From Fibrobacter succinogenes (GTDB taxonomy: Bacteria > Fibrobacterota > Fibrobacteria > Fibrobacterales > Fibrobacteraceae): a stretch of DNA of 64,000 bases. The notes below the pieces were generated by a model. It saw only the letters and a list, made by a program, of their open reading frames with translations, made no database searches and was not told the DNA's origin. Positions within the stretch are counted from its first letter, which is position 1; every line of letters starts with the position of its first letter. Below, piece after piece: positions 1 through 64,000 of the stretch. The DNA lies in NCBI GenBank assembly GCA_902756345.1, contig CACVQR010000006.1, positions 248,001 to 312,000 on the forward strand. The letters are read 5' to 3'. The position numbers were made by a program, and so were the translations under genes.

Positions 1-70
1 AGGAATCGTCGCCGCAAGCCGTAAACAGGAATGCCGACGAAATCAAAAGAGCTAAAAATTTATTTTTCAT
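1..70 (-). CDS. Lipoprotein, N-terminal fragment (runs off the window edge)
   Basis: Only the first 23 codons are present, read leftward from an ATG at 68-70. They give a lipoprotein signal peptide: MKNK, a hydrophobic run, then the lipobox FTAC followed by GDDS. Acidic and serine residues after the lipid-modified cysteine are typical of the cell-surface lipoproteins in this window. Function cannot be told from this fragment. A TATATTTG box ends only 4 nt before the ATG, so the mRNA may be leaderless. Confidence 0.7.
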   Translation of the reverse strand, partial: MKNKFLALLISSAFLFTACGDDS

Positions 71-74
71 GCCA

Positions 75-82
75 CAAATATA
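75..82 (-). promoter_or_regulatory. TAnnTTTG-type promoter box before the edge lipoprotein
   Basis: On the minus strand this reads TATATTTG and is followed by TGGC and the ATG. It matches the -7 element (TAnnTTTG) known from Bacteroidetes. Transcription from such a box would begin at or next to the start codon. Confidence 0.5.
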
Positions 83-140
83 GTTTATATAAAACGCATA
101 ATCCATCGATTTCTGCACAACAACAAGTGTATTTTTGATC

Positions 141-447
141 TGTACAGGCTAAATGATGGTACATTTAGCATTTCGCCTGTACAAAATCCATTTCACAGGT
201 ATTTTTTGGAGGTTTTTCCTGAGCAGTACAGGCTTTTTTATGCGTTACATGCTTTTTAGCCTGTACAAGAATGCCGTTTTTCCTCTATTTTACATTAATT
301 TATCCAAAAAGTACAGGCTAATTTGCAGAGTCGACGTCATTTAACCCGTACGGCAGCGAAAAAGCGAGTCCTTTTCGCATTAATTTATTCAAAAAAAGAC
401 AAGAAAGTACAGGCCAACTCGCAAAGTCTGCGTCATTTAGCCTATAC
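141..447. repeat. Four imperfect palindromic repeats built on GTACAGGC...GCCTGTAC
   Basis: Four units lie at about 141-183, 226-266, 311-351 and 407-447. Each starts with (T)GTACAGGC and ends with its inverted complement or a decayed form (GCCTGTAC, ACCCGTAC, GCCTATAC). The first also contains the nested arms GCTAAATG and CATTTAGC. The last two units share further flanking sequence (ATTAATTTAT before, GTCATTTA inside), so they look like a duplicated block. They could be a tandem operator for a dimeric regulator or a small palindromic element. No gene was seen in 83-518. Confidence 0.7.
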
Positions 448-516
448 CACAACGAATCCTCGGCGTATTTACGGCACTTTTTAGAAAAAAATCCCTCGCC
501 GGGGGGGGCCGTCAGG

Positions 517-551
517 ACAAAAAAAAGAAACCCCGCCGCTTGGGCAGGGTT
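517..551 (-). terminator. Rho-independent terminator of gap
   Basis: Read on the minus strand, AACCCTGCC pairs with GGCGGGGTT around a 5-nt loop and is followed by a run of T. It lies about 70 nt past the gap stop codon. Confidence 0.8.
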
Positions 552-621
552 CCTAAAAGGTTTCTTAGCGGAAGTGCGGAAAACTAAGTGGCGTCCGCAC
601 GACTAACGCTATCTAGAAATC

Positions 622-1701
<1,080 letters not shown>

Positions 1702-1908
1702 TTACCTAAACGGACTAGGGTTTTTGTAAAAAAACTTGCTCTTTCAAACCTATCCCGACCGGCATAGGTGGTTCGTGAACCATAAACGACTTGTATTAAC
1801 GAGTCGTGTTGGCGAAAGCGAGGCGATATCGTAGGTTCTTACATGAAATAGAGCCGAGCGGTCTGTAAAGGGGGAAGTTTCCCCCTACTTGCAGCCTTGC
1901 CCCAGTGT

Positions 1909-2048
1909 CATCCTAGGCCCTTCGATAAACTCAGGGTAAACTCCGTCGAAGGATCTAGGGCAAGTCTTCCAGTACCCCCTCGCCTAAGGGGCTCCGCCCC
2001 CTAAAACCCCCGGCTAGCAATGTGGAGTGTGGAATGTGAAGTGTGAAA
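1909..2048. repeat. Spacer with dispersed repeats (GTCATCCT...GAAGGATCT, CCCC-rich palindrome, GTGAAATG array)
   Basis: From left to right: a GTCATCCT...CCCTTCGATAAACTCAGGG...CGAAGGATCT element (about 1909-1963), a CCTAAGGGGCTCCGCCCCCT palindrome (about 1983-2004), and a GTGGAGTGTGGAATGTGAAGTGTGAAATG array (about 2020-2048). The same families recur at 4897, 13550, 36532 and 56786. No gene was seen in 1700-2160. Confidence 0.7.
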
Positions 2049-2168
2049 TGAATTTGCGTCATTCAAGGTCAAATCAATGACCTAATCAGCGTCCATCACT
2101 ACCCGTAAGGCGAGCGATGCGAAAACAAGCTCACCTGTTTTCATATTCGAGCCGCAGCGGGAAGCGCT

Positions 2169-2255
2169 TTAGCGCAAACGTGGTTCCAAAGCCTCAATTT
2201 TATATTTGCCACGAACGGACTTTTTCTTATTACTCTTGTTGTTCTTCTTAGACAT
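2169..2255 (-). CDS. 28-codon ORF ending in a cut-off LEPR motif; remnant of a large surface protein or a micro-gene
   Basis: ATG at 2253-2255, with AGTT(A)TTT upstream, opens a 28-codon frame: a lysine/asparagine-rich start (MSKKNNKSNKKK) followed by YKIEALEPRLR and a TAA. The end resembles the N-terminal LEPR-xLL motif (EALEPRxLLSA) that begins very large secreted proteins in other bacteria. Here the motif stops right after LEPRL, where a repeat begins (GCGCTTTAGCGC). I read it as the decayed 5' end of such a gene cut by a repeat. A real micro-protein cannot be excluded. Confidence 0.4.
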   Translation of the reverse strand: MSKKNNKSNKKKSVRGKYKIEALEPRLR

Positions 2256-2272
2256 AAATAACTCCCAATGGG

Positions 2273-2382
2273 CTTTTGACGCCTACAGCGTCCGCGGCGT
2301 CGTTCGGTCATACCAAAACGCAAGCGTTTTGTCGCGACGCTCACTTAGCACGCTTTTGACGCCTTCGGCGTCCGCGGCGGCG
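2273..2382. repeat. Pair of GACGCC...GGCGTC palindromic repeats
   Basis: TTTTGACGCCTACAGCGTCC (about 2275) and TTTTGACGCCTTCGGCGTCC (about 2353) are near-identical copies separated by an AAAACGCAAGCGTTTTGTCGCGACG stretch. A related inverted copy lies at about 37852-37870. They abut the remnant ORF and the end of the FISUMP gene. No gene was seen between 2256 and 2479. Confidence 0.6.
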
Positions 2383-2479
2383 GCTCTCCTATGCGTGCGC
2401 AAGCGCCCGCGCAGTAGAGCCTTGCACGCTTTTCCCCAAAGCCCTCTTTTTTTTGTTAAAAATTTTTGCGATTATAAGG

Positions 2480-3685
2480 TTAATCCACGTATATAGAAGT
2501 ATAGTCCTTAACACAACGAACATAATGCCCATTGACCTTAGGACGCTTTCCCTGAACAAAATCAAGTCTTTGTATATCCGATATAAGGAAACCACTTGCC
2601 CGATTTTCAGAAGTCTCTTTTGACAACCAAAAATATGCATGATCCGATTGACCATAAAAAACAAATTCTTCAAAGTCATGGAAACCAGTGCCACAGGCAC
2701 CACCAAGCAATGCAGAAAAGCCATTACTATTTACACCCTCTGAAGCAATCGATATAGATCTATATGCAGATTCTTCTCCACGAATCATAGCACGCCATTC
2801 TGATTCGTTCATCACATGCCAACCATCAGGGCATACACCTTGAATCTGAAGTTTATTCCAATCAGAATCATAAACGATTCCTTTTGCAATAGAATCAGGA
2901 CAATTCGATGTCGTTCCAGTCCACACACTATCACATGCCTTAGGGAGTCCCATAGTCTCACTCCAAGTGTAAAGGCCTCCAAAATAATGCTCGCAATACC
3001 AAGAGTCATCATCATAACAGAATTTTTCAACTTTATTATCATCAAAAGCTGTGGTTTCAAGTTTTACCTGGATACCATAATTCAAATTTTGCGCAAACAC
3101 TTCAAATTGTTCATACTTGGTTTTTATAACGATGGTTCTATATTCCTGCCCATCACGCGAATCTATGAAAGTTCCATACGTTTTTTCTTCATTAAAGACA
3201 CTATCTTCTTTGAAACGTTCCTTAAATGGACGAACCTGCACAGACGAACTTGATGGAGGAATATAAGGGACAAGAAAGCCTTCTTTACAAACAAATTCTT
3301 CACTCCCAATAACCCAAATTCCATGTTGCAGCGTATCACACGGAATCTTTTGATCAGCAATCGACACCGAACTACTTGATTTAGGCAAAGCACTGCTGCT
3401 TGATTTAACAGTTTCTGTTTTTGAACTTGAGCTAAAGAAATCGCTACTAGAAACCGAACTTACACCGGAAGAGGTTCCTTTGTCCGTAACGGAACTCGAG
3501 GAGAAAACTTCATCATCATCGCTACTGCTCGAAACTTCCGCAATCGGGTCAGGGTCAGTACTGCTGGAACTGCTGTCGCATGCAGTAAACACAGCAAAGA
3601 CAAGAGCCATGGCAAGAAGTATGGATTCCCTACGCTTCGCTTCGAGAATGACAGGCCAAGAATGACGCAATGTAAAAATCTTCAC
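2480..3685 (-). CDS. FISUMP-domain (Fibrobacter major paralogous domain) lipoprotein
   Basis: A predicted surface lipoprotein of about 401 residues. I place the start at a GTG (3683-3685, VKIFTLR) because GGAGGT precedes it and a TATATTTC box lies 33 nt further upstream. The lipobox is FTAC. Long serine-rich linkers follow (SSSSS, SSSSVTDKG, SSSSALPKSSSS). From about residue 160 the C-terminal part has the FISUMP (TIGR02145) layout: DSRDGQEYRT, QNLNYG, GGLYTWSETMG, CPDGWHVMNESEWRA and GHYVRCVKD. The domain's function is unknown. Oddity: the n-region of the signal peptide contains a translated dispersed repeat (about 3622-3665), making it unusually long. Alternative starts are an upstream ATG at 3769 or the internal ATG just before the hydrophobic core. 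Confidence 0.85.
   Translation of the reverse strand: MKIFTLRHSWPVILEAKRRESILLAMALVFAVFTACDSSSSSTDPDPIAEVSSSSDDDEVFSSSSVTDKGTSSGVSSVSSSDFFSSSSKTETVKSSSSALPKSSSSVSIADQKIPCDTLQHGIWVIGSEEFVCKEGFLVPYIPPSSSSVQVRPFKERFKEDSVFNEEKTYGTFIDSRDGQEYRTIVIKTKYEQFEVFAQNLNYGIQVKLETTAFDDNKVEKFCYDDDSWYCEHYFGGLYTWSETMGLPKACDSVWTGTTSNCPDSIAKGIVYDSDWNKLQIQGVCPDGWHVMNESEWRAMIRGEESAYRSISIASEGVNSNGFSALLGGACGTGFHDFEEFVFYGQSDHAYFWLSKETSENRASGFLISDIQRLDFVQGKRPKVNGHYVRCVKDYTSIYVD
3622..3665. repeat. GTCATTCTCGAAGCG-type repeat inside the FISUMP signal peptide
   Basis: On the minus strand: GTCATTCTTGGCC, then TGTCATTCTCGAAGCGAAGCG, then TAGGGAATCC. This is a dispersed-repeat sequence translated in frame as RHSWPVILEAKRRESI between VKIFTL and the hydrophobic core. 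Confidence 0.6.
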
Positions 3686-3717
3686 AGAAGACCTCCGAAC
3701 CTCAAATAAATTCACGA

Positions 3718-3725
3718 GAAATATA
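3718..3725 (-). promoter_or_regulatory. Promoter box of the FISUMP lipoprotein (TATATTTC)
   Basis: Minus-strand TATATTTC, 33 nt upstream of the proposed GTG start. It lies inside the longer upstream reading frame, which argues against the ATG at 3769. Confidence 0.45.
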
Positions 3726-3782
3726 GAAATAAGCTGTGTATGAAATCGGCGGCCTTTCGACCGCCACATTTTATTAAAAGGT

Positions 3783-4425
3783 TTATTTCAAGTCACGAAT
3801 TTTTGCTTCCGGAAGCCCCGTAACTGCAGAAATTTCTGTCACAGAGAGTTTTCCCTGTTCAAGCATTTTCTTCGCAATATCCATTTTCGTTGAATACTCG
3901 GCTACGGCTCGATCAAAATCGCTCATGTCCACAGTCATAAGATACCTCGAACTGAAATTACATAATTTCACCTCGTTTTGCAAGACCTTGAACACGGGAT
4001 CATTTGCAAATTCACTGAAATCGGCTTCGCGATTCAACGTGTCGATGGCGCGGAGCCACTGAGCCAAGCGGCAGTTGTCGCCGACATAGTCCTTCGCGTT
4101 CTTGAGAAACTTCGCCACTTCAACCAACGTCACTGTCTGCCGGTCAAAATAGGACACTGTGGTAACCAAGCTCGCCAGGAATGAACGGGTTCACGAGTTT
4201 CGGATTAGCGATGCGGTCCGAGCCAATCAAGCCCAGTGCTGCATTCACAAGGTCCGTCGTGAGCATCAAGTTCTTTTCATTGGCAAGGATTTTCTTGATG
4301 CACCCGTCGTTGTAGAAATACACGTTCCTGTGTTCGTATTGTTTGACAAAGGCGTCGATGTCCTGCCCGTTATCGTTTGCATTCTTGAGTTTGCCGAGAA
4401 ATTGAGCAAATTCATTTCTTTCCAT
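3783..4425 (-). pseudogene. Rpn-family (PD-(D/E)XK) transposase-like nuclease, internally deleted and frameshifted
   Basis: Two overlapping minus-strand frames carry the two ends of one protein. The 5' part (from 4425; MERNEFAQF..., NVYFYNDGCIKKILANEKN..., NPFIPGELGYHS) is the conserved N terminus of Rpn/PD-(D/E)XK family transposase-like nucleases. The 3' part (to 3783; YFDRQTVTLVEVAKFLKN, RLAQWLRAIDTLNREADF, VTGLPEAKIRDL) is the usual C terminus. The middle, where the PD-(D/E)XK catalytic residues should lie, is missing at the junction near 4145-4170, and the frames no longer match. Such genes are multicopy in many genomes. This one cannot make an active enzyme. Confidence 0.75.
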
Positions 4426-4661
4426 TATTTTTTCCTAAACCGGGGAACAGCCCCCGAAAAGCGAATAGAGAGTTCTCCCTATCTATACACTAATACGCCA
4501 CTTTGGAAAAATCAGTCTGATTTCACCCCTGTTTGAAGGCCTCAATCAACGTAAAAAAAACTTCACGTTTATACAAAACAATCATAAACCCTACTTGTCT
4601 CGGGCACAGTCATATTCCACTTTGGACTACGAAAAGGCGGGGCTTGCGCGCTCCGTTTTTT

Positions 4662-4669
4662 TATTTTTG
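4662..4669 (+). promoter_or_regulatory. TAnnTTTG promoter box five nt before the next start codon
   Basis: TATTTTTG followed by TCACC and the ATG at 4675. There is no ribosome binding site, which fits a leaderless transcript. No gene was seen in 4426-4674. Confidence 0.4.
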
Positions 4670-4674
4670 TCACC

Positions 4675-7600
4675 ATGAGCAATTCTTTGTACGAAAAATT
4701 TGGTCATATCCCCAGTTTTTACGCCCCCTTGTTCGGGCTGTTATTTGTTGCATCTTTAATTTCTTGCGCCGGTAACGGAAAGCCGCTGACCGAATCGGAC
4801 CCGCAGTCCGAAGGTTCGCAAGCAGCTAATTCCGGGAGCTATACCGACGACTATTTTGACGAAGGCTCGTCGCAGAATGCGGACGGGTCAAGTAACAAGG
4901 CCCTTCGGCAAGCTCAGGGACCTAATTCCGCAAGAGCTTTCAGCTCCGACGGATTCAGCTTCATTCTGCCGCAGGGCGGCGCAGGTGACTGGGCTCTCGT
5001 GGGCGACGAGGGCGGCGCCCACGAGAGCGGCGTCCCCTACGAATTTTACAACGCGAGCACGGGACGCCGCGCGGTCCTGGTCGAAATCGAACTCCCCAAG
5101 GGCGAACCCATGCGACTCATGGACCGCGCCCAGATGGAAATGCAGGCTTTTGAATCGAGCGGCAAGAAGGCGACTCTCGCCGAGACCTACCCCGAAGAAA
5201 ATTTCGGCGGTACAGGCGTTTTCTTTGATGTCGCAGGCAAACGCTACGACAGCCCCTACGAGGCCGTCGGCTTTGTAACAGGCGCCGGGAGCCGCGTATA
5301 CACGCTCACGCTTTCTGCCACCGACACGCCGCTCCAGCCGGGCGAACTCAAGAACGAATGGAAGGAATTCTTCGCTAACTTCAGCATGCGCGAAACTGCT
5401 GCAAGCGAAGGCCCGGAACTTTCGCCGAACAACGTGCAAAGCTTTGACTCCCCCACGCTCGGCTACAGTTGGGCCGTCAAAGACACCCTCTGGCATCACT
5501 GGACAGGAATCGCCCGCCAGAACGACGACCCGGACCTGGTGCTCAGCAACAAGGCCGAAGACGTTTCGCTGTTCGTTTACGGGGCAACCGTTGAAAGCGA
5601 CGCCGTGAATTCGCAGGATTTGTTCAAGGTGCTGCTCGTGCGCCTGGGTGTCGACCCCAACAATCCGACGCTCGAAATGCACCGCCAAAAGGTCGGCGAC
5701 CGCTACGCACAAGACTTTACCCTGACTCACGTGGTCAACAAGTTCGACTTCTACTACACAGGCCGCTATTTCTATGACGACGGCCGCGGAATCTTGATCG
5801 TGAGCTGGACCCAGGGCGTGAACAAGAAAAAATACGCCAAGGTCATGCAACATGGTATCGAAGGCCTGACCGTGGGCGAAAATCCGGCCGCCAAAAACGC
5901 AGCCGCCGACCCCGAATCCGCCAAGAAACAGGCCAAGTTCAACGCCGCGATTATGAGCCAGGTTGGCATTCTGCGCCTGCTCGAAAACCAGCCGCTGGTG
6001 GCCCTCAGCTACTTTGAACGCGCGAACCGCATGGACCCCGAAGAGCCTCTCTACCTGATCAACTGCGGATTCGTGTACCAGATGAAGGAACTTTACGGCC
6101 CGGGCATCAGCCACTTTGAAAGCCAGCGCGAACTGGTGCAAAAGAACGGCAAACTGCTCTCGATTTTGGGCGAAATGTACGAAGCCCTGTTCGACTACGG
6201 CCGCGCCCGCGAATGTGCCGAAGCAGCCCTCCGCTACACGCCGAACAATCCGGAATACGTAATCAACTTGAGCGACGCCCTCTGGGGCCTCGGTCAGCGC
6301 AACCAGTCGCTTGTGGTCGTGCAACGCCTTTACGACACGCAGCCGAGCAGCCGCCTAGGCGTCTACCTCGCAAAGACTTACATGGGCCTTGACCAGTACG
6401 CCGAAGCCGTCGACATTCTTTACCAGGTGCGCCGCCGCTTTGGCATGAGCGTAGAACTCGGAAGCACCTTGATGGATGCCCTCATGTTCCTTGGCCGCTA
6501 CGAAGAAGCCCGCGCCATTAGCGAAGAAACCTTGGCCAAGGACCGTAACGACTACAAGATTTGGACCACGCAGGGCAAGATTCTGTTCTACAGCCGCAAC
6601 TACCGCGACGCCGAAAAGTCGCTCACCAAGGCACTCGCCTTAAAGCCCGACAACGAAGACGCCAAGAGTTTCCTCTCCGCCACGAAGGCTTTCCTCGGCA
6701 AGGCAGACAACCGCACGCTGCAAAAGCCAATTACACCGGTAGAAGAACGCACCAAGAACCTGAAGAGCCTCCTCAGCGAAAGCGCCAAAAAGCAAGGCAC
6801 CGAAGGCGATTTCCCCGCCGTGGTGCATTACAACAAGCAGACCTTGAAAGCCGAAAAGGGCGCGAACTGGGTCCGCACCGACGAAATGCTCATGGAAATC
6901 CTCGACATTCGCGGCGCCGCCATCTATCGCGAATTCACTTTCGACTTCTTGCCGGGATTCGACCGCATTTACCTGAACGCCCTCGAAGTCTACGACAGCA
7001 ACTGGAACCTGAAGCAGAAGGCGAACCTGAACGGTGCCTACATTACCTACGCCACCGAAATCGGCGGCCAGAACGAATCGCAGACGGCGCATTTCCCGCT
7101 CTCGGAACTGGAGCCGGGCGACTTTATCTACCTGCAGTTCAGCCGCACCAACATCGAAAACAAGGGCATGATCCCCTACACCGACTTCGTGAGCAGCAAG
7201 GACGTTCCTGTGGGCCAGTCCAGCTTCCGCATTTACGCCGACACCGCCCGTTTTGTGACCGAAGAATACGGCCCGCTCGAAAAGAAGGCCATCAAGGGCG
7301 GCATCGAATGGAAGATCGAAAACCCGGTCATTATCCGCAAGGAACTTTACATGCCCGTGTACCGCGACTTTGGCGCAGGCCTGATGCTTACCGGCAAGCA
7401 GGAATGGAAGAACGTGGGCGAAGATTACCAGAACCTGATCAAGCACCAGTTCAAGCAGGCCGTGAGCGTGCGTGAAAAAGCCCGCGAAGTCCGCGGCAGC
7501 AAGGCAAATGACAACGCCGTCAAAGCCATCGTGAACTTTGTACGCCACGATATCCGCTACCGCGACATTCGATTCGGTGGCCACAGCCTGATTCCGCAAA

Positions 7601-8553
7601 CCGCCGAAGTCACGCTCAAAAAGCATCAGGGCGACTGCAAGGACATGGCGCTTTTGCTCAAGGAAATGCTTGAATCGATTGGCATCAAGAGCTACCTCAC
7701 GGCCATCCACCTGACCGAAGAAGGCTTCGCCGGCCTCCCGACCATTCAGCAGTTCAACCACATGATTCTCTACATTCCGGCGCAGGGTCAAATCACCGAA
7801 CGCTGGGTCGACGCCACCGACAAAACCGGCAACGATCGCCCCGTCCCGCTCGACATGGAAGGCAAAGTCGCGCTCGTGATTAACGACGACAGCAGCCACG
7901 TGGTCACTACGCCGATTTTGGAAGACAATCAGGAACACCAAATCGGTATTGAACACCGCCTGTTTATCGGAAACGACGGCGCCTGCGAATTCCGCGACTC
8001 GATTTCGCTGCAGGGCAAGTTTGCAAGCGTCATGCGTAACCGCTTCTTTGGCCGCGACGCCAAGGAACAGGAAAAGCTGATGGAAGACTTCCTCGCTTCG
8101 GGTATCCCCGACGTGAGCATCGGAAACATCCGTATCGAAAACCTCGCCGAATTCAACAAGCCGCTCGCCCTGATTGTGACTTACGCCTCCAAGGGATACT
8201 TTGGCCAAGGCGGCTCCGAACTCAAGGGACGCTTCCCGAACGTGTGGGAACGCAGCCTGTTCAAGCTCCCGAAAGTTTCCAAGCGTCACCACCCAATTCG
8301 CATGCCGCACGAAACGCAGTTTGCATACAAATTAAGCGTTACCGCCCCGAGTGGCAAGAAAGTCAAAATCACGGGTCCGAAGCCGCTTAATCGCGACCCG
8401 GATTACGTGAGCTACGAGAAGAATTTTGACGGCAAGAACAGCATCAAGTGGACCACCTTCGCGCTTTACGCCGACCCCGCCGAATACAACAAGATTCGCG
8501 AAGAATGGACCTACTTGCTCAGCGAAACGAGCCCGATGATCGAGATAAAGTAG
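4675..8553 (+). CDS. Large lipoprotein with TPR repeats, DUF3857 and transglutaminase-like domain
   Basis: 1292 residues. The N terminus has a signal sequence ending in the lipobox LISC. About residues 95-400 are a globular region of unknown family. About 415-650 are TPR repeats (ALSYFERANRMDPEEPLYL, RECAEAALRYTPNNPEYVI, AEKSLTKALALKPDNEDA). About 700-860 match DUF3857, and 940-1060 a transglutaminase-like core with the triad C988 (GDCKDMALLLKE), H1029 (FNHMILYI) and D1046 (RWVDATDKTGN). DUF3857-transglutaminase proteins are periplasmic or surface proteins of poorly known role. The ATG has no ribosome binding site but follows a TATTTTTG box. Residues about 74-86 (NKALRQAQGPNSA) are a translated dispersed repeat. 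Confidence 0.9.
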   Translation: MSNSLYEKFGHIPSFYAPLFGLLFVASLISCAGNGKPLTESDPQSEGSQAANSGSYTDDYFDEGSSQNADGSSNKALRQAQGPNSARAFSSDGFSFILPQGGAGDWALVGDEGGAHESGVPYEFYNASTGRRAVLVEIELPKGEPMRLMDRAQMEMQAFESSGKKATLAETYPEENFGGTGVFFDVAGKRYDSPYEAVGFVTGAGSRVYTLTLSATDTPLQPGELKNEWKEFFANFSMRETAASEGPELSPNNVQSFDSPTLGYSWAVKDTLWHHWTGIARQNDDPDLVLSNKAEDVSLFVYGATVESDAVNSQDLFKVLLVRLGVDPNNPTLEMHRQKVGDRYAQDFTLTHVVNKFDFYYTGRYFYDDGRGILIVSWTQGVNKKKYAKVMQHGIEGLTVGENPAAKNAAADPESAKKQAKFNAAIMSQVGILRLLENQPLVALSYFERANRMDPEEPLYLINCGFVYQMKELYGPGISHFESQRELVQKNGKLLSILGEMYEALFDYGRARECAEAALRYTPNNPEYVINLSDALWGLGQRNQSLVVVQRLYDTQPSSRLGVYLAKTYMGLDQYAEAVDILYQVRRRFGMSVELGSTLMDALMFLGRYEEARAISEETLAKDRNDYKIWTTQGKILFYSRNYRDAEKSLTKALALKPDNEDAKSFLSATKAFLGKADNRTLQKPITPVEERTKNLKSLLSESAKKQGTEGDFPAVVHYNKQTLKAEKGANWVRTDEMLMEILDIRGAAIYREFTFDFLPGFDRIYLNALEVYDSNWNLKQKANLNGAYITYATEIGGQNESQTAHFPLSELEPGDFIYLQFSRTNIENKGMIPYTDFVSSKDVPVGQSSFRIYADTARFVTEEYGPLEKKAIKGGIEWKIENPVIIRKELYMPVYRDFGAGLMLTGKQEWKNVGEDYQNLIKHQFKQAVSVREKAREVRGSKANDNAVKAIVNFVRHDIRYRDIRFGGHSLIPQTAEVTLKKHQGDCKDMALLLKEMLESIGIKSYLTAIHLTEEGFAGLPTIQQFNHMILYIPAQGQITERWVDATDKTGNDRPVPLDMEGKVALVINDDSSHVVTTPILEDNQEHQIGIEHRLFIGNDGACEFRDSISLQGKFASVMRNRFFGRDAKEQEKLMEDFLASGIPDVSIGNIRIENLAEFNKPLALIVTYASKGYFGQGGSELKGRFPNVWERSLFKLPKVSKRHHPIRMPHETQFAYKLSVTAPSGKKVKITGPKPLNRDPDYVSYEKNFDGKNSIKWTTFALYADPAEYNKIREEWTYLLSETSPMIEIK
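4897..4926. repeat. CCCTTCGGCAAGCTCAGGGA repeat inside the 1292-aa lipoprotein
   Basis: AAGGCCCTTCGGCAAGCTCA followed by GGGACCTAA. This is the CCCTTCGACAAGCTCAGGG type of dispersed repeat, read in frame as ALRQAQGP in the low-complexity linker after the lipobox. A relative is at about 1918-1940. Confidence 0.55.
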
Positions 8554-8556
8554 TTG

Positions 8557-8620
8557 GTAGAGCTTAGTTGGTAGAACTTAGAATGACCGCGATTTCTAAG
8601 TTCTAAGTTCTAAGCTCTAC
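8557..8620. repeat. TAGAGCTTAG/CTAAGCTCTA inverted repeat after the lipoprotein gene
   Basis: GTAGAGCTTAG...AACTTAGAA is mirrored by TTCTAAGTT...CTAAGCTCTAC, forming a possible long hairpin with an ATGACCGCGAT loop. It belongs to the AAGTTCTAAG family also at 45520-45607. It may act as the transcript end. There is no T-run. Confidence 0.6.
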
Positions 8621-8732
8621 ATTCTAATTGCAACATTGGCGCTCTTTCAGAGCGCATTTAGTTCGGCTCAGCCATGTCAAAGCAGAAACTGCTTTGCCGC
8701 GGCGTTCGCCTTTTACTAAATTTCCGCTCACT

Positions 8733-10052
8733 ATGAGCATTTCTATTCCTCAGTTGCCTAAGGGCACACGCGATTTTTACCCGGAAGCCGAGCGCATCCA
8801 GAATTACATTTTTGACACCTGGCGTAGCGTCGCCGAATCTTTTGCCTACGAAGAATACGAAGGCCCGATGTTTGAACATCTGGAGCTTTATACAGGCAAG
8901 TCCGGCGAAGAAATCGTAAGCCAGCTTTACAACTTTAAAGACAAGGGCGACCGCGAAATCGCACTCCGCCCCGAAATGACTCCGACGCTCGCCCGCCTCG
9001 TAATCCAGAAGGCCCGCGAACTCAAGAAGCCCTTCAAGTGGTTCAGCATGCCGCGCCTGTTCCGTTACGAAAAGGCGCAGAAGGGCCGCCTCCGCGAATT
9101 CTTCCAGCTGAACATGGATATTATCGGTACCGAAAGCATTTACGCCGAAGCCGACCTGATGGCAGCCATTGCTACCATGCTCCGCAAGTTCGGCCTCAAG
9201 GACGGCGAATTTGCAATTGGCGTTTCGAGCCGAAAGCTTTTGGCCACCTACCTCGAAGAAATCGGCGCCCCGAATCCGGCGCTTGTTTACCCGGTGCTTG
9301 ACCGCCGCTTAAAAATCGGGCCCGAAGCGTTTGCCAAGGCTCTGGCCGATGCAGGTCTCAGCGAAGACCAGGTGAAAAAGCTCGACGACTTCATGAGCTG
9401 CAAGAGCATCGAAGAAGTCAAGGCCAAGGTGCATAGCGAAAACGCGACTGCCGCCCTCGCTGAAATCGAAGACCTGTTCGCTACGCTTACCGCTGCAGGC
9501 TACGGCGAATGCGTGAACCTGGACCTCTCCATTGTTCGCGGCCTCGCCTACTACACCGGCATCGTGTTCGAAGTATTTGACAAGGGCAAATCCATGCGCG
9601 CCATCGCCGGCGGAGGCCGTTACGACAGCCTCACCGAAAAGCTCGGTGGCGAACGCATTCCAGGCGTGGGATTCGGCATGGGCGACGTGGTGCTCGCAGA
9701 CTTGCTCGCCGAACACAAGTTGCTCCCGAGCCCGAAGCAAAGCGTAGACTTCTACATCGCAAGCTTTACAAACGACATGAAGAAGGTGTTCGAAACTGCC
9801 CAGGTATTCCGCAACGCCGCAGGTAACACGAACGCCAAGCCGTTCTCGGTCGCTCACCCGCTCGCCCCCATGAAAATGGGCAAGCAACTTGACCAGGCCA
9901 ACTACCAGGGAGCCAAGATCGTCGTCTACGTCGACGGTTCCAAGGCCGCCGAAGGTGAATTCGAATACAAGGACATGCGCACCGGCGAAATGTTCGTCGG
10001 AAACGTAGACGCCATCGTAGAACGACTCAACACCGAGGTAAAGAAAGCCTAG
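8733..10052 (+). CDS. hisS: Histidyl-tRNA synthetase
   Basis: 439 residues, class II aminoacyl-tRNA synthetase charging tRNA-His. Motifs: the N-terminal PKGTRDFYPE signature, IALRPEMTPTLARLV, motif 2 RYEKAQKGRLREFFQ, the histidine-specific block VRGLAYYTGIVFEVF, and motif 3 VGFGMGDVVLADL, followed by an anticodon-binding domain from about residue 340. The start MSISIPQLPKG fits the family. The frame stays open upstream into repeat-like sequence (8640-8730), and the start has no clear ribosome binding site; a TAAATTTC box ends 8 nt before it. Confidence 0.96.
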   Translation: MSISIPQLPKGTRDFYPEAERIQNYIFDTWRSVAESFAYEEYEGPMFEHLELYTGKSGEEIVSQLYNFKDKGDREIALRPEMTPTLARLVIQKARELKKPFKWFSMPRLFRYEKAQKGRLREFFQLNMDIIGTESIYAEADLMAAIATMLRKFGLKDGEFAIGVSSRKLLATYLEEIGAPNPALVYPVLDRRLKIGPEAFAKALADAGLSEDQVKKLDDFMSCKSIEEVKAKVHSENATAALAEIEDLFATLTAAGYGECVNLDLSIVRGLAYYTGIVFEVFDKGKSMRAIAGGGRYDSLTEKLGGERIPGVGFGMGDVVLADLLAEHKLLPSPKQSVDFYIASFTNDMKKVFETAQVFRNAAGNTNAKPFSVAHPLAPMKMGKQLDQANYQGAKIVVYVDGSKAAEGEFEYKDMRTGEMFVGNVDAIVERLNTEVKKA

Positions 10053-10055
10053 CCA

Positions 10056-10140
10056 ATTCAGAATTCAGAGTTCGGAATTACTTATCAGGCGGCTCCGCCA
10101 AGATTGTATTAATTCAGAATTCCGAAATCCGAATTCATAA
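10056..10140. repeat. GAATTCAGAATTCGGAATT degenerate array
   Basis: Runs of AATTCAGAATTCAGAGTTCGG and AATTCAGAATTCCGAAATCCG flank the palindrome GGCGGCTCCGCC. The same word family sits inside hrpA at 35829-35863. It fills the 95-bp gap between hisS and the next gene. Confidence 0.65.
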
Positions 10141-10147
10141 TTATACT

Positions 10148-11866
10148 ATGATGTCCCCTTTAAAAGTCCTCTTAAGTATCATCAGCCTGTTCGCGGTGCT
10201 GGGCTTTATCGCCATCATCTACCCCGATGACGGAATCCATGTTGGCGACACCACGCTCCGCTACCCGAAGCTCACCGAAATCTTCGTAAAGCAGTCCGCC
10301 GGCGATTCGCTTAGCGATTCTACCCAGGGCGACCCCGAAGAAGCTATCCGTGAGATGATGGAAGCAACCAAACGCAAAGAGTTTGCCGCCTTTAGCGACT
10401 CGCTCAAATTCTATGAGGACTTTTTTGAAAAGGGAAGAACGCGCTTTGATTTGCCGAACAACGACGCCACGTGGTTTGACCGATTCTTCTTGCACCTGGA
10501 GCTAGCCTCACTCGATTCGAACGTTGTACACGTCGTGCATTACGGTGATTCACAGCTTGAAGAAGACCGAATCTCGGCCACCATTCGCGAAGATCTGCAA
10601 GATGAATTCGGTGGTGCAGGCCCGGGCATGATGCCCGCCATTATGACCGTGCCGTCTATGACTACTAGCCATGCAGGCGTCGGCGCCCTTTCGCGCTACA
10701 TTCTGTTTGGGCCCAAAGAAGACGAAGCTGAACATACACGCTATGGACCTTTGGCCCAGCTCGCCAAGCTTGAAGGCGAAGCCTCCATTACCATCCAGCG
10801 CCGCAAGGAACGCAAGAAACAGTTCAGCCATGTGGGCGGTTACAGCACCATTCGCCTCCTCACAAACAAGAACGCTCGCCTCAAGGTCAGACTCAACGTA
10901 AACCAGACCGTCGTAGACACCGTGGGCCAAGAAGAAGACGGCTCTCCGAAAGAAAAGCGCTCTACCAAAGTGGTCGACGCCGGCGAACCGGTTATCGACA
11001 CTTACAACAAACTCAAAGTTTTCACCTGGAAACTAAAGGACACCACCTCCATTGCCAAGATGTACCTTTCGGGCAACGCCGAAGTCTACGCCATTTCGGC
11101 AGACGGTGCTTACGGTGTCGCCGTCGACAACGTGGCCATGCGCGGTTCTTCGGGTACGATATTCCATCGCATCGACTCTGAACTTCTGGCCGAATCTTAC
11201 AAGGCCATGAACGTAAAACTCATCATCATGGAATACGGCGGAAACTTGGTGCCAAGCATCAACTCCGGCAACATTGAATGGACCAAGAAAATCATCACGC
11301 GCCAGATTCAAGCCATTCAAAAGGCGAACCCCGACGCCGACATCTTGTTTATTGGCCCCGCCGATATGGCTCGCCAAAAAGACGGCCAGTGGCAGACGTA
11401 TTCCGGCCTAGCGATGACAATCAAGGCCCTGCGTGAAGTCGCGCTCGAAAACGGCGCCGCCTACTGGGACATGCACCGCGTGATGGGCGGGAACGGAGCC
11501 ATGATCAAGTGGGTGAACAAGGATCCCGCACTCGGGTTCACCGACCACATTCACTTTACGCGCCGCGGTGCCGCCTACATGGGCGACCTGTTCTGCTCGG
11601 CACTGCGCATGCACTACGACTACTTCAAGTTCCGCGACCGTCACAACATCAGCGACGAAAAATTGAAGGAACTGCACCAGTGGAGCGCCGAAAACAAGCC
11701 TGCCCCCAAGCCTGTCGCCAAACCAAAGCCCACCGCCAAGCAAGCAGTTAAACCAGCCAAGCCAAGCTCAAACAAAGCCGTAAAGGCAAATTCTGCAGCA
11801 AAGGCAGCCCCGGCAAACAGAAAAGCTGATTCGAAAGATTTAAACAAAGGAGCGAAGAAAAAGTGA
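10148..11866 (+). CDS. Membrane-anchored SGNH/GDSL-type protein of an O-acylation operon
   Basis: 572 residues. One N-terminal membrane segment (about 6-24) leaves the rest outside the cytoplasmic membrane. The SGNH fold is shown by block I HYGDSQLEED (S135) and block V TDHIHFTRRG with D466 and H469. The C-terminal 50 residues are a lysine/alanine/proline tail that may bind the wall or polysaccharide. With a second SGNH protein (overlapping by 4 nt) and an MBOAT acyltransferase downstream, it probably moves or removes acyl (acetyl) groups on an extracellular polysaccharide, as AlgX/AlgJ or DltD partners do. The substrate is unknown. ATGATG gives two possible starts one codon apart. Confidence 0.8.
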   Translation: MMSPLKVLLSIISLFAVLGFIAIIYPDDGIHVGDTTLRYPKLTEIFVKQSAGDSLSDSTQGDPEEAIREMMEATKRKEFAAFSDSLKFYEDFFEKGRTRFDLPNNDATWFDRFFLHLELASLDSNVVHVVHYGDSQLEEDRISATIREDLQDEFGGAGPGMMPAIMTVPSMTTSHAGVGALSRYILFGPKEDEAEHTRYGPLAQLAKLEGEASITIQRRKERKKQFSHVGGYSTIRLLTNKNARLKVRLNVNQTVVDTVGQEEDGSPKEKRSTKVVDAGEPVIDTYNKLKVFTWKLKDTTSIAKMYLSGNAEVYAISADGAYGVAVDNVAMRGSSGTIFHRIDSELLAESYKAMNVKLIIMEYGGNLVPSINSGNIEWTKKIITRQIQAIQKANPDADILFIGPADMARQKDGQWQTYSGLAMTIKALREVALENGAAYWDMHRVMGGNGAMIKWVNKDPALGFTDHIHFTRRGAAYMGDLFCSALRMHYDYFKFRDRHNISDEKLKELHQWSAENKPAPKPVAKPKPTAKQAVKPAKPSSNKAVKANSAAKAAPANRKADSKDLNKGAKKK

Positions 11867-13536
11867 AACACGTACTCCTTGGTATTGCGCTACTCACGCT
11901 TTCCGCTTTTGCAAAAGACATGCCGACAGCTCCCGGCAGTTTTTCCATCGACATTTCTCGCTACGACTTTATCGACACGACACAGAACGTAATCAAATTC
12001 CCCAAGGGCAACGCCTCGTTCAACGCCTTCTTTAACAAGATGGATACGCTCGTGTTCGAAAACCGCGGGCAGGTTCGCATTCTGCACGTGGGCGGTTCGC
12101 ATTTGCAAGCCGACGTAATCTCCGGCCGTATTCGCGAGCACCTCATTAAGGAATACCCGGGCGCCTCTGCCGGCCGCGGGTTCGTTTTTCCTTATTCCGC
12201 AGCCCGCACCAACACGCCTGCGAGCTATGCCAGCGCCTACAAGGGCATCTGGGACATGAACAAAAACGTGCAGCGTGAAATCAAGAAGCCGCTCGGCCTG
12301 CTTGGCATTGCCGTGAGCACCAGCGACCCGCGTTCCGAAATCACGCTGTTCCTCGACAAGTACAACTCTACCCCGATTTGGGGCGAAACCAAACTCAGAC
12401 TTTTTGGTTACAGTGACAACAACGACGTAGTTCCTGTACTGCGCGTCGATTCGACCGACATTTACGGCATTCTCGATTCCGCAAGCCAGAGCTACGTGTT
12501 TACAAGCCCGCGCCCGATTGACACCATTCAAATCGCTTTCCGCTGGATCGATTCCTTGAAGCAGGCCGAGATTTCCAAGTTCATTACCGACTCGCTTTTC
12601 CAGGATTCTATCGCCCGCGCCAAAGAAGATTCCATCAAGAAGGCAACCGGCGATACCGCCCAGAACAAGAAAGATTCCAACGTGATTCCGGCAAAGATTC
12701 CGAACAACGTTGCCTTGCCCGAAGTCGCCCGCGATTCCATGTTCCAAGGTGAATGCGACGTTCTCGACACGGCATGCCTGCGTCGCGAAGAGGCCAAGAG
12801 CAAATCCCGTAGCTGTGCCGAAAAGTTGAACAAGCCCGCAGTCAATTACGCCGAGGGCGAAATCGACGCCACCAATTACGCCAACGAACATTGCATCGAA
12901 CAAGCCGCCGTACCCGACTCTGTCAAGAAGAACGCTCGTCCGCGCTTTACGCTTACCGGCATTCTCACCGAAACCGACGCTCCGGGCATTACCTACACGG
13001 GCGTAGGCATCAACGGCGCAAAGGTTCACGACTACTTTGAAGAAGTCTGCCCGCAGTTCGAAAAGGAACTTTCATTCTACAAGCCCGACCTCGTCATTTT
13101 TGCAATCGGCATTAACGATGCAAACGTGGAAAAGTTTAACGACAAGCAATTTAAAGACGACTACGACAAGCTCATTGCCCGCATCAAGAAAGTGAACCCG
13201 AATGTGGCGATTATTTTCGAGACCAACAACGACATGTATCGCAAGGTCAAGAAGAAACGTTTCGTGCAGCACCCGAACGGCGATGTCGCCCGCAAGGCAT
13301 TCTTCGCCCTGGCCGAAAAGCACAAAGCTGGCGTTTGGGACAAGTTCGGCATTATGGGCGGCCTCGGCTCCATGGCCAAATGGGAGAAAGCCGACCTCGC
13401 CAAAGCCGACAAAGTGCATTTCAAACTTTCGGGCTACAACCTCCTTGGCGATCTGTTCTACAAGGCTATCATCAACTGCTATCAAGAACACATCGCCAAC
13501 CTCCCCGCCGAAAAAAGAAAGGAAGAAATAAAATAA
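11863..13536 (+). CDS. Secreted SGNH-type protein, second of the O-acylation operon
   Basis: 557 residues. It starts at a GTG within the stop of the previous gene (GTGA overlap, translational coupling). A signal peptide ends near SAFA. SGNH motifs: block I HVGGSHLQADV (S79), a GIND block (VIFAIGINDANVE) and block V ADKVHFKLSG with D516 and H519. Between about residues 230 and 340 is a charged insertion without clear family. It probably works with the upstream SGNH protein and the downstream MBOAT on exported polysaccharide. The serine motif is GGS instead of GDS, so activity is likely but unproven. Confidence 0.8.
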   Translation: MKHVLLGIALLTLSAFAKDMPTAPGSFSIDISRYDFIDTTQNVIKFPKGNASFNAFFNKMDTLVFENRGQVRILHVGGSHLQADVISGRIREHLIKEYPGASAGRGFVFPYSAARTNTPASYASAYKGIWDMNKNVQREIKKPLGLLGIAVSTSDPRSEITLFLDKYNSTPIWGETKLRLFGYSDNNDVVPVLRVDSTDIYGILDSASQSYVFTSPRPIDTIQIAFRWIDSLKQAEISKFITDSLFQDSIARAKEDSIKKATGDTAQNKKDSNVIPAKIPNNVALPEVARDSMFQGECDVLDTACLRREEAKSKSRSCAEKLNKPAVNYAEGEIDATNYANEHCIEQAAVPDSVKKNARPRFTLTGILTETDAPGITYTGVGINGAKVHDYFEEVCPQFEKELSFYKPDLVIFAIGINDANVEKFNDKQFKDDYDKLIARIKKVNPNVAIIFETNNDMYRKVKKKRFVQHPNGDVARKAFFALAEKHKAGVWDKFGIMGGLGSMAKWEKADLAKADKVHFKLSGYNLLGDLFYKAIINCYQEHIANLPAEKRKEEIK

Positions 13537-13549
13537 GGATTTGCAGCAG

Positions 13550-13920
13550 TGTCATCCTGAGTGAAGAACCGAAGGTTCGTAATCGAAGGATCTAAAAATA
13601 TGAGAAATGATTACTTTACATATATAATGTCTAATCAAACTAATTCAACAATATATGTTGGAGTAACAAATAATATTGAAAGACGTGCATTAGAACATAT
13701 TAGTGGTAATGGTGCAGAATTTACATCGAAATATAAAATCAATAAACTTGTTTATTTTGAAAGATATACAGAAATAAAAGATGCAATAGCAAGAGAAAAA
13801 CAATTAAAAGGTTGGAAAAGAGAAAAGAAAAATAATTTGATTAACAAAATGAACCCTGAATGGAAAAACTTAATGATGGATTAGATCCTTCGACTCCGTT
13901 TCACTTCGCTCAGGATGACA
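13550..13920 (+). mobile_element. GIY-YIG nuclease gene bounded by inverted copies of a dispersed repeat
   Basis: The left end (13550-13594) reads GTCATCCTGAG...CGAAGGATCTAA. The right end (about 13883-13920) is the inverted form TTAGATCCTTCG...CTCAGGATGAC. The nuclease ORF fills the space exactly: its ATG follows 5 nt after the left copy and its TAG is part of the right copy. The unit is much richer in A+T than its surroundings and splits a polysaccharide acylation operon. This is an inferred element; no target-site duplication was established. Confidence 0.6.
13600..13884 (+). CDS. GIY-YIG domain endonuclease (UPF0213/YhbQ-like)
   Basis: 94 residues, single GIY-YIG domain. The GIY-YIG pair is represented by YIM near residue 8 and YVGVTNNIERR; EHISGNG, FTSKYKINKLVYFERY, AIAREKQLKGWKREKK and MNPEWKNL follow the usual small-nuclease layout. 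The family cuts DNA; the cellular role of these stand-alone proteins is poorly known. The gene is AT-rich compared with neighbours, suggesting transfer. A longer in-frame reading from 13561 would translate the left repeat and is less likely. Confidence 0.88.
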   Translation: MRNDYFTYIMSNQTNSTIYVGVTNNIERRALEHISGNGAEFTSKYKINKLVYFERYTEIKDAIAREKQLKGWKREKKNNLINKMNPEWKNLMMD

Positions 13921-13927
13921 ATTGCAT

Positions 13928-15778
13928 ATGCTTGACTATTTGATTCCATTCCTCACCCGCACCTTTGCGTTTGACCCGAACAGTCCGCTGCTGTTTACGC
14001 AGTTCTATTTCTGGGGATTTTTCGCCTGCGTTTTCGCCGTTCTCACCCTGATCAAGAACCGCATTCTGCTGCGTAACGCCTTCTTGTTTGCGACAAGCAT
14101 GTTCTTCTACTACAAAACGAGTGGAAGCTACGTCTGCATTCTTATTTTCTGCGTGGTCGCTAACTTCTTCATTGGCAAATGGATCGAAAAAGCCGAAGAG
14201 CAATGGAAAAAGAAACTCTGGATGATTATCGTGGTCATTATCGACCTGCTAGTGCTTTGCTACTATAAATACTCTTACTTCTTCCTGGATGCACTTTACG
14301 ACTTTACCGGAATCGAACTCCACGTGTACAATTTCTTTGCCGCGGCAAGCAACAAGATGTTTGGCACGCATTCGCTGGTCGACACCATCATTTTGCCGGT
14401 GGGTATTTCGTTCTTCACCTTCCAGGCAATGAGTTACTGCATCGATATTTACCGCGGTAAAATCAAGGCTGTCGACAACATCCTGAATTTTGGCTTTTAC
14501 CTCACATTCTTCCCGCAGCTTGTGGCTGGCCCGATTGTACGCGCCGACAAGTTCGTGCCGCAACTTTACCGCAAGTATTTCTTGCCCCGCCGTACCTTCG
14601 GTATCGCCGTATTCTGGATCCTGAACGGCCTCGCCAAAAAGATCATCTTGAGCGACTACCTGGCCACCAACTTCGTGGACCGAGTCTTTGACACTCCCCT
14701 GCTGTTTACCGGCCTTGAAAACCTGATTGCGCTCTTTGCATACTCCCTGCAAGTTTATGCCGACTTCTCGGGCTATACCGACATCGCCATTGGCGTTGCA
14801 CTCCTGATGGGATTCCGCCTGCCGCAGAACTTCAACAGCCCCTACAAGGCCCTCAGTCCCACCGAATTCTGGCGTCGCTGGCACATCAGCCTTTCGAGCT
14901 GGTGGCGCGACTACCTGTACATTCCCCTGGGCGGCAACAGGAATGCCACCGTCGGCACCTACTTCTGGATGGCGTTCTTGAGCCTTGTGGCAATCATGCT
15001 TTCGGGCAGCGTGCTCGTGGGCGTCATGCTTGGTCTCCTGTTCGCCTACATTTCCGTTGTCGCCTACTTTAGGCCCGAATCGCGCAAGTTCATTACCACC
15101 AACATGAACGCCATGGCCACCCAGATTGTGGGCGGTTGGTGGCACGGTGCCAGCTGGAACTTTATCATTTGGGGTGGTCTGAACGGCTTCGGCCAGGTAT
15201 TCAACAAAATCTGGTGCAAGCGCAGCCTCAAGTTCCGCGCCATCGCCTCGTTCATCCTGTTCGCTACAAGCGCCATAATCTTCAAGCAGACGCACACCGC
15301 CATCTTCGCGATTACTGCAGTCTACTTCGGCGTGCTCTTCACCGGCATTTACGCCGTATGGGTGTTCCGCCTGTTCAGCGACAAGACCTTCCACTGGATT
15401 TATGTTGCCTGGAACGTGTCGCTAACCTTCGTTTTCATCACGTTTACGCGACTCTTCTTCCGCGCAGGTTCGAACCTAGACCCTGCCGAAGCCAACGAAG
15501 TCGCCTGGAATACCGCCAAGAACATGGTACAGCAAATGGGTTGCGCCTGGAAATGGGGCACTCTTGGCACTATAGCCTGGGAACACATCAACATCATTCT
15601 CGTGTTCATCGCGGGCATGCTTATCCACTGGATTCCCAAGAAGGTCAAGAGCCGCTACCGCATCGCATTCGCGTCGCAGCCGCTACCGCTGATGGTCGCA
15701 AGCACCGCGTTCATCATCTTCGTGATTTACCAGTTCATGAGCGCAGACTCCTGCCCCTTCATCTACTTCCAGTTCTAG
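13928..15778 (+). CDS. MBOAT family O-acyltransferase (AlgI/DltB-like)
   Basis: 616 residues, a polytopic membrane protein with about 11-12 hydrophobic segments. The MBOAT signature is clear: FNSPYKALSPTEFWRRWHIS, SWWRDYLYIPLGGNRN, and the catalytic histidine H406 in GGWWHGASWNF. The family passes an acyl group, usually acetyl, across the membrane to partner SGNH proteins that esterify exported polysaccharide. The two upstream SGNH genes are the likely partners. The ATG lies 8 nt after a dispersed repeat, so no ribosome binding site of the usual kind remains; a TTG two codons upstream is possible. Confidence 0.93.
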   Translation: MLDYLIPFLTRTFAFDPNSPLLFTQFYFWGFFACVFAVLTLIKNRILLRNAFLFATSMFFYYKTSGSYVCILIFCVVANFFIGKWIEKAEEQWKKKLWMIIVVIIDLLVLCYYKYSYFFLDALYDFTGIELHVYNFFAAASNKMFGTHSLVDTIILPVGISFFTFQAMSYCIDIYRGKIKAVDNILNFGFYLTFFPQLVAGPIVRADKFVPQLYRKYFLPRRTFGIAVFWILNGLAKKIILSDYLATNFVDRVFDTPLLFTGLENLIALFAYSLQVYADFSGYTDIAIGVALLMGFRLPQNFNSPYKALSPTEFWRRWHISLSSWWRDYLYIPLGGNRNATVGTYFWMAFLSLVAIMLSGSVLVGVMLGLLFAYISVVAYFRPESRKFITTNMNAMATQIVGGWWHGASWNFIIWGGLNGFGQVFNKIWCKRSLKFRAIASFILFATSAIIFKQTHTAIFAITAVYFGVLFTGIYAVWVFRLFSDKTFHWIYVAWNVSLTFVFITFTRLFFRAGSNLDPAEANEVAWNTAKNMVQQMGCAWKWGTLGTIAWEHINIILVFIAGMLIHWIPKKVKSRYRIAFASQPLPLMVASTAFIIFVIYQFMSADSCPFIYFQF

Positions 15779-15802
15779 TAGCGCCAACGGCGCATACGAA
15801 AG

Positions 15803-15829
15803 AAGCTCATGATAAAATCATGAGCTTTT
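15803..15829. terminator. Bidirectional terminator between convergent genes
   Basis: AAGCTCATGAT and ATCATGAGCTT form a perfect 11-bp stem with an AAA loop, between the ends of the MBOAT gene and the leftward dehydratase gene. The flanking A and T runs are short. Confidence 0.7.
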
Positions 15830-15862
15830 GCTTTAAAAGTAATTTCTGAAATGGGCCGCGAA

Positions 15863-17824
15863 TTAAACCGCAGGCATTTTGACGGTGCGGTTGAATTCTT
15901 CAGGAGTGGTGAAGGTAGGCACGATTTCGTGCAGAGCCTTGATGGCCTTCTGGTCATCGTTGGCACTGGCGGCGTTCTTCAAGTTCCACAGCTGGTTAAT
16001 GAACTTGTCCATGTCGATTTCAATCTGCTTGCCGATGTAAATCAACTTATTCTTGGTCTTCTGCAGGCCTTCTTCACTCATGAGCAGCTCTTCGAGCAGC
16101 TTTTCGCCCGGGCGCAGCCCCGTAAACTTAATCGGGACATCCTTGTAAGGCACTTTGCCGTACATGCGGATCAAGTTTTCGGCCAAAGTCACGATCTTTA
16201 CCGGGTGGCCCATATCGAGCACAAAGATTTCGCCACCGTGAGCAATCGAGGCAGCCTCTAGCACCAGGCTCACCGCCTCCGGAATCGTCATAAAGTAGCG
16301 GATAATGTCGGGGTGAGTCACCGTCACAGGCTTGCCCTGTTCAATCTGACGCTTGAACAGTGGAATCACGGAACCGTTCGAGCCCAGCACATTGCCAAAG
16401 CGGGTGGTCACGAATTCGGTATCGCCGCTCTTCTGCTGGGCCAAGAACTGCACAATCATTTCGCAGCAGCGCTTAGAGGCACCCATCACGTTAGTGGGGT
16501 TCACCGCCTTGTCGGTACTGATCATCACGAACTTCTTGACGCCGTTCAGAACCGCGAGTGTACCCATGTTAAACGTACCGATGACGTTATTTTTAATGGC
16601 TTCCATGGGGTTGTTTTCCATGAGCGGCACATGCTTGTGGGCCGCCGCGTGGAACACCACCTGGGGCTTGTACTTCTTAAAGATCTGGTTCATGCGGAAG
16701 TAGTCGCGCACCGAGGCGATCAAAGTCACCAGGTTCAGCTTGTCGCCGTATTCCATGCGCAATTCCTGCTGAATATCGTAGGCATTGTTTTCGTAAATGT
16801 CCACGATAATCACCTGCTTCGGATTGTACTTCGCAATCTGGCGCACCAGTTCGCTACCGATACTGCCGCCGCCACCCGACACCATGCAGACCTTGCCTTC
16901 AATAAACGCACGGATATCCTTATTGTCAAAGCGAATAGGGTCGCGGCCCAGCAAGTCTTCTACGTTAATATCGCGAATCTGGTTCACGTAGCTCGTGGTG
17001 CCATCGCCCACGTTCGAGGTATCAAGCAAGCTACCGATAAACGGCAACACCTTTACGGGCACGCCCGTTTTACCGCAAATATCCAAAATCGTCTGGCGAT
17101 CCTTAGGAGGGCAACTCGGGATGGCAAGAATAATCTGCTCAATGCGTTCTTCCCTCACAATTTTAGGAATGTCGGTCGTCGAACCGGCCACCAACACTCC
17201 TTCGAACATCTTGCCAATCTTGTAGCGGTCATCGTCAATCAGGCAAACCGGGTTCAAGCGGGTCGCCACGCTAGACTTAAGGCCTTCTTCTTCGTCGGCC
17301 TGGTTGTTGCGGATTTCCTTGATCAACATCTGGGCAGCAGAACCAGCCCCCACAATCATGGTGCGAGTCTTGTTGGCCAGGCTCGCCTCTTTGTAACCCG
17401 TACGCACCAGGGACACAAAAGTGCCACGGAACATATAACGGAAGGCGCACACGCCCACAATGGCCACCAAGGTATGAAGCACGGCGAATTCCACAAAAAC
17501 CTGACGCTGGAACAAGTACACCAGACCGTAAGCCACCAACATGCCGCCGACAACACCCTTAATGCAGCTCAGGTAGTCGCGCTTGCTAAAGTAACGCCAC
17601 AGCTTATTGTACGCACCAAAAAAGAGCAAGCCCGCAAAGCAGCCTATAACACAAGTAACCGAAATAATCAAGAGTTCAGGGCGGTTAATTCGTTCCGCAA
17701 CCGCGGGCAATGGCCAGTTGGCAAAAAGCGCAGCCGCCACCACGATAAAGGCGTCGACCGCCGCCAGCACGCGCTTACGCAGTCTAAAGCTATTGAACAA
17801 ATTCTTGACTTTCTCGTTAAACAT
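15863..17824 (-). CDS. Nucleotide-sugar dehydratase/epimerase, CapD/WbpM/PglF type (membrane-bound)
   Basis: 653 residues. Four N-terminal membrane segments (about 15-130), then a first Rossmann-like domain (VGAGSAAQMLIKEI), then the catalytic SDR domain with VSGGGGSIGSELVRQI and ISTDKAVNPTNVMGASKR. These enzymes convert UDP-GlcNAc to a 4-keto-6-deoxy sugar as the first step of making rare amino sugars for capsule, O-antigen or protein glycans. It lies upstream of no other sugar gene, but next to a Wzi-like and a Wzc-like gene, which points to surface polysaccharide. A TATATTTG box 21 nt before the start suggests its own transcript. Confidence 0.92.
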   Translation of the reverse strand: MFNEKVKNLFNSFRLRKRVLAAVDAFIVVAAALFANWPLPAVAERINRPELLIISVTCVIGCFAGLLFFGAYNKLWRYFSKRDYLSCIKGVVGGMLVAYGLVYLFQRQVFVEFAVLHTLVAIVGVCAFRYMFRGTFVSLVRTGYKEASLANKTRTMIVGAGSAAQMLIKEIRNNQADEEEGLKSSVATRLNPVCLIDDDRYKIGKMFEGVLVAGSTTDIPKIVREERIEQIILAIPSCPPKDRQTILDICGKTGVPVKVLPFIGSLLDTSNVGDGTTSYVNQIRDINVEDLLGRDPIRFDNKDIRAFIEGKVCMVSGGGGSIGSELVRQIAKYNPKQVIIVDIYENNAYDIQQELRMEYGDKLNLVTLIASVRDYFRMNQIFKKYKPQVVFHAAAHKHVPLMENNPMEAIKNNVIGTFNMGTLAVLNGVKKFVMISTDKAVNPTNVMGASKRCCEMIVQFLAQQKSGDTEFVTTRFGNVLGSNGSVIPLFKRQIEQGKPVTVTHPDIIRYFMTIPEAVSLVLEAASIAHGGEIFVLDMGHPVKIVTLAENLIRMYGKVPYKDVPIKFTGLRPGEKLLEELLMSEEGLQKTKNKLIYIGKQIEIDMDKFINQLWNLKNAASANDDQKAIKALHEIVPTFTTPEEFNRTVKMPAV

Positions 17825-17845
17825 CTAATGCCCCTTCTGATACGC

Positions 17846-17853
17846 CAAATATA
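17846..17853 (-). promoter_or_regulatory. Promoter box of the dehydratase gene (TATATTTG)
   Basis: Minus-strand TATATTTGGCG, the same extended word as before sufC. It lies in the 42-bp gap after the Wzi-like gene. Confidence 0.55.
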
Positions 17854-17866
17854 AAATAATCTTACC

Positions 17867-19354
17867 TTAGAACATAAACACCAATCGCAAGTTTACGAAT
17901 TTATCATCAAAAAATCCGTATTCCCCCATAAAGGCCACATGAGCCCCGCGGTAGCTCAAGGCAGGGGCGAGCGAATAATGCAGGGGGGCGCTATGAATAA
18001 AGCGCTTACGGCGAGTCTTGTAGGGGTCATCAATATCGCTACCGGCGTCAACACCCTTCCACAACCACTTGTGGTGGACGCCTACGAACAAGCTAGAAAG
18101 CCCGCTTAGGCCCAGATTGCCATAGATTGTCCAATCAATCGCCAAGCTATTGGGGCCGTTCGGGTTTCCCAGGGGCATTCCCAAATGAGCCATCTGCGCC
18201 ATCGCCGTATCGTAATGGCAGTAGGTGTAAGGTTCTACACGGGCGATTTCAGCAACCGTACCAAGTTCAATCGCATGGCCTCCCACATTAAAGTCGCGAC
18301 CGGCCTGCATACCCAACATTCCCGCCCAACGGTTGTTGCTGTATTTGTTTTCGTACACGGCCATCGGCGATTCCATATCGTCTAAGAAAAATTCGCCATA
18401 CACGCGCACCGCATTAAACAATCGGTAATTTATATCAAAAGCGAGTGCCCCGTTATTCACGCGTTCGGTGTAATTCCCTTTTTCGATAAACAGCGGAACC
18501 ACCGGCACGAACAGCCATGGTTTATTTTCGTTGTACAGCACCTGCAGTTCGCTCATGCCTACGGTCAAGTTTCCTAAGGCGAGTTCATAGCGGTGGGCGT
18601 ACAGGTTGCGGTCATTCAAGTTGTCCTTGCTGTAGCTCCAGCTATTCACGCGCAAGTCTGCATACACGCTAAACACGCGAAGCGGACCAAAGGTAAAGTC
18701 CAGGTTAAGCATATTGTACGGAAGAGCAAACTGGTTAAAGGCTAGGTTGTTGTAGTAGCCAGGGCCCCAGTGCAATACGTCGCGAGCCAAGGAGATTCGT
18801 GCCCAGGCGTAGTTCAGTCCCAAGTGCGCACGGTAACGCGCATAACTCACGTAATCGGCACCGGCGTTACCGTTTTCCGTTTGTACATCAAAGACTTCGC
18901 CATCAAAGCTCTTGGGCTTTTTCGCCGCGTGCTGTTCGGCATAAATGCGTGCGTCCAAATCAAAATCAAGCGAGTCTGCATAGCCACGCAAATACAGGCC
19001 GCCATCAATGCCCGGCCAAATCGTATCACCTAAGGCTTCTCCACCGCGGTAATCCATACCCAAAACAGGCGAAGCAGCAATTGCAAAATGATGAGCGTCT
19101 TTTCCTGCACCTAAAGAATCAGCATAGTACACTAGCGCATTACTTTCTTTATCTGCAAAATTTTTAACAAAGTCGTAATTACGACGAGGGTAAGTAAAGA
19201 ACTGACGGGATTCGCCCACCGTCTGGCGGTGGTAGTCCATGAGCATGGGCAGGTAATCAAGCGTGCGCAGGTTGCGGTTATGCTCTGTGCCGAGGACCGA
19301 CTGGGAAAATGCTAAAGACGTGAGTAGTAAGACTGCAGATAAAAACTTCTTCAT
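17867..19354 (-). CDS. Wzi-like capsule-assembly outer-membrane protein
   Basis: 495 residues with a cleavable signal peptide (MKKFLSAVLLLTSLAFS). The body is rich in alternating aromatic/hydrophobic residues and ends in VNLRLVFMF, as expected for an outer-membrane beta-barrel. The motif DVLHWGPGYYNNLAFNQFA matches the WGPGY block of Wzi-type proteins, which anchor or assemble capsule at the outer membrane. Its neighbours (CapD-like dehydratase, Wzc-like kinase) support a polysaccharide role. The family call rests on short motifs only. Confidence 0.7.
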   Translation of the reverse strand: MKKFLSAVLLLTSLAFSQSVLGTEHNRNLRTLDYLPMLMDYHRQTVGESRQFFTYPRRNYDFVKNFADKESNALVYYADSLGAGKDAHHFAIAASPVLGMDYRGGEALGDTIWPGIDGGLYLRGYADSLDFDLDARIYAEQHAAKKPKSFDGEVFDVQTENGNAGADYVSYARYRAHLGLNYAWARISLARDVLHWGPGYYNNLAFNQFALPYNMLNLDFTFGPLRVFSVYADLRVNSWSYSKDNLNDRNLYAHRYELALGNLTVGMSELQVLYNENKPWLFVPVVPLFIEKGNYTERVNNGALAFDINYRLFNAVRVYGEFFLDDMESPMAVYENKYSNNRWAGMLGMQAGRDFNVGGHAIELGTVAEIARVEPYTYCHYDTAMAQMAHLGMPLGNPNGPNSLAIDWTIYGNLGLSGLSSLFVGVHHKWLWKGVDAGSDIDDPYKTRRKRFIHSAPLHYSLAPALSYRGAHVAFMGEYGFFDDKFVNLRLVFMF

Positions 19355-19373
19355 AGTTCTTCTTCAAGATGCT

Positions 19374-19411
19374 GACCCTGAGCGTCCTCAGGGTGACAAT
19401 CAGGGTGACTC
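19374..19411. repeat. ACCCTGAGCGTCCTCAGGGT palindrome upstream of the Wzi-like gene
   Basis: CCCTGAG-CGTC-CTCAGGG followed by a partial second GGGTGAC copy. It is related to the GTCATCCTGAG repeat family and occupies the spacer before the Wzi-like start. Confidence 0.5.
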
Positions 19412-19443
19412 GTCAGTGTAACAATCAGTACAATTAGTATCGT

Positions 19444-19473
19444 AAAAAAAAGGGGTCGGCGGAGCCGACCCCT
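19444..19473 (-). terminator. Strong rho-independent terminator of the OmpA gene
   Basis: On the minus strand, AGGGGTCGGC and GCCGACCCCT pair perfectly around TCC and are followed by seven T. Confidence 0.93.
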
Positions 19474-19488
19474 GTATAATTCAACGAA

Positions 19489-21606
19489 TTACTTTTCGAA
19501 CGGAACGAGTTCCACGCGGCGGTTCTGTTCGCGGCCTTCCTTCGTTTCGTTATCGGCGATCGGCATTTCAGAACCGTAACCGATAGCACGCAGGCGGTCA
19601 GCTTCGATACCCTTCTTCTTCAAGTGGTCCACCACAGCCTTGGCTCGCTTTTCAGAAAGCTTCTGGTTCGTAGTTTCAGAGCCGGTGTTATCGGTGTGGC
19701 CCTGCACTTCCAGGTTGGCAGACTTCACCTTGCGCATCAGGTTAGCGATGTCGTTCAAGGTGGTGAAGCTCTTCTTGGTGAGCTTGGCAGAACCGGTCTG
19801 GAACTGGATACCCTTCTTGAGTTCGTCCAGGTTTTCCTTCTTGTTCACGGCGCAACCCACAGTGTCAACGGCAATGCCTTCGAGGGTGTTCGGGCACTTG
19901 TCCTTGGGGTCAGGAACGCCGTCCTTGTCGCCATCGAGCACGCAACCCACAGAATCAACCGGCATGCCGGCAACGGTACCCGGGCACTTGTCCTGACCGT
20001 CGGCAACGCCATCCTGGTCGCTATCGGCAGCGCAACCGGTAGAATCAACCGTCACGCCCATGGCAGTATTCGGGCACTTGTCCTTGTTGTCAGGTACGCC
20101 GTCGTGGTCGAAGTCCATCGGGCAACCGGTGCTATCGACACTGATGCCTTCCGGAGTATTCGGGCACTTGTCCTTGTTGTCGGGCACGCCGTCGACGTCG
20201 AAGTCGAGCATGCAACCCACAGAGTCAACCACAATGCCATCCGGAGTGTTCGGGCACTTGTCGTTAATATCGGCAATGCCGTCCTTGTCGGTATCGACAC
20301 GGTTCAAGGAATCAAGACGAGCGCGTTCAGCAGCGTTCAAAGCAGCAGAATCAACCTGGTCGTTGTCGTCATTCACAATCACAGAATCCTTGTCGGCGCA
20401 ACCGTCGGTATTCACGGCGACACCTTCCGGAGTGTTCGGGCACTTGTCGTAAGAATCTACGACGCCGTCCTTGTCACTATCCATCGGGCAGCCTTCGGCG
20501 TCAACCTTGATACCCTTCTTGGTGTGCTTGCACTTGTCATTGGCGTTGCTTACACCATCGCCATCGGTATCACGCCACATGTCGGCACCGAAGTACCAAG
20601 TGAGGAGTGCGGCACCGGCAACCAGCGGGGTCGGGGCATAGCAGTAATCATAACGTTTGCCATCTTCACCCTGGAACTTGACCATGCGGTCGTTGCAGCC
20701 TTCCATTTCGTCCTTGCCATCGTAGAACGGGTTCTTGAAGGCACGCACGGCTACTTCGAGGCCCATTGCGAAATCGATGTTGTAGGGCAGGTGGAAGCGG
20801 AGACCCGGAGTAATAATCATAGGATCTTCGCTGGGTTCAAACTTGTACATGCCCTTGGTCTGCAGGCGAGCTTCGCCGGAGTATTCCAAGAACACGTCCA
20901 TCCAGCTCTTGGGGAGCCAGTTCACGCCAGCGCTGTAAACGAGCACCTGGGTTTCGTCCAGGTCAAGCGGGTAAACGTACTGGGCAAACAAGTTAAAGCG
21001 CCAGGGCTTGGGGTTGCTGAGCTTGGTGAGGTCCGCAGTACCGACCAAACCGAGACCAAAGACCCAATCGTCGGCAGTGTACGGCTGGGTGTAGCCGTTG
21101 CTGTTCAAGTACCAGGCGTGGCGGGGGCGCACACCGGCATTGGTTTCACCCGTCGGGATATACATATTGAGCATGGCAGCAAAGCCGTACCACTTGTTGG
21201 TATCGAGCGGGAGGCGGATCTTGGACCACACGTTCAAGTCGCCGCGGCTGGTGCCCCACATGTTGTTGGAACCAGAAGGGCCATTGGAGTTAGCGTGTTC
21301 GTAGTAAACCGGCAGGCTCACGCCCACGTCCATCCAGTTGGTCAAACCGGCGTTCACGAAGAAGTTACCGGCCTGGGAATAATCCCAATAGTTGAAGCTG
21401 TAGTCATTGCCACCCTGGCTGTACTTACCACCACGGGCAAGGGCCCAGCCGTCAATAGCAATGTTACCACCGGTACCAACGGCAAAATTCCATTGGCCAA
21501 GGGTCTTGGCGTTAGTCTGATGGAGACCGTCAGTGCCGCCCTCCATGCCTATCTGGGCAAAGCTGATTCCAGCTGCCAGTAGTGCAGTCCCAAGTATTTT
21601 TTTCAT
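19489..21606 (-). CDS. OmpA-family outer-membrane protein with thrombospondin type 3 repeats
   Basis: 705 residues. Signal peptide (MKKILGTALLAAGISFA), an N-terminal beta-barrel-like region (about 20-345), roughly eight calcium-binding type 3 repeats with DxDxDGVxDxxDKCPNT words (about 345-590), and a C-terminal OmpA domain (about 600-705) with the peptidoglycan-binding NQKLSEKRAKAVVDHL segment. It links outer membrane and cell wall. A strong terminator and its own promoter box suggest a monocistronic, well-expressed gene. A codon bias towards C/G-ending codons supports high expression. Confidence 0.93.
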   Translation of the reverse strand: MKKILGTALLAAGISFAQIGMEGGTDGLHQTNAKTLGQWNFAVGTGGNIAIDGWALARGGKYSQGGNDYSFNYWDYSQAGNFFVNAGLTNWMDVGVSLPVYYEHANSNGPSGSNNMWGTSRGDLNVWSKIRLPLDTNKWYGFAAMLNMYIPTGETNAGVRPRHAWYLNSNGYTQPYTADDWVFGLGLVGTADLTKLSNPKPWRFNLFAQYVYPLDLDETQVLVYSAGVNWLPKSWMDVFLEYSGEARLQTKGMYKFEPSEDPMIITPGLRFHLPYNIDFAMGLEVAVRAFKNPFYDGKDEMEGCNDRMVKFQGEDGKRYDYCYAPTPLVAGAALLTWYFGADMWRDTDGDGVSNANDKCKHTKKGIKVDAEGCPMDSDKDGVVDSYDKCPNTPEGVAVNTDGCADKDSVIVNDDNDQVDSAALNAAERARLDSLNRVDTDKDGIADINDKCPNTPDGIVVDSVGCMLDFDVDGVPDNKDKCPNTPEGISVDSTGCPMDFDHDGVPDNKDKCPNTAMGVTVDSTGCAADSDQDGVADGQDKCPGTVAGMPVDSVGCVLDGDKDGVPDPKDKCPNTLEGIAVDTVGCAVNKKENLDELKKGIQFQTGSAKLTKKSFTTLNDIANLMRKVKSANLEVQGHTDNTGSETTNQKLSEKRAKAVVDHLKKKGIEADRLRAIGYGSEMPIADNETKEGREQNRRVELVPFEK

Positions 21607-21641
21607 GTTTTGTTTCCTTCTTCGGTAACGAGTTTGTTGTT

Positions 21642-21649
21642 TAAATATA
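21642..21649 (-). promoter_or_regulatory. Promoter box of the OmpA gene (TATATTTA)
   Basis: Minus-strand TTATATTTA, 36 nt upstream of the ATG. The leader contains GAAGGAAAC as ribosome binding site. Confidence 0.45.
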
Positions 21650-21657
21650 ATAAATTC

Positions 21658-23802
21658 TTACGATTTACTGAAATATCCCTTACCGTAATATCCCTTTCCA
21701 TAGTATCCATAGCCATAATAATGGCCTGGTTCGTATTCGCAATGGTTCATCACGAATGCGCAGGGCTTGTCTGCATAGCGGCGCAGGTTGGCAAGGTTTT
21801 CCTTAATTTGGGCAACGGAATCTGTTCCATAATGAACCACCATCAAGGCAAAGTCCACCAGCGGGAAAATCAATTCGGCATCGGTCACCATGCTTACGGG
21901 CGGGGTATCCACCAAAATCATGTCATATTCTGACTTCATTTCTTCAAGCAGGGTCTTGAAGAGGTCGTGACGCAAGAGTTCACTCGGAGACATCAGGCGC
22001 TTACCGCAACCCATCACGAAAAGGTTCTGGCAGCGGGATTCAGCAACCGTTTCACGCCAAGGAATCTTACCCGAAAGTACTTCGGCAAGTCCCAAATACT
22101 TGGAGCTGCGGATCACGCCCTTACGCATGTCGGCGTCAATCAGCAGCACACGTTTACCGTTCATGGCGTATACAGCAGCCAAGTTCTTGGACACAAAGGA
22201 CTTACCCACACCCGGCATCAAGCCGCAAATCATGAGCACCTTTTGACCTTCGGTAAGCGAAAAATCCACCGCTGTCTGCAAGGTGCGGAACGCTTCGCTT
22301 GCCTGGTCGTTCGGCGACGCTTCGACTAGAGTCAGCTTGTGGCGTTTGTCGCGCAAGAGCCTGTTCCTGGATTCCGGAATCTTTGCAAAGACGCTGACTT
22401 CGGTAGCATGTTCAAGTTCCTGGGAACTACGAACACCATTGCGCATCATGCGGAGCATGAACACCCAGAGCACGCCAAGCATAAAGGCGGCGGCCATAGA
22501 GCAAATCAGGATATTGAACTTCTTGGGCTTGCTCTGGATCGGTTCGACCTGGGCAAAGTCCACAATACGCACGTTTCCGACTTCACCGGCACGCACCACG
22601 CGCAACTGCTGGATGTTGTTAAGCATTGCCGTGTACTGGGCATTGTTCACCGACACTTCTTCTTGCAAGCGGATCATTTCTTGCTGCGTCACCGGCATGG
22701 ATTCAGCCGTTTTCTTGAGGCGAGCGAGTTCACCACGCAAGCGATTCTGCTGCTTTACAATTGTCTGAACAGAGGGATGTTCTTCTTTAAACAGACGCGT
22801 CGCCTGCTGGCGTTCCTGTTCCAATTGAAGCAACTGGCGTTGCAGGTCCACTTCCTTATTCAAGTGAGCCTGGGTTTCTCCGGTCATGTCCACCGAACCA
22901 ATGCTATGGCGATAATCGGCCAAAACCTTTTCGGAACTGTCTAGTTTAGCCTTCACGCCAGGCAACTGCGATTCCAGGAATTCCAAAGTCTTTTCGGCTT
23001 CGGCACTGCGCATTTCCACATTCTGGCGAACATACGTGTTGGCAATGGTATTCAGGATTGAAGCAGCGCGGTCTGCATAGCGGTGCGAGAAAGACACTCC
23101 AATGACACCGGTCTGTTTTCCTTTTTCAGCCACCTTGAGGCCTGCGGCAAGACTGCGGACCGCGATCAACGGATTCGTCATGTTGATCCGGAACTCTTCG
23201 CCGACAGTGGCACGCATGCGGCTTACACGAATCTGCAAGGTATCGCCCGCATACAAAACCTTGAGCATCTGACCGACCTTGCCTTCGACCAGCCTAGTTT
23301 CGTCTTCATTATACACTGCGTAAGTGTCGTCACCTGTAACCACAGCCCTCCACTTTTCGGTGCGGGCCATCTCCGGAATAAAGAGGTAGTCAAGATCCAT
23401 GCGGCCTTCGCGGTGCAGAAGGCGGTTCAAGGCACTCGTCGGCGTTGCCGAGTAATTCAAGTGTTCTTCGGAGACCACGTAGTTCAGTACCAAGCGGCTC
23501 TTGATTAGTTCGATTTCGGCATCGGCCGGACTAGCGACATCCAGAATGGCTCCCATTTCGCCCATGGCCCGGTTTGCGGCCTTGTTACCCTTTACATCGA
23601 TCTGCAACAGGGCATCGCTTGTAAACTGAGGACGAATCCACTGACCTATCACAAGTCCGATTAAAGCACCTGCTGCCAGGAACAAACATAGCGTAAAGCG
23701 CTTTTTCCACAGAATAAATAAGGCTTCAAGCAGGGTAATTGTATTGTTGGTCGACTGAGCTTGCGCCCCGACAACGATCGTCTGCTGTTCGTTTTCAGCC
23801 AT
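21658..23802 (-). CDS. Wzc-type polysaccharide co-polymerase with tyrosine autokinase domain
   Basis: 714 residues. N-terminal Wzz-like part with membrane segments near residues 38-58 and 430-455 and a coiled-coil GNVR region between. The cytoplasmic BY-kinase has Walker A (GLMPGVGKS, about 524), A' (LLIDADMRKG, about 553) and B (ILVDTPPV, about 625) motifs and a C-terminal tyrosine cluster (YGYGYYGKGYYGKGYF) for autophosphorylation. It controls chain length and export of capsule or exopolysaccharide. The ATG at 23802 has GGAG 9 nt upstream; a TTG four codons earlier is less likely. Confidence 0.94.
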   Translation of the reverse strand: MAENEQQTIVVGAQAQSTNNTITLLEALFILWKKRFTLCLFLAAGALIGLVIGQWIRPQFTSDALLQIDVKGNKAANRAMGEMGAILDVASPADAEIELIKSRLVLNYVVSEEHLNYSATPTSALNRLLHREGRMDLDYLFIPEMARTEKWRAVVTGDDTYAVYNEDETRLVEGKVGQMLKVLYAGDTLQIRVSRMRATVGEEFRINMTNPLIAVRSLAAGLKVAEKGKQTGVIGVSFSHRYADRAASILNTIANTYVRQNVEMRSAEAEKTLEFLESQLPGVKAKLDSSEKVLADYRHSIGSVDMTGETQAHLNKEVDLQRQLLQLEQERQQATRLFKEEHPSVQTIVKQQNRLRGELARLKKTAESMPVTQQEMIRLQEEVSVNNAQYTAMLNNIQQLRVVRAGEVGNVRIVDFAQVEPIQSKPKKFNILICSMAAAFMLGVLWVFMLRMMRNGVRSSQELEHATEVSVFAKIPESRNRLLRDKRHKLTLVEASPNDQASEAFRTLQTAVDFSLTEGQKVLMICGLMPGVGKSFVSKNLAAVYAMNGKRVLLIDADMRKGVIRSSKYLGLAEVLSGKIPWRETVAESRCQNLFVMGCGKRLMSPSELLRHDLFKTLLEEMKSEYDMILVDTPPVSMVTDAELIFPLVDFALMVVHYGTDSVAQIKENLANLRRYADKPCAFVMNHCEYEPGHYYGYGYYGKGYYGKGYFSKS

Positions 23803-23838
23803 CCGAGTCTCCAAAAATGCATAAATTCAGATTTGAAC

Positions 23839-23846
23839 AAAATATA
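23839..23846 (-). promoter_or_regulatory. Promoter box of the Wzc-like gene (TATATTTT)
   Basis: Minus-strand CCTATATTTTG, 36 nt before the ATG; divergent from the sufC promoter. Confidence 0.45.
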
Positions 23847-23915
23847 GGAAAAATTATTTAAACCTTACGGAAAATAGAGCTTTTTCTTGCATTTTTTCAA
23901 CTGGGGAGATTTTTC

Positions 23916-23923
23916 TATATTTG
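23916..23923 (+). promoter_or_regulatory. Promoter box of sufCD (TATATTTG)
   Basis: TATATTTGGCAACC, 22 nt before the sufC ATG. AGAGGAATT lies in between as ribosome binding site. No IscR- or SufR-like operator could be recognised. Confidence 0.55.
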
Positions 23924-23945
23924 GCAACCGATTAAGAGAGGAATT

Positions 23946-24692
23946 ATGCTGTCCATCAAGAACCTTAAAGCAAGTATCGAAGACGGAACCCAGATTTTGA
24001 AGGGAATCAACCTGGAAGTCAAACCGGGCGAAGTTCACGCCATCATGGGCCCGAACGGGTCTGGAAAGAGTACGCTTTCAAAGGTCATCGCAGGCCACCC
24101 CGCTTACACCGTGAACGAAGGTTCCGTGACTCTCGACGGCAAGGACTTGCTTTCGATGGAAATCTGCGACCGCGCCAATTCGGGACTCTTCATCAGCACG
24201 CAGTACCCGACTGAAATTCCGGGCGTGAACAACGTGGAATTCTTGCAGATGGCGCTCAATTCCAAGCGCGCCTACCTGGGTCTTGAACCGCTCGCCGATG
24301 CCGACTTCAAGAAGCTTTGCGAAGAAAAGATGGCCATGCTCGAAATGGACGACCGTTACCGCGACCGCGGCGTGAACGACGGCTTTAGCGGCGGCGAAAA
24401 GAAGCGCAACGAAATTCTGCAGATGGCGATTCTGGACCCGAAGGTATCGTTCCTCGACGAAACGGACTCGGGCCTCGACATAGACGCTCTCCGCATTGTG
24501 GCTCACGGTATCAACCAGATTATGTCGCCCGAAAAGGCGGTTATTCTGGTGACGCATTACCAGAGGCTTTTGGACTACATCAAGCCGACTTACGTGCACG
24601 TGCTCCGCCACGGCAAGATTATTCTTTCGGGCGGCCCGGAACTCGCGCTCAAGCTCGAAAAACAAGGCTACGACTGGATCGAGGAAAACTAA
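23946..24692 (+). CDS. sufC: Iron-sulfur cluster assembly ATPase SufC
   Basis: 248 residues, ABC-type ATPase of the SUF iron-sulfur scaffold. Walker A GPNGSGKSTLSK, signature FSGGEKKRNEILQMA, Walker B VSFLDETDSGLDIDAL (the SufC-typical ETDSGLD), H-loop VTHYQRLLDY. It energises the SufB/SufD scaffold. The stop overlaps the sufD start by one base (TAATG), so the two are coupled. Unusually, no sufB precedes it; the upstream gene is divergent. Confidence 0.97.
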   Translation: MLSIKNLKASIEDGTQILKGINLEVKPGEVHAIMGPNGSGKSTLSKVIAGHPAYTVNEGSVTLDGKDLLSMEICDRANSGLFISTQYPTEIPGVNNVEFLQMALNSKRAYLGLEPLADADFKKLCEEKMAMLEMDDRYRDRGVNDGFSGGEKKRNEILQMAILDPKVSFLDETDSGLDIDALRIVAHGINQIMSPEKAVILVTHYQRLLDYIKPTYVHVLRHGKIILSGGPELALKLEKQGYDWIEEN

Positions 24693-25687
24693 TGGACGCC
24701 ATTACCCGCATTAAACAATTGGGAATGCCGCGTCGCAATAACGAATTGTGGACGTTTTTCCCAGTCAACAAGATTCCGAATGTACTGGGCGCGGATGGAG
24801 ATTGCCGCGTCGCTGACGTATGCACCTGCGACGAAGACTTCGCAAACGAAGAAGACTTTGCCGCCCTTTTGCCGATAGCCTGCAACGCCCGTGAACTCGT
24901 GAAGACGATTGATGACGGCGAAAACGAAATGGCGATGCTCAAGTGCAACAACGACTTCGGCCGTACTGTTTTGAACATCGGCAAGAATGCGAAAGCGAGC
25001 ATCGAAATTCTTGACAACAAGGTGATGCACGAAATTTGCGCCGAGCGCTTCGACATCAACGTTGCCGAAGGCGCGGAGCTCGAAATCTTTTTTGCGAACC
25101 CCGCTAACGACTTGCCGCTGACCTTTAGGCATTTCGACATCAAGCAGGCCGCGCACTCTACGGTGCATTTTGCAAACGTCTTGCAAGATGCAGGCATTGG
25201 CCGCATCAGTGCGCGCGTCGAGTTGAACGGCGAAGGCGCGAACTTCGATTACCGCAGCCTGAATATTCTGAAGGGTACAGCCTCCAAGCACCAGCGCCTG
25301 ACGATTTTGCACAACGCCCCCGAAACAGTAAGCACGCAATTTGTTCGTAACATTCTCGACGAAAACGCTTACGCCAGCTACGACGGTCAGGTGATTGTGG
25401 GCAACAGCTGCAGCAAGGTGAATTCGAGCCAGCTTGTGAATACGATTCTCTTAAGCGACGGTCCGAGCGTTTCAGTGAAGCCGGTACTCAAGATTTACCA
25501 CGACGACGTGGAATGTACGCACGGCAATACCGTGGGCGAACTCGACAAGGACCAGATGTTCTACTTGACGAGCCGCGGAATTCCCTCCGACAAGGCACGC
25601 GAAATGCTCACCAAGGCGTTTGCGAAGGAATTATTCCTGGAACTGCCGGATGGACCTGCGAAAAAGCGATTGATGCAGGCGCTTTAA
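24692..25687 (+). CDS. sufD: Iron-sulfur cluster assembly scaffold SufD (SufB/SufD family)
   Basis: 331 residues. N terminus GMPRRNNELWTFFPVNK resembles the SufD start. The C-terminal beta-helix block has PVLKIYHDDVECTHGNTVGE, with the histidine conserved in SufD, and FYLTSRGI. It lacks the N-terminal part and cysteine set of SufB and is shorter than typical SufD (about 420). SufB, SufS and SufU are not in the window, so the complete machine must be encoded elsewhere unless this protein alone serves as scaffold. Confidence 0.9.
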   Translation: MDAITRIKQLGMPRRNNELWTFFPVNKIPNVLGADGDCRVADVCTCDEDFANEEDFAALLPIACNARELVKTIDDGENEMAMLKCNNDFGRTVLNIGKNAKASIEILDNKVMHEICAERFDINVAEGAELEIFFANPANDLPLTFRHFDIKQAAHSTVHFANVLQDAGIGRISARVELNGEGANFDYRSLNILKGTASKHQRLTILHNAPETVSTQFVRNILDENAYASYDGQVIVGNSCSKVNSSQLVNTILLSDGPSVSVKPVLKIYHDDVECTHGNTVGELDKDQMFYLTSRGIPSDKAREMLTKAFAKELFLELPDGPAKKRLMQAL

Positions 25688-25689
25688 TT

Positions 25690-25862
25690 GTCTTCCCGGC
25701 GAAAGCCGGGATCTCCTCTCCTAACCGAGAACAGTGCATTTCATGAACGAAATGCTTTTTTAGCATGCATCAAAGGAGGTTCCGGCTTCCCCGTTCCGAG
25801 GACCATATCCACTAAGCAGCAAAGCTGCAAGTGGCTATTGGCTAGCCGGAATGACAATCGGG
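25690..25862. repeat. TTCCCGGCGAAAGCCGGGATCTCC-type repeat spacer
   Basis: CTTCCCGGCGAAAGCCGGGA followed by TCTCC (about 25692-25716) starts the spacer. GGTTCCGGCTTCCCCG..., AGCAGCAAAGCTGC and GGCTAGCCGGAATGACAATC close it in inverted orientation. It resembles dispersed GTCATTCCCGGC...GCCGGGA elements. It separates the convergent ends of sufD and ribD and may act as terminator. Confidence 0.6.
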
Positions 25863-27137
25863 CTAGCGGGAGTACACGGTCAACACATCGGGCCCAAGCA
25901 TAAAGGATTCTCGGGCGACGAGGGCTGTGGGGAATTCCGGATAAGCAAGGCCGTCGGCGCCGCTGGATTCAAGCGCACGGTCGACCGCCGGGTCTGAGGA
26001 TTGCCACAAATCGAGGCGGTTCCAGAGGCCGCATTTAAAGATTTCAGCCGCAAGGCGGGCACCCGGCTCAACCATGAGGCGGTGCATGCCGCGGGCAGAG
26101 AGATTTGCATGCATTTCGTGCCAGTTCGCAACGAAAGAGGCATTACTTAAAGCGACGACTTCAATTGCGAAATTTTCAGCAGCCGGCGCCTCCCCTGCAT
26201 TCAATTTATCCAGCGCGGGCTGCGGCACGCATGTAAAGACAAGGGGTGCCTTGCCTTCTTCTACAGGCGCCTGAAACACGCGAAGGGTCGCTACTTCATC
26301 AGCGCTAAATTCGTGATGCCCGGCCCAAATGATTTTCACGGGATTGTTCCCTTGGGCAAGGCGCACATCGAGCAAGGGATTATCGGCAAGTACGGTGCCT
26401 GCGCCCACAAGGATTGCATCGCTCATGGCGCGAAGTTCATGATTCCAGCAATTGGCGCCTTGAGCGGTGATTTTGAGCGGAGCATTACGCACAGTACCCT
26501 TTGCACCACTTACAACCGCCCCCATGTAGCCTTCTTGCGAAATGGCCGACTTGATTTCGACAAAGGTCGCCTTGTTGCGGACATAGAAATCGTAGGCTTC
26601 GAAGAAGCGTTCGATTTCGTGAAAGAGCATGCGGGCTTCGGCGATAGCCTCGGCGCGAGTTTCAGGCTCCCCCGCCATAGCAGCCGGATTGCCAGAAAGT
26701 ACCTTGCAGCCGTCATGCGAGCAGGAATCGTCCCAGCCGGTATCGGCAACCGCACGCTCGCAAGCCTCCTCACCTTCGAAGACCTTGATTCCGGCTTCTT
26801 CTAAAATGCTACGGCTCTTGCCACGCACCAGCGGATTCGGGTCGGCATGCGCGAAGTAGACTTCCTTGATGCCGGCTTCGATGATTGCCTTTGTGCAGGG
26901 GGGCGTGCGGCCATAATGGCAGCAGGGTTCAAGAGTTACATAGATGGCCGCCCCGCGGGCGAGCTCGCCCGCGTCACGCAGCGCCATCACCTCGGCATGA
27001 GCATTCCCCGGGCGCTGTGTACGCCCCTTCCCGACAACGATTCCGTCTTTAACGACAACGGCACCTACGGCAGGATTCGGCCGGCTGATTCCGACCGAAA
27101 ATAGAGACTGCTCAAACGCGAGTTGCAGATAGTTCAT
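25863..27137 (-). CDS. ribD: Riboflavin biosynthesis deaminase/reductase RibD
   Basis: 424 residues catalysing two steps of riboflavin synthesis. The deaminase half has HAE (H47, E49) and PCCHYGRTPPC (zinc ligands C72 and C81). The reductase half has AMSDAILVGAGTVLADNPLLDVR and RLMVEPGARLAAEIF. I chose MNYLQLAFEQS as start; an upstream TTG would translate a repeat. Between the domains, about residues 133-180 form a cysteine-containing stretch (DTGWDDSCSHDGCKV...) I do not recognise from other RibD proteins. No FMN riboswitch is visible upstream. Confidence 0.94.
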   Translation of the reverse strand: MNYLQLAFEQSLFSVGISRPNPAVGAVVVKDGIVVGKGRTQRPGNAHAEVMALRDAGELARGAAIYVTLEPCCHYGRTPPCTKAIIEAGIKEVYFAHADPNPLVRGKSRSILEEAGIKVFEGEEACERAVADTGWDDSCSHDGCKVLSGNPAAMAGEPETRAEAIAEARMLFHEIERFFEAYDFYVRNKATFVEIKSAISQEGYMGAVVSGAKGTVRNAPLKITAQGANCWNHELRAMSDAILVGAGTVLADNPLLDVRLAQGNNPVKIIWAGHHEFSADEVATLRVFQAPVEEGKAPLVFTCVPQPALDKLNAGEAPAAENFAIEVVALSNASFVANWHEMHANLSARGMHRLMVEPGARLAAEIFKCGLWNRLDLWQSSDPAVDRALESSGADGLAYPEFPTALVARESFMLGPDVLTVYSR

Positions 27138-27139
27138 AC

Positions 27140-27207
27140 GAGTTTGCAGTAGGCAGAGCGCAGTCGGCAGAACCAAGTTCTGCAGAGCAGCGATCTAAGT
27201 TCTATTC
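27140..27207. repeat. GCAGTAGGCAGAGCGCAGTCGGCAG array
   Basis: Degenerate tandem words (GCAGTAGGCAGAGCGCAGTC, GGCAGAACC, AAGTTCTGCAGAGCAGC, CTAAGTTCTA) fill the 70-bp gap between the rhodanese gene and ribD. Related to the GTAGGAAGTAGACA and AAGTTCTAAG families. Confidence 0.5.
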
Positions 27208-27657
27208 CTACTTCTTCGGGTATGCGAGGAAGCCTCCGATAACATTATACACGCGGGTATAGCCTTGGTCCATCAGATACTTGCTAGCGGCTTCGCTACG
27301 ACGACCGGAACGGCAGTAAATCAGCAAGTCCTTGTCCTTCGGGAGTTCGCCAATGCGCTGCTTGAGTTCGCTCAGCGGAATGTTCAATGCGTGCGGAGCG
27401 AAGCCTTCGTTCAATTCAGGTGCATTACGCACGTCCACATAAATGGCGCCATTGGCATTCATTTCAATAGCCTTGTCCCAGTCAACCGACTGCACACCGG
27501 CACGCACGGCCACTTCGGACGGAGCCGGAGCCTTCTTGGCAACGGGCTGTTCCGCAGCCGGAGCCGGTTTGGCCTGTTCAACAGCGGCATCTTTCTTTTC
27601 TTCACAGCCTGCGAAAATAAACATTGAGGCCACGGCAATCATCATTAACTTTTTCAT
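27208..27657 (-). CDS. Rhodanese-like lipoprotein
   Basis: 149 residues. Lipoprotein signal with lipobox FAGC (C18), an Ala/Pro/Lys linker (about 22-48), then a rhodanese domain with the active-site loop CRSGRRS (C115) and YVDVRNAPELNEG. Rhodaneses transfer sulfane sulfur or sense redox state; here it would sit in the periplasm or outer membrane. The ATG overlaps the stop of the PAS gene by 4 nt (ATGA), so it is the last gene of a coupled operon. Confidence 0.93.
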   Translation of the reverse strand: MKKLMMIAVASMFIFAGCEEKKDAAVEQAKPAPAAEQPVAKKAPAPSEVAVRAGVQSVDWDKAIEMNANGAIYVDVRNAPELNEGFAPHALNIPLSELKQRIGELPKDKDLLIYCRSGRRSEAASKYLMDQGYTRVYNVIGGFLAYPKK

Positions 27658-28919
27658 TTTTTCTCCAGAGTTAAATTATTGGCTACATTGAAATCGTTTT
27701 CATCCAATTGCATGTACACTCCAAGCACACAGTGGGTAAAACCGTCTTCGCGCTTGAGGGGTATAGCATTAAACCAAAGCAGGCGTTTGCCTACACCGAA
27801 AGCGCCCTTCCAGGATTTAGAAAGGCCCTTTTCAAAAACTTCCGAAACCACACCGTGAAACAGCGAGAAATAACGCGGACGCACCACCTCGAGCAGCCGT
27901 TTGCCTTCGATTTTTTCGGGATCGGGACTTCCGAACGCGAGCGAAAAAGCCTGGTTACAGCCGCGGACTTTATAGTCTCTATCTATCCAGAACATGCGAA
28001 TATCGGGGAACGCAAGAGCAGACATCTGTAGGGACTCACTCATATCAGCCCCTTCGACGACCGGATTTTCAAGTTGCATGTCTAGGCGGCGAGCCAAACC
28101 GCGGAAAACGATTTTCGCATTTTCTTCGGTATAGAGGCGCCCGCAAAAGGCATACCAGTCCAGTTTGCCGTTTTCGCCTTGCAGGCGCAAACGCACTCCG
28201 CGATTTTCGCTCAAATTTTGGCCCTTGGCGCGGAATTCCACAATGCGAGCATTTAAATGCTTGTCAAAGAAGGCGTAATCGTCTTCGGGCATCATCGTGC
28301 GAATATCCTGAACACCCTGGGTTCTCGGAATGGCACGCCCTTCGTCATCGACTAGCGGAGTCAAGAATGTAAATGTACGGGTATCGACATCCATGGACCA
28401 CAAAAAGTCGCCTGTATTCTGCAAAAGCATATCGACTTTTTCTTTCAATTCATCGCGCTGGGTTCTGGATTCCACGTCCAGCGTCACATTCTTGAGCAAA
28501 AGCACCATATGGACATCGACCCCCTGCTTTTGCATGCTGGCGCGGATTTCGTACCAGTTCAAGCCGTCACCGGAATCCTGCGAAAAGACGAACGGAATAT
28601 CGGGGTAAGCGTCCAGGCCTTTGACGTATTCCAGGAATCGCTTGTATTCGGCCGCCGAAAAAATCTTCTTGAAGGATTTCTGGCGCAAAATGGAATTGTA
28701 AAGCGGATCCGAAATATAGGTCGGGGTAGCATCGATCACGCGACCTTCTTTAGAAACGATTACCAGAAAATCGCCCAAATAGTTCGAAAAAACGGAATAG
28801 ATCTTTTGCTTGTTCAATAAGTCCCTAATTAAAAGGACGACAATCACAAACGCCGTGATTACCAGGAAACAGACAAATGATACTGCAATTAAAAGACCTA
28901 CAGAAACCTGCATATTCAT
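27654..28919 (-). CDS. Membrane protein with three PAS-like domains and no output domain
   Basis: 421 residues. One N-terminal membrane helix (about 8-32), then PAS-like regions at about 45-150 (LGDFLVIVSKEGRVIDATPTY), 160-280 (TGDFLWSMDVDTRTFTFL) and 300-410 (MFWIDRDYKVRGCNQAF, FNAIPLKREDGFTHCVLGV). No kinase, GGDEF or methyl-accepting domain follows. It may be a sensor that acts through a partner. Translationally coupled on both sides (ATGA overlaps). Confidence 0.75.
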   Translation of the reverse strand: MNMQVSVGLLIAVSFVCFLVITAFVIVVLLIRDLLNKQKIYSVFSNYLGDFLVIVSKEGRVIDATPTYISDPLYNSILRQKSFKKIFSAAEYKRFLEYVKGLDAYPDIPFVFSQDSGDGLNWYEIRASMQKQGVDVHMVLLLKNVTLDVESRTQRDELKEKVDMLLQNTGDFLWSMDVDTRTFTFLTPLVDDEGRAIPRTQGVQDIRTMMPEDDYAFFDKHLNARIVEFRAKGQNLSENRGVRLRLQGENGKLDWYAFCGRLYTEENAKIVFRGLARRLDMQLENPVVEGADMSESLQMSALAFPDIRMFWIDRDYKVRGCNQAFSLAFGSPDPEKIEGKRLLEVVRPRYFSLFHGVVSEVFEKGLSKSWKGAFGVGKRLLWFNAIPLKREDGFTHCVLGVYMQLDENDFNVANNLTLEKK

Positions 28920-29683
28920 AATATAGTCTTTTTTCGAACCGATTTAGCAGCCGTAAAGCCAAACCAATCCCATATAGAGCGGGCATTGCCGTACGCCCCC
29001 GAAAATTGCCACGTTCCAAAGGTAAACCCCATCGAAACGGACACCGCAAATTCCGGAAAGCGGTAAGCGGAAAGGACAAACGCATGCGCAAAGTTTAGGG
29101 AATGGCCGATATCGATTGAGGTCCCGTCGTACTCGATAAACGCCCCGAATCGTTCTCCCTGAAACCGGATAGCGACCGCATAATCCAAGTCATAAAACGA
29201 ACGGTGATTGACAAGGGCCGTCATCATCGAAAACGACAACGGATTTTTCAAGAAAGCAAGCCCCGCCTTGTAACGGTTCATCGTCCAGTTTTCCCTAGAA
29301 AACCTGTCCCCCGGAATCCAATCGACGGATAACCCATAGCCCACTCCCCCGACGATCCAGGATTTCGCCACCGAAAGATTCCATTCGGAATAAACCTGCC
29401 TGTACAGGGAATCCATTTCTAGGTACGAACTGAAAAATGCCAGCCGGTAATCGCGAAGGAGGCCGAGTTCGCCTGCGGCACCCGCCACCTGCAAGGAGGC
29501 CTCGCCCACTTGCGCATAGGCAAGCCCAAAACCGGGTGCCGCGATTCTTGCCGGGCTCGATTTGTACCCGGGAAGCCCTGAAAGGGCTAGCGAACCGCCC
29601 GGATTTTGGACAAATTCTCCAGGGAAGTCCATGGCACGGGCAAGGCTCGCGAGACACACTATTAGTAATGCCAACCCACGCAT
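28916..29683 (-). CDS. Predicted outer-membrane beta-barrel-like protein, unknown family
   Basis: 255 residues with a signal peptide (MRGLALLIVCLASLARA). The mature start DFPGEFVQNPGGSLALSG and the repeated glycine/aromatic strands (GVGYGLSVDWIPGD, FAVSVSMGFTFGTWQFSGAYG) suggest an outer-membrane barrel, possibly PorV/PorQ-like, but I cannot assign a family. It starts 1 nt after the LTD gene stop and overlaps the PAS gene by 4 nt. Confidence 0.7.
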   Translation of the reverse strand: MRGLALLIVCLASLARAMDFPGEFVQNPGGSLALSGLPGYKSSPARIAAPGFGLAYAQVGEASLQVAGAAGELGLLRDYRLAFFSSYLEMDSLYRQVYSEWNLSVAKSWIVGGVGYGLSVDWIPGDRFSRENWTMNRYKAGLAFLKNPLSFSMMTALVNHRSFYDLDYAVAIRFQGERFGAFIEYDGTSIDIGHSLNFAHAFVLSAYRFPEFAVSVSMGFTFGTWQFSGAYGNARSIWDWFGFTAAKSVRKKTIL

Positions 29684-29684
29684 G

Positions 29685-30524
29685 CTACGGCCTCACCAAG
29701 ATTCCGACCAATTGCTCGTAGCGACCCGAGGCAAGCGCGATATAGGCAACGCCTATACCCACAAGGCGGTCAAGCGGCACATTGACCCAGACGTTGGAAT
29801 TCGCGGGCACGGTCGTTTTCCACTGTTCGCGGCCGGCCGAATCCAGCAGCCGAAGTGCGACCGGGAATTCACTTTCAACATAGACCCGGAGTGGAGTCTT
29901 GTTTGCCCGAAGCACGCGCGTCGATAGCCGGAATGTAAAAGGAGCCTGGCTACCGGATTGCGTTTTCTCGCCTTTGTCTGCGGACCCACTCAAAAGAATG
30001 CTCCGGTCCAAGTCGCGGGCGCTCTGGTAGCCCGGCGTATTTTCGGCCCGGCCCGTCTGCGGGTTAAATCCCGAAGGGCATGCGACAGTCGACTTGTCCC
30101 AGGCGATACTATCGATGACGGTATCGCCCTTGCAAATGGCAAGTGACCCCGCCGTGTTGTTCAAGTAGCCCATGGCATATTGAATCAACCGCACATCCTT
30201 GAACCCGAGATATTCGCGAAGCAGGAGCGTGTCGCGGGTGAAAAGGACTGTTTCGTAAGGGGCAATGGTGTCGCGCCGGGTCTTTGCCCTGCCTTGACTT
30301 GCGCCCCAGTTCTTGGCGCGGTTGCAAAAGCGGTAATCCCCTACCGGGAGCGGACGCCCCGAAGCGTTATAGACTTCGACCCATTCCGGTTCGGGTTCTG
30401 CAGGGCAATGGTGAACCTCGGTAAAGTAGAGATCCGGGGTTTCGGCCGCCCGGGCCAAACCGAAAAAGAAAAACATCACGCCCCAAAGAAGCGTGTACAA
30501 ACGCAAAACTGCATTCTGATTCAT
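29685..30524 (-). CDS. Secreted lamin-tail-domain (LTD) protein
   Basis: 279 residues. Signal peptide ending near GLARA. An LTD fold is indicated by LYFTEVHHCPAEPEPEWVEVYNAS read in two parts: the EVHHCP and EWVEVYN blocks, then PLPVGDYRF and NTAGSLAICKGDTVIDSIAWD. LTD proteins are extracellular, often linked to wall or DNA binding. The C terminus (PVALRLLDSAGRE...VGIGVAYIALAS) resembles a sorting-type beta domain. The start chosen (MNQNAV) has GGGGGT upstream. It leads the operon with the three following genes. Confidence 0.8.
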   Translation of the reverse strand: MNQNAVLRLYTLLWGVMFFFFGLARAAETPDLYFTEVHHCPAEPEPEWVEVYNASGRPLPVGDYRFCNRAKNWGASQGRAKTRRDTIAPYETVLFTRDTLLLREYLGFKDVRLIQYAMGYLNNTAGSLAICKGDTVIDSIAWDKSTVACPSGFNPQTGRAENTPGYQSARDLDRSILLSGSADKGEKTQSGSQAPFTFRLSTRVLRANKTPLRVYVESEFPVALRLLDSAGREQWKTTVPANSNVWVNVPLDRLVGIGVAYIALASGRYEQLVGILVRP

Positions 30525-30528
30525 GAGA

Positions 30529-30540
30529 CCCCCTAGGGGG
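30529..30540. repeat. CCCCCTAGGGGG palindrome at the operon front
   Basis: A perfect 12-bp palindrome 5 nt upstream of the LTD ATG, overlapping its probable ribosome binding site. It could be an operator or a translation-masking hairpin; it has no loop. Confidence 0.4.
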
Positions 30541-30600
30541 TTGCTGCCCTTAGCCGACAAGCGGCGCCATATTCTAGGAGCAGGGTGTTACCCGGGACCG

Positions 30601-31473
30601 TCAGTCAACGGTATATTCGTTGGGCAACATATAGGCAAGCGGGTTCACCGGGCTATTACGGACCCAGACCTCGTAATGGAGGTGCGGACCCACGGAGCGG
30701 CCGGTATTACCCATATAACCAATCACCTGGTAGCGGTGCAAGTACTGGCCCGGATGCACAATAGACAGCTGCATGTGACCGTAGCGTGTCTTGATGCCGT
30801 TTCCATGGTCAATCGTTACAAAGTTACCGAAGGTCGAACTCAGCTGGGCGACTTCCACCACACCATCAGCGGGGGCATAAATCGGGGTCCAGCGTTCGTT
30901 CGCAATATCCACACCCTGGTGCATTTTGCCGACTTCACCCGTCACCGGATGGATACGGGGGCCGAAAGCCGAAGCGTAGCGGCCGTTAGTCGGAGAAATG
31001 GACGGAATAAAGCGCCACATGTAGTGCTTCTGGTCCATGAACTTGTTCAGGGTACGGAAAGACGAGTCATTGTTCGCAAGTTTGCCCTGGATACGTTCGG
31101 CAGTTTCATTCAAAATGGACATGCGTTCGTAAACCGGAGATGTCTTGCGAAGCAAAAGGGAGTTCGGGCTTACAGAACCTCCGGTACCGAGTTCGCGGGA
31201 ACCCTTGTCCTGGGTCGGCAGTCCAAAGCTTGCGTAAAGGCGGTTTTCGTCGGAGAAGAAAGAAGCCGTGGTGTTCGACAGGTAGTCGAGGGTCCCCTGA
31301 ATCTGGGACATTTCCTTGTCAAGTTTCTGGCGTTCGTTCAACTGGTGGTTCAGGACGCCATCGTAAATCGTGGTCGAGACCATCTGGACGATAAACAACA
31401 ATACACCAATCGCAACAAAGATCCGAAGCACGGGCCATGCCTTGAAAAGGAACACCGGCATGTGGACGGTCAT
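30601..31473 (-). CDS. M23-family peptidoglycan endopeptidase, membrane-anchored
   Basis: 290 residues. One membrane segment (about 12-34), a coiled-coil region (about 40-120), then a LytM/M23 zinc peptidase domain with HQGVDIA (HxxxD) and PHLHYEVW (HxH). It cuts peptide cross-bridges of murein or activates amidases. I start at MTVHMPVF because the longer frame from 31581 would run through a promoter box at 31527-31534. Confidence 0.93.
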   Translation of the reverse strand: MTVHMPVFLFKAWPVLRIFVAIGVLLFIVQMVSTTIYDGVLNHQLNERQKLDKEMSQIQGTLDYLSNTTASFFSDENRLYASFGLPTQDKGSRELGTGGSVSPNSLLLRKTSPVYERMSILNETAERIQGKLANNDSSFRTLNKFMDQKHYMWRFIPSISPTNGRYASAFGPRIHPVTGEVGKMHQGVDIANERWTPIYAPADGVVEVAQLSSTFGNFVTIDHGNGIKTRYGHMQLSIVHPGQYLHRYQVIGYMGNTGRSVGPHLHYEVWVRNSPVNPLAYMLPNEYTVD

Positions 31474-31526
31474 CGACTTCGAGGAGTTCTGGAAGTGTAT
31501 GGTTGTCTTATAAAAATTCACGGGCG

Positions 31527-31534
31527 AAAAGATA
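31527..31534 (-). promoter_or_regulatory. Promoter box of the M23 peptidase gene (TATCTTTT)
   Basis: Minus-strand ACTATCTTTTCG, 53 nt upstream of the chosen ATG. Confidence 0.45.
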
Positions 31535-31662
31535 GTAAAAAGGTCTTGTGTGGCAATGTAAAATAGTGTGATGCGAAGCACTCAACGGCCAAAGCGTTTC
31601 AAAAACGCCATTTTTAGGCTAAAAACGGCAAAAAAGCGACTTTTCCGGAATAAAAAAGTAAC

Positions 31663-31696
31663 TTTACACGGGGTGTAAAAACAGACGTTTTTACAC
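31663..31696 (-). promoter_or_regulatory. Two mutually exclusive hairpins at the nif3 stop codon
   Basis: On the minus strand, GTGTAAAAAC pairs with GTTTTTACAC (10 bp, GTCT loop). The 3' part of this also pairs with a following GTGTAAA: the copies share the TTTACAC word. The first hairpin covers the nif3 stop codon. The second lies before a CTTTTTTATT stretch and could be a weak terminator. Confidence 0.5.
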
Positions 31697-32455
31697 TTCA
31701 TTATCAATGTCGACAAAGGAGGACGGGATACCCAGCTCGGTCTGGATTTTGGCAGCGAGGGCCCGAACGCCGAAGATTTCGGTACGGTGATGACCGCAGC
31801 TGAGCAGGTTGAAACCCATTTCTTCGCAGGCGATAGGAACGGCTTCCTTGATTTCGCCAGTCACGAAAGCATCGCAACCGAGAGCGATTGCCTCTTCAAT
31901 AGCAGGAGCCCCTGCCGAGCCGCTGCAGACGGCGAGCTTTTTAATGGACGGCTTGCCATACATCAGGGAATGTTGCACGCCATGTTCGAACACGCCGCAA
32001 GCCAGTTCTTCAAATGCTTCGCGGGAAACAGGTTCGAAAAACTCGCCCACGACTCCGATGGTGCGCTCGCCTTCCCGCAGGAACCCTTCCACATTTTGGA
32101 GTCCGAAAGCGTTGGCTATCAAGATGTTATTCCCCACTTCCATGTGGCCGTCGAGCGGCAAGTGAAAGCCGTAAAGCGAGATTCCGTTCTGCATGAGCCG
32201 ACGCATGCGTTCGCCGAACTTGCCCACGAGCACGCGGTTTTCGCCATTCCAGAATCCATTCGGGTGATGCACGATAATGCAGTCGGCCTTGTTTTCGATG
32301 GCGGCATCGATCAGGCGGTCGCGGAAAGAGACCCCCGTAACGATTCGGCTGACTTTGTCGGATGCTTCGACGCAAAGACCGTCGACGCAGTAATCCTTGA
32401 ACATCTTCGGTTCAAGCAAGTTGTCTAGCCATGTCGAGAATTCGGAAAGTTGCAT
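31691..32455 (-). CDS. Nif3-like dinuclear metal centre protein
   Basis: 254 residues. Conserved blocks: CIIVHHPNGFW (metal-binding histidines), YGFHLPLDGHMEVGNN, DAFVTGEIKE and LLSCGHHRTEIFG with the second metal-binding motif. Members form hexameric rings with two metal ions and are suggested to act as GTP cyclohydrolase-like or hydrolytic enzymes; the true reaction is unsettled. A TATATTTT box and AGAGGTCC lie upstream. Confidence 0.93.
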   Translation of the reverse strand: MQLSEFSTWLDNLLEPKMFKDYCVDGLCVEASDKVSRIVTGVSFRDRLIDAAIENKADCIIVHHPNGFWNGENRVLVGKFGERMRRLMQNGISLYGFHLPLDGHMEVGNNILIANAFGLQNVEGFLREGERTIGVVGEFFEPVSREAFEELACGVFEHGVQHSLMYGKPSIKKLAVCSGSAGAPAIEEAIALGCDAFVTGEIKEAVPIACEEMGFNLLSCGHHRTEIFGVRALAAKIQTELGIPSSFVDIDNEV

Positions 32456-32475
32456 CGGGGACCTCTTTTTGCCTA

Positions 32476-32483
32476 AAATATAA
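32476..32483 (-). promoter_or_regulatory. Promoter box of the nif3 gene (TATATTTT)
   Basis: Minus-strand TTATATTTTAGGC, 20 nt upstream of the ATG. Confidence 0.45.
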
Positions 32484-32508
32484 ATATCGAATCAGAAAGT
32501 CGCGGGCA

Positions 32509-35500
32509 CTAGAGCCGCCCAAACCGGCCCTTGAGTTTGGCGAGGGCATCGACTTCAATCACGTCTTCGGAATCGTCGCCCTTGCGCTTGAACTTGAGGA
32601 CTTCGAAGCCCTCGAGCAGGGCGTTTGCCTGCAAGTATAGTTCCGGATATTCAGGATCGTCTTGCGAGAGGCGCTCCATTTTCGAAAGCAAGTCACGGGC
32701 GTTTTTGAGCTCGTGGTCCTTCATGAAGCGGGCCTTGAGGTAGGGCCGGAACTTTTCGCGGAGGGCCTTGACCGAAAGGTCTGGGCGGTCCGCAGACTGA
32801 GGCGTGACGACGGAAATACGGCTGTTCTGGCCTTCAGGAGCACCGATTTGCGAGGCATACGCGCCAGCAAGCGCTGAAATTCGTTCAAAAAGCGTGTTCT
32901 CGGGGCCATCAGGCGAATAAAGCTCGATGATTTTGGCAATGAACTTGTGACTTGCAGTCAGGGCCGCGATGGCGTCGCGGGCATGGTCGCCACCTTGGCG
33001 CATGGCGACCGAGAATTCGCGGAGAATGTCCCAATACTTTACGAACACCTCGGCACCGAGAAGCGCCGACTCGTACGTGGCACGCACCAGGGCGAGGCGA
33101 ACTTCGTCATCTTCGCTGCGCGAGGTCGCCGCGAGATTCTTGAAATCGTTGATTTTCTTGCCGCGGGAAAATTCCAGGCCGGTAAAGCGTACGCAGCGGT
33201 TCGCATCCAGATGGTCGGCGACGAGTGATTTGAGAGCCCAAACTTTGAGCGCTGTCTTGAATCCGTCAGCATATAGGCCGCCGGTTTCGAGCAGGTTCAG
33301 ACGATCGGTAATGAGAGCGGAATCCGCGTTCTCGGTGTCAGGAGTCGCTTGGCACTCCACACGCTTGCGGAAGTCCTGCCAGAAAGCAGATTCTTCAGCG
33401 GTCATCAGGGCCGATTCACCGAGGCGCCAACCGAAGCGCATACTGCCGAGCGCAAAATCGATGCCGAAGGTCACCACAATCGGGCGGACTGCAGCGAACA
33501 AATTGAAACTACCCCATTCCGGATTAAGCTCGACGGCGAATTTTTCCGGAAAACCTTGCTTAAAGATTTTGGCATGCAGGCGCAGGTGGTTCTCTTTTTC
33601 GGGCGTCACCGTCGGAATATCGCAATCGATTTGCTTGATTCCGGCAAATACCTCGTACAGCGAGACCATGGGCGACTTGTGCGGAGCGGCCTTCAGACGA
33701 TCACAAAACGCGTCGTCGATAAAGGTCCGACGATTTTCGAGCTGTTTTTTTGCGGCCTTGGGCATTTCGCGCACGATGGATTCAATCATCCACTCGCGCC
33801 ACTGGTGGATCGAAAGCGCAAGTTTCGCAGGAGTCAGTTGCGGAATCAAGTCGTAAGGCAGGTGGAGAGTAATGCCGTCGTATTCCTTGGTCGCGTCAAA
33901 AACCATCTCGCCCGTAACCATGCGGCTAGAACCGTCGAGTCCTTCAATGCGGAACTGCTCGAGGGAACCGCCGAGAGTGGGCTCGAGGTCGGCGCGTTGC
34001 GCCTTTGAGGTATGGGGTTTGAGGTTCGAGTTTCGGGTCAAAAAATCGCCCAATGTATTTCGACCTCTCTCGTCTCTCGTCTGTAGGGCTGCGCCCGTTC
34101 TCTCGTCTAACTGCTCCAGCCAAAATTTCGCATCAAATTTCAGGAACTGGTCGGTGTACTCCCGAATGTAATCCTTGAGCGTCTTGATGGAATTGACCCG
34201 CGGAGCAATGCGCACGTAGTAATCCACCAGGGCGTCTTCGCTGGGAGCAAGCCCGAATTGGCGCTTGCGGGCCTCAAGCCCATGCAGGTCTTCGACGACG
34301 CGCTCGTTGTGGGTCATGAAGGCGAAGGGGCGGGCCATTTGCCCAAGCACCACGGCCTCGCGCCAGAAAATCTCGGCACACTCGTCCGGGTTCACGCGGG
34401 CGTAATCCACCCGGTGCCCGCGACTGATCACAAGCCCCCTGAAGCTCACTTCTTCGACGGCCTCGACAAAGCCGCGTTCCTGATTCCAGGTCGGCATAAA
34501 CCAGCGGCGGGTACAGAAGGGTTCTGCCACCTGCATAATCCATTCAGGCTTGATTTCGGCACCCTTGTTCAAAAAAATGCGGCTTGTTTCGCGGACTTCG
34601 GCGCTAAAGAGCCATTCCACACTCTTGCCATACAAATCGCTGCCGGGGAACACATGCGTTTCGCGGCCGCTCACCAGTCGGTAGCAGCCGTTTTCGATAT
34701 CGCGGCGGGCAATGCCACCCAAGAATCCTGAAAGAAGGGCGACATGCAGGTTGTCAGCGTGGAAGCTATCGAGTGGGCAGACGCGATTTTCATATTTCAC
34801 GTCGAGGATACGACCGAATTGCTCGTACAAATCAATCCATTCGCGGCAACGCAAAAAATGCAGGCTGAACTTGTCGCAATACTTGCGCAACTTGTTCCAC
34901 GATTTTCCGTCCCATTCGGCGCAGAAACCATTCCACATGCAAATGTAGGTGAGAAAGTCACTCTTGTGGCCCGCAAACTTGCGGTGCAGCTGACGGATTC
35001 GGGTGCGCTCAGGCTCTTCGCTCGGCACCACGCGCGGGTCCTGGATGCTAAGGGCCGAGCAGACGATGAGCGCCGGCTGCAAGACGCCCGCTTCTCGGGC
35101 CCGCAAAAGCACCGCCGAGAGTGCCACGTCCATAGGCAAGCGAGTCATTTCGCGTCCAAGCTTCGTCACATGGCCGCTGGAATTGTCCGCAGTCAACGCG
35201 CCGAGTTCGAAAAGCGTCTTGTACGCGCCGCGGAATGCCGAATGCGGCGGCGACTGCAGGAACGGGAAATTTTCGAGTTCAAGCCCGAGGCTTCTGAGTT
35301 GCAAAACGACGTTCGCGAGATTACTACGCCGGATTTCCGGCTCCGTAAACTCGTCTCGCTTCTCGAATTCTTCGGGCGAATAAAGTCGAATACACACGCC
35401 AGGCTTTACACGCCCCGCGCGCCCTGTGCGCTGCCGCGCAGACGCTTTTGAAATTTCTTCGACCGGAAGCCCCTGGATACGCGACTGCGCGTTGTAGCGC

Positions 35501-36528
35501 GAGATGCGGGCCATGCCCGTATCGACCACGTAGGCAATCCCCGGAATCGTGAGGGAAGTTTCGGCAATGTTTGTCGCGAGCACCACGCGGGTTTTGCCCG
35601 TATGCTTAAAAATGCGGCGCTGTTCATCGGGGCTCATGCGGCCATAAAGCGGCAAGATATCGAAACTCGCCGAATCCAGTTCGTGGGCAAGCTCCCCCGC
35701 TAAATCCTGAATGTCGCGCTCGGTCGGCAAAAAACAAAGCAGATGGTCGCGGTGGCGCGTTTCCAGGTCGAGAATCGCATCCCGCGCTTCATCTAATAAT
35801 CCTGAGTCACCTTTCCCGCTGGCATCTCTCAATTCCGAATTCTGAATTCCGAATTCCGAATTAAAATAATATTCCACATCCACCGGGAACGTGCGCCCCT
35901 CGGCTTCCATCACGCAGCTGTTATCGTAAAATTCTTCAAAAAGTTTGGCATCCAGCGTCGCAGACGCTACAATCAACTTGAAGTCGGCGCGTTCTTTCAG
36001 CACCGTCTTGAAAATGCCAAGCAGGATATCAATATTCAGCGAACGTTCATGCGCTTCATCAATCACAATCGCCGAATACTGGCGGAAGAGTCTATCGCGG
36101 CGGAATTCCTGCAACAGGATACCGTCGGTCATCACCTTGATGGGCGCATCACTTTGGCCCTGCTCCCAAAAGCGAATCTTGGTGCTGACGAGCGTTTCGT
36201 CCTTGAGTTCTTCGCGCAGGCGGTCCGCAATAGAAATCGCCGCCAGGCGCCTCGGCTCCGTCACACCGATTTTAAAGGGGTTCTGAGGACGCGCTTCGCG
36301 CTCTGATGTCTGAGATTCCGAAACCTCTCTTCCTACTTCCGACTTCCTACCGTCTACTTTTTTAGCATACCACTCCAGCAGAAATTTCGGCAGCTGCGTC
36401 GACTTACCGGACCCCGTATCCGCTTTGACAATCACCACCTGGTGCTTTTCAAGCAACTCAAAAAATTCTTCCCGATGTTCAACAACAGGAAGTTCCGGGT
36501 ATTCGATTTTCAAGTTCTGCAAGGACAT
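32509..36528 (-). CDS. hrpA: ATP-dependent RNA helicase HrpA (DEAH box) with repeat-derived insertions
   Basis: 1339 residues, close to the E. coli length. Walker A GSGKST at 39-44, DEAH near 156 (VIDEAHERS), motif III SAT, motif V ATNIAETSLTIPG, motif VI QRTGRAGRVKPG, then helicase-associated domains and a long HrpA-type C terminus. HrpA rescues stalled ribosomes in E. coli. Three segments have no place in the family and match dispersed repeat families in this window: about residues 55-81, 222-234 and 804-841. The first two lie in surface loops between helicase motifs. The ATG follows a GTGAAATG array without a ribosome binding site. Confidence 0.93.
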   Translation of the reverse strand: MSLQNLKIEYPELPVVEHREEFFELLEKHQVVIVKADTGSGKSTQLPKFLLEWYAKKVDGRKSEVGREVSESQTSEREARPQNPFKIGVTEPRRLAAISIADRLREELKDETLVSTKIRFWEQGQSDAPIKVMTDGILLQEFRRDRLFRQYSAIVIDEAHERSLNIDILLGIFKTVLKERADFKLIVASATLDAKLFEEFYDNSCVMEAEGRTFPVDVEYYFNSEFGIQNSELRDASGKGDSGLLDEARDAILDLETRHRDHLLCFLPTERDIQDLAGELAHELDSASFDILPLYGRMSPDEQRRIFKHTGKTRVVLATNIAETSLTIPGIAYVVDTGMARISRYNAQSRIQGLPVEEISKASARQRTGRAGRVKPGVCIRLYSPEEFEKRDEFTEPEIRRSNLANVVLQLRSLGLELENFPFLQSPPHSAFRGAYKTLFELGALTADNSSGHVTKLGREMTRLPMDVALSAVLLRAREAGVLQPALIVCSALSIQDPRVVPSEEPERTRIRQLHRKFAGHKSDFLTYICMWNGFCAEWDGKSWNKLRKYCDKFSLHFLRCREWIDLYEQFGRILDVKYENRVCPLDSFHADNLHVALLSGFLGGIARRDIENGCYRLVSGRETHVFPGSDLYGKSVEWLFSAEVRETSRIFLNKGAEIKPEWIMQVAEPFCTRRWFMPTWNQERGFVEAVEEVSFRGLVISRGHRVDYARVNPDECAEIFWREAVVLGQMARPFAFMTHNERVVEDLHGLEARKRQFGLAPSEDALVDYYVRIAPRVNSIKTLKDYIREYTDQFLKFDAKFWLEQLDERTGAALQTRDERGRNTLGDFLTRNSNLKPHTSKAQRADLEPTLGGSLEQFRIEGLDGSSRMVTGEMVFDATKEYDGITLHLPYDLIPQLTPAKLALSIHQWREWMIESIVREMPKAAKKQLENRRTFIDDAFCDRLKAAPHKSPMVSLYEVFAGIKQIDCDIPTVTPEKENHLRLHAKIFKQGFPEKFAVELNPEWGSFNLFAAVRPIVVTFGIDFALGSMRFGWRLGESALMTAEESAFWQDFRKRVECQATPDTENADSALITDRLNLLETGGLYADGFKTALKVWALKSLVADHLDANRCVRFTGLEFSRGKKINDFKNLAATSRSEDDEVRLALVRATYESALLGAEVFVKYWDILREFSVAMRQGGDHARDAIAALTASHKFIAKIIELYSPDGPENTLFERISALAGAYASQIGAPEGQNSRISVVTPQSADRPDLSVKALREKFRPYLKARFMKDHELKNARDLLSKMERLSQDDPEYPELYLQANALLEGFEVLKFKRKGDDSEDVIEVDALAKLKGRFGRL
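34005..34112. repeat. Repeat-derived insert 3 in hrpA (TTTGAGG and CTCTCGTCTCTCGTC words)
   Basis: CTTTGAGGTATGGGGTTTGAG and CCTCTCTCGTCTCTCGTCTG plus a TAGGGCTGCGCCC palindrome. The first word family also occurs at 44527-44600. Translated as a polar stretch (about residues 804-841). Confidence 0.5.
35825..35864. repeat. Repeat-derived insert 2 in hrpA (AATTCCGAATTCTGAATTCC)
   Basis: CAATTCCGAATTCTGAATTC then CGAATTCCGAATTAAAAT. It matches the array at 10056-10140 and is translated as NSEFGIQNSELRD. Confidence 0.6.
36285..36363. repeat. Repeat-derived insert 1 in hrpA (GTAGGAAGTCGGAAGTAGGAAG)
   Basis: On the minus strand: GTAGACGGTAGGAAGTCGG, then AAGTAGGAAGAGAGG. It matches the arrays at 44498-44528, 51786-51835 and 56744-56780. 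It is translated as VDGRKSEVGREVSESQ between motif I and the TEPRRLAA block. Confidence 0.6.
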
Positions 36529-36531
36529 GCT

Positions 36532-36600
36532 TGATGTGAGATGTGTAATGTGAAATGTGAAATGTTTAATTATTAATTACTCATTCCACATTAATCATTA
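36532..36600. repeat. GTGAAATGTGAAATG array with a TTAATTATTAATTA stretch
   Basis: TGTGAGATGTGTAATGTGAA, ATGTGAAATG, then TTAATTATTAATTACTCATT and CATTACTCATTC. It fills the whole gap between the zinc-ribbon gene and hrpA. Confidence 0.65.
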
Positions 36601-36601
36601 C

Positions 36602-36742
36602 TCATTCTTTAATATGTCCGCACTTGTCGCAGGTCAGCTTGTAGCTATTATCGGGGTCGACGACCATCACGCCATCGCATTCCGGAACTTCGCACGGGAG
36701 TTCGCCCGGCATGACTTCGCGGTACGTTTCTTTTTCAGCCAT
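36602..36742 (-). CDS. 46-residue zinc-ribbon protein
   Basis: Small acidic protein with two CxxxxC/CxxC pairs: C17 and C22, C38 and C41 (CDKCGHIKE end). This fits a single zinc ribbon. The longer in-frame reading to 36820 overlaps rfbD and is unlikely, since GGAGAATAAT sits just before MAEKETYREV and contains the rfbD stop. It is co-transcribed with rfbD; role unknown. Confidence 0.8.
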   Translation of the reverse strand: MAEKETYREVMPGELPCEVPECDGVMVVDPDNSYKLTCDKCGHIKE

Positions 36743-36743
36743 A

Positions 36744-37658
36744 TTATTCTCCGATTTCCTTGAGGTAACGGGCCAAGGCGTCTTGCCAAGTCGGGAGTGG
36801 CTTGAATCCGTTTGCAACAAGTTTGCTCTTGTCGAGGCGGCTGTTGAACGGACGTGCAGCCTTACTCAGGCCATATTCAGCCGTCGTTACCGGAACCACC
36901 TTGGTCGAAAGCCCTGCCTGCTTGTAGATTTCGCAGGTAAAGTCGTACCAGCTGATGAATCCGCCTTCGTTGGTGGCGTGGTAGTAGCCGTACTTTTCGG
37001 TTTCGTTCATGTCGATGAGCAGGCGCGAAAGGTCGAGCGTGTAGGTTGGGGTGCCGATTTGGTCGTTCACCACGCGCACGGTATCGTGAGTTTTGCCCAC
37101 GTTCAGCATGGTCTTGATAAAATTCTTGCCATTGAGGCCGAACACCCAAGCGATACGCACAATAAAATACTTGCTGAGGGTATTCGCGACTGCAAGTTCA
37201 CCTTCGAGCTTGGTCTGGCCATAAACATTCAGAGGTTTGTAATCCTTGCAGTCGGGCAGCCAAGGTTCCGTGCCCTGACCGTTGAACACGTAGTCGGTGC
37301 TAATATAGGTCATCTTGCAGCCCAGGCGCTTGCAGGCATCGGCAATGTTCTGCGTACCGCCGGCATTTACCGCGCGGACCTTCGCCACGTTGGCATCGTC
37401 TTCGGCCATGTCGACTGCAGTCCATGCGGCACAGTGGATTACGGCATCGGGCTTGATTTCAGAAAGAGCCTTGTCGACGGCGACAGAGTCCGTAATGTCG
37501 AGCTGCACATAAGGCATGGTCGTGACAGCAGAGCCGTCAGCCACACCGCTGTAGGCAGGAGCCATATCGGAGCCCACGCCCGTATGGCCGCGCTTTGCAA
37601 GTTCATTCATTACATCATGGCCCAGCTGGCCACCCACACCTGTCACAAAGAATTTCAT
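36744..37658 (-). CDS. rfbD: dTDP-4-dehydrorhamnose reductase
   Basis: 304 residues, extended SDR family. VTGVGGQLGHDVMNELAKRG is the NAD(P)-binding start, with YVFNGQGTEPW, the catalytic YGQTK (YxxxK), and RPFNSRLDKSKL near the end. It makes dTDP-L-rhamnose for surface polysaccharide. The other rml genes are not in the window. Its own TATATTTA box lies 17 nt upstream of the ATG. Confidence 0.95.
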   Translation of the reverse strand: MKFFVTGVGGQLGHDVMNELAKRGHTGVGSDMAPAYSGVADGSAVTTMPYVQLDITDSVAVDKALSEIKPDAVIHCAAWTAVDMAEDDANVAKVRAVNAGGTQNIADACKRLGCKMTYISTDYVFNGQGTEPWLPDCKDYKPLNVYGQTKLEGELAVANTLSKYFIVRIAWVFGLNGKNFIKTMLNVGKTHDTVRVVNDQIGTPTYTLDLSRLLIDMNETEKYGYYHATNEGGFISWYDFTCEIYKQAGLSTKVVPVTTAEYGLSKAARPFNSRLDKSKLVANGFKPLPTWQDALARYLKEIGE

Positions 37659-37674
37659 AGTAAAACCTCAGGGT

Positions 37675-37682
37675 TAAATATA
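37675..37682 (-). promoter_or_regulatory. Promoter box of rfbD (TATATTTA)
   Basis: Minus-strand GCTATATTTAACCCTGAGG; the last bases provide the ribosome binding site. Confidence 0.45.
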
Positions 37683-37689
37683 GCATATA

Positions 37690-37905
37690 CGAGAAGCCGA
37701 TGCTGACTTTCGTCAGCATGACAGTAGGCAAACAATGCTGATGCTGACCGAAGCCTGTCCTGAAAAGTGTCGGCCAAGAAAGCCTTCGCAAGAGTGTGCA
37801 AATGAGTGTCGCATTGACAAATTTATTTGTCGATATGACCGAATGAAGCCACGGACGCCATAGGCGTCAACTCTGAGCTGGGTTCCCTCCCGCATTTTAA
37901 CAAGA
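37690..37905. repeat. Repeat-filled spacer between rfbD and the xylanase gene
   Basis: GAAGCCGATGCTGACTTTCG followed by TCAGCATGACAG, GCTGATGCTGACC, GACAAATTTATTTGTC, GGACGCCATAGGCGTCAACT. These relate to the GTCATCCTGAG and GGACGCC families. No gene was seen. Confidence 0.55.
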
Positions 37906-37926
37906 TTGAATTACTTATATAAACAA

Positions 37927-37953
37927 AGAAACGTCTCGCTAACGCGAGACGTT
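37927..37953 (-). terminator. Rho-independent terminator of the GH11-CBM6 xylanase
   Basis: On the minus strand, AACGTCTCGC and GCGAGACGTT pair around GTTA and are followed by TCTTTGTTT. Confidence 0.85.
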
Positions 37954-37990
37954 CCTCATCCACAATATAGGAGCATTTGGATGTTAAGTA

Positions 37991-39484
37991 TTAGCGAGTC
38001 ACACGCACCTGGGTGAGCTTATTTCCCAGCTTCACCATGTAGATTCCAGCCTTTTGGAACTTGGCGAAGAGAGCGTCAGAGATGGATGCGCCGGCGACAA
38101 CTTCAACCTTGCCGAGAGCGCGACCCTGCATGTCGAACACCTGGTAGGTCTTGCCAGTAGCGTTCAGGCGGAGGTCAGCAGCGATAGCCTGCGGTTCACC
38201 ACCTTCCTTGCTGAACTTCACGTAGTCAACGTTGGTGTTGTCGTTGGCAATCGTGATGCGAAGAACATGCTGACCCTTGGTGAGCGTAGCCTTACCGGTA
38301 GCGTCTTCATAGGCATCCCAGTCGTTGCTTGTACCCGTGAAGGAGAGCGAAGCAATCTGCTTGCCATCGATAGCGAGGTTCAACTTGCCAGCACCGGAAC
38401 CATTCGAAACAGAAGCCACGATATCGTATTCACCATCTTCAGCAACATTCACGGTATATTCCATCCACTGGTCGGCACTCGTATAACCGATAGCCTTGCC
38501 AGTACCGCTGTTCACAATACCGATATTGCTGTAATCGGAACCACGGTAATCCTTATCGACTTCAGCACTCGAACTTACACTGGAGTTGCCATAGGTAGAA
38601 TCCTGGTTACCTTCGTCAAAGTTTTCAGCTTCGACAATACCCGGAATAGAAGCCGGGGTACCACCAAACGCCTTGCGTTCAATCGGCTTCGGCGGTTCAG
38701 GCGGAACATATTCGCCTACATAAACGCGAGCATGGGGGAAGTCCATACGGCCATTGCGAACTTCGCCATTGACGTTGCCCGCTTCACCAAGCACCTTGGC
38801 TTCATAGAGCACGCCCATTTCCATGCCCATCTTTTCCCACTGTCTCATGTGTTCGGAAATATTGATGGAGCCGCAGTCACGCGGAGAAGTACGGACACTG
38901 AAGTACTGGTAGAACTGCACGTTGCCGCTGTTCTTAATAGCCGGACCCGTACGGGTATTGCGGTAAACCGTATAAGTACCGCCATCAACTGTAATGGTAC
39001 CCTTTCTTTCGTTACCGATCCAGCTACCCGGCATATCGTTAGCGAGGGTGTTATCGATCACGTAGTATTCGACCAATCTGCTGGCCGTTCCAGAAACGCC
39101 TTCCATCCAGCCGTACACACCAATGTAGGAGTAACCCACATTTTGTGCCGGAGACTTCACGAGCTTGAATTCGGCAATCATGTCGCCATCAAGCTGCTTA
39201 TAAGTTTTGTTACTACCAAGGGAAAGACCGGCGCGGCAGAGATAGTCCTTGGCTCCCGTAATGGAACAATCCATGGAACCATCGCTATAGAACGTAGCAC
39301 TGCCACCATGGCCGTTTTCGTCCCAGAGTTCGTAACCGATATCGCCGATTTTACCAGTCTGGTTCGAAGTAATCGTCACTTTCTGGCCGGAATGAGATGC
39401 ATTGCTGCAGAAATCCTGAGCAAACGCTCCGGACATACCAAAGGCAAGCACCAAGCCCGTTTTAACTAAAAGATTGGTTTTCAT
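37991..39484 (-). CDS. Secreted endo-1,4-beta-xylanase: GH11 - CBM6 - C-terminal sorting-like domain
   Basis: 497 residues. Signal peptide to about residue 22. GH11 catalytic domain (about 23-258) with nucleophile E139 (LVEYYVIDN) and probable acid/base E234 (VLGEAGNVNG). A proline-rich linker, then a CBM6-like module (about 272-415; VEAENFDEGNQDS, ADQWMEYTVNV, NVDYVKF). The last 70 residues (VFDMQGRALGKVEV...GIYMVKLGNKLTQVRV) resemble the C-terminal domain used for secretion or surface attachment. Start: ATG with AAGGAG upstream. The catalytic domain is nearly identical to domain 1 of the neighbouring enzyme, so one arose from the other recently. Confidence 0.94.
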   Translation of the reverse strand: MKTNLLVKTGLVLAFGMSGAFAQDFCSNASHSGQKVTITSNQTGKIGDIGYELWDENGHGGSATFYSDGSMDCSITGAKDYLCRAGLSLGSNKTYKQLDGDMIAEFKLVKSPAQNVGYSYIGVYGWMEGVSGTASRLVEYYVIDNTLANDMPGSWIGNERKGTITVDGGTYTVYRNTRTGPAIKNSGNVQFYQYFSVRTSPRDCGSINISEHMRQWEKMGMEMGVLYEAKVLGEAGNVNGEVRNGRMDFPHARVYVGEYVPPEPPKPIERKAFGGTPASIPGIVEAENFDEGNQDSTYGNSSVSSSAEVDKDYRGSDYSNIGIVNSGTGKAIGYTSADQWMEYTVNVAEDGEYDIVASVSNGSGAGKLNLAIDGKQIASLSFTGTSNDWDAYEDATGKATLTKGQHVLRITIANDNTNVDYVKFSKEGGEPQAIAADLRLNATGKTYQVFDMQGRALGKVEVVAGASISDALFAKFQKAGIYMVKLGNKLTQVRVTR

Positions 39485-39659
39485 AATATACTCCTTAAGA
39501 AAATCCCGTTTAACCTTTAACCTAAAGTTATATCTATTTGGTCTAATTTGGAATAGAGCCCATATAAATGGCGTTGTTGTAAAAAACAACACCGAATTCA
39601 CAATTTTTACACAAAAAAAGCCCTTTTTCAAGGTTAAACGTCAAAATTCCGGCCGAATA

Positions 39660-39689
39660 CAAAAAACGCCCCACAGCATGTGTGAGGCG
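39660..39689 (-). terminator. Rho-independent terminator of the twin-domain xylanase
   Basis: On the minus strand, CGCCTCACA pairs with TGTGGGGCG around CATGC and is followed by TTTTTTG. Confidence 0.85.
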
Positions 39690-39748
39690 CCTTTTTCCAC
39701 AAAATTTGGAGTAATTTTCAGGATTTTCCTTGAAATTGTGGAAACTTT

Positions 39749-41626
39749 TTAGCGGTTGACCCTAACCGTGTTCAAGTAGTTACCCTGCTTGACCATGTAC
39801 ACGCCCGGCTTGTGGAACTTGGCGAACAGCACATCCTTCATGTTGCTGCCGGCCTGCATTTCCACAGAACCCAGGTAGCGGCCCTGCATATCGAGCACCT
39901 GGAAGGTACCACTCATGCCCTGGACAGCCAAAGTCTGAGCGTACAGAGCCGTAGTAGAGCTGGTGGGGTTGTTGCCGTTGCTAGAGCTAGACTTCTTTTC
40001 TTCCTTGCTGGAGCTGGACTTCGGAGTTTCAGAAGAGCTGGATTCTTCCACGGCAACTTCAAGAGGATGCTTCTTGTCGGTCATCTTGAAGTAGGAGACG
40101 TCGAACGAACCCGAACCGCCACCGGCTTCAACGAGCACCTTGGCTTCGTACATCTTACCCATCTTCATGCCGAGTTCTTCCCACTTCTTGAAGTGAGCGG
40201 TAATATCGATATGGCCGCAAGAACGAGCTCCCTTACGCTTGCTGAAGAACTGCGGGAAGGTCTGGTCACCCTTGATAGAGGGGGCGTTGTAGCGCATGTT
40301 CTGATAAACTTCATAGGTAGCGCCATCAACCGTGAACTCGCCCTTCTTGGAACCCAAGAGGTTCGGACCCGGTTCGCTGAACCAGTCGTCCACGATGTAG
40401 TATTCTACAAGCGGATCAACCGTCCAACCATAGATACCGATGTAGTTGTAGCCACCGGCATTACCCTGCTTACTCCAATTGAAGTATGCATCGATGGGGC
40501 CAACATCACTGTATGTCGATTTTTCGTCATACTTGAAGCCGACACGGGCAAGGAAGTCGTTGGTGCCGTTCCAACTGGCCTTGTACGTACCGTTGTCGTA
40601 GAACGTCATGGAGTTGTTGCCGCCCTGGTACCAGATTTCATAGTGGTACGGAGAGCTGCCGACATTACCCGTCACGCTCGAGTTGTTCTGGCCCTGGGTC
40701 CTCGTTTCCTTGCCTTCATGGCCCATCTTATCCTTACAGGCATCAATTGTGCCCGAAACATTTGAGCCACCCTTAGAAGAACTGGACTTAGCAGAGGTTC
40801 CCGAAGAACTGGAGGTCGGGTTAGAAGCAGAAGACGTTGCGCCACTCTTAGACACATACACCTTGGCATGCGGGAAGTCCATATGGCCTCCATTAACTTG
40901 ACCATTGACGTTACCGGCTTCACCAAGCACCTTGGCTTCATAAAGCTTACCCATGGTCATGCCCATCTTTTCCCACTGTCTCATGTGTTCGGAAATATTG
41001 ATGGTACCACAATCACGAGGCCTGTCACGGACGCTAAAATACTGATAGAACGTCACGTTGCCGGAAGTCTTAATAGCCGGACCGGTACGGGTGTTGCGAT
41101 AAACGGTATAGGTACCGCCGTCAACCGTAATGGTACCCTTTCTTTCATTACCAATCCAGCTACCCGGCATGTCATTGGCGAGGGTATTGTCAATCACGTA
41201 GTATTCGACGAGGTTGCTCGGAGCACCAGCAACTTGTTCCATCCAGCCGTAGATACCGATATAGGAGTAACCCACATTGCTTGCACCACTTTTTACAAGC
41301 TTGAATTCGGCAATCATGTCGCCGCCAAGTTCCTTGTAGGTCTGAGTACTGCCGAGAGAAAGGCCCGCACGGCAAAGATAGTCCTTGGCACCTGTGATAG
41401 TGCAGTCCATGGAACCGTCACTATAGAAGGTAGCGCTACCGCCATGACCGTTTTCATCCCAGAGTTCGTAACCGATATCGCCGATTTTACCGGTCTGGTT
41501 CGAAGTAATCGTTACTTTTTGGCCAGAATGCTGTGCATTGCTACAGAAATCCTGTGCATATGCCCCAGCTACACCCAAAGTCAAAGCCAAACCAACTTTG
41601 ACGCCAGATTTGAATAGAGTTTTCAT
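39749..41626 (-). CDS. xynC: Endo-1,4-beta-xylanase with two GH11 catalytic domains (XynC-like)
   Basis: 625 residues, the layout of F. succinogenes XynC. Signal peptide to about residue 24. GH11 domain 1 (about 25-262; nucleophile E141 in LVEYYVIDN, E236 in VLGEAGNVNG). A serine-rich linker. GH11 domain 2 (about 298-525) with LVEYYIVDDW and KVLVEAGGGSG. A second serine/lysine linker and a C-terminal domain (LDMQGRYLGSVEM...PGVYMVKQGNYLNTVRV) like that of the neighbour. Domain 1 matches the neighbouring xylanase almost throughout, while domain 2 is divergent, so specificity may differ. Own promoter box and terminator. Confidence 0.95.
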   Translation of the reverse strand: MKTLFKSGVKVGLALTLGVAGAYAQDFCSNAQHSGQKVTITSNQTGKIGDIGYELWDENGHGGSATFYSDGSMDCTITGAKDYLCRAGLSLGSTQTYKELGGDMIAEFKLVKSGASNVGYSYIGIYGWMEQVAGAPSNLVEYYVIDNTLANDMPGSWIGNERKGTITVDGGTYTVYRNTRTGPAIKTSGNVTFYQYFSVRDRPRDCGTINISEHMRQWEKMGMTMGKLYEAKVLGEAGNVNGQVNGGHMDFPHAKVYVSKSGATSSASNPTSSSSGTSAKSSSSKGGSNVSGTIDACKDKMGHEGKETRTQGQNNSSVTGNVGSSPYHYEIWYQGGNNSMTFYDNGTYKASWNGTNDFLARVGFKYDEKSTYSDVGPIDAYFNWSKQGNAGGYNYIGIYGWTVDPLVEYYIVDDWFSEPGPNLLGSKKGEFTVDGATYEVYQNMRYNAPSIKGDQTFPQFFSKRKGARSCGHIDITAHFKKWEELGMKMGKMYEAKVLVEAGGGSGSFDVSYFKMTDKKHPLEVAVEESSSSETPKSSSSKEEKKSSSSNGNNPTSSTTALYAQTLAVQGMSGTFQVLDMQGRYLGSVEMQAGSNMKDVLFAKFHKPGVYMVKQGNYLNTVRVNR

Positions 41627-41659
41627 TTCAGTCTCCTATCAAAAGATCCTCTAGCTTCA

Positions 41660-41667
41660 AAAATATA
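41660..41667 (-). promoter_or_regulatory. Promoter box of xynC (TATATTTT)
   Basis: Minus-strand GGATATATTTTTGAAGC, 34 nt before the ATG. GATAGGAGAC follows as ribosome binding site. Confidence 0.45.
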
Positions 41668-41702
41668 TCCAGCCTCAACAAATCATTCTTTATATATAAG
41701 AA

Positions 41703-41730
41703 TTGCCGTTGTTCCTAGAAACAACGGCAA
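41703..41730 (-). terminator. Hairpin after gyrA
   Basis: TTGCCGTTGTT and AACAACGGCAA form a perfect 11-bp stem, 48 nt past the gyrA stop. The T-run after the stem is weak (TTCTTATAT). Confidence 0.65.
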
Positions 41731-41777
41731 AAGATTTACAAAGTGCCGAAAACGGCTTTATTTAGCGGAATTTGGAG

Positions 41778-44480
41778 CTATTCTTCGTCAGAAGAAGGAA
41801 CTCCAATCTGCTGTTCCGGCTTGTCTTCGATCTTTTCGACAGAATCGTCATCAACTTCGACGCCTTCCACCTTGTCGAAGGTTTCCTTCGCCTCGGCGCT
41901 ATCCTGTTCGATATCTTCGACGCTCGGAAGTGCGGTAGCATCTTGCACCACATCGCCTTCGCGCAGGCTAATAGCCTTGACACCCTGGGCGTTACGGCCC
42001 GTGAGGCGGATATCGGCAGCCTTGATACGAATCACCTGGCCTTCGCGGCTGGTAATGATCAAGTCGTAGTCGTCAGCGACGCTTTCCACGAACACGGCGG
42101 CGCCCACCTTGTCGGTCACATTCAGGTTGCGCACGCCCTTGCTTCCGCGACGGGTAATGCGGTAGGTCGAGGGTTCGCTGCGCTTGCCGTAACCGTTTTC
42201 GGTAATGGTCACAATCTTGTTGCCGGCCTTGAGCCACAACAGAGAAATCACTTCGTCGCCTTCGGCCAAGGTAATGCCCTTCACGCCGTGCGTGCCGCGG
42301 CCCATGGCGCGGAAGCAGCTGATCGGGAAGGTCACGGCCTGACCGTTCTTGGTCGCAAGCATCAGCAAGTCCTTCGGAATCGGGCGGCCTTCGATATCTT
42401 CGGCGTCTTCGGATTCCTCGGCGATGGCAGCCTCTGCAGCCTGTGTTTCGGCTTCGGCATCGGCTTCTTCGCCTTCGGCAGCCTGGCTAGCCTTGAAGTC
42501 TTCGGCAGACATGCCCACGAGCTGCACCTTCACCAGTTCATCGTCTTCGTCCAAACTGATGGCGTTCACGCCCGCCTTGCGCGGACGGCTGAACAAGGTG
42601 AGGTCCATCTTGTTGATGACACCCTTCTTGGTTGCAAACACGAGGCAGAAGTAACCGCCGAACTTGCGCACCGGCACAATAGCCTGAACCTTTTCGCCTT
42701 CGGTAAGACCGATAAAGTTGATAATCGGGCGGCCCTTGCCGTTGCGGGTTCCTTCGGGGAGTCGGTAAACCTTGGTCCAGTAAGCACGACCCTTGTTCGT
42801 AAACACCAGCAGGTAGCTGTGGGTGCTTGCGGTAAAGATCTGTTCGACGTTGTCTTCTTCCTTGAGAGTTGCGCCGATAATGCCCTTGCCGCCGCGGTTC
42901 TGGGCCTTGAAGGTATCGATCGGCAAGCGCTTGATGTAGCCTTCGCGGCTGAGCGTAATCACCTGTTCTTCTTCGGCAATCAGGTCTTCGTAATCGTAGT
43001 CGTCGACAGCGTCTTCGATAGAAGTACGGCGGTCATCGCCACACTTATCCACGATGGCGTCGAGACGGTCGAGCATAATCTTCACGCGGCGTTCGCGCTT
43101 TTCCAGAATATCCTTCAAGTCGGCAACGGTAGCAACGAGTTCGTTGTATTCGTTTTCCAACTTTTCCAAGTTCAGGCCCGTGAGCTGGGCAAGACGCATG
43201 TCCACGATAGCCTGGGACTGAATGTCGTCCAGGTTGAAGCGGTCCTGCAAAGCAGTCTTTGCGGCTTCGGTCGTCGGGCTCGACTTGATAATCTGCACCA
43301 CTTCGTCAATGTTCTGCGTTGCAATGCGCAGGCCTTCGATAATGTGCAAGCGGGCTTCGGCCTTGTTCAAGTCAAACTGCGTGGAACGTGTAATCACTTC
43401 CAAGCGGTGATCCACATAAACCTGGATGAGGTCCTTGAGAGTCAGGAGCTTCGGCAGGTTATTGACGAGAGCCAAATTGTAAATGCTGAACGTCGTCTGC
43501 AGCTGCGTGTTTTTGAACAAATTATTCAAAACGACTTCGGCGACCACGTCCTTGCGCATTTCAATCACGATGCGCATACCTTCGCGGCTAGATTCATCGC
43601 GGATGTCGGTAATGCCGTCGACACGTTTGTCCTTCACCAATTCTGCAATCTTCTTACAGAGTTCGGCCTTGTTGACCATGTAAGGAATTTCGCTCACGAC
43701 AATGCGCGGCTTACCGCGGCTATCGACATCGATTTCGGTACGGGCACGCACACGCACGCGGCCATGACCCGTCAAATAAGCATCGCGAATGCCAGCGCGG
43801 CCACAAATCACGCCGCCGGTCGGGAAGTCCGGACCAGACACGTACTGCAAAAGGTCTTCGCCAGAAATGTCCGGATTTTCAGCCACAGCATGAATGGCGT
43901 TTGCAATTTCGCGGAGGTTGTGCGGAGCCATGGAAGTCGCCATACCCACAGCGATACCGGTAGTACCGTTCACGAGCATGTTCGGGAGTGCAGACGGCAA
44001 AACCTTCGGTTCTTCCAAAGATTCGTCGAAGTTCGGGCCCATGTCCACGGTGTCTTTTTCCAAGTCTTCCAACATGAGCGCACCCATGTTGTTCATCTTG
44101 GCTTCGGTATAACGCATTGCGGCAGCACCGTCACCGTCGATAGAACCGAAGTTTCCCTGACCAAATACCAGCGGGTAGCGCAGCGAGAAGTCCTGCGCCA
44201 TACGCACCAAGGTTTCGTACACGGCAGAGTCGCCATGCGGGTGGTACTTACCGATCACGTCACCCACGATACGGGCGGACTTCACCGTCGGCTTGTTCGG
44301 CACCACACCGAGCTTATGCATACTGTACATCACGCGGCGGTGCACCGGCTTAAAACCGTCACGCGCATCAGGGAGTGCACGAGCCACAATCACGCTCATG
44401 GAATAGCGCAAGTAGCAATCCTGCATGTCCTTTTCAATCAAGGACCTGATTTGCGAACCTGGTACCAATTCTTCTGACAT
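41778..44480 (-). CDS. gyrA: DNA gyrase subunit A
   Basis: 900 residues. The breakage-reunion domain has the catalytic tyrosine Y124 (AAAMRYTEAKM). The quinolone-resistance region is of sensitive type (S85, E89). The C-terminal beta-pinwheel carries a GyrA box (QNRGGKGI), which separates it from ParC. Oddities: an alanine/glutamate-rich insertion (about residues 658-700, AAEGEEADAEAETQAAEA) within the pinwheel, and a long acidic tail (about 855-900). A GAGGAAAAAG ribosome binding site precedes the ATG. gyrB is not in the window. Confidence 0.97.
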   Translation of the reverse strand: MSEELVPGSQIRSLIEKDMQDCYLRYSMSVIVARALPDARDGFKPVHRRVMYSMHKLGVVPNKPTVKSARIVGDVIGKYHPHGDSAVYETLVRMAQDFSLRYPLVFGQGNFGSIDGDGAAAMRYTEAKMNNMGALMLEDLEKDTVDMGPNFDESLEEPKVLPSALPNMLVNGTTGIAVGMATSMAPHNLREIANAIHAVAENPDISGEDLLQYVSGPDFPTGGVICGRAGIRDAYLTGHGRVRVRARTEIDVDSRGKPRIVVSEIPYMVNKAELCKKIAELVKDKRVDGITDIRDESSREGMRIVIEMRKDVVAEVVLNNLFKNTQLQTTFSIYNLALVNNLPKLLTLKDLIQVYVDHRLEVITRSTQFDLNKAEARLHIIEGLRIATQNIDEVVQIIKSSPTTEAAKTALQDRFNLDDIQSQAIVDMRLAQLTGLNLEKLENEYNELVATVADLKDILEKRERRVKIMLDRLDAIVDKCGDDRRTSIEDAVDDYDYEDLIAEEEQVITLSREGYIKRLPIDTFKAQNRGGKGIIGATLKEEDNVEQIFTASTHSYLLVFTNKGRAYWTKVYRLPEGTRNGKGRPIINFIGLTEGEKVQAIVPVRKFGGYFCLVFATKKGVINKMDLTLFSRPRKAGVNAISLDEDDELVKVQLVGMSAEDFKASQAAEGEEADAEAETQAAEAAIAEESEDAEDIEGRPIPKDLLMLATKNGQAVTFPISCFRAMGRGTHGVKGITLAEGDEVISLLWLKAGNKIVTITENGYGKRSEPSTYRITRRGSKGVRNLNVTDKVGAAVFVESVADDYDLIITSREGQVIRIKAADIRLTGRNAQGVKAISLREGDVVQDATALPSVEDIEQDSAEAKETFDKVEGVEVDDDSVEKIEDKPEQQIGVPSSDEE

Positions 44481-44497
44481 TCTTTTTCCTCAATATT

Positions 44498-44685
44498 TAG
44501 TAGACAGTAGGAAGTAGACAGTAGGAAGGTTTGAGGTCGGTCACCTACGGTTCCCTCTGAGGTATGAGCACGGTCCCGTTGGGGGCCTTTGAGCTTTCAT
44601 TAATCACGCCTACGGCGTTAGAATGCTCAAAGTGCAAAGCACAACCTCAAAGCGAGTTTACGAGCGACCTCATTGCTCAAAGCGC
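44498..44685. repeat. GTAGACAGTAGGAAG array and TTTGAGGTATGAG-type repeats upstream of gyrA
   Basis: AGTAGACAGTAGGAAGTAGAC then AGTAGGAAGG (44499-44528). GGTTTGAGGTCGG, CTCTGAGGTATGAGC, CCTTTGAGC, GCCTACGGC, GCTCAAAGTGCAAAGCAC and GCTCAAAGCGC follow. No gene was seen in the 210-bp gap between surE and gyrA. Confidence 0.65.
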
Positions 44686-44689
44686 AAAT

Positions 44690-45493
44690 CTACCATTCAC
44701 CTCCCGCTAACATTTCATTTATTACTTCTAAACTTTCTTCGTCGGTCTGGTCGATACGGTGGGGCGTAATCGTCGCGTAGCCCTGATTCAACAGATAGTC
44801 GTCGCTATCCTTGGGCTGTTCATCCCACAGTTTATCGCCATCCAGTTGCCACAGTCCATTTTCGTGGGAATAGTGGTCCGTAAACATTCCAAGGGCCATT
44901 TTGGTCGCCTTGAACCCTTTAAAGGTTTCGGCGGTAGCCTTTGGAAAATTCACATTCCAGAATACGCCCACGGGAATCCGTTCAAACAGGCGGTTTTTAA
45001 CCACATTCACGGCAAATTCCTTCGCCGTTTCGAGCATGTTCGCGGTTGTACCGCGGAGCGAAAGCGCAATGCCCGGCACACCCCAAAGAGCCGCTTCACG
45101 AGCTCCTGCGACCGTGCCCGAATAAAGCGACGATACGCCCGAATTTTCGCCGAGATTCACACCCGAAAAGCACACGTCAAAAGCACCCGGACCGGCCCCC
45201 TCGGTAGTAAGCCCGTGGGTAGCAAAATGGCCTAACGCAAACTTGACGCAATCGGCCGGAGTTCCCGACATGGAATACGCCTCGATGGCCGAATTTTCTG
45301 CGATTTTCACTTTTTTGACCGAAAGCCCACGCCGAACTGTAAAGGCGTGCCCTACCCCGCTCTGCTCCACTTCGGGCGCAAAAACGCACACGTCCGCATA
45401 AGGAACAAGCGCACACGCCAAAGCGAGCATATAGCCACTCTGGATTCCATCATCGTTTGCGATGAGGACACGTGTCTTCGGATAGTCTTGCAT
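44690..45493 (-). CDS. surE: 5'-nucleotidase SurE
   Basis: 267 residues. The metal-binding motif RVLIANDDGIQSGY, APEVEQSGVGHAFT, GTPADCVKFAL and FSGVNLGENSG...YSGTVAGAREA are the complete SurE signature. It dephosphorylates nucleoside monophosphates and is linked to stationary-phase survival. The ATG follows a TATCTTTT box by 7 nt, without a ribosome binding site. Confidence 0.95.
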   Translation of the reverse strand: MQDYPKTRVLIANDDGIQSGYMLALACALVPYADVCVFAPEVEQSGVGHAFTVRRGLSVKKVKIAENSAIEAYSMSGTPADCVKFALGHFATHGLTTEGAGPGAFDVCFSGVNLGENSGVSSLYSGTVAGAREAALWGVPGIALSLRGTTANMLETAKEFAVNVVKNRLFERIPVGVFWNVNFPKATAETFKGFKATKMALGMFTDHYSHENGLWQLDGDKLWDEQPKDSDDYLLNQGYATITPHRIDQTDEESLEVINEMLAGGEW

Positions 45494-45500
45494 GTAAGAT

Positions 45501-45508
45501 AAAAGATA
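45501..45508 (-). promoter_or_regulatory. Promoter box of surE (TATCTTTT), very close to the start
   Basis: Minus-strand CTATCTTTTATCTTACATG. The box ends 7 nt before the ATG. Confidence 0.4.
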
Positions 45509-45519
45509 GAAAATAGTGC

Positions 45520-45607
45520 ACAGAATTTAGAGCTTAGAACTTAGATTTTATGGCGTTTACAAGCCCATTCAAATCAGTTAAGCCAACTGCCGACGAAGTT
45601 CTAAAAT
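45520..45607. repeat. TTAGAGCTTAGAACTTAGA repeat with inverted partner
   Basis: AATTTAGAGCTTAGAACTTA followed by GATTTTAT (about 45526-45553) is partly mirrored by GAAGTTCTAAAATCTAC (45596-45612). Same family as 8557-8620. The second arm overlaps the stop of the next gene. Confidence 0.55.
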
Positions 45608-48289
45608 CTACTTTTGGAGGTCTACAAACAGCGAATCAAGGCGTTCCGAGAGTTGTTTTGCACCCTCCCTACTCAAGTGGTCTGTATTGTACGCCATCGA
45701 TGAAGTATAATCGTGTTTGCCCATCTTATTTTCGTCCATCATGACTGCATTCAGTTTCGCAGCACGCTTCAGCAATTCCTCTGCATGCGACCGTCTTCCG
45801 GCATATATGCCGAACGCCCCCGTCTTGGCATAACCCGGATTTTGAGGGGGCACGACCAATATCACCTGGGCACCTTTTTCAACTAGGGAATTGATGACAA
45901 ATTTGTACAAAGCCATGTTATAATCCACATCGTCATCATCCAGCTCATACTTCATCGTATCATGCACAACCGTAGCACGCCCCCACCCATTCGAGGGCAT
46001 CAGGAATTCGTCGTAACTGTAGGGCTGAGTCTGTTCTGCAATCGGCTTGTACGATTCTTCTACAAGTTCCACAAAACCTTTCGGAATGGAATCCTTCCAG
46101 AAATCATGTGTCTTGTCGTATTTAAAGCCAGGCGATTTCTTGTAAACCGGCGACCAGAAAAGAGCTTCCTTATCCCACATGAAATCTGGCGAGAACTCCA
46201 GCACCGCGAACTTCAATTTCGGCATGTGCTTCAAGACATAGTTGAGAGTCAAGAATGAAATCGCATGAATATCGCCCGAAGGAAATCCCATGTTCAAAAC
46301 GCTTTCAGAATGGATAAACGAAGCATTGATTCCAAACAGCACTCTCGAAGAACCGAGAACAACAGCTGTCGCGGTGTCGTGGGATTTCCAGAACCACTCC
46401 ATCTTGACACGCAAATCGAGCGCATACGATTCCATTTGATCGGTATAGTAAACGCCAGCGCTATCAATATCCAAAAGCGGCGGCACAAAGACTCGTTCAT
46501 CGACATCGAGCCATAGCGCCGGGTGCCAAAGTTCAGTACCCTGCGCAAGTTCGACCCAGCGCTCCGTGTACACGTTTGCAAGAATCAATTTGCGATGAGC
46601 GCCTTCGCTATTCACGAGCGTTGCCACAATCAAGGAATCCACTAGAGGAACCCATTCCGGATGATCAAATGTATATCCTTCTGGAGCCTCAAGCGAGCGC
46701 ACCAGATTACCGGTACTGTCGGCAAAGAAAATCCTCTTGTGCGTTTCGTAATTGCTGCGGACAAACTGGCGCCCCGTCTTGCCGCCAAAATCCAGGAACA
46801 AGGTCATCTTGTTGTTATTCCTGTTCAACGACACATTGCAAGCCTGTTCACCATTGTACCAAATTTCAGAACGTCCATTGCGATTGGCTCGCAGGAGCCG
46901 CGCCCCCGTTACCGCCAAGCGGTTGTCATCGGACACGCCTCCATGATAAGCGCCATCAAAAAGTTTCTGGGGCGTTCCGAATTTTCCTTTCGAGAACTTG
47001 ACCTGCCACGTCGATGTCTGCGCAAAAGATTCGTCGTTCTTGTTATTCGCCGCACTTGTCACATAGACAATCACGGTGTCGCCACTAGCAAGCACACGCC
47101 AGCGCGGAATCACCGCCGATTTTACATCCAGCTTGATTAAAGATTTGTCGGACGCATCTATTTTGCGCACGTAAAGTTCAGAACCTTCCGCAACGCCTTC
47201 AATCCCTGTACAGAAGGCGACCCACTTGCCGTCGGGCGATATATCCGGATGATACGCAGGAACGTTTGCACTCAATTCTTTGGCGACCAATTCATTTTTA
47301 CTAAAATCTACATAATACAGGTTGCCGCTTTTATCTTCGCGGAACACAAGTTTTCCCTTATTCGTAGCAGCAAGCGATTTGAACTTTTTCGAGTTCACCG
47401 ACACCGAAACGTCCGAATCCGTTTCGCGCTCCACATTTCCGATTTGCGAAGCATGAGGAATTGTTCCTAAAGCAAGACGGAAGCCGATATATTCCGCCTT
47501 CGTCGAAGCCGTCACCAGATAGATATCGCCGCGTGTGTACGGCTTAATGGTTTCAGGAGCGTTGCGGAAACTGCCGCCCTTCACGACACGTTCATCGGGG
47601 CCGTAATCCCTTACGCCACCGACAAAGTCTACCCATTCTTCTTCTGTAAACGAAACCAGGTAGTCCCCCACCCATTCCATGGCATTGCCGGCCATGTCGC
47701 AAATACTATCGAGCGTGTAATACGACGTACAAACATCATGCAACAGGTAGTCAGAATTGGCACTCGTCCAGGACTCCTTCGGTTCCCAACCGCGAGTCGT
47801 CACAAAGACCCATTCCGCCTCTGTCGGCAAGCGATACCCGAGTATATCCCAATGGGGCTTAAGCGATTCTAGCCCAATACAAGAGCTGTCATCGTCAAAC
47901 ACAGCTTTTGAATAAGTATAAACCGTATCAAAGCCTTCTTCCTTGCTGCGCTTATTGGCATAAAGCACTGCATCAAAGAACGTGACATCGGTTACAGGCA
48001 AGTCACCGCAATCAAGTCCCATTTCATTGCAAGTGACTTCATGCCTACCTATCATGAAATCGTAATCAAACGAGACCTTCATCGCCGGGCCATCTTTAAT
48101 CGATGCCGAGGATTCATCCGTCCCCAGAATCACGATTTTCCCGTTCGAATGCAAGAGAGCAAAATCTTTCAAATCCAAAGAGTCTAAGGCACTGGTTTCA
48201 TCATGCGGAATCGAAACGTATTCCGAATTGGAACAGCCTTCAAAGCTGATCAAAGCAAGCAATGCAATTATGCAGTAAAAAAGCTTCAT
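45608..48289 (-). CDS. TIGR02171-family lipoprotein A: SUMF1-like, PD40 propeller, SGNH-like C terminus
   Basis: 893 residues, lipobox FEGC. About 55-275: formylglycine-generating/SUMF1-type domain (HEVTCNEMG, YRLPTEAEWVFV, CDMAGNAMEWVGDYL, VVKGGSFRNAP, YIGFRLALG). The two catalytic cysteines of true FGE are absent. About 300-610: beta-propeller-like repeats (YHPDISPDGKWVAFCTG). About 640-893: SGNH-like part with GSSR (646-649) and TDHLSREG (D870, H871). The whole matches the layout of the Fibrobacter paralogous family TIGR02171, of unknown function. It overlaps the upstream paralog by 4 nt (ATGA), so the pair is co-translated. Confidence 0.85.
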   Translation of the reverse strand: MKLFYCIIALLALISFEGCSNSEYVSIPHDETSALDSLDLKDFALLHSNGKIVILGTDESSASIKDGPAMKVSFDYDFMIGRHEVTCNEMGLDCGDLPVTDVTFFDAVLYANKRSKEEGFDTVYTYSKAVFDDDSSCIGLESLKPHWDILGYRLPTEAEWVFVTTRGWEPKESWTSANSDYLLHDVCTSYYTLDSICDMAGNAMEWVGDYLVSFTEEEWVDFVGGVRDYGPDERVVKGGSFRNAPETIKPYTRGDIYLVTASTKAEYIGFRLALGTIPHASQIGNVERETDSDVSVSVNSKKFKSLAATNKGKLVFREDKSGNLYYVDFSKNELVAKELSANVPAYHPDISPDGKWVAFCTGIEGVAEGSELYVRKIDASDKSLIKLDVKSAVIPRWRVLASGDTVIVYVTSAANNKNDESFAQTSTWQVKFSKGKFGTPQKLFDGAYHGGVSDDNRLAVTGARLLRANRNGRSEIWYNGEQACNVSLNRNNNKMTLFLDFGGKTGRQFVRSNYETHKRIFFADSTGNLVRSLEAPEGYTFDHPEWVPLVDSLIVATLVNSEGAHRKLILANVYTERWVELAQGTELWHPALWLDVDERVFVPPLLDIDSAGVYYTDQMESYALDLRVKMEWFWKSHDTATAVVLGSSRVLFGINASFIHSESVLNMGFPSGDIHAISFLTLNYVLKHMPKLKFAVLEFSPDFMWDKEALFWSPVYKKSPGFKYDKTHDFWKDSIPKGFVELVEESYKPIAEQTQPYSYDEFLMPSNGWGRATVVHDTMKYELDDDDVDYNMALYKFVINSLVEKGAQVILVVPPQNPGYAKTGAFGIYAGRRSHAEELLKRAAKLNAVMMDENKMGKHDYTSSMAYNTDHLSREGAKQLSERLDSLFVDLQK

Positions 48290-50994
48290 CTTTTAGACTC
48301 TAGCTTAATCAACAAGGAATCAAGGCGCGCGGTCAATTTTTCTGCACCGGTCCAGCACAAATGATCGTAGTCATAAGCGACATCGCCCAAGTAATCATGA
48401 TTGCCCATTTTGTTTTCATCCATCAACACGAAATTCTTTGTTTTCGACTCAACCGTTTTTAACCGTTCAATCAAGATTTCTGCGTCAGAACGACGCATTC
48501 CGTGACGACCATAACTACCTGTCTTTTTGTAATACGGGCTCACCGGGGTAATCAAGCCGATAACCATCACGTCGTGCTGTTCAGCAATTTTTAGAATTTT
48601 GTCCAACTGGGCATAGTTCAATTCATAGCGGCGGCTATCATCGCTCCAAGTGCTATCGACAACCACGTCTGCAAATTCCTTGCCGTCACTACCCCAATCC
48701 GAAATACATTCCGTACGCATCCAGCCACGAGGATCGATAATATCGGACTGCATCTTATAAGCTTCAGCCACTTTGACCGCCCTTTCTACAAAAGCGCTAT
48801 CGATTTCGCCACGCCAGTAATCGTGATTGTAATCATACCTGAATCCAGGAGCGTCGCCAAAATTAAGCGCCATGCTTTCGCCCGGTTCGTATTCGTCCCA
48901 CAAGTCAAAATCGATGCCTACAACAAGATATTTCAAATGCGAAAAATGCGTCGAAATATATGTTTCATAGAGATTTTCAATGCAGTGCATATCGCAAGGA
49001 ATTGTCGAAAGATTAATGGCGGGCATGCTCAACAAATCCGGCGCCACCGCAGCCTGCATGTGCGAATTGCCTAAGGCCACGACCTCGGCTGAATCGCGGA
49101 ATGTCCACAGCACAGGCATCTTTTGCGTCAGGTAATGCGTCGCCTGGCCACTTTCGGAATAGTAAAGCCCCAGGCTATCGTAATCCCAGCGAGAATTCTT
49201 GTCGCGATCGTGGGCCCAGAATACAGGATGCCAAAGTTCTTCGCCTTCAACAAGAGACAGCATTTCTCCCGTATAGGAATTAACCAGCACGACTTTTTTA
49301 TGACTACCGTTCATGTCGGTGATCGTTGCCACAAAGAATGAATCGGAAGCAAGAATCCATTCCGTATGGTCAAAACTAAAGCCCTCGGGCGAAGCAACTG
49401 AGGTCAATAGTTTTCCGGTGCTATCGGCAATCAGCGCACGTTCATGCGTTCCATAAGACTCACCCACGAACTTGCGCCCCGTCTTGCCGCCAAAATCAAG
49501 GAACAGCGTCTTGTTTTCGCCACCCTGACTCAGCGATACGTTACAGGCCTGATTTTGGTTGTACCAGATTTCAGGTTGACCATTCACATTGGCACGCAAA
49601 AGGCGTGCGCCCGAAACTGCCAAGCGATCGTTCTTGGACACGCCGCCATGATACCCGCCGTCAAAAAGTTTTTCGGGTTTCCCGAACTTGCCTTTCGAGA
49701 ATCGGACTTGCCAAGTTTCTTGTTTGGCAAAGGCATCCTCTTCTTTATTGCTGCCGGCATCGTTCACATAGACAATCACCGTATCGCCATTTTCCAGGAC
49801 TCGGAATCTAGGAATCGCAGCCGATTCTGCCGGAAGTTCAATCAAGGAAGAATCGCTTTCGTCCAAGCGCGTCACGTAGACCTTTGACTTGCCAGAAATT
49901 CCCTCGACACCGGTGCAGAAGGCAACAAACTTACCATCGGGCGAAATATCCGGATGATACGCCGACACGCCCGTATTCAGTTCAAGAACCGGAGCAGACG
50001 CGTCATTAAAATCCACATAGACCAAAACATCACGAGAATCGTCCCTAAAGACCATTTTAGAAAGCGGCTTGTCAATAAACTTCTTGACCGTATTCGTCCT
50101 GACCATCAAGGTGTATTTCTGCAGAACTTCCTTGCCCTGTTTATCGAGGTAAAGCGGGTTTGGAATTGCACCGAACGCCAAACGGAATCCGACATAGTTC
50201 GCCTTTGTCGAAGAGGCCACCATGTAAACATCGCCACGGTTATACACATGAAGCGATGCCGGGTCGTTATTGTAGCTACCACCCTTCAGCACACGTTCTT
50301 CTACGCCTTCGCTAGCCTTGCCGCCCACATAGTCCACCACATCGACGGTATGGAAGGGCACCCACAAATCGTACACCCATTCCATGGCATTCCCCGCCAT
50401 ATCGCAGACACCATTTCTGTCCGTAAATGCCGAGCAGACCGCATGCAGTTTAAAATCGGAATTACCGTTATGCCAAGCCTGCTCCGGTTTCCACCCCATG
50501 TTCGCCACATAAATCCATTCAGCCTCGGTCGGCAAGCGGTACGCATTTACAAGGGGGCGGAAAATAAGTCCGTCGATACCGATGCATGAATGATTCGCGT
50601 CAAACATCAGGTTCGTATAGGAATAAGCCGTATCAAAGCCTTCAGCCTTGCTTTTTTTGTTTGCATAGAGAATGGCATCAAAATAAGTCACATCGGTCGC
50701 AGGCAAGGAATCATCGCAATCCAGTTTCATTTCTTTGCAGGTAACTTCATGCTTGCCGATGAGGAAATCGTAATCAAAATACGATTTCATGCTTGGCCGG
50801 TCCTTGATGGATGCCGATTCTTCGTCGGTTCCGAGAGTTACGGTCTTTCCCTTGGAACGGATAACGACAAAATCTTTTAACCCGAGGGACGCTAAATAAT
50901 CATTTTCGCCCGCACCGGGAGCATATTCAGAATTCGAACACCCAAACAAAGCGATCAACAAGCCTAGAGCAAGCAAGTACAACGAGCGAATCAT
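48286..50994 (-). CDS. TIGR02171-family lipoprotein B
   Basis: 902 residues. I start at MIRSLYLL because it opens a lipoprotein signal (lipobox LFGC) directly after a TATATTTA box; the frame stays open further upstream through the divergent methyltransferase gene but is not real there. SUMF1-like part with YRLPTEAEWIYV, CDMAGNAMEWVYDL and VLKGGSYNND, again without the cysteine pair. Propeller part with YHPDISPDGKFVAFCTG. SGNH-like end with GNSH instead of GSSR and YDYDHLCWTGAEKL. First gene of the A/B pair. Confidence 0.85.
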   Translation of the reverse strand: MIRSLYLLALGLLIALFGCSNSEYAPGAGENDYLASLGLKDFVVIRSKGKTVTLGTDEESASIKDRPSMKSYFDYDFLIGKHEVTCKEMKLDCDDSLPATDVTYFDAILYANKKSKAEGFDTAYSYTNLMFDANHSCIGIDGLIFRPLVNAYRLPTEAEWIYVANMGWKPEQAWHNGNSDFKLHAVCSAFTDRNGVCDMAGNAMEWVYDLWVPFHTVDVVDYVGGKASEGVEERVLKGGSYNNDPASLHVYNRGDVYMVASSTKANYVGFRLAFGAIPNPLYLDKQGKEVLQKYTLMVRTNTVKKFIDKPLSKMVFRDDSRDVLVYVDFNDASAPVLELNTGVSAYHPDISPDGKFVAFCTGVEGISGKSKVYVTRLDESDSSLIELPAESAAIPRFRVLENGDTVIVYVNDAGSNKEEDAFAKQETWQVRFSKGKFGKPEKLFDGGYHGGVSKNDRLAVSGARLLRANVNGQPEIWYNQNQACNVSLSQGGENKTLFLDFGGKTGRKFVGESYGTHERALIADSTGKLLTSVASPEGFSFDHTEWILASDSFFVATITDMNGSHKKVVLVNSYTGEMLSLVEGEELWHPVFWAHDRDKNSRWDYDSLGLYYSESGQATHYLTQKMPVLWTFRDSAEVVALGNSHMQAAVAPDLLSMPAINLSTIPCDMHCIENLYETYISTHFSHLKYLVVGIDFDLWDEYEPGESMALNFGDAPGFRYDYNHDYWRGEIDSAFVERAVKVAEAYKMQSDIIDPRGWMRTECISDWGSDGKEFADVVVDSTWSDDSRRYELNYAQLDKILKIAEQHDVMVIGLITPVSPYYKKTGSYGRHGMRRSDAEILIERLKTVESKTKNFVLMDENKMGNHDYLGDVAYDYDHLCWTGAEKLTARLDSLLIKLESKR

Positions 50995-51021
50995 AGGCGT
51001 AAATATACATTTTTCTACATT
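50995..51021. promoter_or_regulatory. 27-bp divergent promoter region
   Basis: Minus strand: TATATTTA (51007-51000) ends 5 nt before the lipoprotein B ATG. Plus strand: TACATTTT (51006-51013) ends 8 nt before the methyltransferase ATG. The boxes overlap by two bases, so only one polymerase could bind at a time. Confidence 0.45.
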
Positions 51022-51789
51022 ATGGCCATGTTTTCCGAAAAGAAATTCCTCGCTACCAAAGAGACCTCCAAGGCCAAGCGCATGGCCGAACTTTTGCGTG
51101 TCATCATTTTGCAGCTGGGCGACGACGTGCCCCGCGCCAAACGTGAATTCGAGACTTACGCCGAATGGATGAAGCTCCCCGAAAGCGAGCGCCTTACCGG
51201 AAAAAATCAAGCCCAGATGATCGACCTGTACAAGACGTTCCGCACTCGGGCCGGGCTCGGTTTTGAACGCGATGTTTACCTGGAACAAGAGCCGGGCGAC
51301 CGCGAAGTCGCAAACGAAGCACCGCTCCCGTTCGCCGTACTCGTACATAACCTGCGCAGCGCCTTCAATGTGGGCTCCATTATCCGCAGCACGGACTGCT
51401 TCGGGCTCGAAGGAGTCCACCTCAGCGGCTACAGCTGCGGGCCCGACCACGTGACGGTCAAGAGCGCCGCCCGCGGCTGTCAGGAATGGATTCCTATCAA
51501 GCGTTGGGACTCCCCCTTCGACTGCGTCAAGTGGCATAAAGAAAACGGCTACGAAATTATCGCCCTCGAAACCGGAGAAGACATTCCGAGCATCAACGAT
51601 GTCAAGTGGCCCGAAAAAGGCCTAATCATTCTCGGCAACGAAGAATTAGGAATCGCCCCCGAACTGATGGCAGAGGCGACCATGAAAGTGACTATTCCGA
51701 TGGCTGGCCGCAAGGCGAGCATGAACGTCGCCGGGGCGTTTGCCATTATGTGCTTTAAGATTCGTTCGGATGTCGGAAGCAGAAAGTAG
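51022..51789 (+). CDS. SpoU/TrmH-family RNA 2'-O-methyltransferase
   Basis: 255 residues. SPOUT motifs: NLRSAFNVGSIIRSTDCFG (motif 1), GLIILGNEELGIAPELM (motif 2) and IPMAGRKASMNVAGAFAI (motif 3). About 100 N-terminal residues precede the knot domain. It methylates a ribose in tRNA or rRNA; the target cannot be told. ATG at 51022, with a second ATG two codons on. The last codons and the TAG lie in a GTAGGAAG-type repeat, so the C terminus (DVGSRK) is probably repeat-derived. Confidence 0.9.
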   Translation: MAMFSEKKFLATKETSKAKRMAELLRVIILQLGDDVPRAKREFETYAEWMKLPESERLTGKNQAQMIDLYKTFRTRAGLGFERDVYLEQEPGDREVANEAPLPFAVLVHNLRSAFNVGSIIRSTDCFGLEGVHLSGYSCGPDHVTVKSAARGCQEWIPIKRWDSPFDCVKWHKENGYEIIALETGEDIPSINDVKWPEKGLIILGNEELGIAPELMAEATMKVTIPMAGRKASMNVAGAFAIMCFKIRSDVGSRK

Positions 51790-51838
51790 GAAATCTTACC
51801 TTCCTACTTCCTACTGTCTACTGCCTACCGTCTACTAC
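51772..51838. repeat. GTAGGAAGTAG array between convergent stop codons
   Basis: GTCGGAAGCAGAAAGTAGGA, then CTTCCTACTTCCTACTGTC and TACTGCCTACCGTCTACTAC form an inverted array. Its left edge contains the TAG of the methyltransferase and its right edge the TAG of the convergent propeller gene. Confidence 0.65.
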
Positions 51839-53049
51839 TTCGCCAGCGACTTCACAGCGTCGGTCAGGCGGTCGATTGCCTGGATGAGTTCGTCCATCTT
51901 GGCTTCGCTCACACCACCGGCAACAGCGGCGGGCACACTTGCGGCAGTCGCGGCAGCCTGAGCAACAGGCTTTGCAGGTTCCTTCACCGGGACCTTGCCG
52001 AGCCAAATATCCGGCCAGCGGTCATTGCCGCTATGATAGGTAATGCGCGTTGCGGTTTCTACCGGTTCGCCAATCTTCCAGATATAGAGTTCGTAGTCGA
52101 ACAAGTCGTGGTCATGGCCCTTGTCGGTTGCACCCCATACGAGCCACTTGCCATCGGGAGAAAGACGCGGGAAATATTCATGACTGCGGCGGCCAGGCAG
52201 GTCCATCAACTTCACATTCTTCGGAATGCCGAAGAAGCCCACCTTTTCAATCTGCTTGCCGTCCTTGGCGCTGAACCAGAGGATTTCACTCGGGGCAGCG
52301 GTACCGCCGTTACCCGTCGGGTTCACGCGGTAAAGCTTGGAGCCATCAAAGTTCCAGTCAATCTGGCAACCGTCGCCAGACTTGGTCCAAGCGTTCTTAG
52401 TCAAATCCCACACGCCCGTTTCGCGCATAGAGCCGCGGAGCGTAATGGCCAAGTGCTTGCCATCGGGGCTCATGTTCGGTTCCTGCAGAATCACGCCGGA
52501 CTTGTTGAAAGCCTTTTCTCCATCGAGCACGAGAGTCTCTTTTTTGCTGGCGAGGTCCATCGTAAACACTTTGCCTGCGCGGCTAAATACAATCGACTTG
52601 CCGTCGGGTCTCCAAGTGCCCCACGTCGCATTGTCCACCACCTTGCGTGGATTAACACCAAGGGAATTTTCGCCCGAAATGTCGACCATCCACAAGTCCC
52701 ACTTTTCCGGGTAGTTGGCATCGTTTTCAGGCACCCAGCCGCCCTTGCTGCGGTTAAAGAGCACCGTCGAGCCATCCGGAGAAATGCGCGGGAACCAGTC
52801 TACATTGTCACCCTGCGTAAGGGCACGGGCGTTCGTACCGTCTGCGTTCATGATCCAAATGTCATGATGGCTATTCGCGCGACTCGTGGCCCACACAATA
52901 GCCCCCTCGAGCTTACCCTTCAGGGCATCGAGAGCCTTTTGTTCGTCGGCAGTAGGATCAACGGCGGCACCCGTCGGAGCGCCCTGCTGGGCAAATACCG
53001 AGGTCACGCCAAAAGCGGCACAGGCACAAAACTTCACAAACTTATTCAT
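51835..53049 (-). CDS. Secreted PD40/TolB-type beta-propeller protein
   Basis: 404 residues. Signal peptide (MNKFVKFCACAAFGVTSVFA). Several PD40 repeats: DIWIMNADGTNARALT, FPRISPDGSTVLFNRS, TWRPDGKSIVFSR, EPNMSPDGKHLAITLRG and FPRLSPDGKWLVWGATD. The C-terminal 50 residues are alanine-rich and end in a short helix (SEAKMDELIQAIDRLTDAV). Probably periplasmic or surface; ligand unknown. The propeller words resemble those in the TIGR02171 lipoproteins nearby. A TATCTTTA box ends 4 nt before the ATG. Confidence 0.85.
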   Translation of the reverse strand: MNKFVKFCACAAFGVTSVFAQQGAPTGAAVDPTADEQKALDALKGKLEGAIVWATSRANSHHDIWIMNADGTNARALTQGDNVDWFPRISPDGSTVLFNRSKGGWVPENDANYPEKWDLWMVDISGENSLGVNPRKVVDNATWGTWRPDGKSIVFSRAGKVFTMDLASKKETLVLDGEKAFNKSGVILQEPNMSPDGKHLAITLRGSMRETGVWDLTKNAWTKSGDGCQIDWNFDGSKLYRVNPTGNGGTAAPSEILWFSAKDGKQIEKVGFFGIPKNVKLMDLPGRRSHEYFPRLSPDGKWLVWGATDKGHDHDLFDYELYIWKIGEPVETATRITYHSGNDRWPDIWLGKVPVKEPAKPVAQAAATAASVPAAVAGGVSEAKMDELIQAIDRLTDAVKSLAK

Positions 53050-53053
53050 GCCT

Positions 53054-53061
53054 TAAAGATA
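53054..53061 (-). promoter_or_regulatory. Promoter box of the propeller gene (TATCTTTA), 4 nt before the start
   Basis: Minus-strand CGTATCTTTAAGGCATG. The space between box and start is AGGC; a leaderless transcript is likely. Confidence 0.4.
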
Positions 53062-53063
53062 CG

Positions 53064-53103
53064 AAAAAATAAACGCAAGCACCCAGCGGGCACCTGCGTT
53101 TTT
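53064..53103 (-). terminator. Terminator of the GH8 gene, abutting the next promoter
   Basis: On the minus strand, AAACGCAGGTGCC pairs with GGGTGCTTGCGTTT around CGCT, followed by ATTTTTT, which leads straight into the TATCTTTA box of the next gene. Confidence 0.8.
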
Positions 53104-53126
53104 CGCTAAAACACACAATAGACGCT

Positions 53127-54509
53127 TTATTGCAAGCGAATCTTTTGCATCACAGTCGCATTTTTAGCCTGAATGCGAACCATATAGACACCAGCAGGTA
53201 ATCCCTGGAGGTCCATTGCCTGACTCCCCGCCTGCGTCTTGACCGCATGGCCAGCCACATTGAACACGTCAACGCGGGCGGCACCGTCGGTGCAGACTTG
53301 GAGCGTGCGGCCCTGCAGCGAAACCGCCGGAGCGTTTGCAACTTTGGACTTCGCGATGCCGGTCATGCCGGAATTTGCGTTCATGAGGTTCGGCATGTTA
53401 CCCGAAACCAAGAGGCCGTTCAAGAGCTTGAGCGACTGGTTAAAGTAGTTCTCGTCGCCGAGCGCCACCGCTTCTTTCCAATATTCATCAAGCTTAGCTT
53501 GGTACTTGGAATCCGAAATGAGTGCGGTCATCAAAGATGTCACGAATGTACTGTTGTGGTCATTGCCGAGACTGCCCGAAGAACGAATCACGGGGCCCTT
53601 CATGTCCGAAGCATTCACCTTAGACACGAACTCCGCCATCTTCTTGTCGATGGCGAGCGCACGCTGGTCGCCATGCCAGCACACGGCCTTCGCGTTACGC
53701 CACGGGGCGCGCGAGGCATCGTAGCTATAATAATCGTCTTCGCTCTTGCCGTTTTTGTCGGTCCAGTCATCCACCAGGCCCGTCGAGACTTCGTCAGAGC
53801 TCGATTCGTACAACTTCATATTCGCATCGTAGGCTGTCTTACTCCAGAATTCGGCATTTTCTTCATCGATTGCGGCAAACAAGGGCATGTAAGCCGGATC
53901 GAAGTAACCCGGGTTCTTGCGGTTATAAGCAGCATCACCCCACTTGTCGCCCGGCATGTGCAAGCCGTTGCTTTCGAACTCGGACTTTTTCATGGCCTGA
54001 ATCAATTTCTTGGCATCTTCCTTGTACTTCTCATCGCCAAATTGGTAGTACGCCATCACAAGGGCGGCAGCGGCATCGATATCGCCATCGAGAGCGGCAC
54101 CGTTGCCCGCATCCCAAGATTCCGAAAGATTACCGATTTTCCAGATCATGAGTCCGTTTTCGTTCTGGAACTTTTTGTAAAAATTCCAGATTTTGTCGAA
54201 TTCGGCCTGATAGCTCGTCGTGTTGTCGCTAAAGTAGACCATCAGAAGCATGCCGTAGCCGACACCTTCCGAAAAATATGCATCAGAACCGGGGTCAGAA
54301 CGTATGCCTGCGATATCGCCCGATTCGTTGTACATGGCCTGTTTCCAGTACAGAAACTGCTTTTTCAGCTGTTCCGAAGCGGCGGCCTTGTCGCTCAGAA
54401 GAGTCGCATTGCCACCATAGTCAGACATCTGCGGAAACGGGAAATTCACCGTCGCTTGAGAAAGACTAAACGCCAACGCCAAAGACGCGGCCCAAACTTT
54501 ACATCCCAT
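53127..54509 (-). CDS. Secreted glycoside hydrolase family 8 (endoglucanase) with C-terminal sorting domain
   Basis: 460 residues. Start MGCKVWAASL with AAGGAG upstream (a longer in-frame start at 54557 would cross the promoter box). Signal peptide to about residue 19. GH8 core about 45-370 with the proton donor E81 (YFSEGVGYGM) and the ALDGDIDAAAAL block (D141, D143). The C-terminal ~70 residues end in GLPAGVYMVRIQAKNATVMQKIRL, a type IX-like sorting domain. It should cut internal bonds in cellulose or mixed-linkage glucan, although GH8 also includes xylanases and chitosanases. Confidence 0.93.
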   Translation of the reverse strand: MGCKVWAASLALAFSLSQATVNFPFPQMSDYGGNATLLSDKAAASEQLKKQFLYWKQAMYNESGDIAGIRSDPGSDAYFSEGVGYGMLLMVYFSDNTTSYQAEFDKIWNFYKKFQNENGLMIWKIGNLSESWDAGNGAALDGDIDAAAALVMAYYQFGDEKYKEDAKKLIQAMKKSEFESNGLHMPGDKWGDAAYNRKNPGYFDPAYMPLFAAIDEENAEFWSKTAYDANMKLYESSSDEVSTGLVDDWTDKNGKSEDDYYSYDASRAPWRNAKAVCWHGDQRALAIDKKMAEFVSKVNASDMKGPVIRSSGSLGNDHNSTFVTSLMTALISDSKYQAKLDEYWKEAVALGDENYFNQSLKLLNGLLVSGNMPNLMNANSGMTGIAKSKVANAPAVSLQGRTLQVCTDGAARVDVFNVAGHAVKTQAGSQAMDLQGLPAGVYMVRIQAKNATVMQKIRLQ

Positions 54510-54535
54510 ATATATACTCCTTTTTTCTCTACCCT

Positions 54536-54543
54536 CAAAGATA
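54536..54543 (-). promoter_or_regulatory. Promoter box of the GH8 gene (TATCTTTG)
   Basis: Minus-strand ATTATCTTTGAGGG, 27 nt before the ATG. Confidence 0.5.
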
Positions 54544-54716
54544 ATGGATTTTTGCAAAAAAACAACTTTTATTTTTGCGTTTCGTGTTTAAAATCACGCT
54601 AAAAAGCTGTAAAAAAAGCGATTTTCGCCCATTATACAGGTGTAAACAGAAAAAGGTTCCGTTTTTTGTCGTTTTCGCATTCCAAAACCTATTTTCCGTA
54701 AAAAAAGGGATGTTCT

Positions 54717-56162
54717 ATGAAGACTTTAACCATATCCGCATTTTTGTCGTCTTTGGCACTGTGCGCAACGCTTGCCACCGCCCAAGACATTACCCCCACC
54801 CGCGTAGGGCCTGTCAGCCAATACGGTCAGCTGATGACCGGCAAGAACTCGCAAGGTCAGGGCCGCATTTACGGCAGTTGTGAAGGCGTCAAGGACGGTG
54901 CCGAAGTGCAGGTGCGCGGCATGAGCCTTTACTGGAGCTTAATGCCCCAGGCTCTGGAATTCTGGAGCGAAGAAGGCATTTCCACCATGGTGAACGACAT
55001 GAAGATACAAATCGTGCGCGCCGCTATGGCTACCGGCAACGAAGACTGGAAAGGCGAATGGAACGGCATTCAGCTCAAGGGCTACGCCAGCGACCCCAAC
55101 AACCAGAAACAATTTATGAAGACGGTTGTCGAAGCGGCAATCAAGAACGATATTTACGTGATTATCGACTGGCATTCTCACGAAGCCCACAAGCAGACCG
55201 ATGCGGCAAAGGGCTTTTTCAAGGAAATGGCCGAGGCATACGGTAAGTACGACAACGTCATTTTCGAAGTCTACAACGAACCGCAGCAGATTCCTTGGAG
55301 CGATGTCAAGAACTACGCAAACCAAGTCATCGAAGTGATCCGCCAGTATTCCGACAACCTGGTGCTCGTGGGCAACCCCTCCTGGGACCAGAATCCGTCT
55401 GACGCAATCGGCAACGAAGTGAACGACCCCAAGAAAAACACCGCTTACACCCTGCACTACTACGCCAACAGCCATAACTGGGAAGGCAATTACAGCTGGG
55501 GCGGCGAAAGCGAAGGCGTCAAAGGCGAAAAGGCTATCAAAGCAGGGCTCTCCGTGTTTATTTCGGAATGGGGAACCGGCAACGCCGACGGCAAGGGAAC
55601 TCCGGATCAAGGCCGCAACCAAAGCTGGCAGGAATACGTGAACAAGTATCAGCTTTCTTGGGCGAACTGGTCTGCATCCAAGATCAGCGAAGGTACCGCA
55701 GCATTTGAAGGATCCTCAACCAAGACTTCGCTCCAGTACACCACCTCGGGTAACCTGGTGAAGGGCTACCTTTCTACCAACCCCGACAGCTACACCAAGT
55801 GCGCAGCCAACAGCAACAGCAACAACAACAATCAAAGTCAGGGCGACAGCAACAATAATCAGAATCAGAACGAAAACAACAACCAAGGCAACAACAATCA
55901 AAACAACAACCAAAATGGCAACAACAACACCGCCATTTCCATGCAGACCAATTTGAATTTCAACGTGACCTTCTCGGGCAACGCCTTGCACATTGCAGGT
56001 TCCCCCATGACGGTCGAAATATTCAGCACCAAGGGCAACAAGCTCATGGCTGTCGATAACGTGAGTGGCACGCTTTCGCTCGCCAAACTCCCTGTCGGCA
56101 TGTACGTTGCGAAGGTTCGCGGAAACGGAACGAACATGGTGCGGGCAATTCAGATTAAGTAA
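54717..56162 (+). CDS. Secreted glycoside hydrolase family 5 endoglucanase
   Basis: 481 residues. Signal peptide (MKTLTISAFLSSLALCATLATA). GH5 domain about 25-360 with acid/base E188 (FEVYNEPQQ), nucleophile E284 (FISEWGTGNA), DWHSHEA and LHYYANSHNW, as in subfamily-2 cellulases. Then an asparagine/glutamine-rich linker (about 364-405) encoded by AAC/CAA-rich DNA, and a sorting-type C-terminal domain (VEIFSTKGNKLMAVDN, LPVGMYVAKVRGNG). It cuts internal beta-1,4 bonds of cellulose. Divergent from the GH8 gene and sharing a 207-bp intergenic region. Confidence 0.95.
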   Translation: MKTLTISAFLSSLALCATLATAQDITPTRVGPVSQYGQLMTGKNSQGQGRIYGSCEGVKDGAEVQVRGMSLYWSLMPQALEFWSEEGISTMVNDMKIQIVRAAMATGNEDWKGEWNGIQLKGYASDPNNQKQFMKTVVEAAIKNDIYVIIDWHSHEAHKQTDAAKGFFKEMAEAYGKYDNVIFEVYNEPQQIPWSDVKNYANQVIEVIRQYSDNLVLVGNPSWDQNPSDAIGNEVNDPKKNTAYTLHYYANSHNWEGNYSWGGESEGVKGEKAIKAGLSVFISEWGTGNADGKGTPDQGRNQSWQEYVNKYQLSWANWSASKISEGTAAFEGSSTKTSLQYTTSGNLVKGYLSTNPDSYTKCAANSNSNNNNQSQGDSNNNQNQNENNNQGNNNQNNNQNGNNNTAISMQTNLNFNVTFSGNALHIAGSPMTVEIFSTKGNKLMAVDNVSGTLSLAKLPVGMYVAKVRGNGTNMVRAIQIK

Positions 56163-56184
56163 ATCCAATCAAACGAGAGAGAAA

Positions 56185-56217
56185 GGGGTCCGACCTTTTA
56201 TGGGTCGGGCCTTTTTT
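56185..56217 (+). terminator. Rho-independent terminator of the GH5 gene
   Basis: GGTCCGACC and GGTCGGGCC pair around TTTTATG, followed by six T. Confidence 0.9.
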
Positions 56218-56218
56218 A

Positions 56219-56328
56219 TACCGTTCGGCTCTATCTCAAAACAAGAATGTGATGTCGCCTCACTCTCGCCATCGCTCCTGCTTAACGCATGGAGCTTATG
56301 GCTCACAGTTATTACCGTTCGGCTCTAT
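56219..56328. repeat. TACCGTTCGGCTCTAT direct repeats flanking a 78-bp segment
   Basis: The 16-bp word occurs at 56219-56234 and 56313-56328. The second copy contains the stop codon of the leftward GT-C-like gene. The segment between carries no gene. Confidence 0.6.
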
Positions 56329-57791
56329 TTGATCATTTTATCGAATACGGCGAAGTATTCGTCGCGATATGCCAGGTGCCAGCGGGAATCTTGCTGCAAA
56401 GCACGCAGAAGTGTATCCCAGCGGGCATAGTACTGCAGCGGGAATAGGGCGCGGTCTATGCCTAAGGAATCGGCGTCATGCATAAACAGGGCGGGGTCTT
56501 TGGCGTAATTCAGATACCGTTCAAAGAAATCCGCCGTCTTAAGGATAAACCTGCCATCGATGTAAATGGAATCAGTCGGGTTCATTAAAGCCAGGTAACC
56601 GCCGGCACGATCATCGTTAAAAAGCTTACCCTTATGCGGATGATTTTGCATCCAGTCTGTCGCATCAACCGGCACACGCTGGCAAGCGACCATGGAGATG
56701 TCGTAAGCAGAAAGTGAACGAACCCAGAGACCGAAGATAAAAAAAGTAGGAAGTAGGAAGTAGACAGTAGACAGTAGGCGGCAGGATGTGAAATGTGGAG
56801 TGTGAAATGGGAAATTAGGCAATGTCGCTAAAAGTACCGGCAGGAACAATACGAAATTACGTTCGGCAATAAGGACAAGGATTGCTGTCGCCAAGAGAGA
56901 GACATTCAAAACATCCGGCCTGCGATTCTTATACAAGCGCCAAATGGCAAGTCCCATTCCTGCTAGGCAGAGCAAAATCATCAGCACACATTCCAGTGTA
57001 TTCTCCCCCTCCATCAAAAGCGTGAACGGAGAACGGTTCTCGGCGATTTCGCTTGCAAAGATTGCCGCCGAGGGCGAAAGTCCAAGCAAACGGTCCAAGA
57101 GTCCAAACGGGTACAGGAATAACGCGAGGCCCTCGCGATGCAAGAACGGCATCGCAAACAATGCAACAACAAAAGCTCCCCGCAACGCAAACGCCTTCCG
57201 AGAAAACTTATCACCCGACTTACGCGAATTCCAAATTCCGGCAGTCAACACAAGCACCGCAAACAGCGGGCCCAAAATGTACAGGCCCTGCGTTTTGCAC
57301 CAAGTCCACTGTATGGCAAGAATAAGAACCGCAAAAAGCGTGTTCACCGGGGTCAAGCGACTGTTCGCAAACAACCTCGGCAAGACATTCCAATAAATCC
57401 CGAGAAACAATAGCGAAAACAGCACCGGACGCATTTCAAAATGATAGCGGAATACAAAAAGCAGAACAACTGCAACTAGAGACCGCCTCATACAACTAGA
57501 GATTGCCGCGGTCCTTCGGACCTCGCAATGACATTTAGGATTTTCAGGCAACAAGAAAAGTGCAAACACGACGCCCCAAAGAATCGCCTTGAATGCCACC
57601 AAGAGCGGAGCGCCACCCAAACCGTAGACAAAGCCTACCGCCAGTTGAAAATATTCATGCACGTTCACAACGGGCGTGCGGACAGGTGTCCACGTAGTCA
57701 CCCATTCGCGAGCACAAGCCAAATGCCACCAGATGTCGGTATCGGTCAGCGGAAAAATCGCGAACAGAATGACAAATACAGCAATTACCAT
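56325..57791 (-). CDS. Polytopic membrane protein, GT-C glycosyltransferase-like, with repeat-derived inserts
   Basis: 488 residues with about 10 membrane segments. The N-terminal TDTDIWWHLACAREW matches the DTDxWWHL motif of GT-C-like membrane proteins, and the C-terminal soluble part has FNDDRAGGYLALMNP and SIYIDGRF, typical of the same group. It may use lipid-linked sugars on the outer face of the membrane; the substrate is unknown. It overlaps TIGR02171 gene C by 7 nt, so it is translated with it. Residues about 84-100 (KCHCEVRRTAAISSCMRR) and 324-349 are translated dispersed repeats. Confidence 0.75.
   Translation of the reverse strand: MVIAVFVILFAIFPLTDTDIWWHLACAREWVTTWTPVRTPVVNVHEYFQLAVGFVYGLGGAPLLVAFKAILWGVVFALFLLPENPKCHCEVRRTAAISSCMRRSLVAVVLLFVFRYHFEMRPVLFSLLFLGIYWNVLPRLFANSRLTPVNTLFAVLILAIQWTWCKTQGLYILGPLFAVLVLTAGIWNSRKSGDKFSRKAFALRGAFVVALFAMPFLHREGLALFLYPFGLLDRLLGLSPSAAIFASEIAENRSPFTLLMEGENTLECVLMILLCLAGMGLAIWRLYKNRRPDVLNVSLLATAILVLIAERNFVLFLPVLLATLPNFPFHTPHFTSCRLLSTVYFLLPTFFIFGLWVRSLSAYDISMVACQRVPVDATDWMQNHPHKGKLFNDDRAGGYLALMNPTDSIYIDGRFILKTADFFERYLNYAKDPALFMHDADSLGIDRALFPLQYYARWDTLLRALQQDSRWHLAYRDEYFAVFDKMIK
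56744..56818. repeat. GTAGGAAGTAGACAGTAG and GTGAAATGTGGAGTG array inside the GT-C-like gene
   Basis: AAGTAGGAAGTAGGAAGTAG, ACAGTAGACAGTAGGCGGC, then GATGTGAAATGTGGAGTGTG. Two families side by side, read in frame on the minus strand. Confidence 0.65.
57490..57535. repeat. CATTGCGAGGTCCGAAGGACCGCGGCAATCTC repeat inside the GT-C-like gene
   Basis: On the minus strand: TCATTGCGAGGTCCGAAGGA, CCGCGGCAATCTCTAGTTGT. A typical dispersed element of the GTCATTGCGAGG...GCAATCTC type, translated as CHCEVRRTAAISSC. Confidence 0.65.
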
Positions 57792-60505
57792 TTCAATGTT
57801 TTCAGAACAGAATCCAGGCGGTCTGTCAACTGCTTTTTACCAGCAACACAGAGGTGGTCACGGTTAAAAGCCATTTGATCGGGATAATCATGATCGCCGA
57901 ACTTATTTTCATCCATCAAGATGAAATATCGGTTTGCCTTGGCAAGCGCATCCAGCTTTTTCTTTTTTTCGGGATACTTACTGCGCTGCAGACCGTAAGT
58001 ACCAAAGCTTCCCGTCTTTTTGTACTGGGGGGCCATCGGGAAAATGATCCCGATAACATAGATATTCTTGGCGGCCGCACTATCTACGATTTCGGCCAGT
58101 TCGTTCAATCTTGCATCCAGATAGCGTTCCTCTTGCGTCGAGAATACAGAATCCATCAGCACGTCGGTTCCGTCAACACCCCAGCTGCGGCATTCATCAT
58201 CAAGTCCACCGCGGGCGGAATAGCGCTGGATCCAGCCCTGACTTGCCGGGTACGCATTTTCAACCGCCTCGACAAAACCATTGGGCAATCCCGATTTCCA
58301 GAAGTCGTGATGGGCATCGTAATCGTAACCGGGAACACCCATATGAATCAAACTCAAGTGGTCTTCCCTTCCGCTCCAATTGTCCAAATCTAGGGACATC
58401 ACAATCGCTTTCAAGTTGTCGGCATGGTTCAACGCATAATTTTCAACGAAATACATATCGCGGTTTCCGTCAATTCCAGAAACAGCCGTATTCAGCATGT
58501 TCCATTCCGGGTACGCATCCGGATCAAGCCCCATTTCCATTCTAGAACTCCCGACCAAAAGAACTTCGGTTACATCGAGATTCTTCCAGTAGAGTTCCAT
58601 CTTGATACGGTTTTTTTCGGTTTCAATGTCCAGGCCTTCGCCATAATAAACGCCAGCGCTATCCAAGGCCAACAAATCGTCGTAACCCGTAAAGGCAACA
58701 TTCACCCAGAATGCAGGGTGCCAAAGTTCATCGCCTTCGGCCAATTCCAAAGTGCTTGAATCCGAAAGGTCCACCATAACGATTTTTGTATGGGCACCGT
58801 TTGCGTTCGTAAGCGTAGCAACCGCCTTATTATGGTTACCCGGGACCCATTCGCTGTGGTCAAAAGAATATCCCTTCGGGGCTCCCACCGATTGAATCAA
58901 CTTGCCTGTACTATCTACGACAAGAATGCGTTCATGTGTCCCGTACTTGGAGCCGACAAATTTTCGACCTGTCTTGCCGGCAAAATCGAGAAACAAGGTG
59001 CGTTTGCTGCTATCTTGAGCTAGAGAGGCATTGCAAGCCTGTTCACCATCGTACCACAATTCAGATTCAGAACCTACACGGGCTCGCAGCAAGCGTGCAC
59101 CCGTTACCGCAAGGGATCCATCTTCGGCAATACCGCCATGGTAAGCGCCATCGAAAAGTTTTTTCGGTTCGCCAAATTTACCCTTCGAGAATTTCACCTG
59201 CCATGTAGATGTAGACTTGAACGAGGCATCATCCTTGTTGTTGCCGGCATCGGTTACATACACAATGACCGTATCACCGTTTTCAAGCACTCGCCAGCGC
59301 GGAATGGCGGCCGATTCAACATCCAGCTTGACAATGTCAGAACCTTCGGCATTCAGGTTGCGCACATAAACAGCCGACTTGCCAGAAACGCCCTCAAGCC
59401 CGGTGCTAAAGGCGACCTTTTGCCCATCCGGCGAAATATCCGGATGATACGCATTCAAGGTATCTTCGATTTCAATCACCGAAAGCGCACCGTTAGAATA
59501 ATCTACATAAGACAGATTCCCCGACAGATCGTTTCGGAATACAAGTTTCATCTTGTAGGTTCCAAAGATGTTCCTAAGCGTCGAGGAACTGGCAAGCGGA
59601 ACCACGCGGCTGCCAGCCGCCTTACCATCGGAATTCATCCACAAGGCATTCGGAACTGCACCAAAAGCTAAGCGAAAGCCCACATAGTCTGCACGGGTTG
59701 AAGACGTCACCGTATACACGTCACCACGGCCAAAGAGCGTAATCGATTCGGCCGGAGTCCTGTAGCTGCCGCCCTTCACGACACGCTGGCCGAGGCTTCC
59801 GCCATCGGGAGCCCCCACGTAGTTCGCAATAGTCGTGTCGCGGAAATTACCGAGCCAATCATTCACCCATTCCATTGCGTTTCCGACCATGTCGCAAACC
59901 TGGGCATCCAAAGACCTCGAGCAAACCGCATGCAAATGATAATCCGAATTGTCAGACGTCCATGCGGCCTTCGTATTCCAGAAGCGGTTTGCCACAAAGG
60001 CCCATTCTGCTTCCGTCGGCAAGCGGTAAGCCTTGACTTCGGGGTGGAAGGCAAAGCCTTCCAGGTTCACGCAATGATTTTCAGAATTCAGTTCAACTTT
60101 ACTGTAGGTATACGCCGTATCAAAGCCCTCTTTTTTACTGCGGGCATTAGCAAAGAGAACTGCATCGTAATACGTCAAATTCGTCGCCGGATAAGCATCC
60201 TTTTCGCAAGGGACCGAAATTTTCGAAGACTTCATCAGCGAATTGAATTCAGCGCAAGTCACCTCGGACTTGCCGATAGAAAAATCGTAATCCAGAATCA
60301 CCAACATTTGTGGGCGTTCGCTAGCCTTGGCAACACCTTCATTGGTACCAAGCATCACTTCTTTCTTGTCATGCTTGACCGCAACCATGTTGTCTAGCGA
60401 GTCAGATTCAAATGCAGAATCAACATTTTGCTGCGAATAAATGTATTCCGAGTTTGAGCAAGCATAAAAAGCGACACTCAGCAGCAACAATAAAATCCGA
60501 CACAT
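57785..60505 (-). CDS. TIGR02171-family lipoprotein C
   Basis: 906 residues, lipobox FYAC. SUMF1-like part (SEVTCAEFNSLMK, YRLPTEAEWAFV, CDMVGNAMEWVNDWL, VVKGGSYRTPA) without the FGE cysteine pair; propeller part (YHPDISPDGQKVAFSTG); SGNH-like end with GSSRMEMG and NRDHLCVAGKKQL. It starts 3 nt after gene D, with GAGGTAAG as ribosome binding site inside the gene D end, and overlaps the following GT-C-like gene by 7 nt. The run D-C-membrane protein is therefore one operon. Confidence 0.85.
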   Translation of the reverse strand: MCRILLLLLSVAFYACSNSEYIYSQQNVDSAFESDSLDNMVAVKHDKKEVMLGTNEGVAKASERPQMLVILDYDFSIGKSEVTCAEFNSLMKSSKISVPCEKDAYPATNLTYYDAVLFANARSKKEGFDTAYTYSKVELNSENHCVNLEGFAFHPEVKAYRLPTEAEWAFVANRFWNTKAAWTSDNSDYHLHAVCSRSLDAQVCDMVGNAMEWVNDWLGNFRDTTIANYVGAPDGGSLGQRVVKGGSYRTPAESITLFGRGDVYTVTSSTRADYVGFRLAFGAVPNALWMNSDGKAAGSRVVPLASSSTLRNIFGTYKMKLVFRNDLSGNLSYVDYSNGALSVIEIEDTLNAYHPDISPDGQKVAFSTGLEGVSGKSAVYVRNLNAEGSDIVKLDVESAAIPRWRVLENGDTVIVYVTDAGNNKDDASFKSTSTWQVKFSKGKFGEPKKLFDGAYHGGIAEDGSLAVTGARLLRARVGSESELWYDGEQACNASLAQDSSKRTLFLDFAGKTGRKFVGSKYGTHERILVVDSTGKLIQSVGAPKGYSFDHSEWVPGNHNKAVATLTNANGAHTKIVMVDLSDSSTLELAEGDELWHPAFWVNVAFTGYDDLLALDSAGVYYGEGLDIETEKNRIKMELYWKNLDVTEVLLVGSSRMEMGLDPDAYPEWNMLNTAVSGIDGNRDMYFVENYALNHADNLKAIVMSLDLDNWSGREDHLSLIHMGVPGYDYDAHHDFWKSGLPNGFVEAVENAYPASQGWIQRYSARGGLDDECRSWGVDGTDVLMDSVFSTQEERYLDARLNELAEIVDSAAAKNIYVIGIIFPMAPQYKKTGSFGTYGLQRSKYPEKKKKLDALAKANRYFILMDENKFGDHDYPDQMAFNRDHLCVAGKKQLTDRLDSVLKTLKW

Positions 60506-60508
60506 TTC

Positions 60509-63268
60509 TTACCTCAATTCCTTCAATACCGCTTCAATCCGTTTTGTAATTTGGGGTGCCGCTCTTGCGCAAAGATGGTCTTCATCAGCAGCGGAATATT
60601 CGTCATAATCATGTTTCCCCATCTTGTTTTCATCCAGTAGCCTGAAATGCGGATATGTTTTTTCCAAAGCCTTCAAGTCATCAATGAGTTCTTTAGCACG
60701 GCTCCTGCGCAAGCCGTAACGACCAAATGCACCCGTTTTTCTGTATGCCGGATTTTGCGGGAAAATAACACCTACGACGCTAACGCCCCTCTCTTCAGCC
60801 TTTTCAAGAATTTTCTTGAATACTTTCATAGAATTCTCAAGCGTTTCCGGATGATCGTCATAGTAAAGGGAATCCATTTCTATATCGGGATTCTTGCTCC
60901 AGGGCTTACAACCTGTTCCAAGCATACGACCGCGGTCATCCAAGAAGGCGTAGTCGCCTTCAATCGTCATGTAATTCTCAGTATATTCCAACAAGCCTTC
61001 CGGATACCCGTCTTGCCAGTAATTGTGATTCTTGTCGTACACGAACCCGGCATAGTTCTTGTAATTATCGTTGAAGAAATTGTCGCTATCGGGGCCTTTT
61101 TCCGTCTTGTACCAGAAATCGATATCCAGAGAAATCACAATGTATTTCAGCTTTTTGAAATGCGGATAGATGTAGAAGTCCAAGAAATCCTTCGACATGT
61201 ATATGGAATTAGGCGTCTGGGCGAGATTGATCGCATAGAACGGCTGAACCAGGTACCTGGGCGACACGGAATGCAAGGGACGCGACGAACCGACAATCAC
61301 GACATTTGCCGTATCACGGTAACGCCAGATCAATTCCATATTGTAGCGCATCAAAATGCCTTCAAGATTTTCGCCGGCATGCATGTAGACGCCCGCGCTA
61401 TCGCCATCGACTTCAAACTTGGATTTATCCAAAGCGTCCGGAATCCAGAGGCACGGTTGCCACAAGTCATCGCCTTCGACCAAATCGGTCATGCTGCTGT
61501 CTTGCATATTGACGAGCACAATCTTCCTGTGCATTCCGCTTGCTTCCGTAAGAGTAGCTACGGCATAGTCCGAACGGCCGCGCACCCATTCCGTATGATC
61601 AAAGGAATAGCCCAAAGGCGCCTTTATGGAGCTTATCAGTTTACCCGTGCTGTCCATGACCAGAATGCGTTCATGAACGCCGTAAGACTCGCCCACAAAT
61701 TTTCGGCCCGTTTCTCCGCTAAAATCAAGGAACAAGGTCTTCTTGGAGCCATCGGTTGCAAGCGATACATTGCAAGCCTGCTCGCCATTATACCACACGG
61801 TATCGCTGGCCTTGGATTCCAACGTCGAGGTTCCCTGAGCCACCTTTGCACGTAGCAGCCTGGCCCCAGTCACGGCCAAGCGTTCGTCACCGCTGATTCC
61901 GTCATGGTATGCGCCATCAAAAAGCTTTTGCGGTCTACCGAACCGTTCTTTCTGGAACTTCACCTGCCAAGTCTCCAAACGCTTGAACGAGCCGTCATTC
62001 CTGTTGTCGCCGGCATCCGTCACATAGACAATCACCGTATCGCCATTCGGAAGAACTCTCCAACGGGGAATCGATGCGTTATCGACCTTCAGTTTGAATA
62101 TTTTAACATAGCCCAGCGAAAGCGTTCTGACATACACTTCGGATTTGCCCGAAACGCCTTCAAGCCCTGTAGAGAAGGCGACAAAACGTCCGTTTGGCGA
62201 AACATCCGGATGGTACACTTCCAAAGTATCCTTGATTTCGGCCGTATAAATGGTGCCGTCCGAATAGTTCACGTAGGCCAGATTACCAGTCAAGTTGTTG
62301 CGGAATGCAAGGACAACCTTATATGCATCCAAATGATTCTTTAACGTGCGCTGGTTCACTAACGAAATCACGCGCTTGGAATTGGGAATGCCGTCATAGT
62401 CCATCCACACCGCGTCAGGAATTTGACCAAATGCCAAGCGGAAACCGACATATTCCGCACGAGTTGACGAGGTAATCGTATACACGTCGGTACGGCTGTA
62501 CAAATTGATTGCGCTTCCTAGCTGGCGATAGCTACCGCCCTTCACGATTCGCTTACCCATGTTGCCGCCATCTGGCGACCCCGTGTAATTGTAGATGGTC
62601 GTATCCCTAAAGAATCCGAGCCAGTCATTGACCCATTCCATGGCGTTGCCCGCCATATCGCAAAAATCCGTAGAATCAGAAATTCGAGTACAAACCTCAT
62701 GCAGCTGAATTCCCGAATTTTCGGCATTCCAGCTCGCCCGCGGATTCCAGTTACGGCCAGCTACTACGACCCATTCCGCTTCGGTCGGCAAACGATAGCC
62801 ATCTACATCGGTATGAAAATAAAATCCTTCAAGGAACGTACAATGTCCATCGCTATCGATCTGTTTACTCGAGTACGAATACACCGTATCGAAATTTTCC
62901 GCCTTGCTTTTTTCGTTGGCATACAAGACAGCATCGTAATATGTCATGTCTGTCGCAGGGAGATTCTTGTTTATGCAAGAAAGTTTGAGTCCCTGAGGTT
63001 TCATCAACTTATTGAATTCGCCACAAGTGACTTCGTGCTTGCCCATGGAAAATGAATAGTCAACCTTGACTTTCATTTGGGGGTATTCTTCCAGCTTTGC
63101 AGCAGTATCGTTCGTTCCAAGAATCGCTGTCGCATTATAAGCCGTCACACGAATCATGCCGTCCAGTTTATCTTTTGAAACTCCAAGATAAACATAATCG
63201 GATGTAGGATTCACATCGGCGCAAGCAAAAAACAGGAGCGATATTAAAGAAAGTAAAATAACCCGCAT
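60509..63268 (-). CDS. TIGR02171-family lipoprotein D
   Basis: 919 residues, lipobox FFAC. SUMF1-like part (HEVTCGEFNKLMK, YRLPTEAEWVVV, CDMAGNAMEWVNDWL, IVKGGSYRQLG) again without catalytic cysteines; propeller part (YHPDVSPNGRFVAFSTG); SGNH-like end with GSSRPLHS and DEDHLCARAAPQ. A TATTTTTA box ends 4 nt before the ATG, so transcription may start here despite the transglutaminase-like gene 35 nt upstream. Confidence 0.85.
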   Translation of the reverse strand: MRVILLSLISLLFFACADVNPTSDYVYLGVSKDKLDGMIRVTAYNATAILGTNDTAAKLEEYPQMKVKVDYSFSMGKHEVTCGEFNKLMKPQGLKLSCINKNLPATDMTYYDAVLYANEKSKAENFDTVYSYSSKQIDSDGHCTFLEGFYFHTDVDGYRLPTEAEWVVVAGRNWNPRASWNAENSGIQLHEVCTRISDSTDFCDMAGNAMEWVNDWLGFFRDTTIYNYTGSPDGGNMGKRIVKGGSYRQLGSAINLYSRTDVYTITSSTRAEYVGFRLAFGQIPDAVWMDYDGIPNSKRVISLVNQRTLKNHLDAYKVVLAFRNNLTGNLAYVNYSDGTIYTAEIKDTLEVYHPDVSPNGRFVAFSTGLEGVSGKSEVYVRTLSLGYVKIFKLKVDNASIPRWRVLPNGDTVIVYVTDAGDNRNDGSFKRLETWQVKFQKERFGRPQKLFDGAYHDGISGDERLAVTGARLLRAKVAQGTSTLESKASDTVWYNGEQACNVSLATDGSKKTLFLDFSGETGRKFVGESYGVHERILVMDSTGKLISSIKAPLGYSFDHTEWVRGRSDYAVATLTEASGMHRKIVLVNMQDSSMTDLVEGDDLWQPCLWIPDALDKSKFEVDGDSAGVYMHAGENLEGILMRYNMELIWRYRDTANVVIVGSSRPLHSVSPRYLVQPFYAINLAQTPNSIYMSKDFLDFYIYPHFKKLKYIVISLDIDFWYKTEKGPDSDNFFNDNYKNYAGFVYDKNHNYWQDGYPEGLLEYTENYMTIEGDYAFLDDRGRMLGTGCKPWSKNPDIEMDSLYYDDHPETLENSMKVFKKILEKAEERGVSVVGVIFPQNPAYRKTGAFGRYGLRRSRAKELIDDLKALEKTYPHFRLLDENKMGKHDYDEYSAADEDHLCARAAPQITKRIEAVLKELR

Positions 63269-63272
63269 TTGC

Positions 63273-63280
63273 TAAAAATA
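63273..63280 (-). promoter_or_regulatory. Promoter box of lipoprotein D (TATTTTTA)
   Basis: Minus-strand GCTATTTTTAGCAAATG. It lies in the 35-bp gap between two same-strand genes and ends 4 nt before the start; a GCTA/TAGC pair frames it. Confidence 0.35.
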
Positions 63281-63303
63281 GCAATTTAGGGCCAAATTCA
63301 CGA

Positions 63304-64000
63304 TTACAGGTGGTCCGGTAAACGGCTTTTAGCAATTTCCTGGTTCGCCTTGATGCCCGGATATTCCGCAAAAAACTCTTCGGCCATGCGGTACCAGGTC
63401 AAAGCGCGGCGCAAGTCGCTATCCAAGTACAGGTTTCCCATATTGAAAGCCGCAAGCCCCACGAACTGTGTGGGCGTAAGAGGTTTGAATTCCAACCCCG
63501 TCCAAGGCCCCGCCTTGTATTTTTCACGGTATTCTTGGTCTGAATAGCTATAGCCTTCGCGATTTGGCTCCAGATTAATCGCGGTCGAAGAGTCTGCCCC
63601 ATAGCGCAAGAACACATGCCCCGGGAGCATGATAACCGAAAGCGGCAAGCTTCGCGCCTCGGCAACCATCATCGCAAGCCAAGAAAGACCCATGCAGCCG
63701 GACTTTTTCATTTGCAACACATGCAATGGGAGTATCGCTTCGGCCGTAACGGCCGCATCGCCTGCGCCCGCAAATTCAAGGCCCCAATAAGTCCACAGCA
63801 AACTTTTCAGGCTCCACAAGGTATCACCAGTCATCGCAAGCGAACTGTCGAAATAAGCAAGTCCACCGTTCCACGATTCAAGAGAATCAAGGCATCCCGG
63901 CAAGCGGTCTTCAAAGGTACAGGCCGCATCCCTAAAATTCATCGTCTCGGCTCGCCCGCTCCAAAGCACCAACGTAAGTGACGCCGCAAAGACGACAATC
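63304..64000 (-). CDS. Transglutaminase-like (SirB1/Transglut_core2 type) exported protein, N terminus beyond the edge
   Basis: At least 231 codons; the frame is open to the window edge, where IVVFAASLTLVLWSG looks like the core of a signal peptide. The block SGCMGLSWLAMMVAEARSLP, PLSVIMLPGHVFLRY and NLEPNREG fits Transglut_core2 (cysteine, GHVFLR). The last 60 residues resemble a TPR (AFNMGNLYLDSDLRRALTWY). It precedes the TIGR02171 D/C genes on the same strand and may belong to their operon. Function unknown. Confidence 0.75.
   Translation of the reverse strand, partial: IVVFAASLTLVLWSGRAETMNFRDAACTFEDRLPGCLDSLESWNGGLAYFDSSLAMTGDTLWSLKSLLWTYWGLEFAGAGDAAVTAEAILPLHVLQMKKSGCMGLSWLAMMVAEARSLPLSVIMLPGHVFLRYGADSSTAINLEPNREGYSYSDQEYREKYKAGPWTGLEFKPLTPTQFVGLAAFNMGNLYLDSDLRRALTWYRMAEEFFAEYPGIKANQEIAKSRLPDHL

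Follow-up and report, generated by a model that had tools for sequence, protein, structure and literature searches.

A single-domain GIY-YIG nuclease gene between inverted GTC-tagged palindromes in Fibrobacter succinogenes and other bacteria

An earlier note on the window, the 64,000-nt stretch of Fibrobacter succinogenes DNA analyzed here, described a small GIY-YIG nuclease gene fitted between inverted copies of a dispersed repeat and raised the question of whether such a nuclease might be the engine of the short repeats of this genome, in parallel with REP sequences and their RAYT transposases. The observation itself was confirmed and its scope proved much wider than first seen, and the reading built on it is partly supported.

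The gene and the repeats that bound it

As had been claimed, a 94-codon gene lies between inverted repeat copies: the open reading frame runs from the ATG at 13600 to the TAG ending at 13884 and encodes a product of 94 amino acids. The features of the window are as follows.

1907-1956, plus strand: solo GTC-tagged repeat of a related type, GTCATCCTAGG...GAAGGATCT (motif scan)
11863-13536, plus strand: SGNH-type gene, left flank of the insertion site (family as named in the earlier note)
13551-13593, plus strand: left terminal repeat, GTC tag preceded by T (TGTC), tail CT
13600-13884, plus strand: class A GIY-YIG nuclease gene (ORF, Pfam match, and GC3)
13883-13919, minus strand: right terminal repeat, inverted, its inner end AGATCCTTCG overlapping the stop codon
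13928-15778, plus strand: MBOAT-type gene, right flank (family as named in the earlier note)
19375-19397, minus strand: solo GTC-tagged repeat of a different type, GTCACCCTGAG..CAGGGTCAGCA (motif scan)
37700-37722, minus strand: solo GTC-tagged repeat GTCATGCTGACGAAAGTCAGCAT (motif scan)
57502-57532, minus strand: solo GTC-tagged repeat, TTGCGAG type (motif scan)

The stop codon (TAG, 13882-13884) shares bases with the inner end of the right repeat, as the note had it, and the ATG stands 6 nt (AAAAAT), not 5 nt, past the end of the left repeat. The Pfam family PF01541 matches the protein with an E value of 7.6e-17 (61.8 bits against a gathering cut-off of 22.6) and spans 74 of its 94 residues, which means that nearly the whole protein is a GIY-YIG domain. 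Residues Y8, Y19, G21, R29, and E66, the catalytic Tyr, Arg, and Glu among them, are invariant in the class A alignment A1; the PF01541 score and these catalytic residues place the protein in the GIY-YIG nuclease superfamily, and the Pfam and PDB matches clearly predict a GIY-YIG fold. The GC content at third codon positions (GC3) of the gene is 0.16, compared with 0.67 for the MBOAT gene.

The left repeat consists of a 5-bp outer stem (ATCCT/AGGAT) and a variable inner stem (GAACC/GGTTC). Of the two gene-less relatives that had been reported in the window, the one at 1909 (1907-1956) is indeed of a related type, and the one at 19374 (19375-19397; GTCACCCTGAGGACGCTCAGGGT, tail CAGCA) belongs to another type, which we found flanking a different GIY-YIG subclade. 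The repeats at 37700-37722 and 57502-57532 are, like that at 19375-19397, of types unlike those bounding the window gene. In the 3.36-Mb genome, GTCATCCTGAG occurs in 40 copies, 19 on one strand and 21 on the other, and its reversed control in none.

In Fibrobacter repeats of the GTCATCCTGAG..GAAGGATC type, the inner stem is hypervariable between copies yet remains base-paired, and G-U pairs are nearly absent. Among 29 CTGAG-type units of 42 nt each (a further unit was excluded for its shifted stem), 99.4% of the cells were paired, and changes on both sides of the stem were found in 53 cells, compared with 13.8 in shuffles; the six variable pairs (174 cells) included 2 G-U and 2 unpaired cells. 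Because the search pattern fixed the ends of the units, the outer stem gives no evidence of pairing. The scarcity of G-U pairs suggests that the palindrome matters, or arises, at the level of DNA, and inner stems that are hypervariable yet base-paired point to selection on DNA hairpins or to hairpin creation. Inner stems of other types (TTGCGAG) appeared to be likewise hypervariable but base-paired.

Association of class A genes with GTC-tagged palindromes

We sorted the small GIY-YIG genes of 61 Fibrobacter genomes into classes, of which class A (Y-x-G-V-T) is that of the window gene, and defined the repeat motif as GTC, a stem of at least 5 bp starting with A, and then C. This 5-bp arm followed by C replaced an earlier motif with a perfect stem of at least 6 bp, which had missed the window's repeat and the CTGGAG type. 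Flanks were scored solely in inverted orientation, with the GTC tags outermost. Many of the loci come from metagenome assemblies, and most tests were made with no correction for phylogeny. In Fibrobacter, the motif lay upstream of 49/62 class A genes, downstream of 45/62, and on both sides of 37/62, rates that are lower bounds, since the search is blind to degenerate repeats; random windows of the same regions gave 2.4% and permuted tags 0 to 3 of 62. Both flanks carried the motif in only 3/340 other ORFs nearby (Fisher 4e-32), and in none of 22 small GIY-YIG genes of other classes and none of 7 UvrC genes of Fibrobacter. The stand-alone GIY-YIG proteins of UPF0213 (PDB 1zg2 and 1ywl) share, by sequence, the same fold and single-domain size, but the Fibrobacter class that resembles them (MYILKCSDGSYYTGSTR) was repeat-flanked in 0/11 cases.

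The association extends far beyond the genus. A search with the class A alignment against genomes of bacterial species yielded 80 loci, chosen as best matches and not at random, from more than 10 phyla (Fibrobacterota, Bacteroidota, Bacillota, Spirochaetota, Chloroflexota, Planctomycetota, Cyanobacteriota, Pseudomonadota, and Chlorobi among them). Of these loci, 51 had the motif upstream, 47 downstream, and 35 in both positions, against 2.4% of background windows and 0 to 6 loci with permuted tags. GTC is invariant in the motif, permuted tags are not enriched, and the preceding base is T or C in 88/94 and 93/96 flanks. The sequence GTCATYBYGAG was dispersed in all 26 non-Fibrobacter genomes tested, in nearly all of them far above its reversed control. 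Alphaproteobacterial class A loci had at least one flanking repeat in 21/30 cases, and these flanks are classical CGTC-REP sequences, e.g., GTCATCCCGCCGAAGGGCGGGATCCA and GTCATTCCCGCGAAAGCGGGAATCCA. One CGTC-REP type, compared across 190 alphaproteobacterial genomes, occurs mostly where the genome has a class A gene (14/19 against 40/171; p = 2e-5). The partner of the nuclease is not the single repeat that the note had proposed but a whole superfamily of GTC-tagged palindromes.

Orthologues free of repeats are a minority: outside Fibrobacter, approximately one-fifth to one-third of class A genes lack the motif on either side. A Rhizobium gene (L245) has no motif, and on R. tumorigenes plasmids the gene is present in all close relatives and the motif is absent. 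Aligning flanks in inverted orientation did not discriminate true from mismatched flank pairs, the motif being common to all units. In a separate class of small GIY-YIG genes (YMLRCKGNRIYTGYAVDV; L256, L258, L261, and L264), a single repeat, GTCATGCCGGCCTCCGAGCCGGCATC, stood upstream in several species and none downstream, which probably reflects one shared event.

Repeats of this kind are common in these genomes, and 6 to 8% of other ORFs nearby carry the motif on one flank; a gene could thus come to lie by chance between two intergenic terminators or REPs. We regard such a coincidence as extremely improbable in view of the two-sided counts (37/62 against 3/340, and 0/22 for other small GIY-YIG genes) and of their recurrence in more than 10 phyla. 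The association is an established observation, and the enrichment of the flanks that the note had asked for emerged very strongly.

Gain and loss of the unit

In Fibrobacter, the subclade of the window gene occupies several unrelated sites, and homology between these sites ends at the outer ends of the repeats, which establishes the boundaries of the unit. Between the window unit and L078, for instance, homology spans positions 1438-1809 of locus L001, and the repeats occupy 1440-1808. Whether the stop codon is TAG, TGA, or TAA, it is fused to the same inner repeat end. No target-site duplication was visible at the units compared, and no near-identical units at distant sites, which would indicate recent transfer, were present among the loci compared.

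The note had further stated that the gene splits an operon, and the relatives bear this out, as the SGNH and MBOAT genes are 5 to 115 nt apart in genomes without the unit. The unit occupies this site in 9 of the 31 species examined, with at least six gains or losses on the MBOAT tree, and the site is empty in the closest relative, G003. A gene fixed at this place without repeats in an ancestral operon was not found in this comparison. In G005, the left repeat alone stands at the site, and in G059, whose flank is nearly identical to that of G061, a scar, CAGGATGACACTTT, is all that remains of the unit. In Sinorhizobium Ak57, the interval between gltA and lpxB contains an intact and a truncated unit; a relative has a single fused palindrome there. 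The window's own genome (G000) holds further class A remnants on contig 24 (L002, 1366-1737; L005, 1396-1608; and G000:C24:23715-23888), one with an internal TGA and two truncated; this graveyard of units is flanked by other repeat types, GTCATGCCGCAC..GTGCGGCATCTCC and GTCTTCCCGCAC... These comparisons show gain and loss of the unit.

In six close pairs of species, the class A gene was less diverged at third positions than MBOAT (e.g., 0.09 versus 0.28), and its GC3 was 0.16 to 0.40, compared with 0.67 to 0.88 for MBOAT. Low divergence and the GC3 contrast are as expected of a module with its own history. Of the description of the insertion as recent or tolerated, what can be said is that the unit is patchily distributed and that its gene is less diverged than its neighbor between close species. 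In G045, two class A genes of equal score and identity lie in tandem 762 bp apart (L069; G045:C1:275126 and 275888), which suggests local duplication of a unit.

These data also bear on the idea that the nuclease is a housekeeping enzyme that processes or resolves REP hairpins and cruciforms, so that REP-rich cells keep the gene and its own REP-rich flanks serve regulation. Slx1 and UvrC are GIY-YIG enzymes with structure- or damage-specific nuclease activity, and such activity, together with stems that keep their base pairing at the DNA level, speaks for it. A housekeeping gene would, however, be expected to have fixed neighbors, whereas class A genes are found at many locations, have a patchy distribution among close species, differ sharply from a host neighbor in GC3 (0.16 to 0.40 against 0.67 to 0.88), and leave pseudogenes behind; we consider this explanation improbable.

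Gene-less elements, known repeat systems, and a possible mechanism

A Ruminococcus metagenome-assembled genome (G082, locus L125) revealed two-ended elements without a gene. Its tags occur mostly as inverted pairs 45 to 51 bp apart, and almost every pair combines an ATCCT with an ATTCT end, as do the unlike ends of GIY unit L125. The resulting gene-less elements of 56 to 62 bp, e.g., GTCATCCTGAGCGCAGCGAAGGATCTTTAAGATTCTTCGGCAAGCCTCAGAATGAC, are present at many loci, and one of them lies inside an operon gap that is short and free of the element in five relatives. Having both ends of an autonomous element and no gene, they conform to what defines a REPIN or MITE and, as REPINs do to RAYTs, stand to the GIY unit as a miniature non-autonomous element does to its parent. 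At three loci of this genome (L277, L285, and L280), the outer half-repeat occurs in tandem, as direct copies of 21 to 25 bp, up to five in number, that adjoin the gene-less elements on one or both sides. Many of the repeats in Fibrobacter occur singly and not as two-ended elements.

The type of repeat covaries with the nuclease subclade. Repeat similarity between genomes was 0.62 at protein identities below 55% and 0.79 at 65 to 75% (Mantel test, p = 0.001 for the genus and 0.004 for the diverse set), and units of the same genome with divergent proteins had unlike repeats. Since similarity follows protein identity and divergent genes of one genome differ in their repeats, the repeat type tracks the nuclease and not the host; part of this correlation is owed to inheritance of the whole unit. 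The intact fraction of repeats was 0.65 with the gene and 0.52 without it (p = 0.005, no phylogeny correction). Copy number was weakly tied to a matching subclade in Fibrobacter (median, 49 versus 33 without; p = 0.036), and three genomes, G068, G077, and G005, hold 84, 73, and 37 copies of GTCATCCTGAG and no class A gene, which runs counter to a simple engine.

Tagged REPs with an AT-starting stem, a CGTC or TGTC tag, and a CCA tail were defined as CGTC-tagged REPs by Di Nocera, De Gregorio, and Rocco (2013; PMC3733652), who included Neisseria dRS3 and Rickettsia RPE-4 and RPE-6 among them. According to that study, they are dispersed, often as inverted dimers and heterodimers, with stems of 8 to 9 bp and loops of 4 to 5 nt; transposase genes are never flanked by them, and the superfamily "apparently lacks a dedicated transposase." The text of PMC3733652 does not mention GIY-YIG, and in the open-access literature, to which our search was confined, we found no link of GIY-YIG proteins to REP, RAYT, dispersed, or inverted repeats. 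The class A flanks share the unpaired CGTC/TGTC tag directly before an A-T-starting stem and a short tail (CCA or similar). The 8- to 9-bp AT-starting stem, 4- to 5-nt loop, and CCA-fitting tail are present in the alphaproteobacterial flanks, which are exactly such sequences, and in the GGGCTTGACCC-type flanks, and the Neisseria class A gene sits among dRS3-like copies. The CTGAG type of Fibrobacter and the window is longer: inside its 5-bp outer stem lies another, hypervariable stem, and the tail is CTA. By these features, the flanking repeats fit as members of, or very near to, the CGTC/TGTC-tagged REP superfamily, with the CTGAG type as a longer variant.

The class A units resemble the REP/RAYT and REPIN systems (Nunvar 2010, PMC2817692; Bertels and Rainey 2011, PMC3116915) in having a small nuclease gene, inverted tagged palindromes, dispersed palindrome pairs without a gene, and a repeat type that matches the enzyme type. 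They differ in the unrelated GIY-YIG domain and in a GTC instead of a GTAG tag, RAYTs being tyrosine transposases (HuH) from the IS200/IS605 group with GTAG-tagged REPs as substrates. A RAYT proper was rejected, as the protein has PF01541 in place of a HuH/Y1 transposase domain and its repeats lack the GTAG tag. The anatomical side of the parallel that the note had drawn thus holds (inverted tagged palindromes, the stop codon within the repeat, gene-less pairs, and the subclade match), and the engine role is what we infer from it, mindful of the 84 repeat copies in G068, which has no class A gene.

Our preferred reading, with a probability of roughly 60%, is that the window feature is one copy of a minimal mobile element whose nuclease acts at the repeats and which host machinery copies. 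A single-domain GIY-YIG gene between two inverted GTC-tagged palindromes would be the whole content of the element. Most likely, the tag together with an extruded or single-stranded hairpin would be what the nuclease recognizes and cuts, both at the two ends of its own unit and in relatives that lack the gene. As GIY-YIG chemistry hydrolyzes DNA and joins no strands, copying or movement of the unit, and of its derivatives without a gene, would fall to host repair or replication. The two-ended gene-less copies of Ruminococcus and the single repeats of Fibrobacter would represent non-autonomous derivatives and relics, and recognition, cutting, and a causal role in the spread of the repeats are predictions of this scheme.

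The strongest rival holds that the palindromes spread by other means and that the GIY-YIG gene is a homing-like parasite. GIY-YIG homing endonucleases are a well-known class; those of the I-TevI type share the catalytic domain and a mobile, selfish distribution with class A. Class A units differ from them in having no intron, intein, or separate DNA-binding domain and in lying between two inverted palindromes. The repeats would be abundant, harmless landing sites, recognized by a nuclease that is not their engine, and repair would copy the gene into cut repeats. Plentiful repeats in gene-free genomes agree with this, as do the single left repeat at the identical site in G005, the single fused palindrome of the Sinorhizobium relative, and a weak NCBIfam similarity of the class A protein to group I intron endonucleases. 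However, a gene that had homed into one repeat should be found between the split halves of that repeat, in direct order, whereas the units have two complete inverted repeats with unlike stems. Solo and fused sites may equally be deletion products, as the G059 scar illustrates, and a mere landing site would not yield the Ruminococcus elements, which carry both ends. We therefore hold the homing explanation to be a possible but clearly less probable one than a mobile element that acts at its own repeats. Gene-free, repeat-rich genomes would be explained by past activity followed by gene loss, and the homing model would explain them equally.

A broader proposal, to which we would give even odds, is that in most phyla the class A nucleases are the dedicated mobilizers of the CGTC-REP superfamily, a second REP system that evolved apart from RAYT. 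Hairpin-ended DNA would then be moved by a hydrolytic nuclease and host repair, with no transposase. The class A nuclease is the first concrete candidate for what spreads the CGTC-REPs, which comprise many families in alphaproteobacteria and have been listed without an enzyme since 2013, and a named, purifiable candidate opens the enzyme question to direct test. If the proposal is true, REP-type systems have two or more separate origins, with nucleases that are unrelated, and the patchiness of small genes annotated as "GIY-YIG nuclease family protein" and lacking a role would be explained.

On a Planktothrix agardhii plasmid (L249), the class A gene (1995-2279), with paired repeats nearby, has a type IIL restriction enzyme gene on one side and the DISARM gene drmA on the other. 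In Draconibacterium and Maribellus (L117, L119, and L143), the GIY-YIG domain lies in an open frame of approximately 600 amino acids, compared with the usual 95, which possibly represents a fusion.

Follow-up and report, generated by a model that had tools for sequence, protein, structure and literature searches.

TIGR02171 lipoprotein genes in the window

The interval 45608-50994 of the window, by which we mean the whole 64,000-nucleotide stretch of Fibrobacter succinogenes DNA analysed, consists of two minus-strand genes, P0001 and P0002, which overlap by 4 bases. Two further genes of the same family, P0003 and P0004, are also present in the window.

45608..48289, minus strand: P0001, TIGR02171 lipoprotein of 893 aa with lipobox cysteine C19 (TIGR02171 score; C19 in 115 of 118 alignment rows)
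48286..50994, minus strand: P0002, TIGR02171 lipoprotein of 902 aa (TIGR02171 score)
57785..60505, minus strand: P0003, TIGR02171 lipoprotein of 906 aa (TIGR02171 score)
60509..63268, minus strand: P0004, TIGR02171 lipoprotein of 919 aa (TIGR02171 score)

All four proteins scored 1048-1226 bits against the curated cut-off of 544.35 for the NCBIfam family TIGR02171, with near-whole-protein coverage, and five full-length copies were found in the genome. The initial annotation had read one domain order in all four, namely an FGE-like domain, a propeller, and a C-terminal domain common to them, and this was borne out, with the quoted motifs present [YRLPTEAEW, CDM(A/V)GNAMEW, KGGS, GFRLA, YHPD(I/V)SP(D/N)G, G(S/N)S(R/H), and (D/N)xDHL]. 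A match above the cut-off occurred in 36 of the 60 relatives searched, often several per genome. The family had been regarded as described only as Fibrobacter paralogs of unknown function; no paper mentioning TIGR02171 was found in the literature searched, which included excerpts of the S85 genome paper (PMC3079729) and of two proteome papers (PMC6851124 and PMC4619616), but the family is not confined to the genus, as it was also present in other families of the phylum. Among the matches listed for Fibrobacter literature on SGNH/MBOAT-type O-acylation and on paralogous families, there was likewise no paper on TIGR02171.

The 118-row alignments used below were composed of 114 rows from named loci and the four window proteins; L102 and L138, which were shorter than the others, had been dropped from the 116 reference rows. 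The locus set represents the best 80 of 208 relatives (77 loci) and so leans to P0001-like copies. Shorter relatives were also seen: propeller-only proteins of about 340-420 aa occurred at L092, L104, L110, L113, and L125, some beside the partner genes c0 and c1 described below, and L081 and L084 encoded the FGE and propeller domains but neither the SGNH tail nor a separate tail frame of at least 250 aa.

Three predicted domains of P0001

The AlphaFold model of P0001, built from 118 sequences, was confident (mean pLDDT 92.3, pTM 0.84). As predicted by this model, P0001 opens with an FGE/C-type-lectin-type domain, continues with a TolB-like propeller, and closes with an α/β domain of SGNH fold.

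47456..48193, minus strand: FGE/C-type-lectin-type domain without the active-site cysteine pair, P0001 residues 33-278 (Pfam FGE-sulfatase, E 7.7e-19; TvpA 2y3c, Z 27.0)
46499..47407, minus strand: TolB-like beta-propeller, P0001 residues 295-597 (TolB 2hqs, Z 22.5; PD40 E 0.025, under the Pfam cut-off)
45611..46477, minus strand: predicted SGNH-fold domain, P0001 residues 605-893 (model m32124ec8b5c2; homologous P0002 domain folded alone)
48289..49188, minus strand: predicted SGNH-fold domain folded alone, P0002 residues 603-902, with Ser644, Asp875, and His878 (model m004efc443460)

Residues 33-278 of P0001 matched, in order, the structures of TvpA, PvdO, FGE, and PorK, and a family profile retrieved TvpA by sequence as well (E 2.6e-25). 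TvpA, which has a ligand-binding role, is the closest solved relative of this domain; its solved chain of 278 residues is without the propeller and the SGNH tail of TIGR02171. It is a variable protein of a diversity-generating retroelement. In FGE, the active-site cysteine pair follows the KGGS motif (human C336/C341). Across the 118 rows, Cys was not a leading letter at any of columns 241-255, and none of these is a Cys column; 7 Cys occurred at column 240 only. Five conserved cysteines were found elsewhere in the FGE-type domain of the same alignment. The label of a cysteine-less SUMF1-like domain therefore applies to the active-site pair, which is gone, but not to the domain as a whole, which keeps the five other cysteines.

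An alternative reading is a T9SS-related envelope component similar to GldK/PorK. GldK/PorK is, like TIGR02171, a lipoprotein with an FGE-type fold (9mzu, Z 21.6), and a Por_Secre_tail protein is encoded nearby. TvpA, however, is closer than GldK/PorK, and we consider such a role very improbable. The TIGR02171 proteins missed the GldK/PorK family cut-off, and identity with GldK was rejected on scores (20-28 bits versus 350 for TIGR03525). GldK is not known to have a propeller or an SGNH tail.

For the second domain, TolB was the closest solved fold, at an identity of 12%. The proteins missed the cut-off of the TolB family TIGR02800 (343 bits), with 12.8-13.8 bits where listed and E values of 0.02-0.04. 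The propeller named in the initial annotation does appear in the predicted model, but its PD40 label scored under the Pfam cut-off; because of this score, the propeller assignment rests on the model.

The C-terminal tail is predicted to adopt an SGNH fold

Because FGE and propeller matches took up all the places listed in the whole-protein fold searches, the C-terminal 300 residues of P0002 were folded alone (pLDDT 93.3, pTM 0.93). The predicted topology begins with a strand and a helix headed by GNS42; a second strand, closing with N59, and three further strands come next, before H276 and the last helix. Foldseek gave CgnD, DltD (rank 2), and EstL5 as the best matches (E 2e-4 to 9e-4), with PatB lower. 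VIA-align placed a designed scaffold (Z 15.1) and PAF-acetylhydrolase 1bwq (Z 14.3) at the top; DltD 3bma (Z 13.1) followed over 255 residues, the longest alignment among the matches listed, and PatB (Z 12.4), TesA (Z 12.4), OatA (Z 11.5), and the carbohydrate esterases 7ddy (Z 12.2) and 7tog (Z 11.7) were also found. The best Z scores belong to the designed scaffold and to hydrolases, not transferases, by a margin over DltD that is near the tie limit. Since most of the domain aligned at Z near 13-15 and the list was filled by SGNH proteins, the SGNH assignment of the modelled tail is clear. These matches agree with the earlier reading of the C terminus as SGNH-like, the predicted fold taking in the last ~290 residues; the fold is not unrelated to SGNH, and the GSS serine and the DHL histidine lie at the expected places of the topology.

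Sequence comparisons were fainter. A HMMER alignment of the tail to 1bwq paired the block I and block V motifs weakly (E 1.9), setting the serine of the query against GDS and position 868 against the Asp of DxxH. Pfam searches with 24 tails gave only sub-threshold matches (DUF1574 0.026, SGNH 0.11, Lipase_GDSL_2 0.18). None of these 24 tails matched DltD PF04914, the likeness to DltD being in fold only, and none matched AlgX/AlgJ PF16822; the order S648...H871 is also not the permuted one with H before S.

Conservation of the predicted active site

45686..45688, minus strand: codon of Asn868, block V acid position (D77 N75 G3 S1 of 156)
45677..45679, minus strand: codon of His871 in block V, predicted catalytic base (His in 156/156)
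46346..46348, minus strand: codon of Ser648 in block I GSS, predicted nucleophile (Ser in 156/156)

The count of 156 proteins comprises 152 full-length proteins and the four window proteins, 14 partial matches being left out. G646, S648, N666, D852, and H871 were invariant in all 118 alignment rows. Among 34 distant members, the block I Ser was present in all and the block V His in 33, the remaining one being a gap; the block V acid position was D in 29 and N in 4, with one gap. A FastTree phylogeny of the region preceding the tail (154 of the 156 proteins, 4 of these neither D nor N) required at least 22 changes between D and N at position 868, 13 of them forced by well-supported branches, compared with a shuffled mean of 50. 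Asp and Asn at the block V acid are thus clustered on the tree, yet have switched repeatedly. A strict tandem pairing of an Asp copy followed by an Asn copy, as suggested by the window, failed (DN 22, NN 17, ND 15, DD 4, others 5). Separately, the stretch DENKxGxHDY (P0001 residues 852-861), which follows the last strand and precedes block V, was conserved nearly like the predicted catalytic residues, with D852 in 118 of 118 rows and H859 in 116.

The block II glycine was not conserved, as no invariant Gly occurred at columns 671-672 of the 118 rows, or likewise in the distant members, and there was no invariant Asn near columns 700-702 of the 118 rows. According to excerpts of two papers, other SGNH families have atypical oxyanion holes (PMC9487903), as does PatB (PMC12148441); block II is atypical in PatB and one OatA and block III in SASA (PMC9487903, PMC12148441), and Ser-His dyads are known in CE2 esterases (PMC9487903). 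Because Asn stands at the block V acid in half of the paralogues and there is no conserved block II glycine, some of the copies could be inactive. Extended to the whole family, the tail would be a degenerate SGNH domain that binds an acylated polymer or a partner, as the cysteine-lost FGE domain would, and the proteins would be mostly binding or assembly scaffolds. The loss of the FGE active-site cysteines, the many alternations of Asp and Asn at the block V acid, and the existence of propeller-only and tail-less relatives are consistent with this reading. A dead fold, however, would not need the Ser and His kept in 156 of 156 proteins, or the Ser kept in 34 of 34 distant members. We consider a scaffold role unlikely, though plausible.

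Conserved operon partners of TIGR02171

56325..57791, minus strand: P0005, polytopic membrane protein, cluster c2, conserved operon partner (neighbour clustering)
63304..64000, minus strand: transglutaminase-like protein of cluster c1 (Transglut_core2), truncated at the edge of the window (Pfam; neighbour clustering)
51835..53049, minus strand: PD40 propeller protein, cluster c5; similar proteins close the distant clusters described below (neighbour clustering)

Neighbour clustering over 79 loci (77 named and two of this genome) revealed three recurrent partners, c0 in 28 loci, c1 in 28, and c2 in 27. The order c0, c1, TIGR02171 copies, c2 was found in 21 of the 32 loci holding any partner (31 named and L177 of this genome); in one of the 21, L113, a propeller-only copy lies between c0 and c1. 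L097 and L106 have the order c0, c1, c2, then TIGR02171, and the remaining nine loci were cut, without a partner, or different. The window contains P0004, P0003, c2 (P0005), and most of c1, with c0 just beyond it. The P0002-P0001 pair lies farther along, between a SpoU methylase and SurE, a site that has a TIGR02171 gene in L109 as well. GH11, GH8, and GH5 genes were observed near the lipoprotein clusters (window 37991-41626 and 53127-56162).

The partner c0 carries an AlgX/AlgJ acetyltransferase domain (PF16822, E 3.5e-19), in which DTH and GDS were invariant in 19 of 19 members and stood in the permuted AlgX/AlgJ order. In c1, Transglut_core2 was matched at E 2.4e-8, and C125 and H151 were invariant in 20 of 20. 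P0005 had no Pfam or NCBIfam match and no PDB sequence match, and 20 c2 members gave only stray weak matches against Pfam; a glycosyltransferase (GT-C) identity, suggested by a D-x-D-x-WWH motif, was given no weight. PDB searches with the c0 and c1 profiles returned nothing firm (AlgJ 4o8v, E 0.22).

Co-occurrence of TIGR02171 with its partners across the phylum

When 167 genomes from the phylum were compared, 94 had both TIGR02171 and c1, 62 had neither, and 5 and 6 had only one of them, an agreement in 156 (Fisher p 1.8e-32, in a test that ignores shared ancestry and assembly gaps). For this test, G037, G057, G065, and G088 were removed from the TIGR02171 set as weak or free-standing matches, and G037 from the c1 set. 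TIGR02171 and c2 also agreed in 156 of the 167 (93 both, 63 neither, 6 and 5 single). Fourteen genus-mate genomes without TIGR02171 (e.g., G116 and G124, 99% complete) were without c1 and c2 as well, and kept an MBOAT. The presence of an MBOAT alone was rejected as a signal because it was uninformative, occurring in 141 of the 167 genomes, including ones without TIGR02171.

These data bear on the initial proposal of an esterase for acetylated xylan. On that reading, a surface enzyme would strip plant polysaccharides of acetyl or other acyl groups while its binding modules dock on plant fibre. The predicted SGNH fold with carbohydrate esterases among its matches, the glycoside hydrolase genes nearby, and the ability of CE2 xylan esterases to use a Ser-His dyad (PMC9487903) are consistent with it. 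None of the 24 tails, however, matched a carbohydrate esterase family above the Pfam cut-off; the conserved partners are the AlgX-like acetyltransferase, c1, and c2, whereas GH8 (cluster c4) occurred in only 15 of the 79 loci compared with 27-28 for c0, c1, and c2; and these partners accompany TIGR02171 in remote families of the phylum too. The tail's relatives are MBOAT partners more than known plant-polysaccharide esterases, and the gene set looks built for surface-polymer acylation. As stated, the proposal was not supported. The genomic setting and the closest relatives favour MBOAT/SGNH acylation of polymers on the cell's own surface, and we judge a plant-polysaccharide esterase to be unlikely, though conceivable.

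Gene-context links to MBOAT acyltransferases

Distant clusters (L215, L216, L217, and L224) begin with an MBOAT, followed in order by an AlgJ-like protein, c0, c1, c2, and a propeller protein; c1 was seen in L215 and L224 but in neither L216 nor L217. Because the TIGR02171 genes of these distant genomes, where present, are on other contigs, the link there is one of co-occurrence, not adjacency. In Fibrobacter itself, the operon does not include the MBOAT; in this genome, which encodes two MBOATs, the distance to c0 is about 7 kb. All 11 MBOAT C-terminal ends that were read, including the window's own (13922-15778), had F(I/L)YFQF, and FxYxxF is given as an acyl-shuttle motif in the excerpt of PMC12148441.

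Five free-standing relatives of the tail were found in 23 genomes, not counting a 44-residue match (G061:C47) and a frame-broken TIGR02171 tail (G044:C21). Three adjoin an MBOAT (L205, L207, and L225, the last at G044:C20); of the two not beside one, L204 and L206, one adjoins an AMP-binding enzyme and the other, at a partly masked locus, neither. In L219 (G049), a further tail relative (profile E 1e-14) overlaps an MBOAT that lies 1.7 kb from a TIGR02171 gene.

Among known systems, the predicted tail shares its SGNH fold and extracytoplasmic location with DltD and PatB, SGNH proteins of canonical order that work with MBOAT acyltransferases; 255 of the 300 residues of the tail aligned with DltD, and the free-standing relatives beside MBOATs are a DltD/PatB-like trait. 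Unlike DltD and PatB, the TIGR02171 tail comes after an FGE-type domain and a propeller in a single chain and has no MBOAT gene beside it in Fibrobacter; unlike DltD, it is without a Pfam DltD match. AlgX/AlgJ probably belongs to the same kind of pathway; the operon partner c0 has its PF16822 domain. According to the excerpt of PMC9487903, AlgX/AlgJ is circularly permuted, with H before S, whereas the TIGR02171 tail has S before H.

A proposed role in surface-polymer O-acylation

With about even confidence, we propose that TIGR02171 proteins are lipid-anchored SGNH enzymes that act, with two binding modules, in a surface-polymer O-acylation pathway. Domain order, predicted folds, the invariant Ser and His, the gene cluster, and the co-occurrence are observations; from them we infer catalysis, and its direction (transfer or hydrolysis), the acyl group, the polymer, and contact with the MBOAT are putative in the same way. 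The proteins would be anchored in the envelope by their lipid, and the non-catalytic FGE/lectin-type domain and the TolB-like propeller would bind a polymer or a partner, while the C-terminal SGNH domain would handle an acyl ester via Ser648 and His871. The pathway would most likely be an AlgI/AlgJ/AlgX kind of O-acylation of surface polymers: the MBOAT would load an acyl group onto the tyrosine of its C-terminal FxYxxF, SGNH proteins would accept it on a serine, and the TIGR02171 paralogues would pass it on to particular polymers or take it off them. If the lipoproteins are in the outer membrane, they could not directly reach an inner-membrane MBOAT. Given the variable block V acid and the tail-less and propeller-only relatives, some copies may only bind. 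The initial annotation had called this architecture a new type of machine, which is too strong, as CE2 enzymes already combine an SGNH domain with binding modules (PMC9487903, excerpt).

Most Fibrobacter, which are key cellulose degraders of the rumen, carry an expanded TIGR02171 family with several copies in each genome, and its predicted SGNH active site together with an AlgI/J/X-type cluster gives a specific surface-polymer acylation hypothesis for a lipoprotein family without an assigned function. Such acylation could bear on adhesion to fibre and on other surface interactions. More speculatively, and in our view doubtful, one MBOAT acyl supply might be steered to different surface polymers by an expanded set of lipid-anchored SGNH acyltransferases, with many paralogues per genome and a separate lectin-type module and propeller in each, and the recurrent Asp/Asn switch at the block V acid might tune transfer versus hydrolysis or active versus regulatory copies.

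Elsewhere in the window, at 10148-15778 on the plus strand, neighbouring genes for a pair of GDSL-type proteins (Lipase_GDSL_2, E 2e-8 and 5e-11) precede the MBOAT, which ends in FIYFQF, and these genes constitute a separate MBOAT/SGNH cluster.
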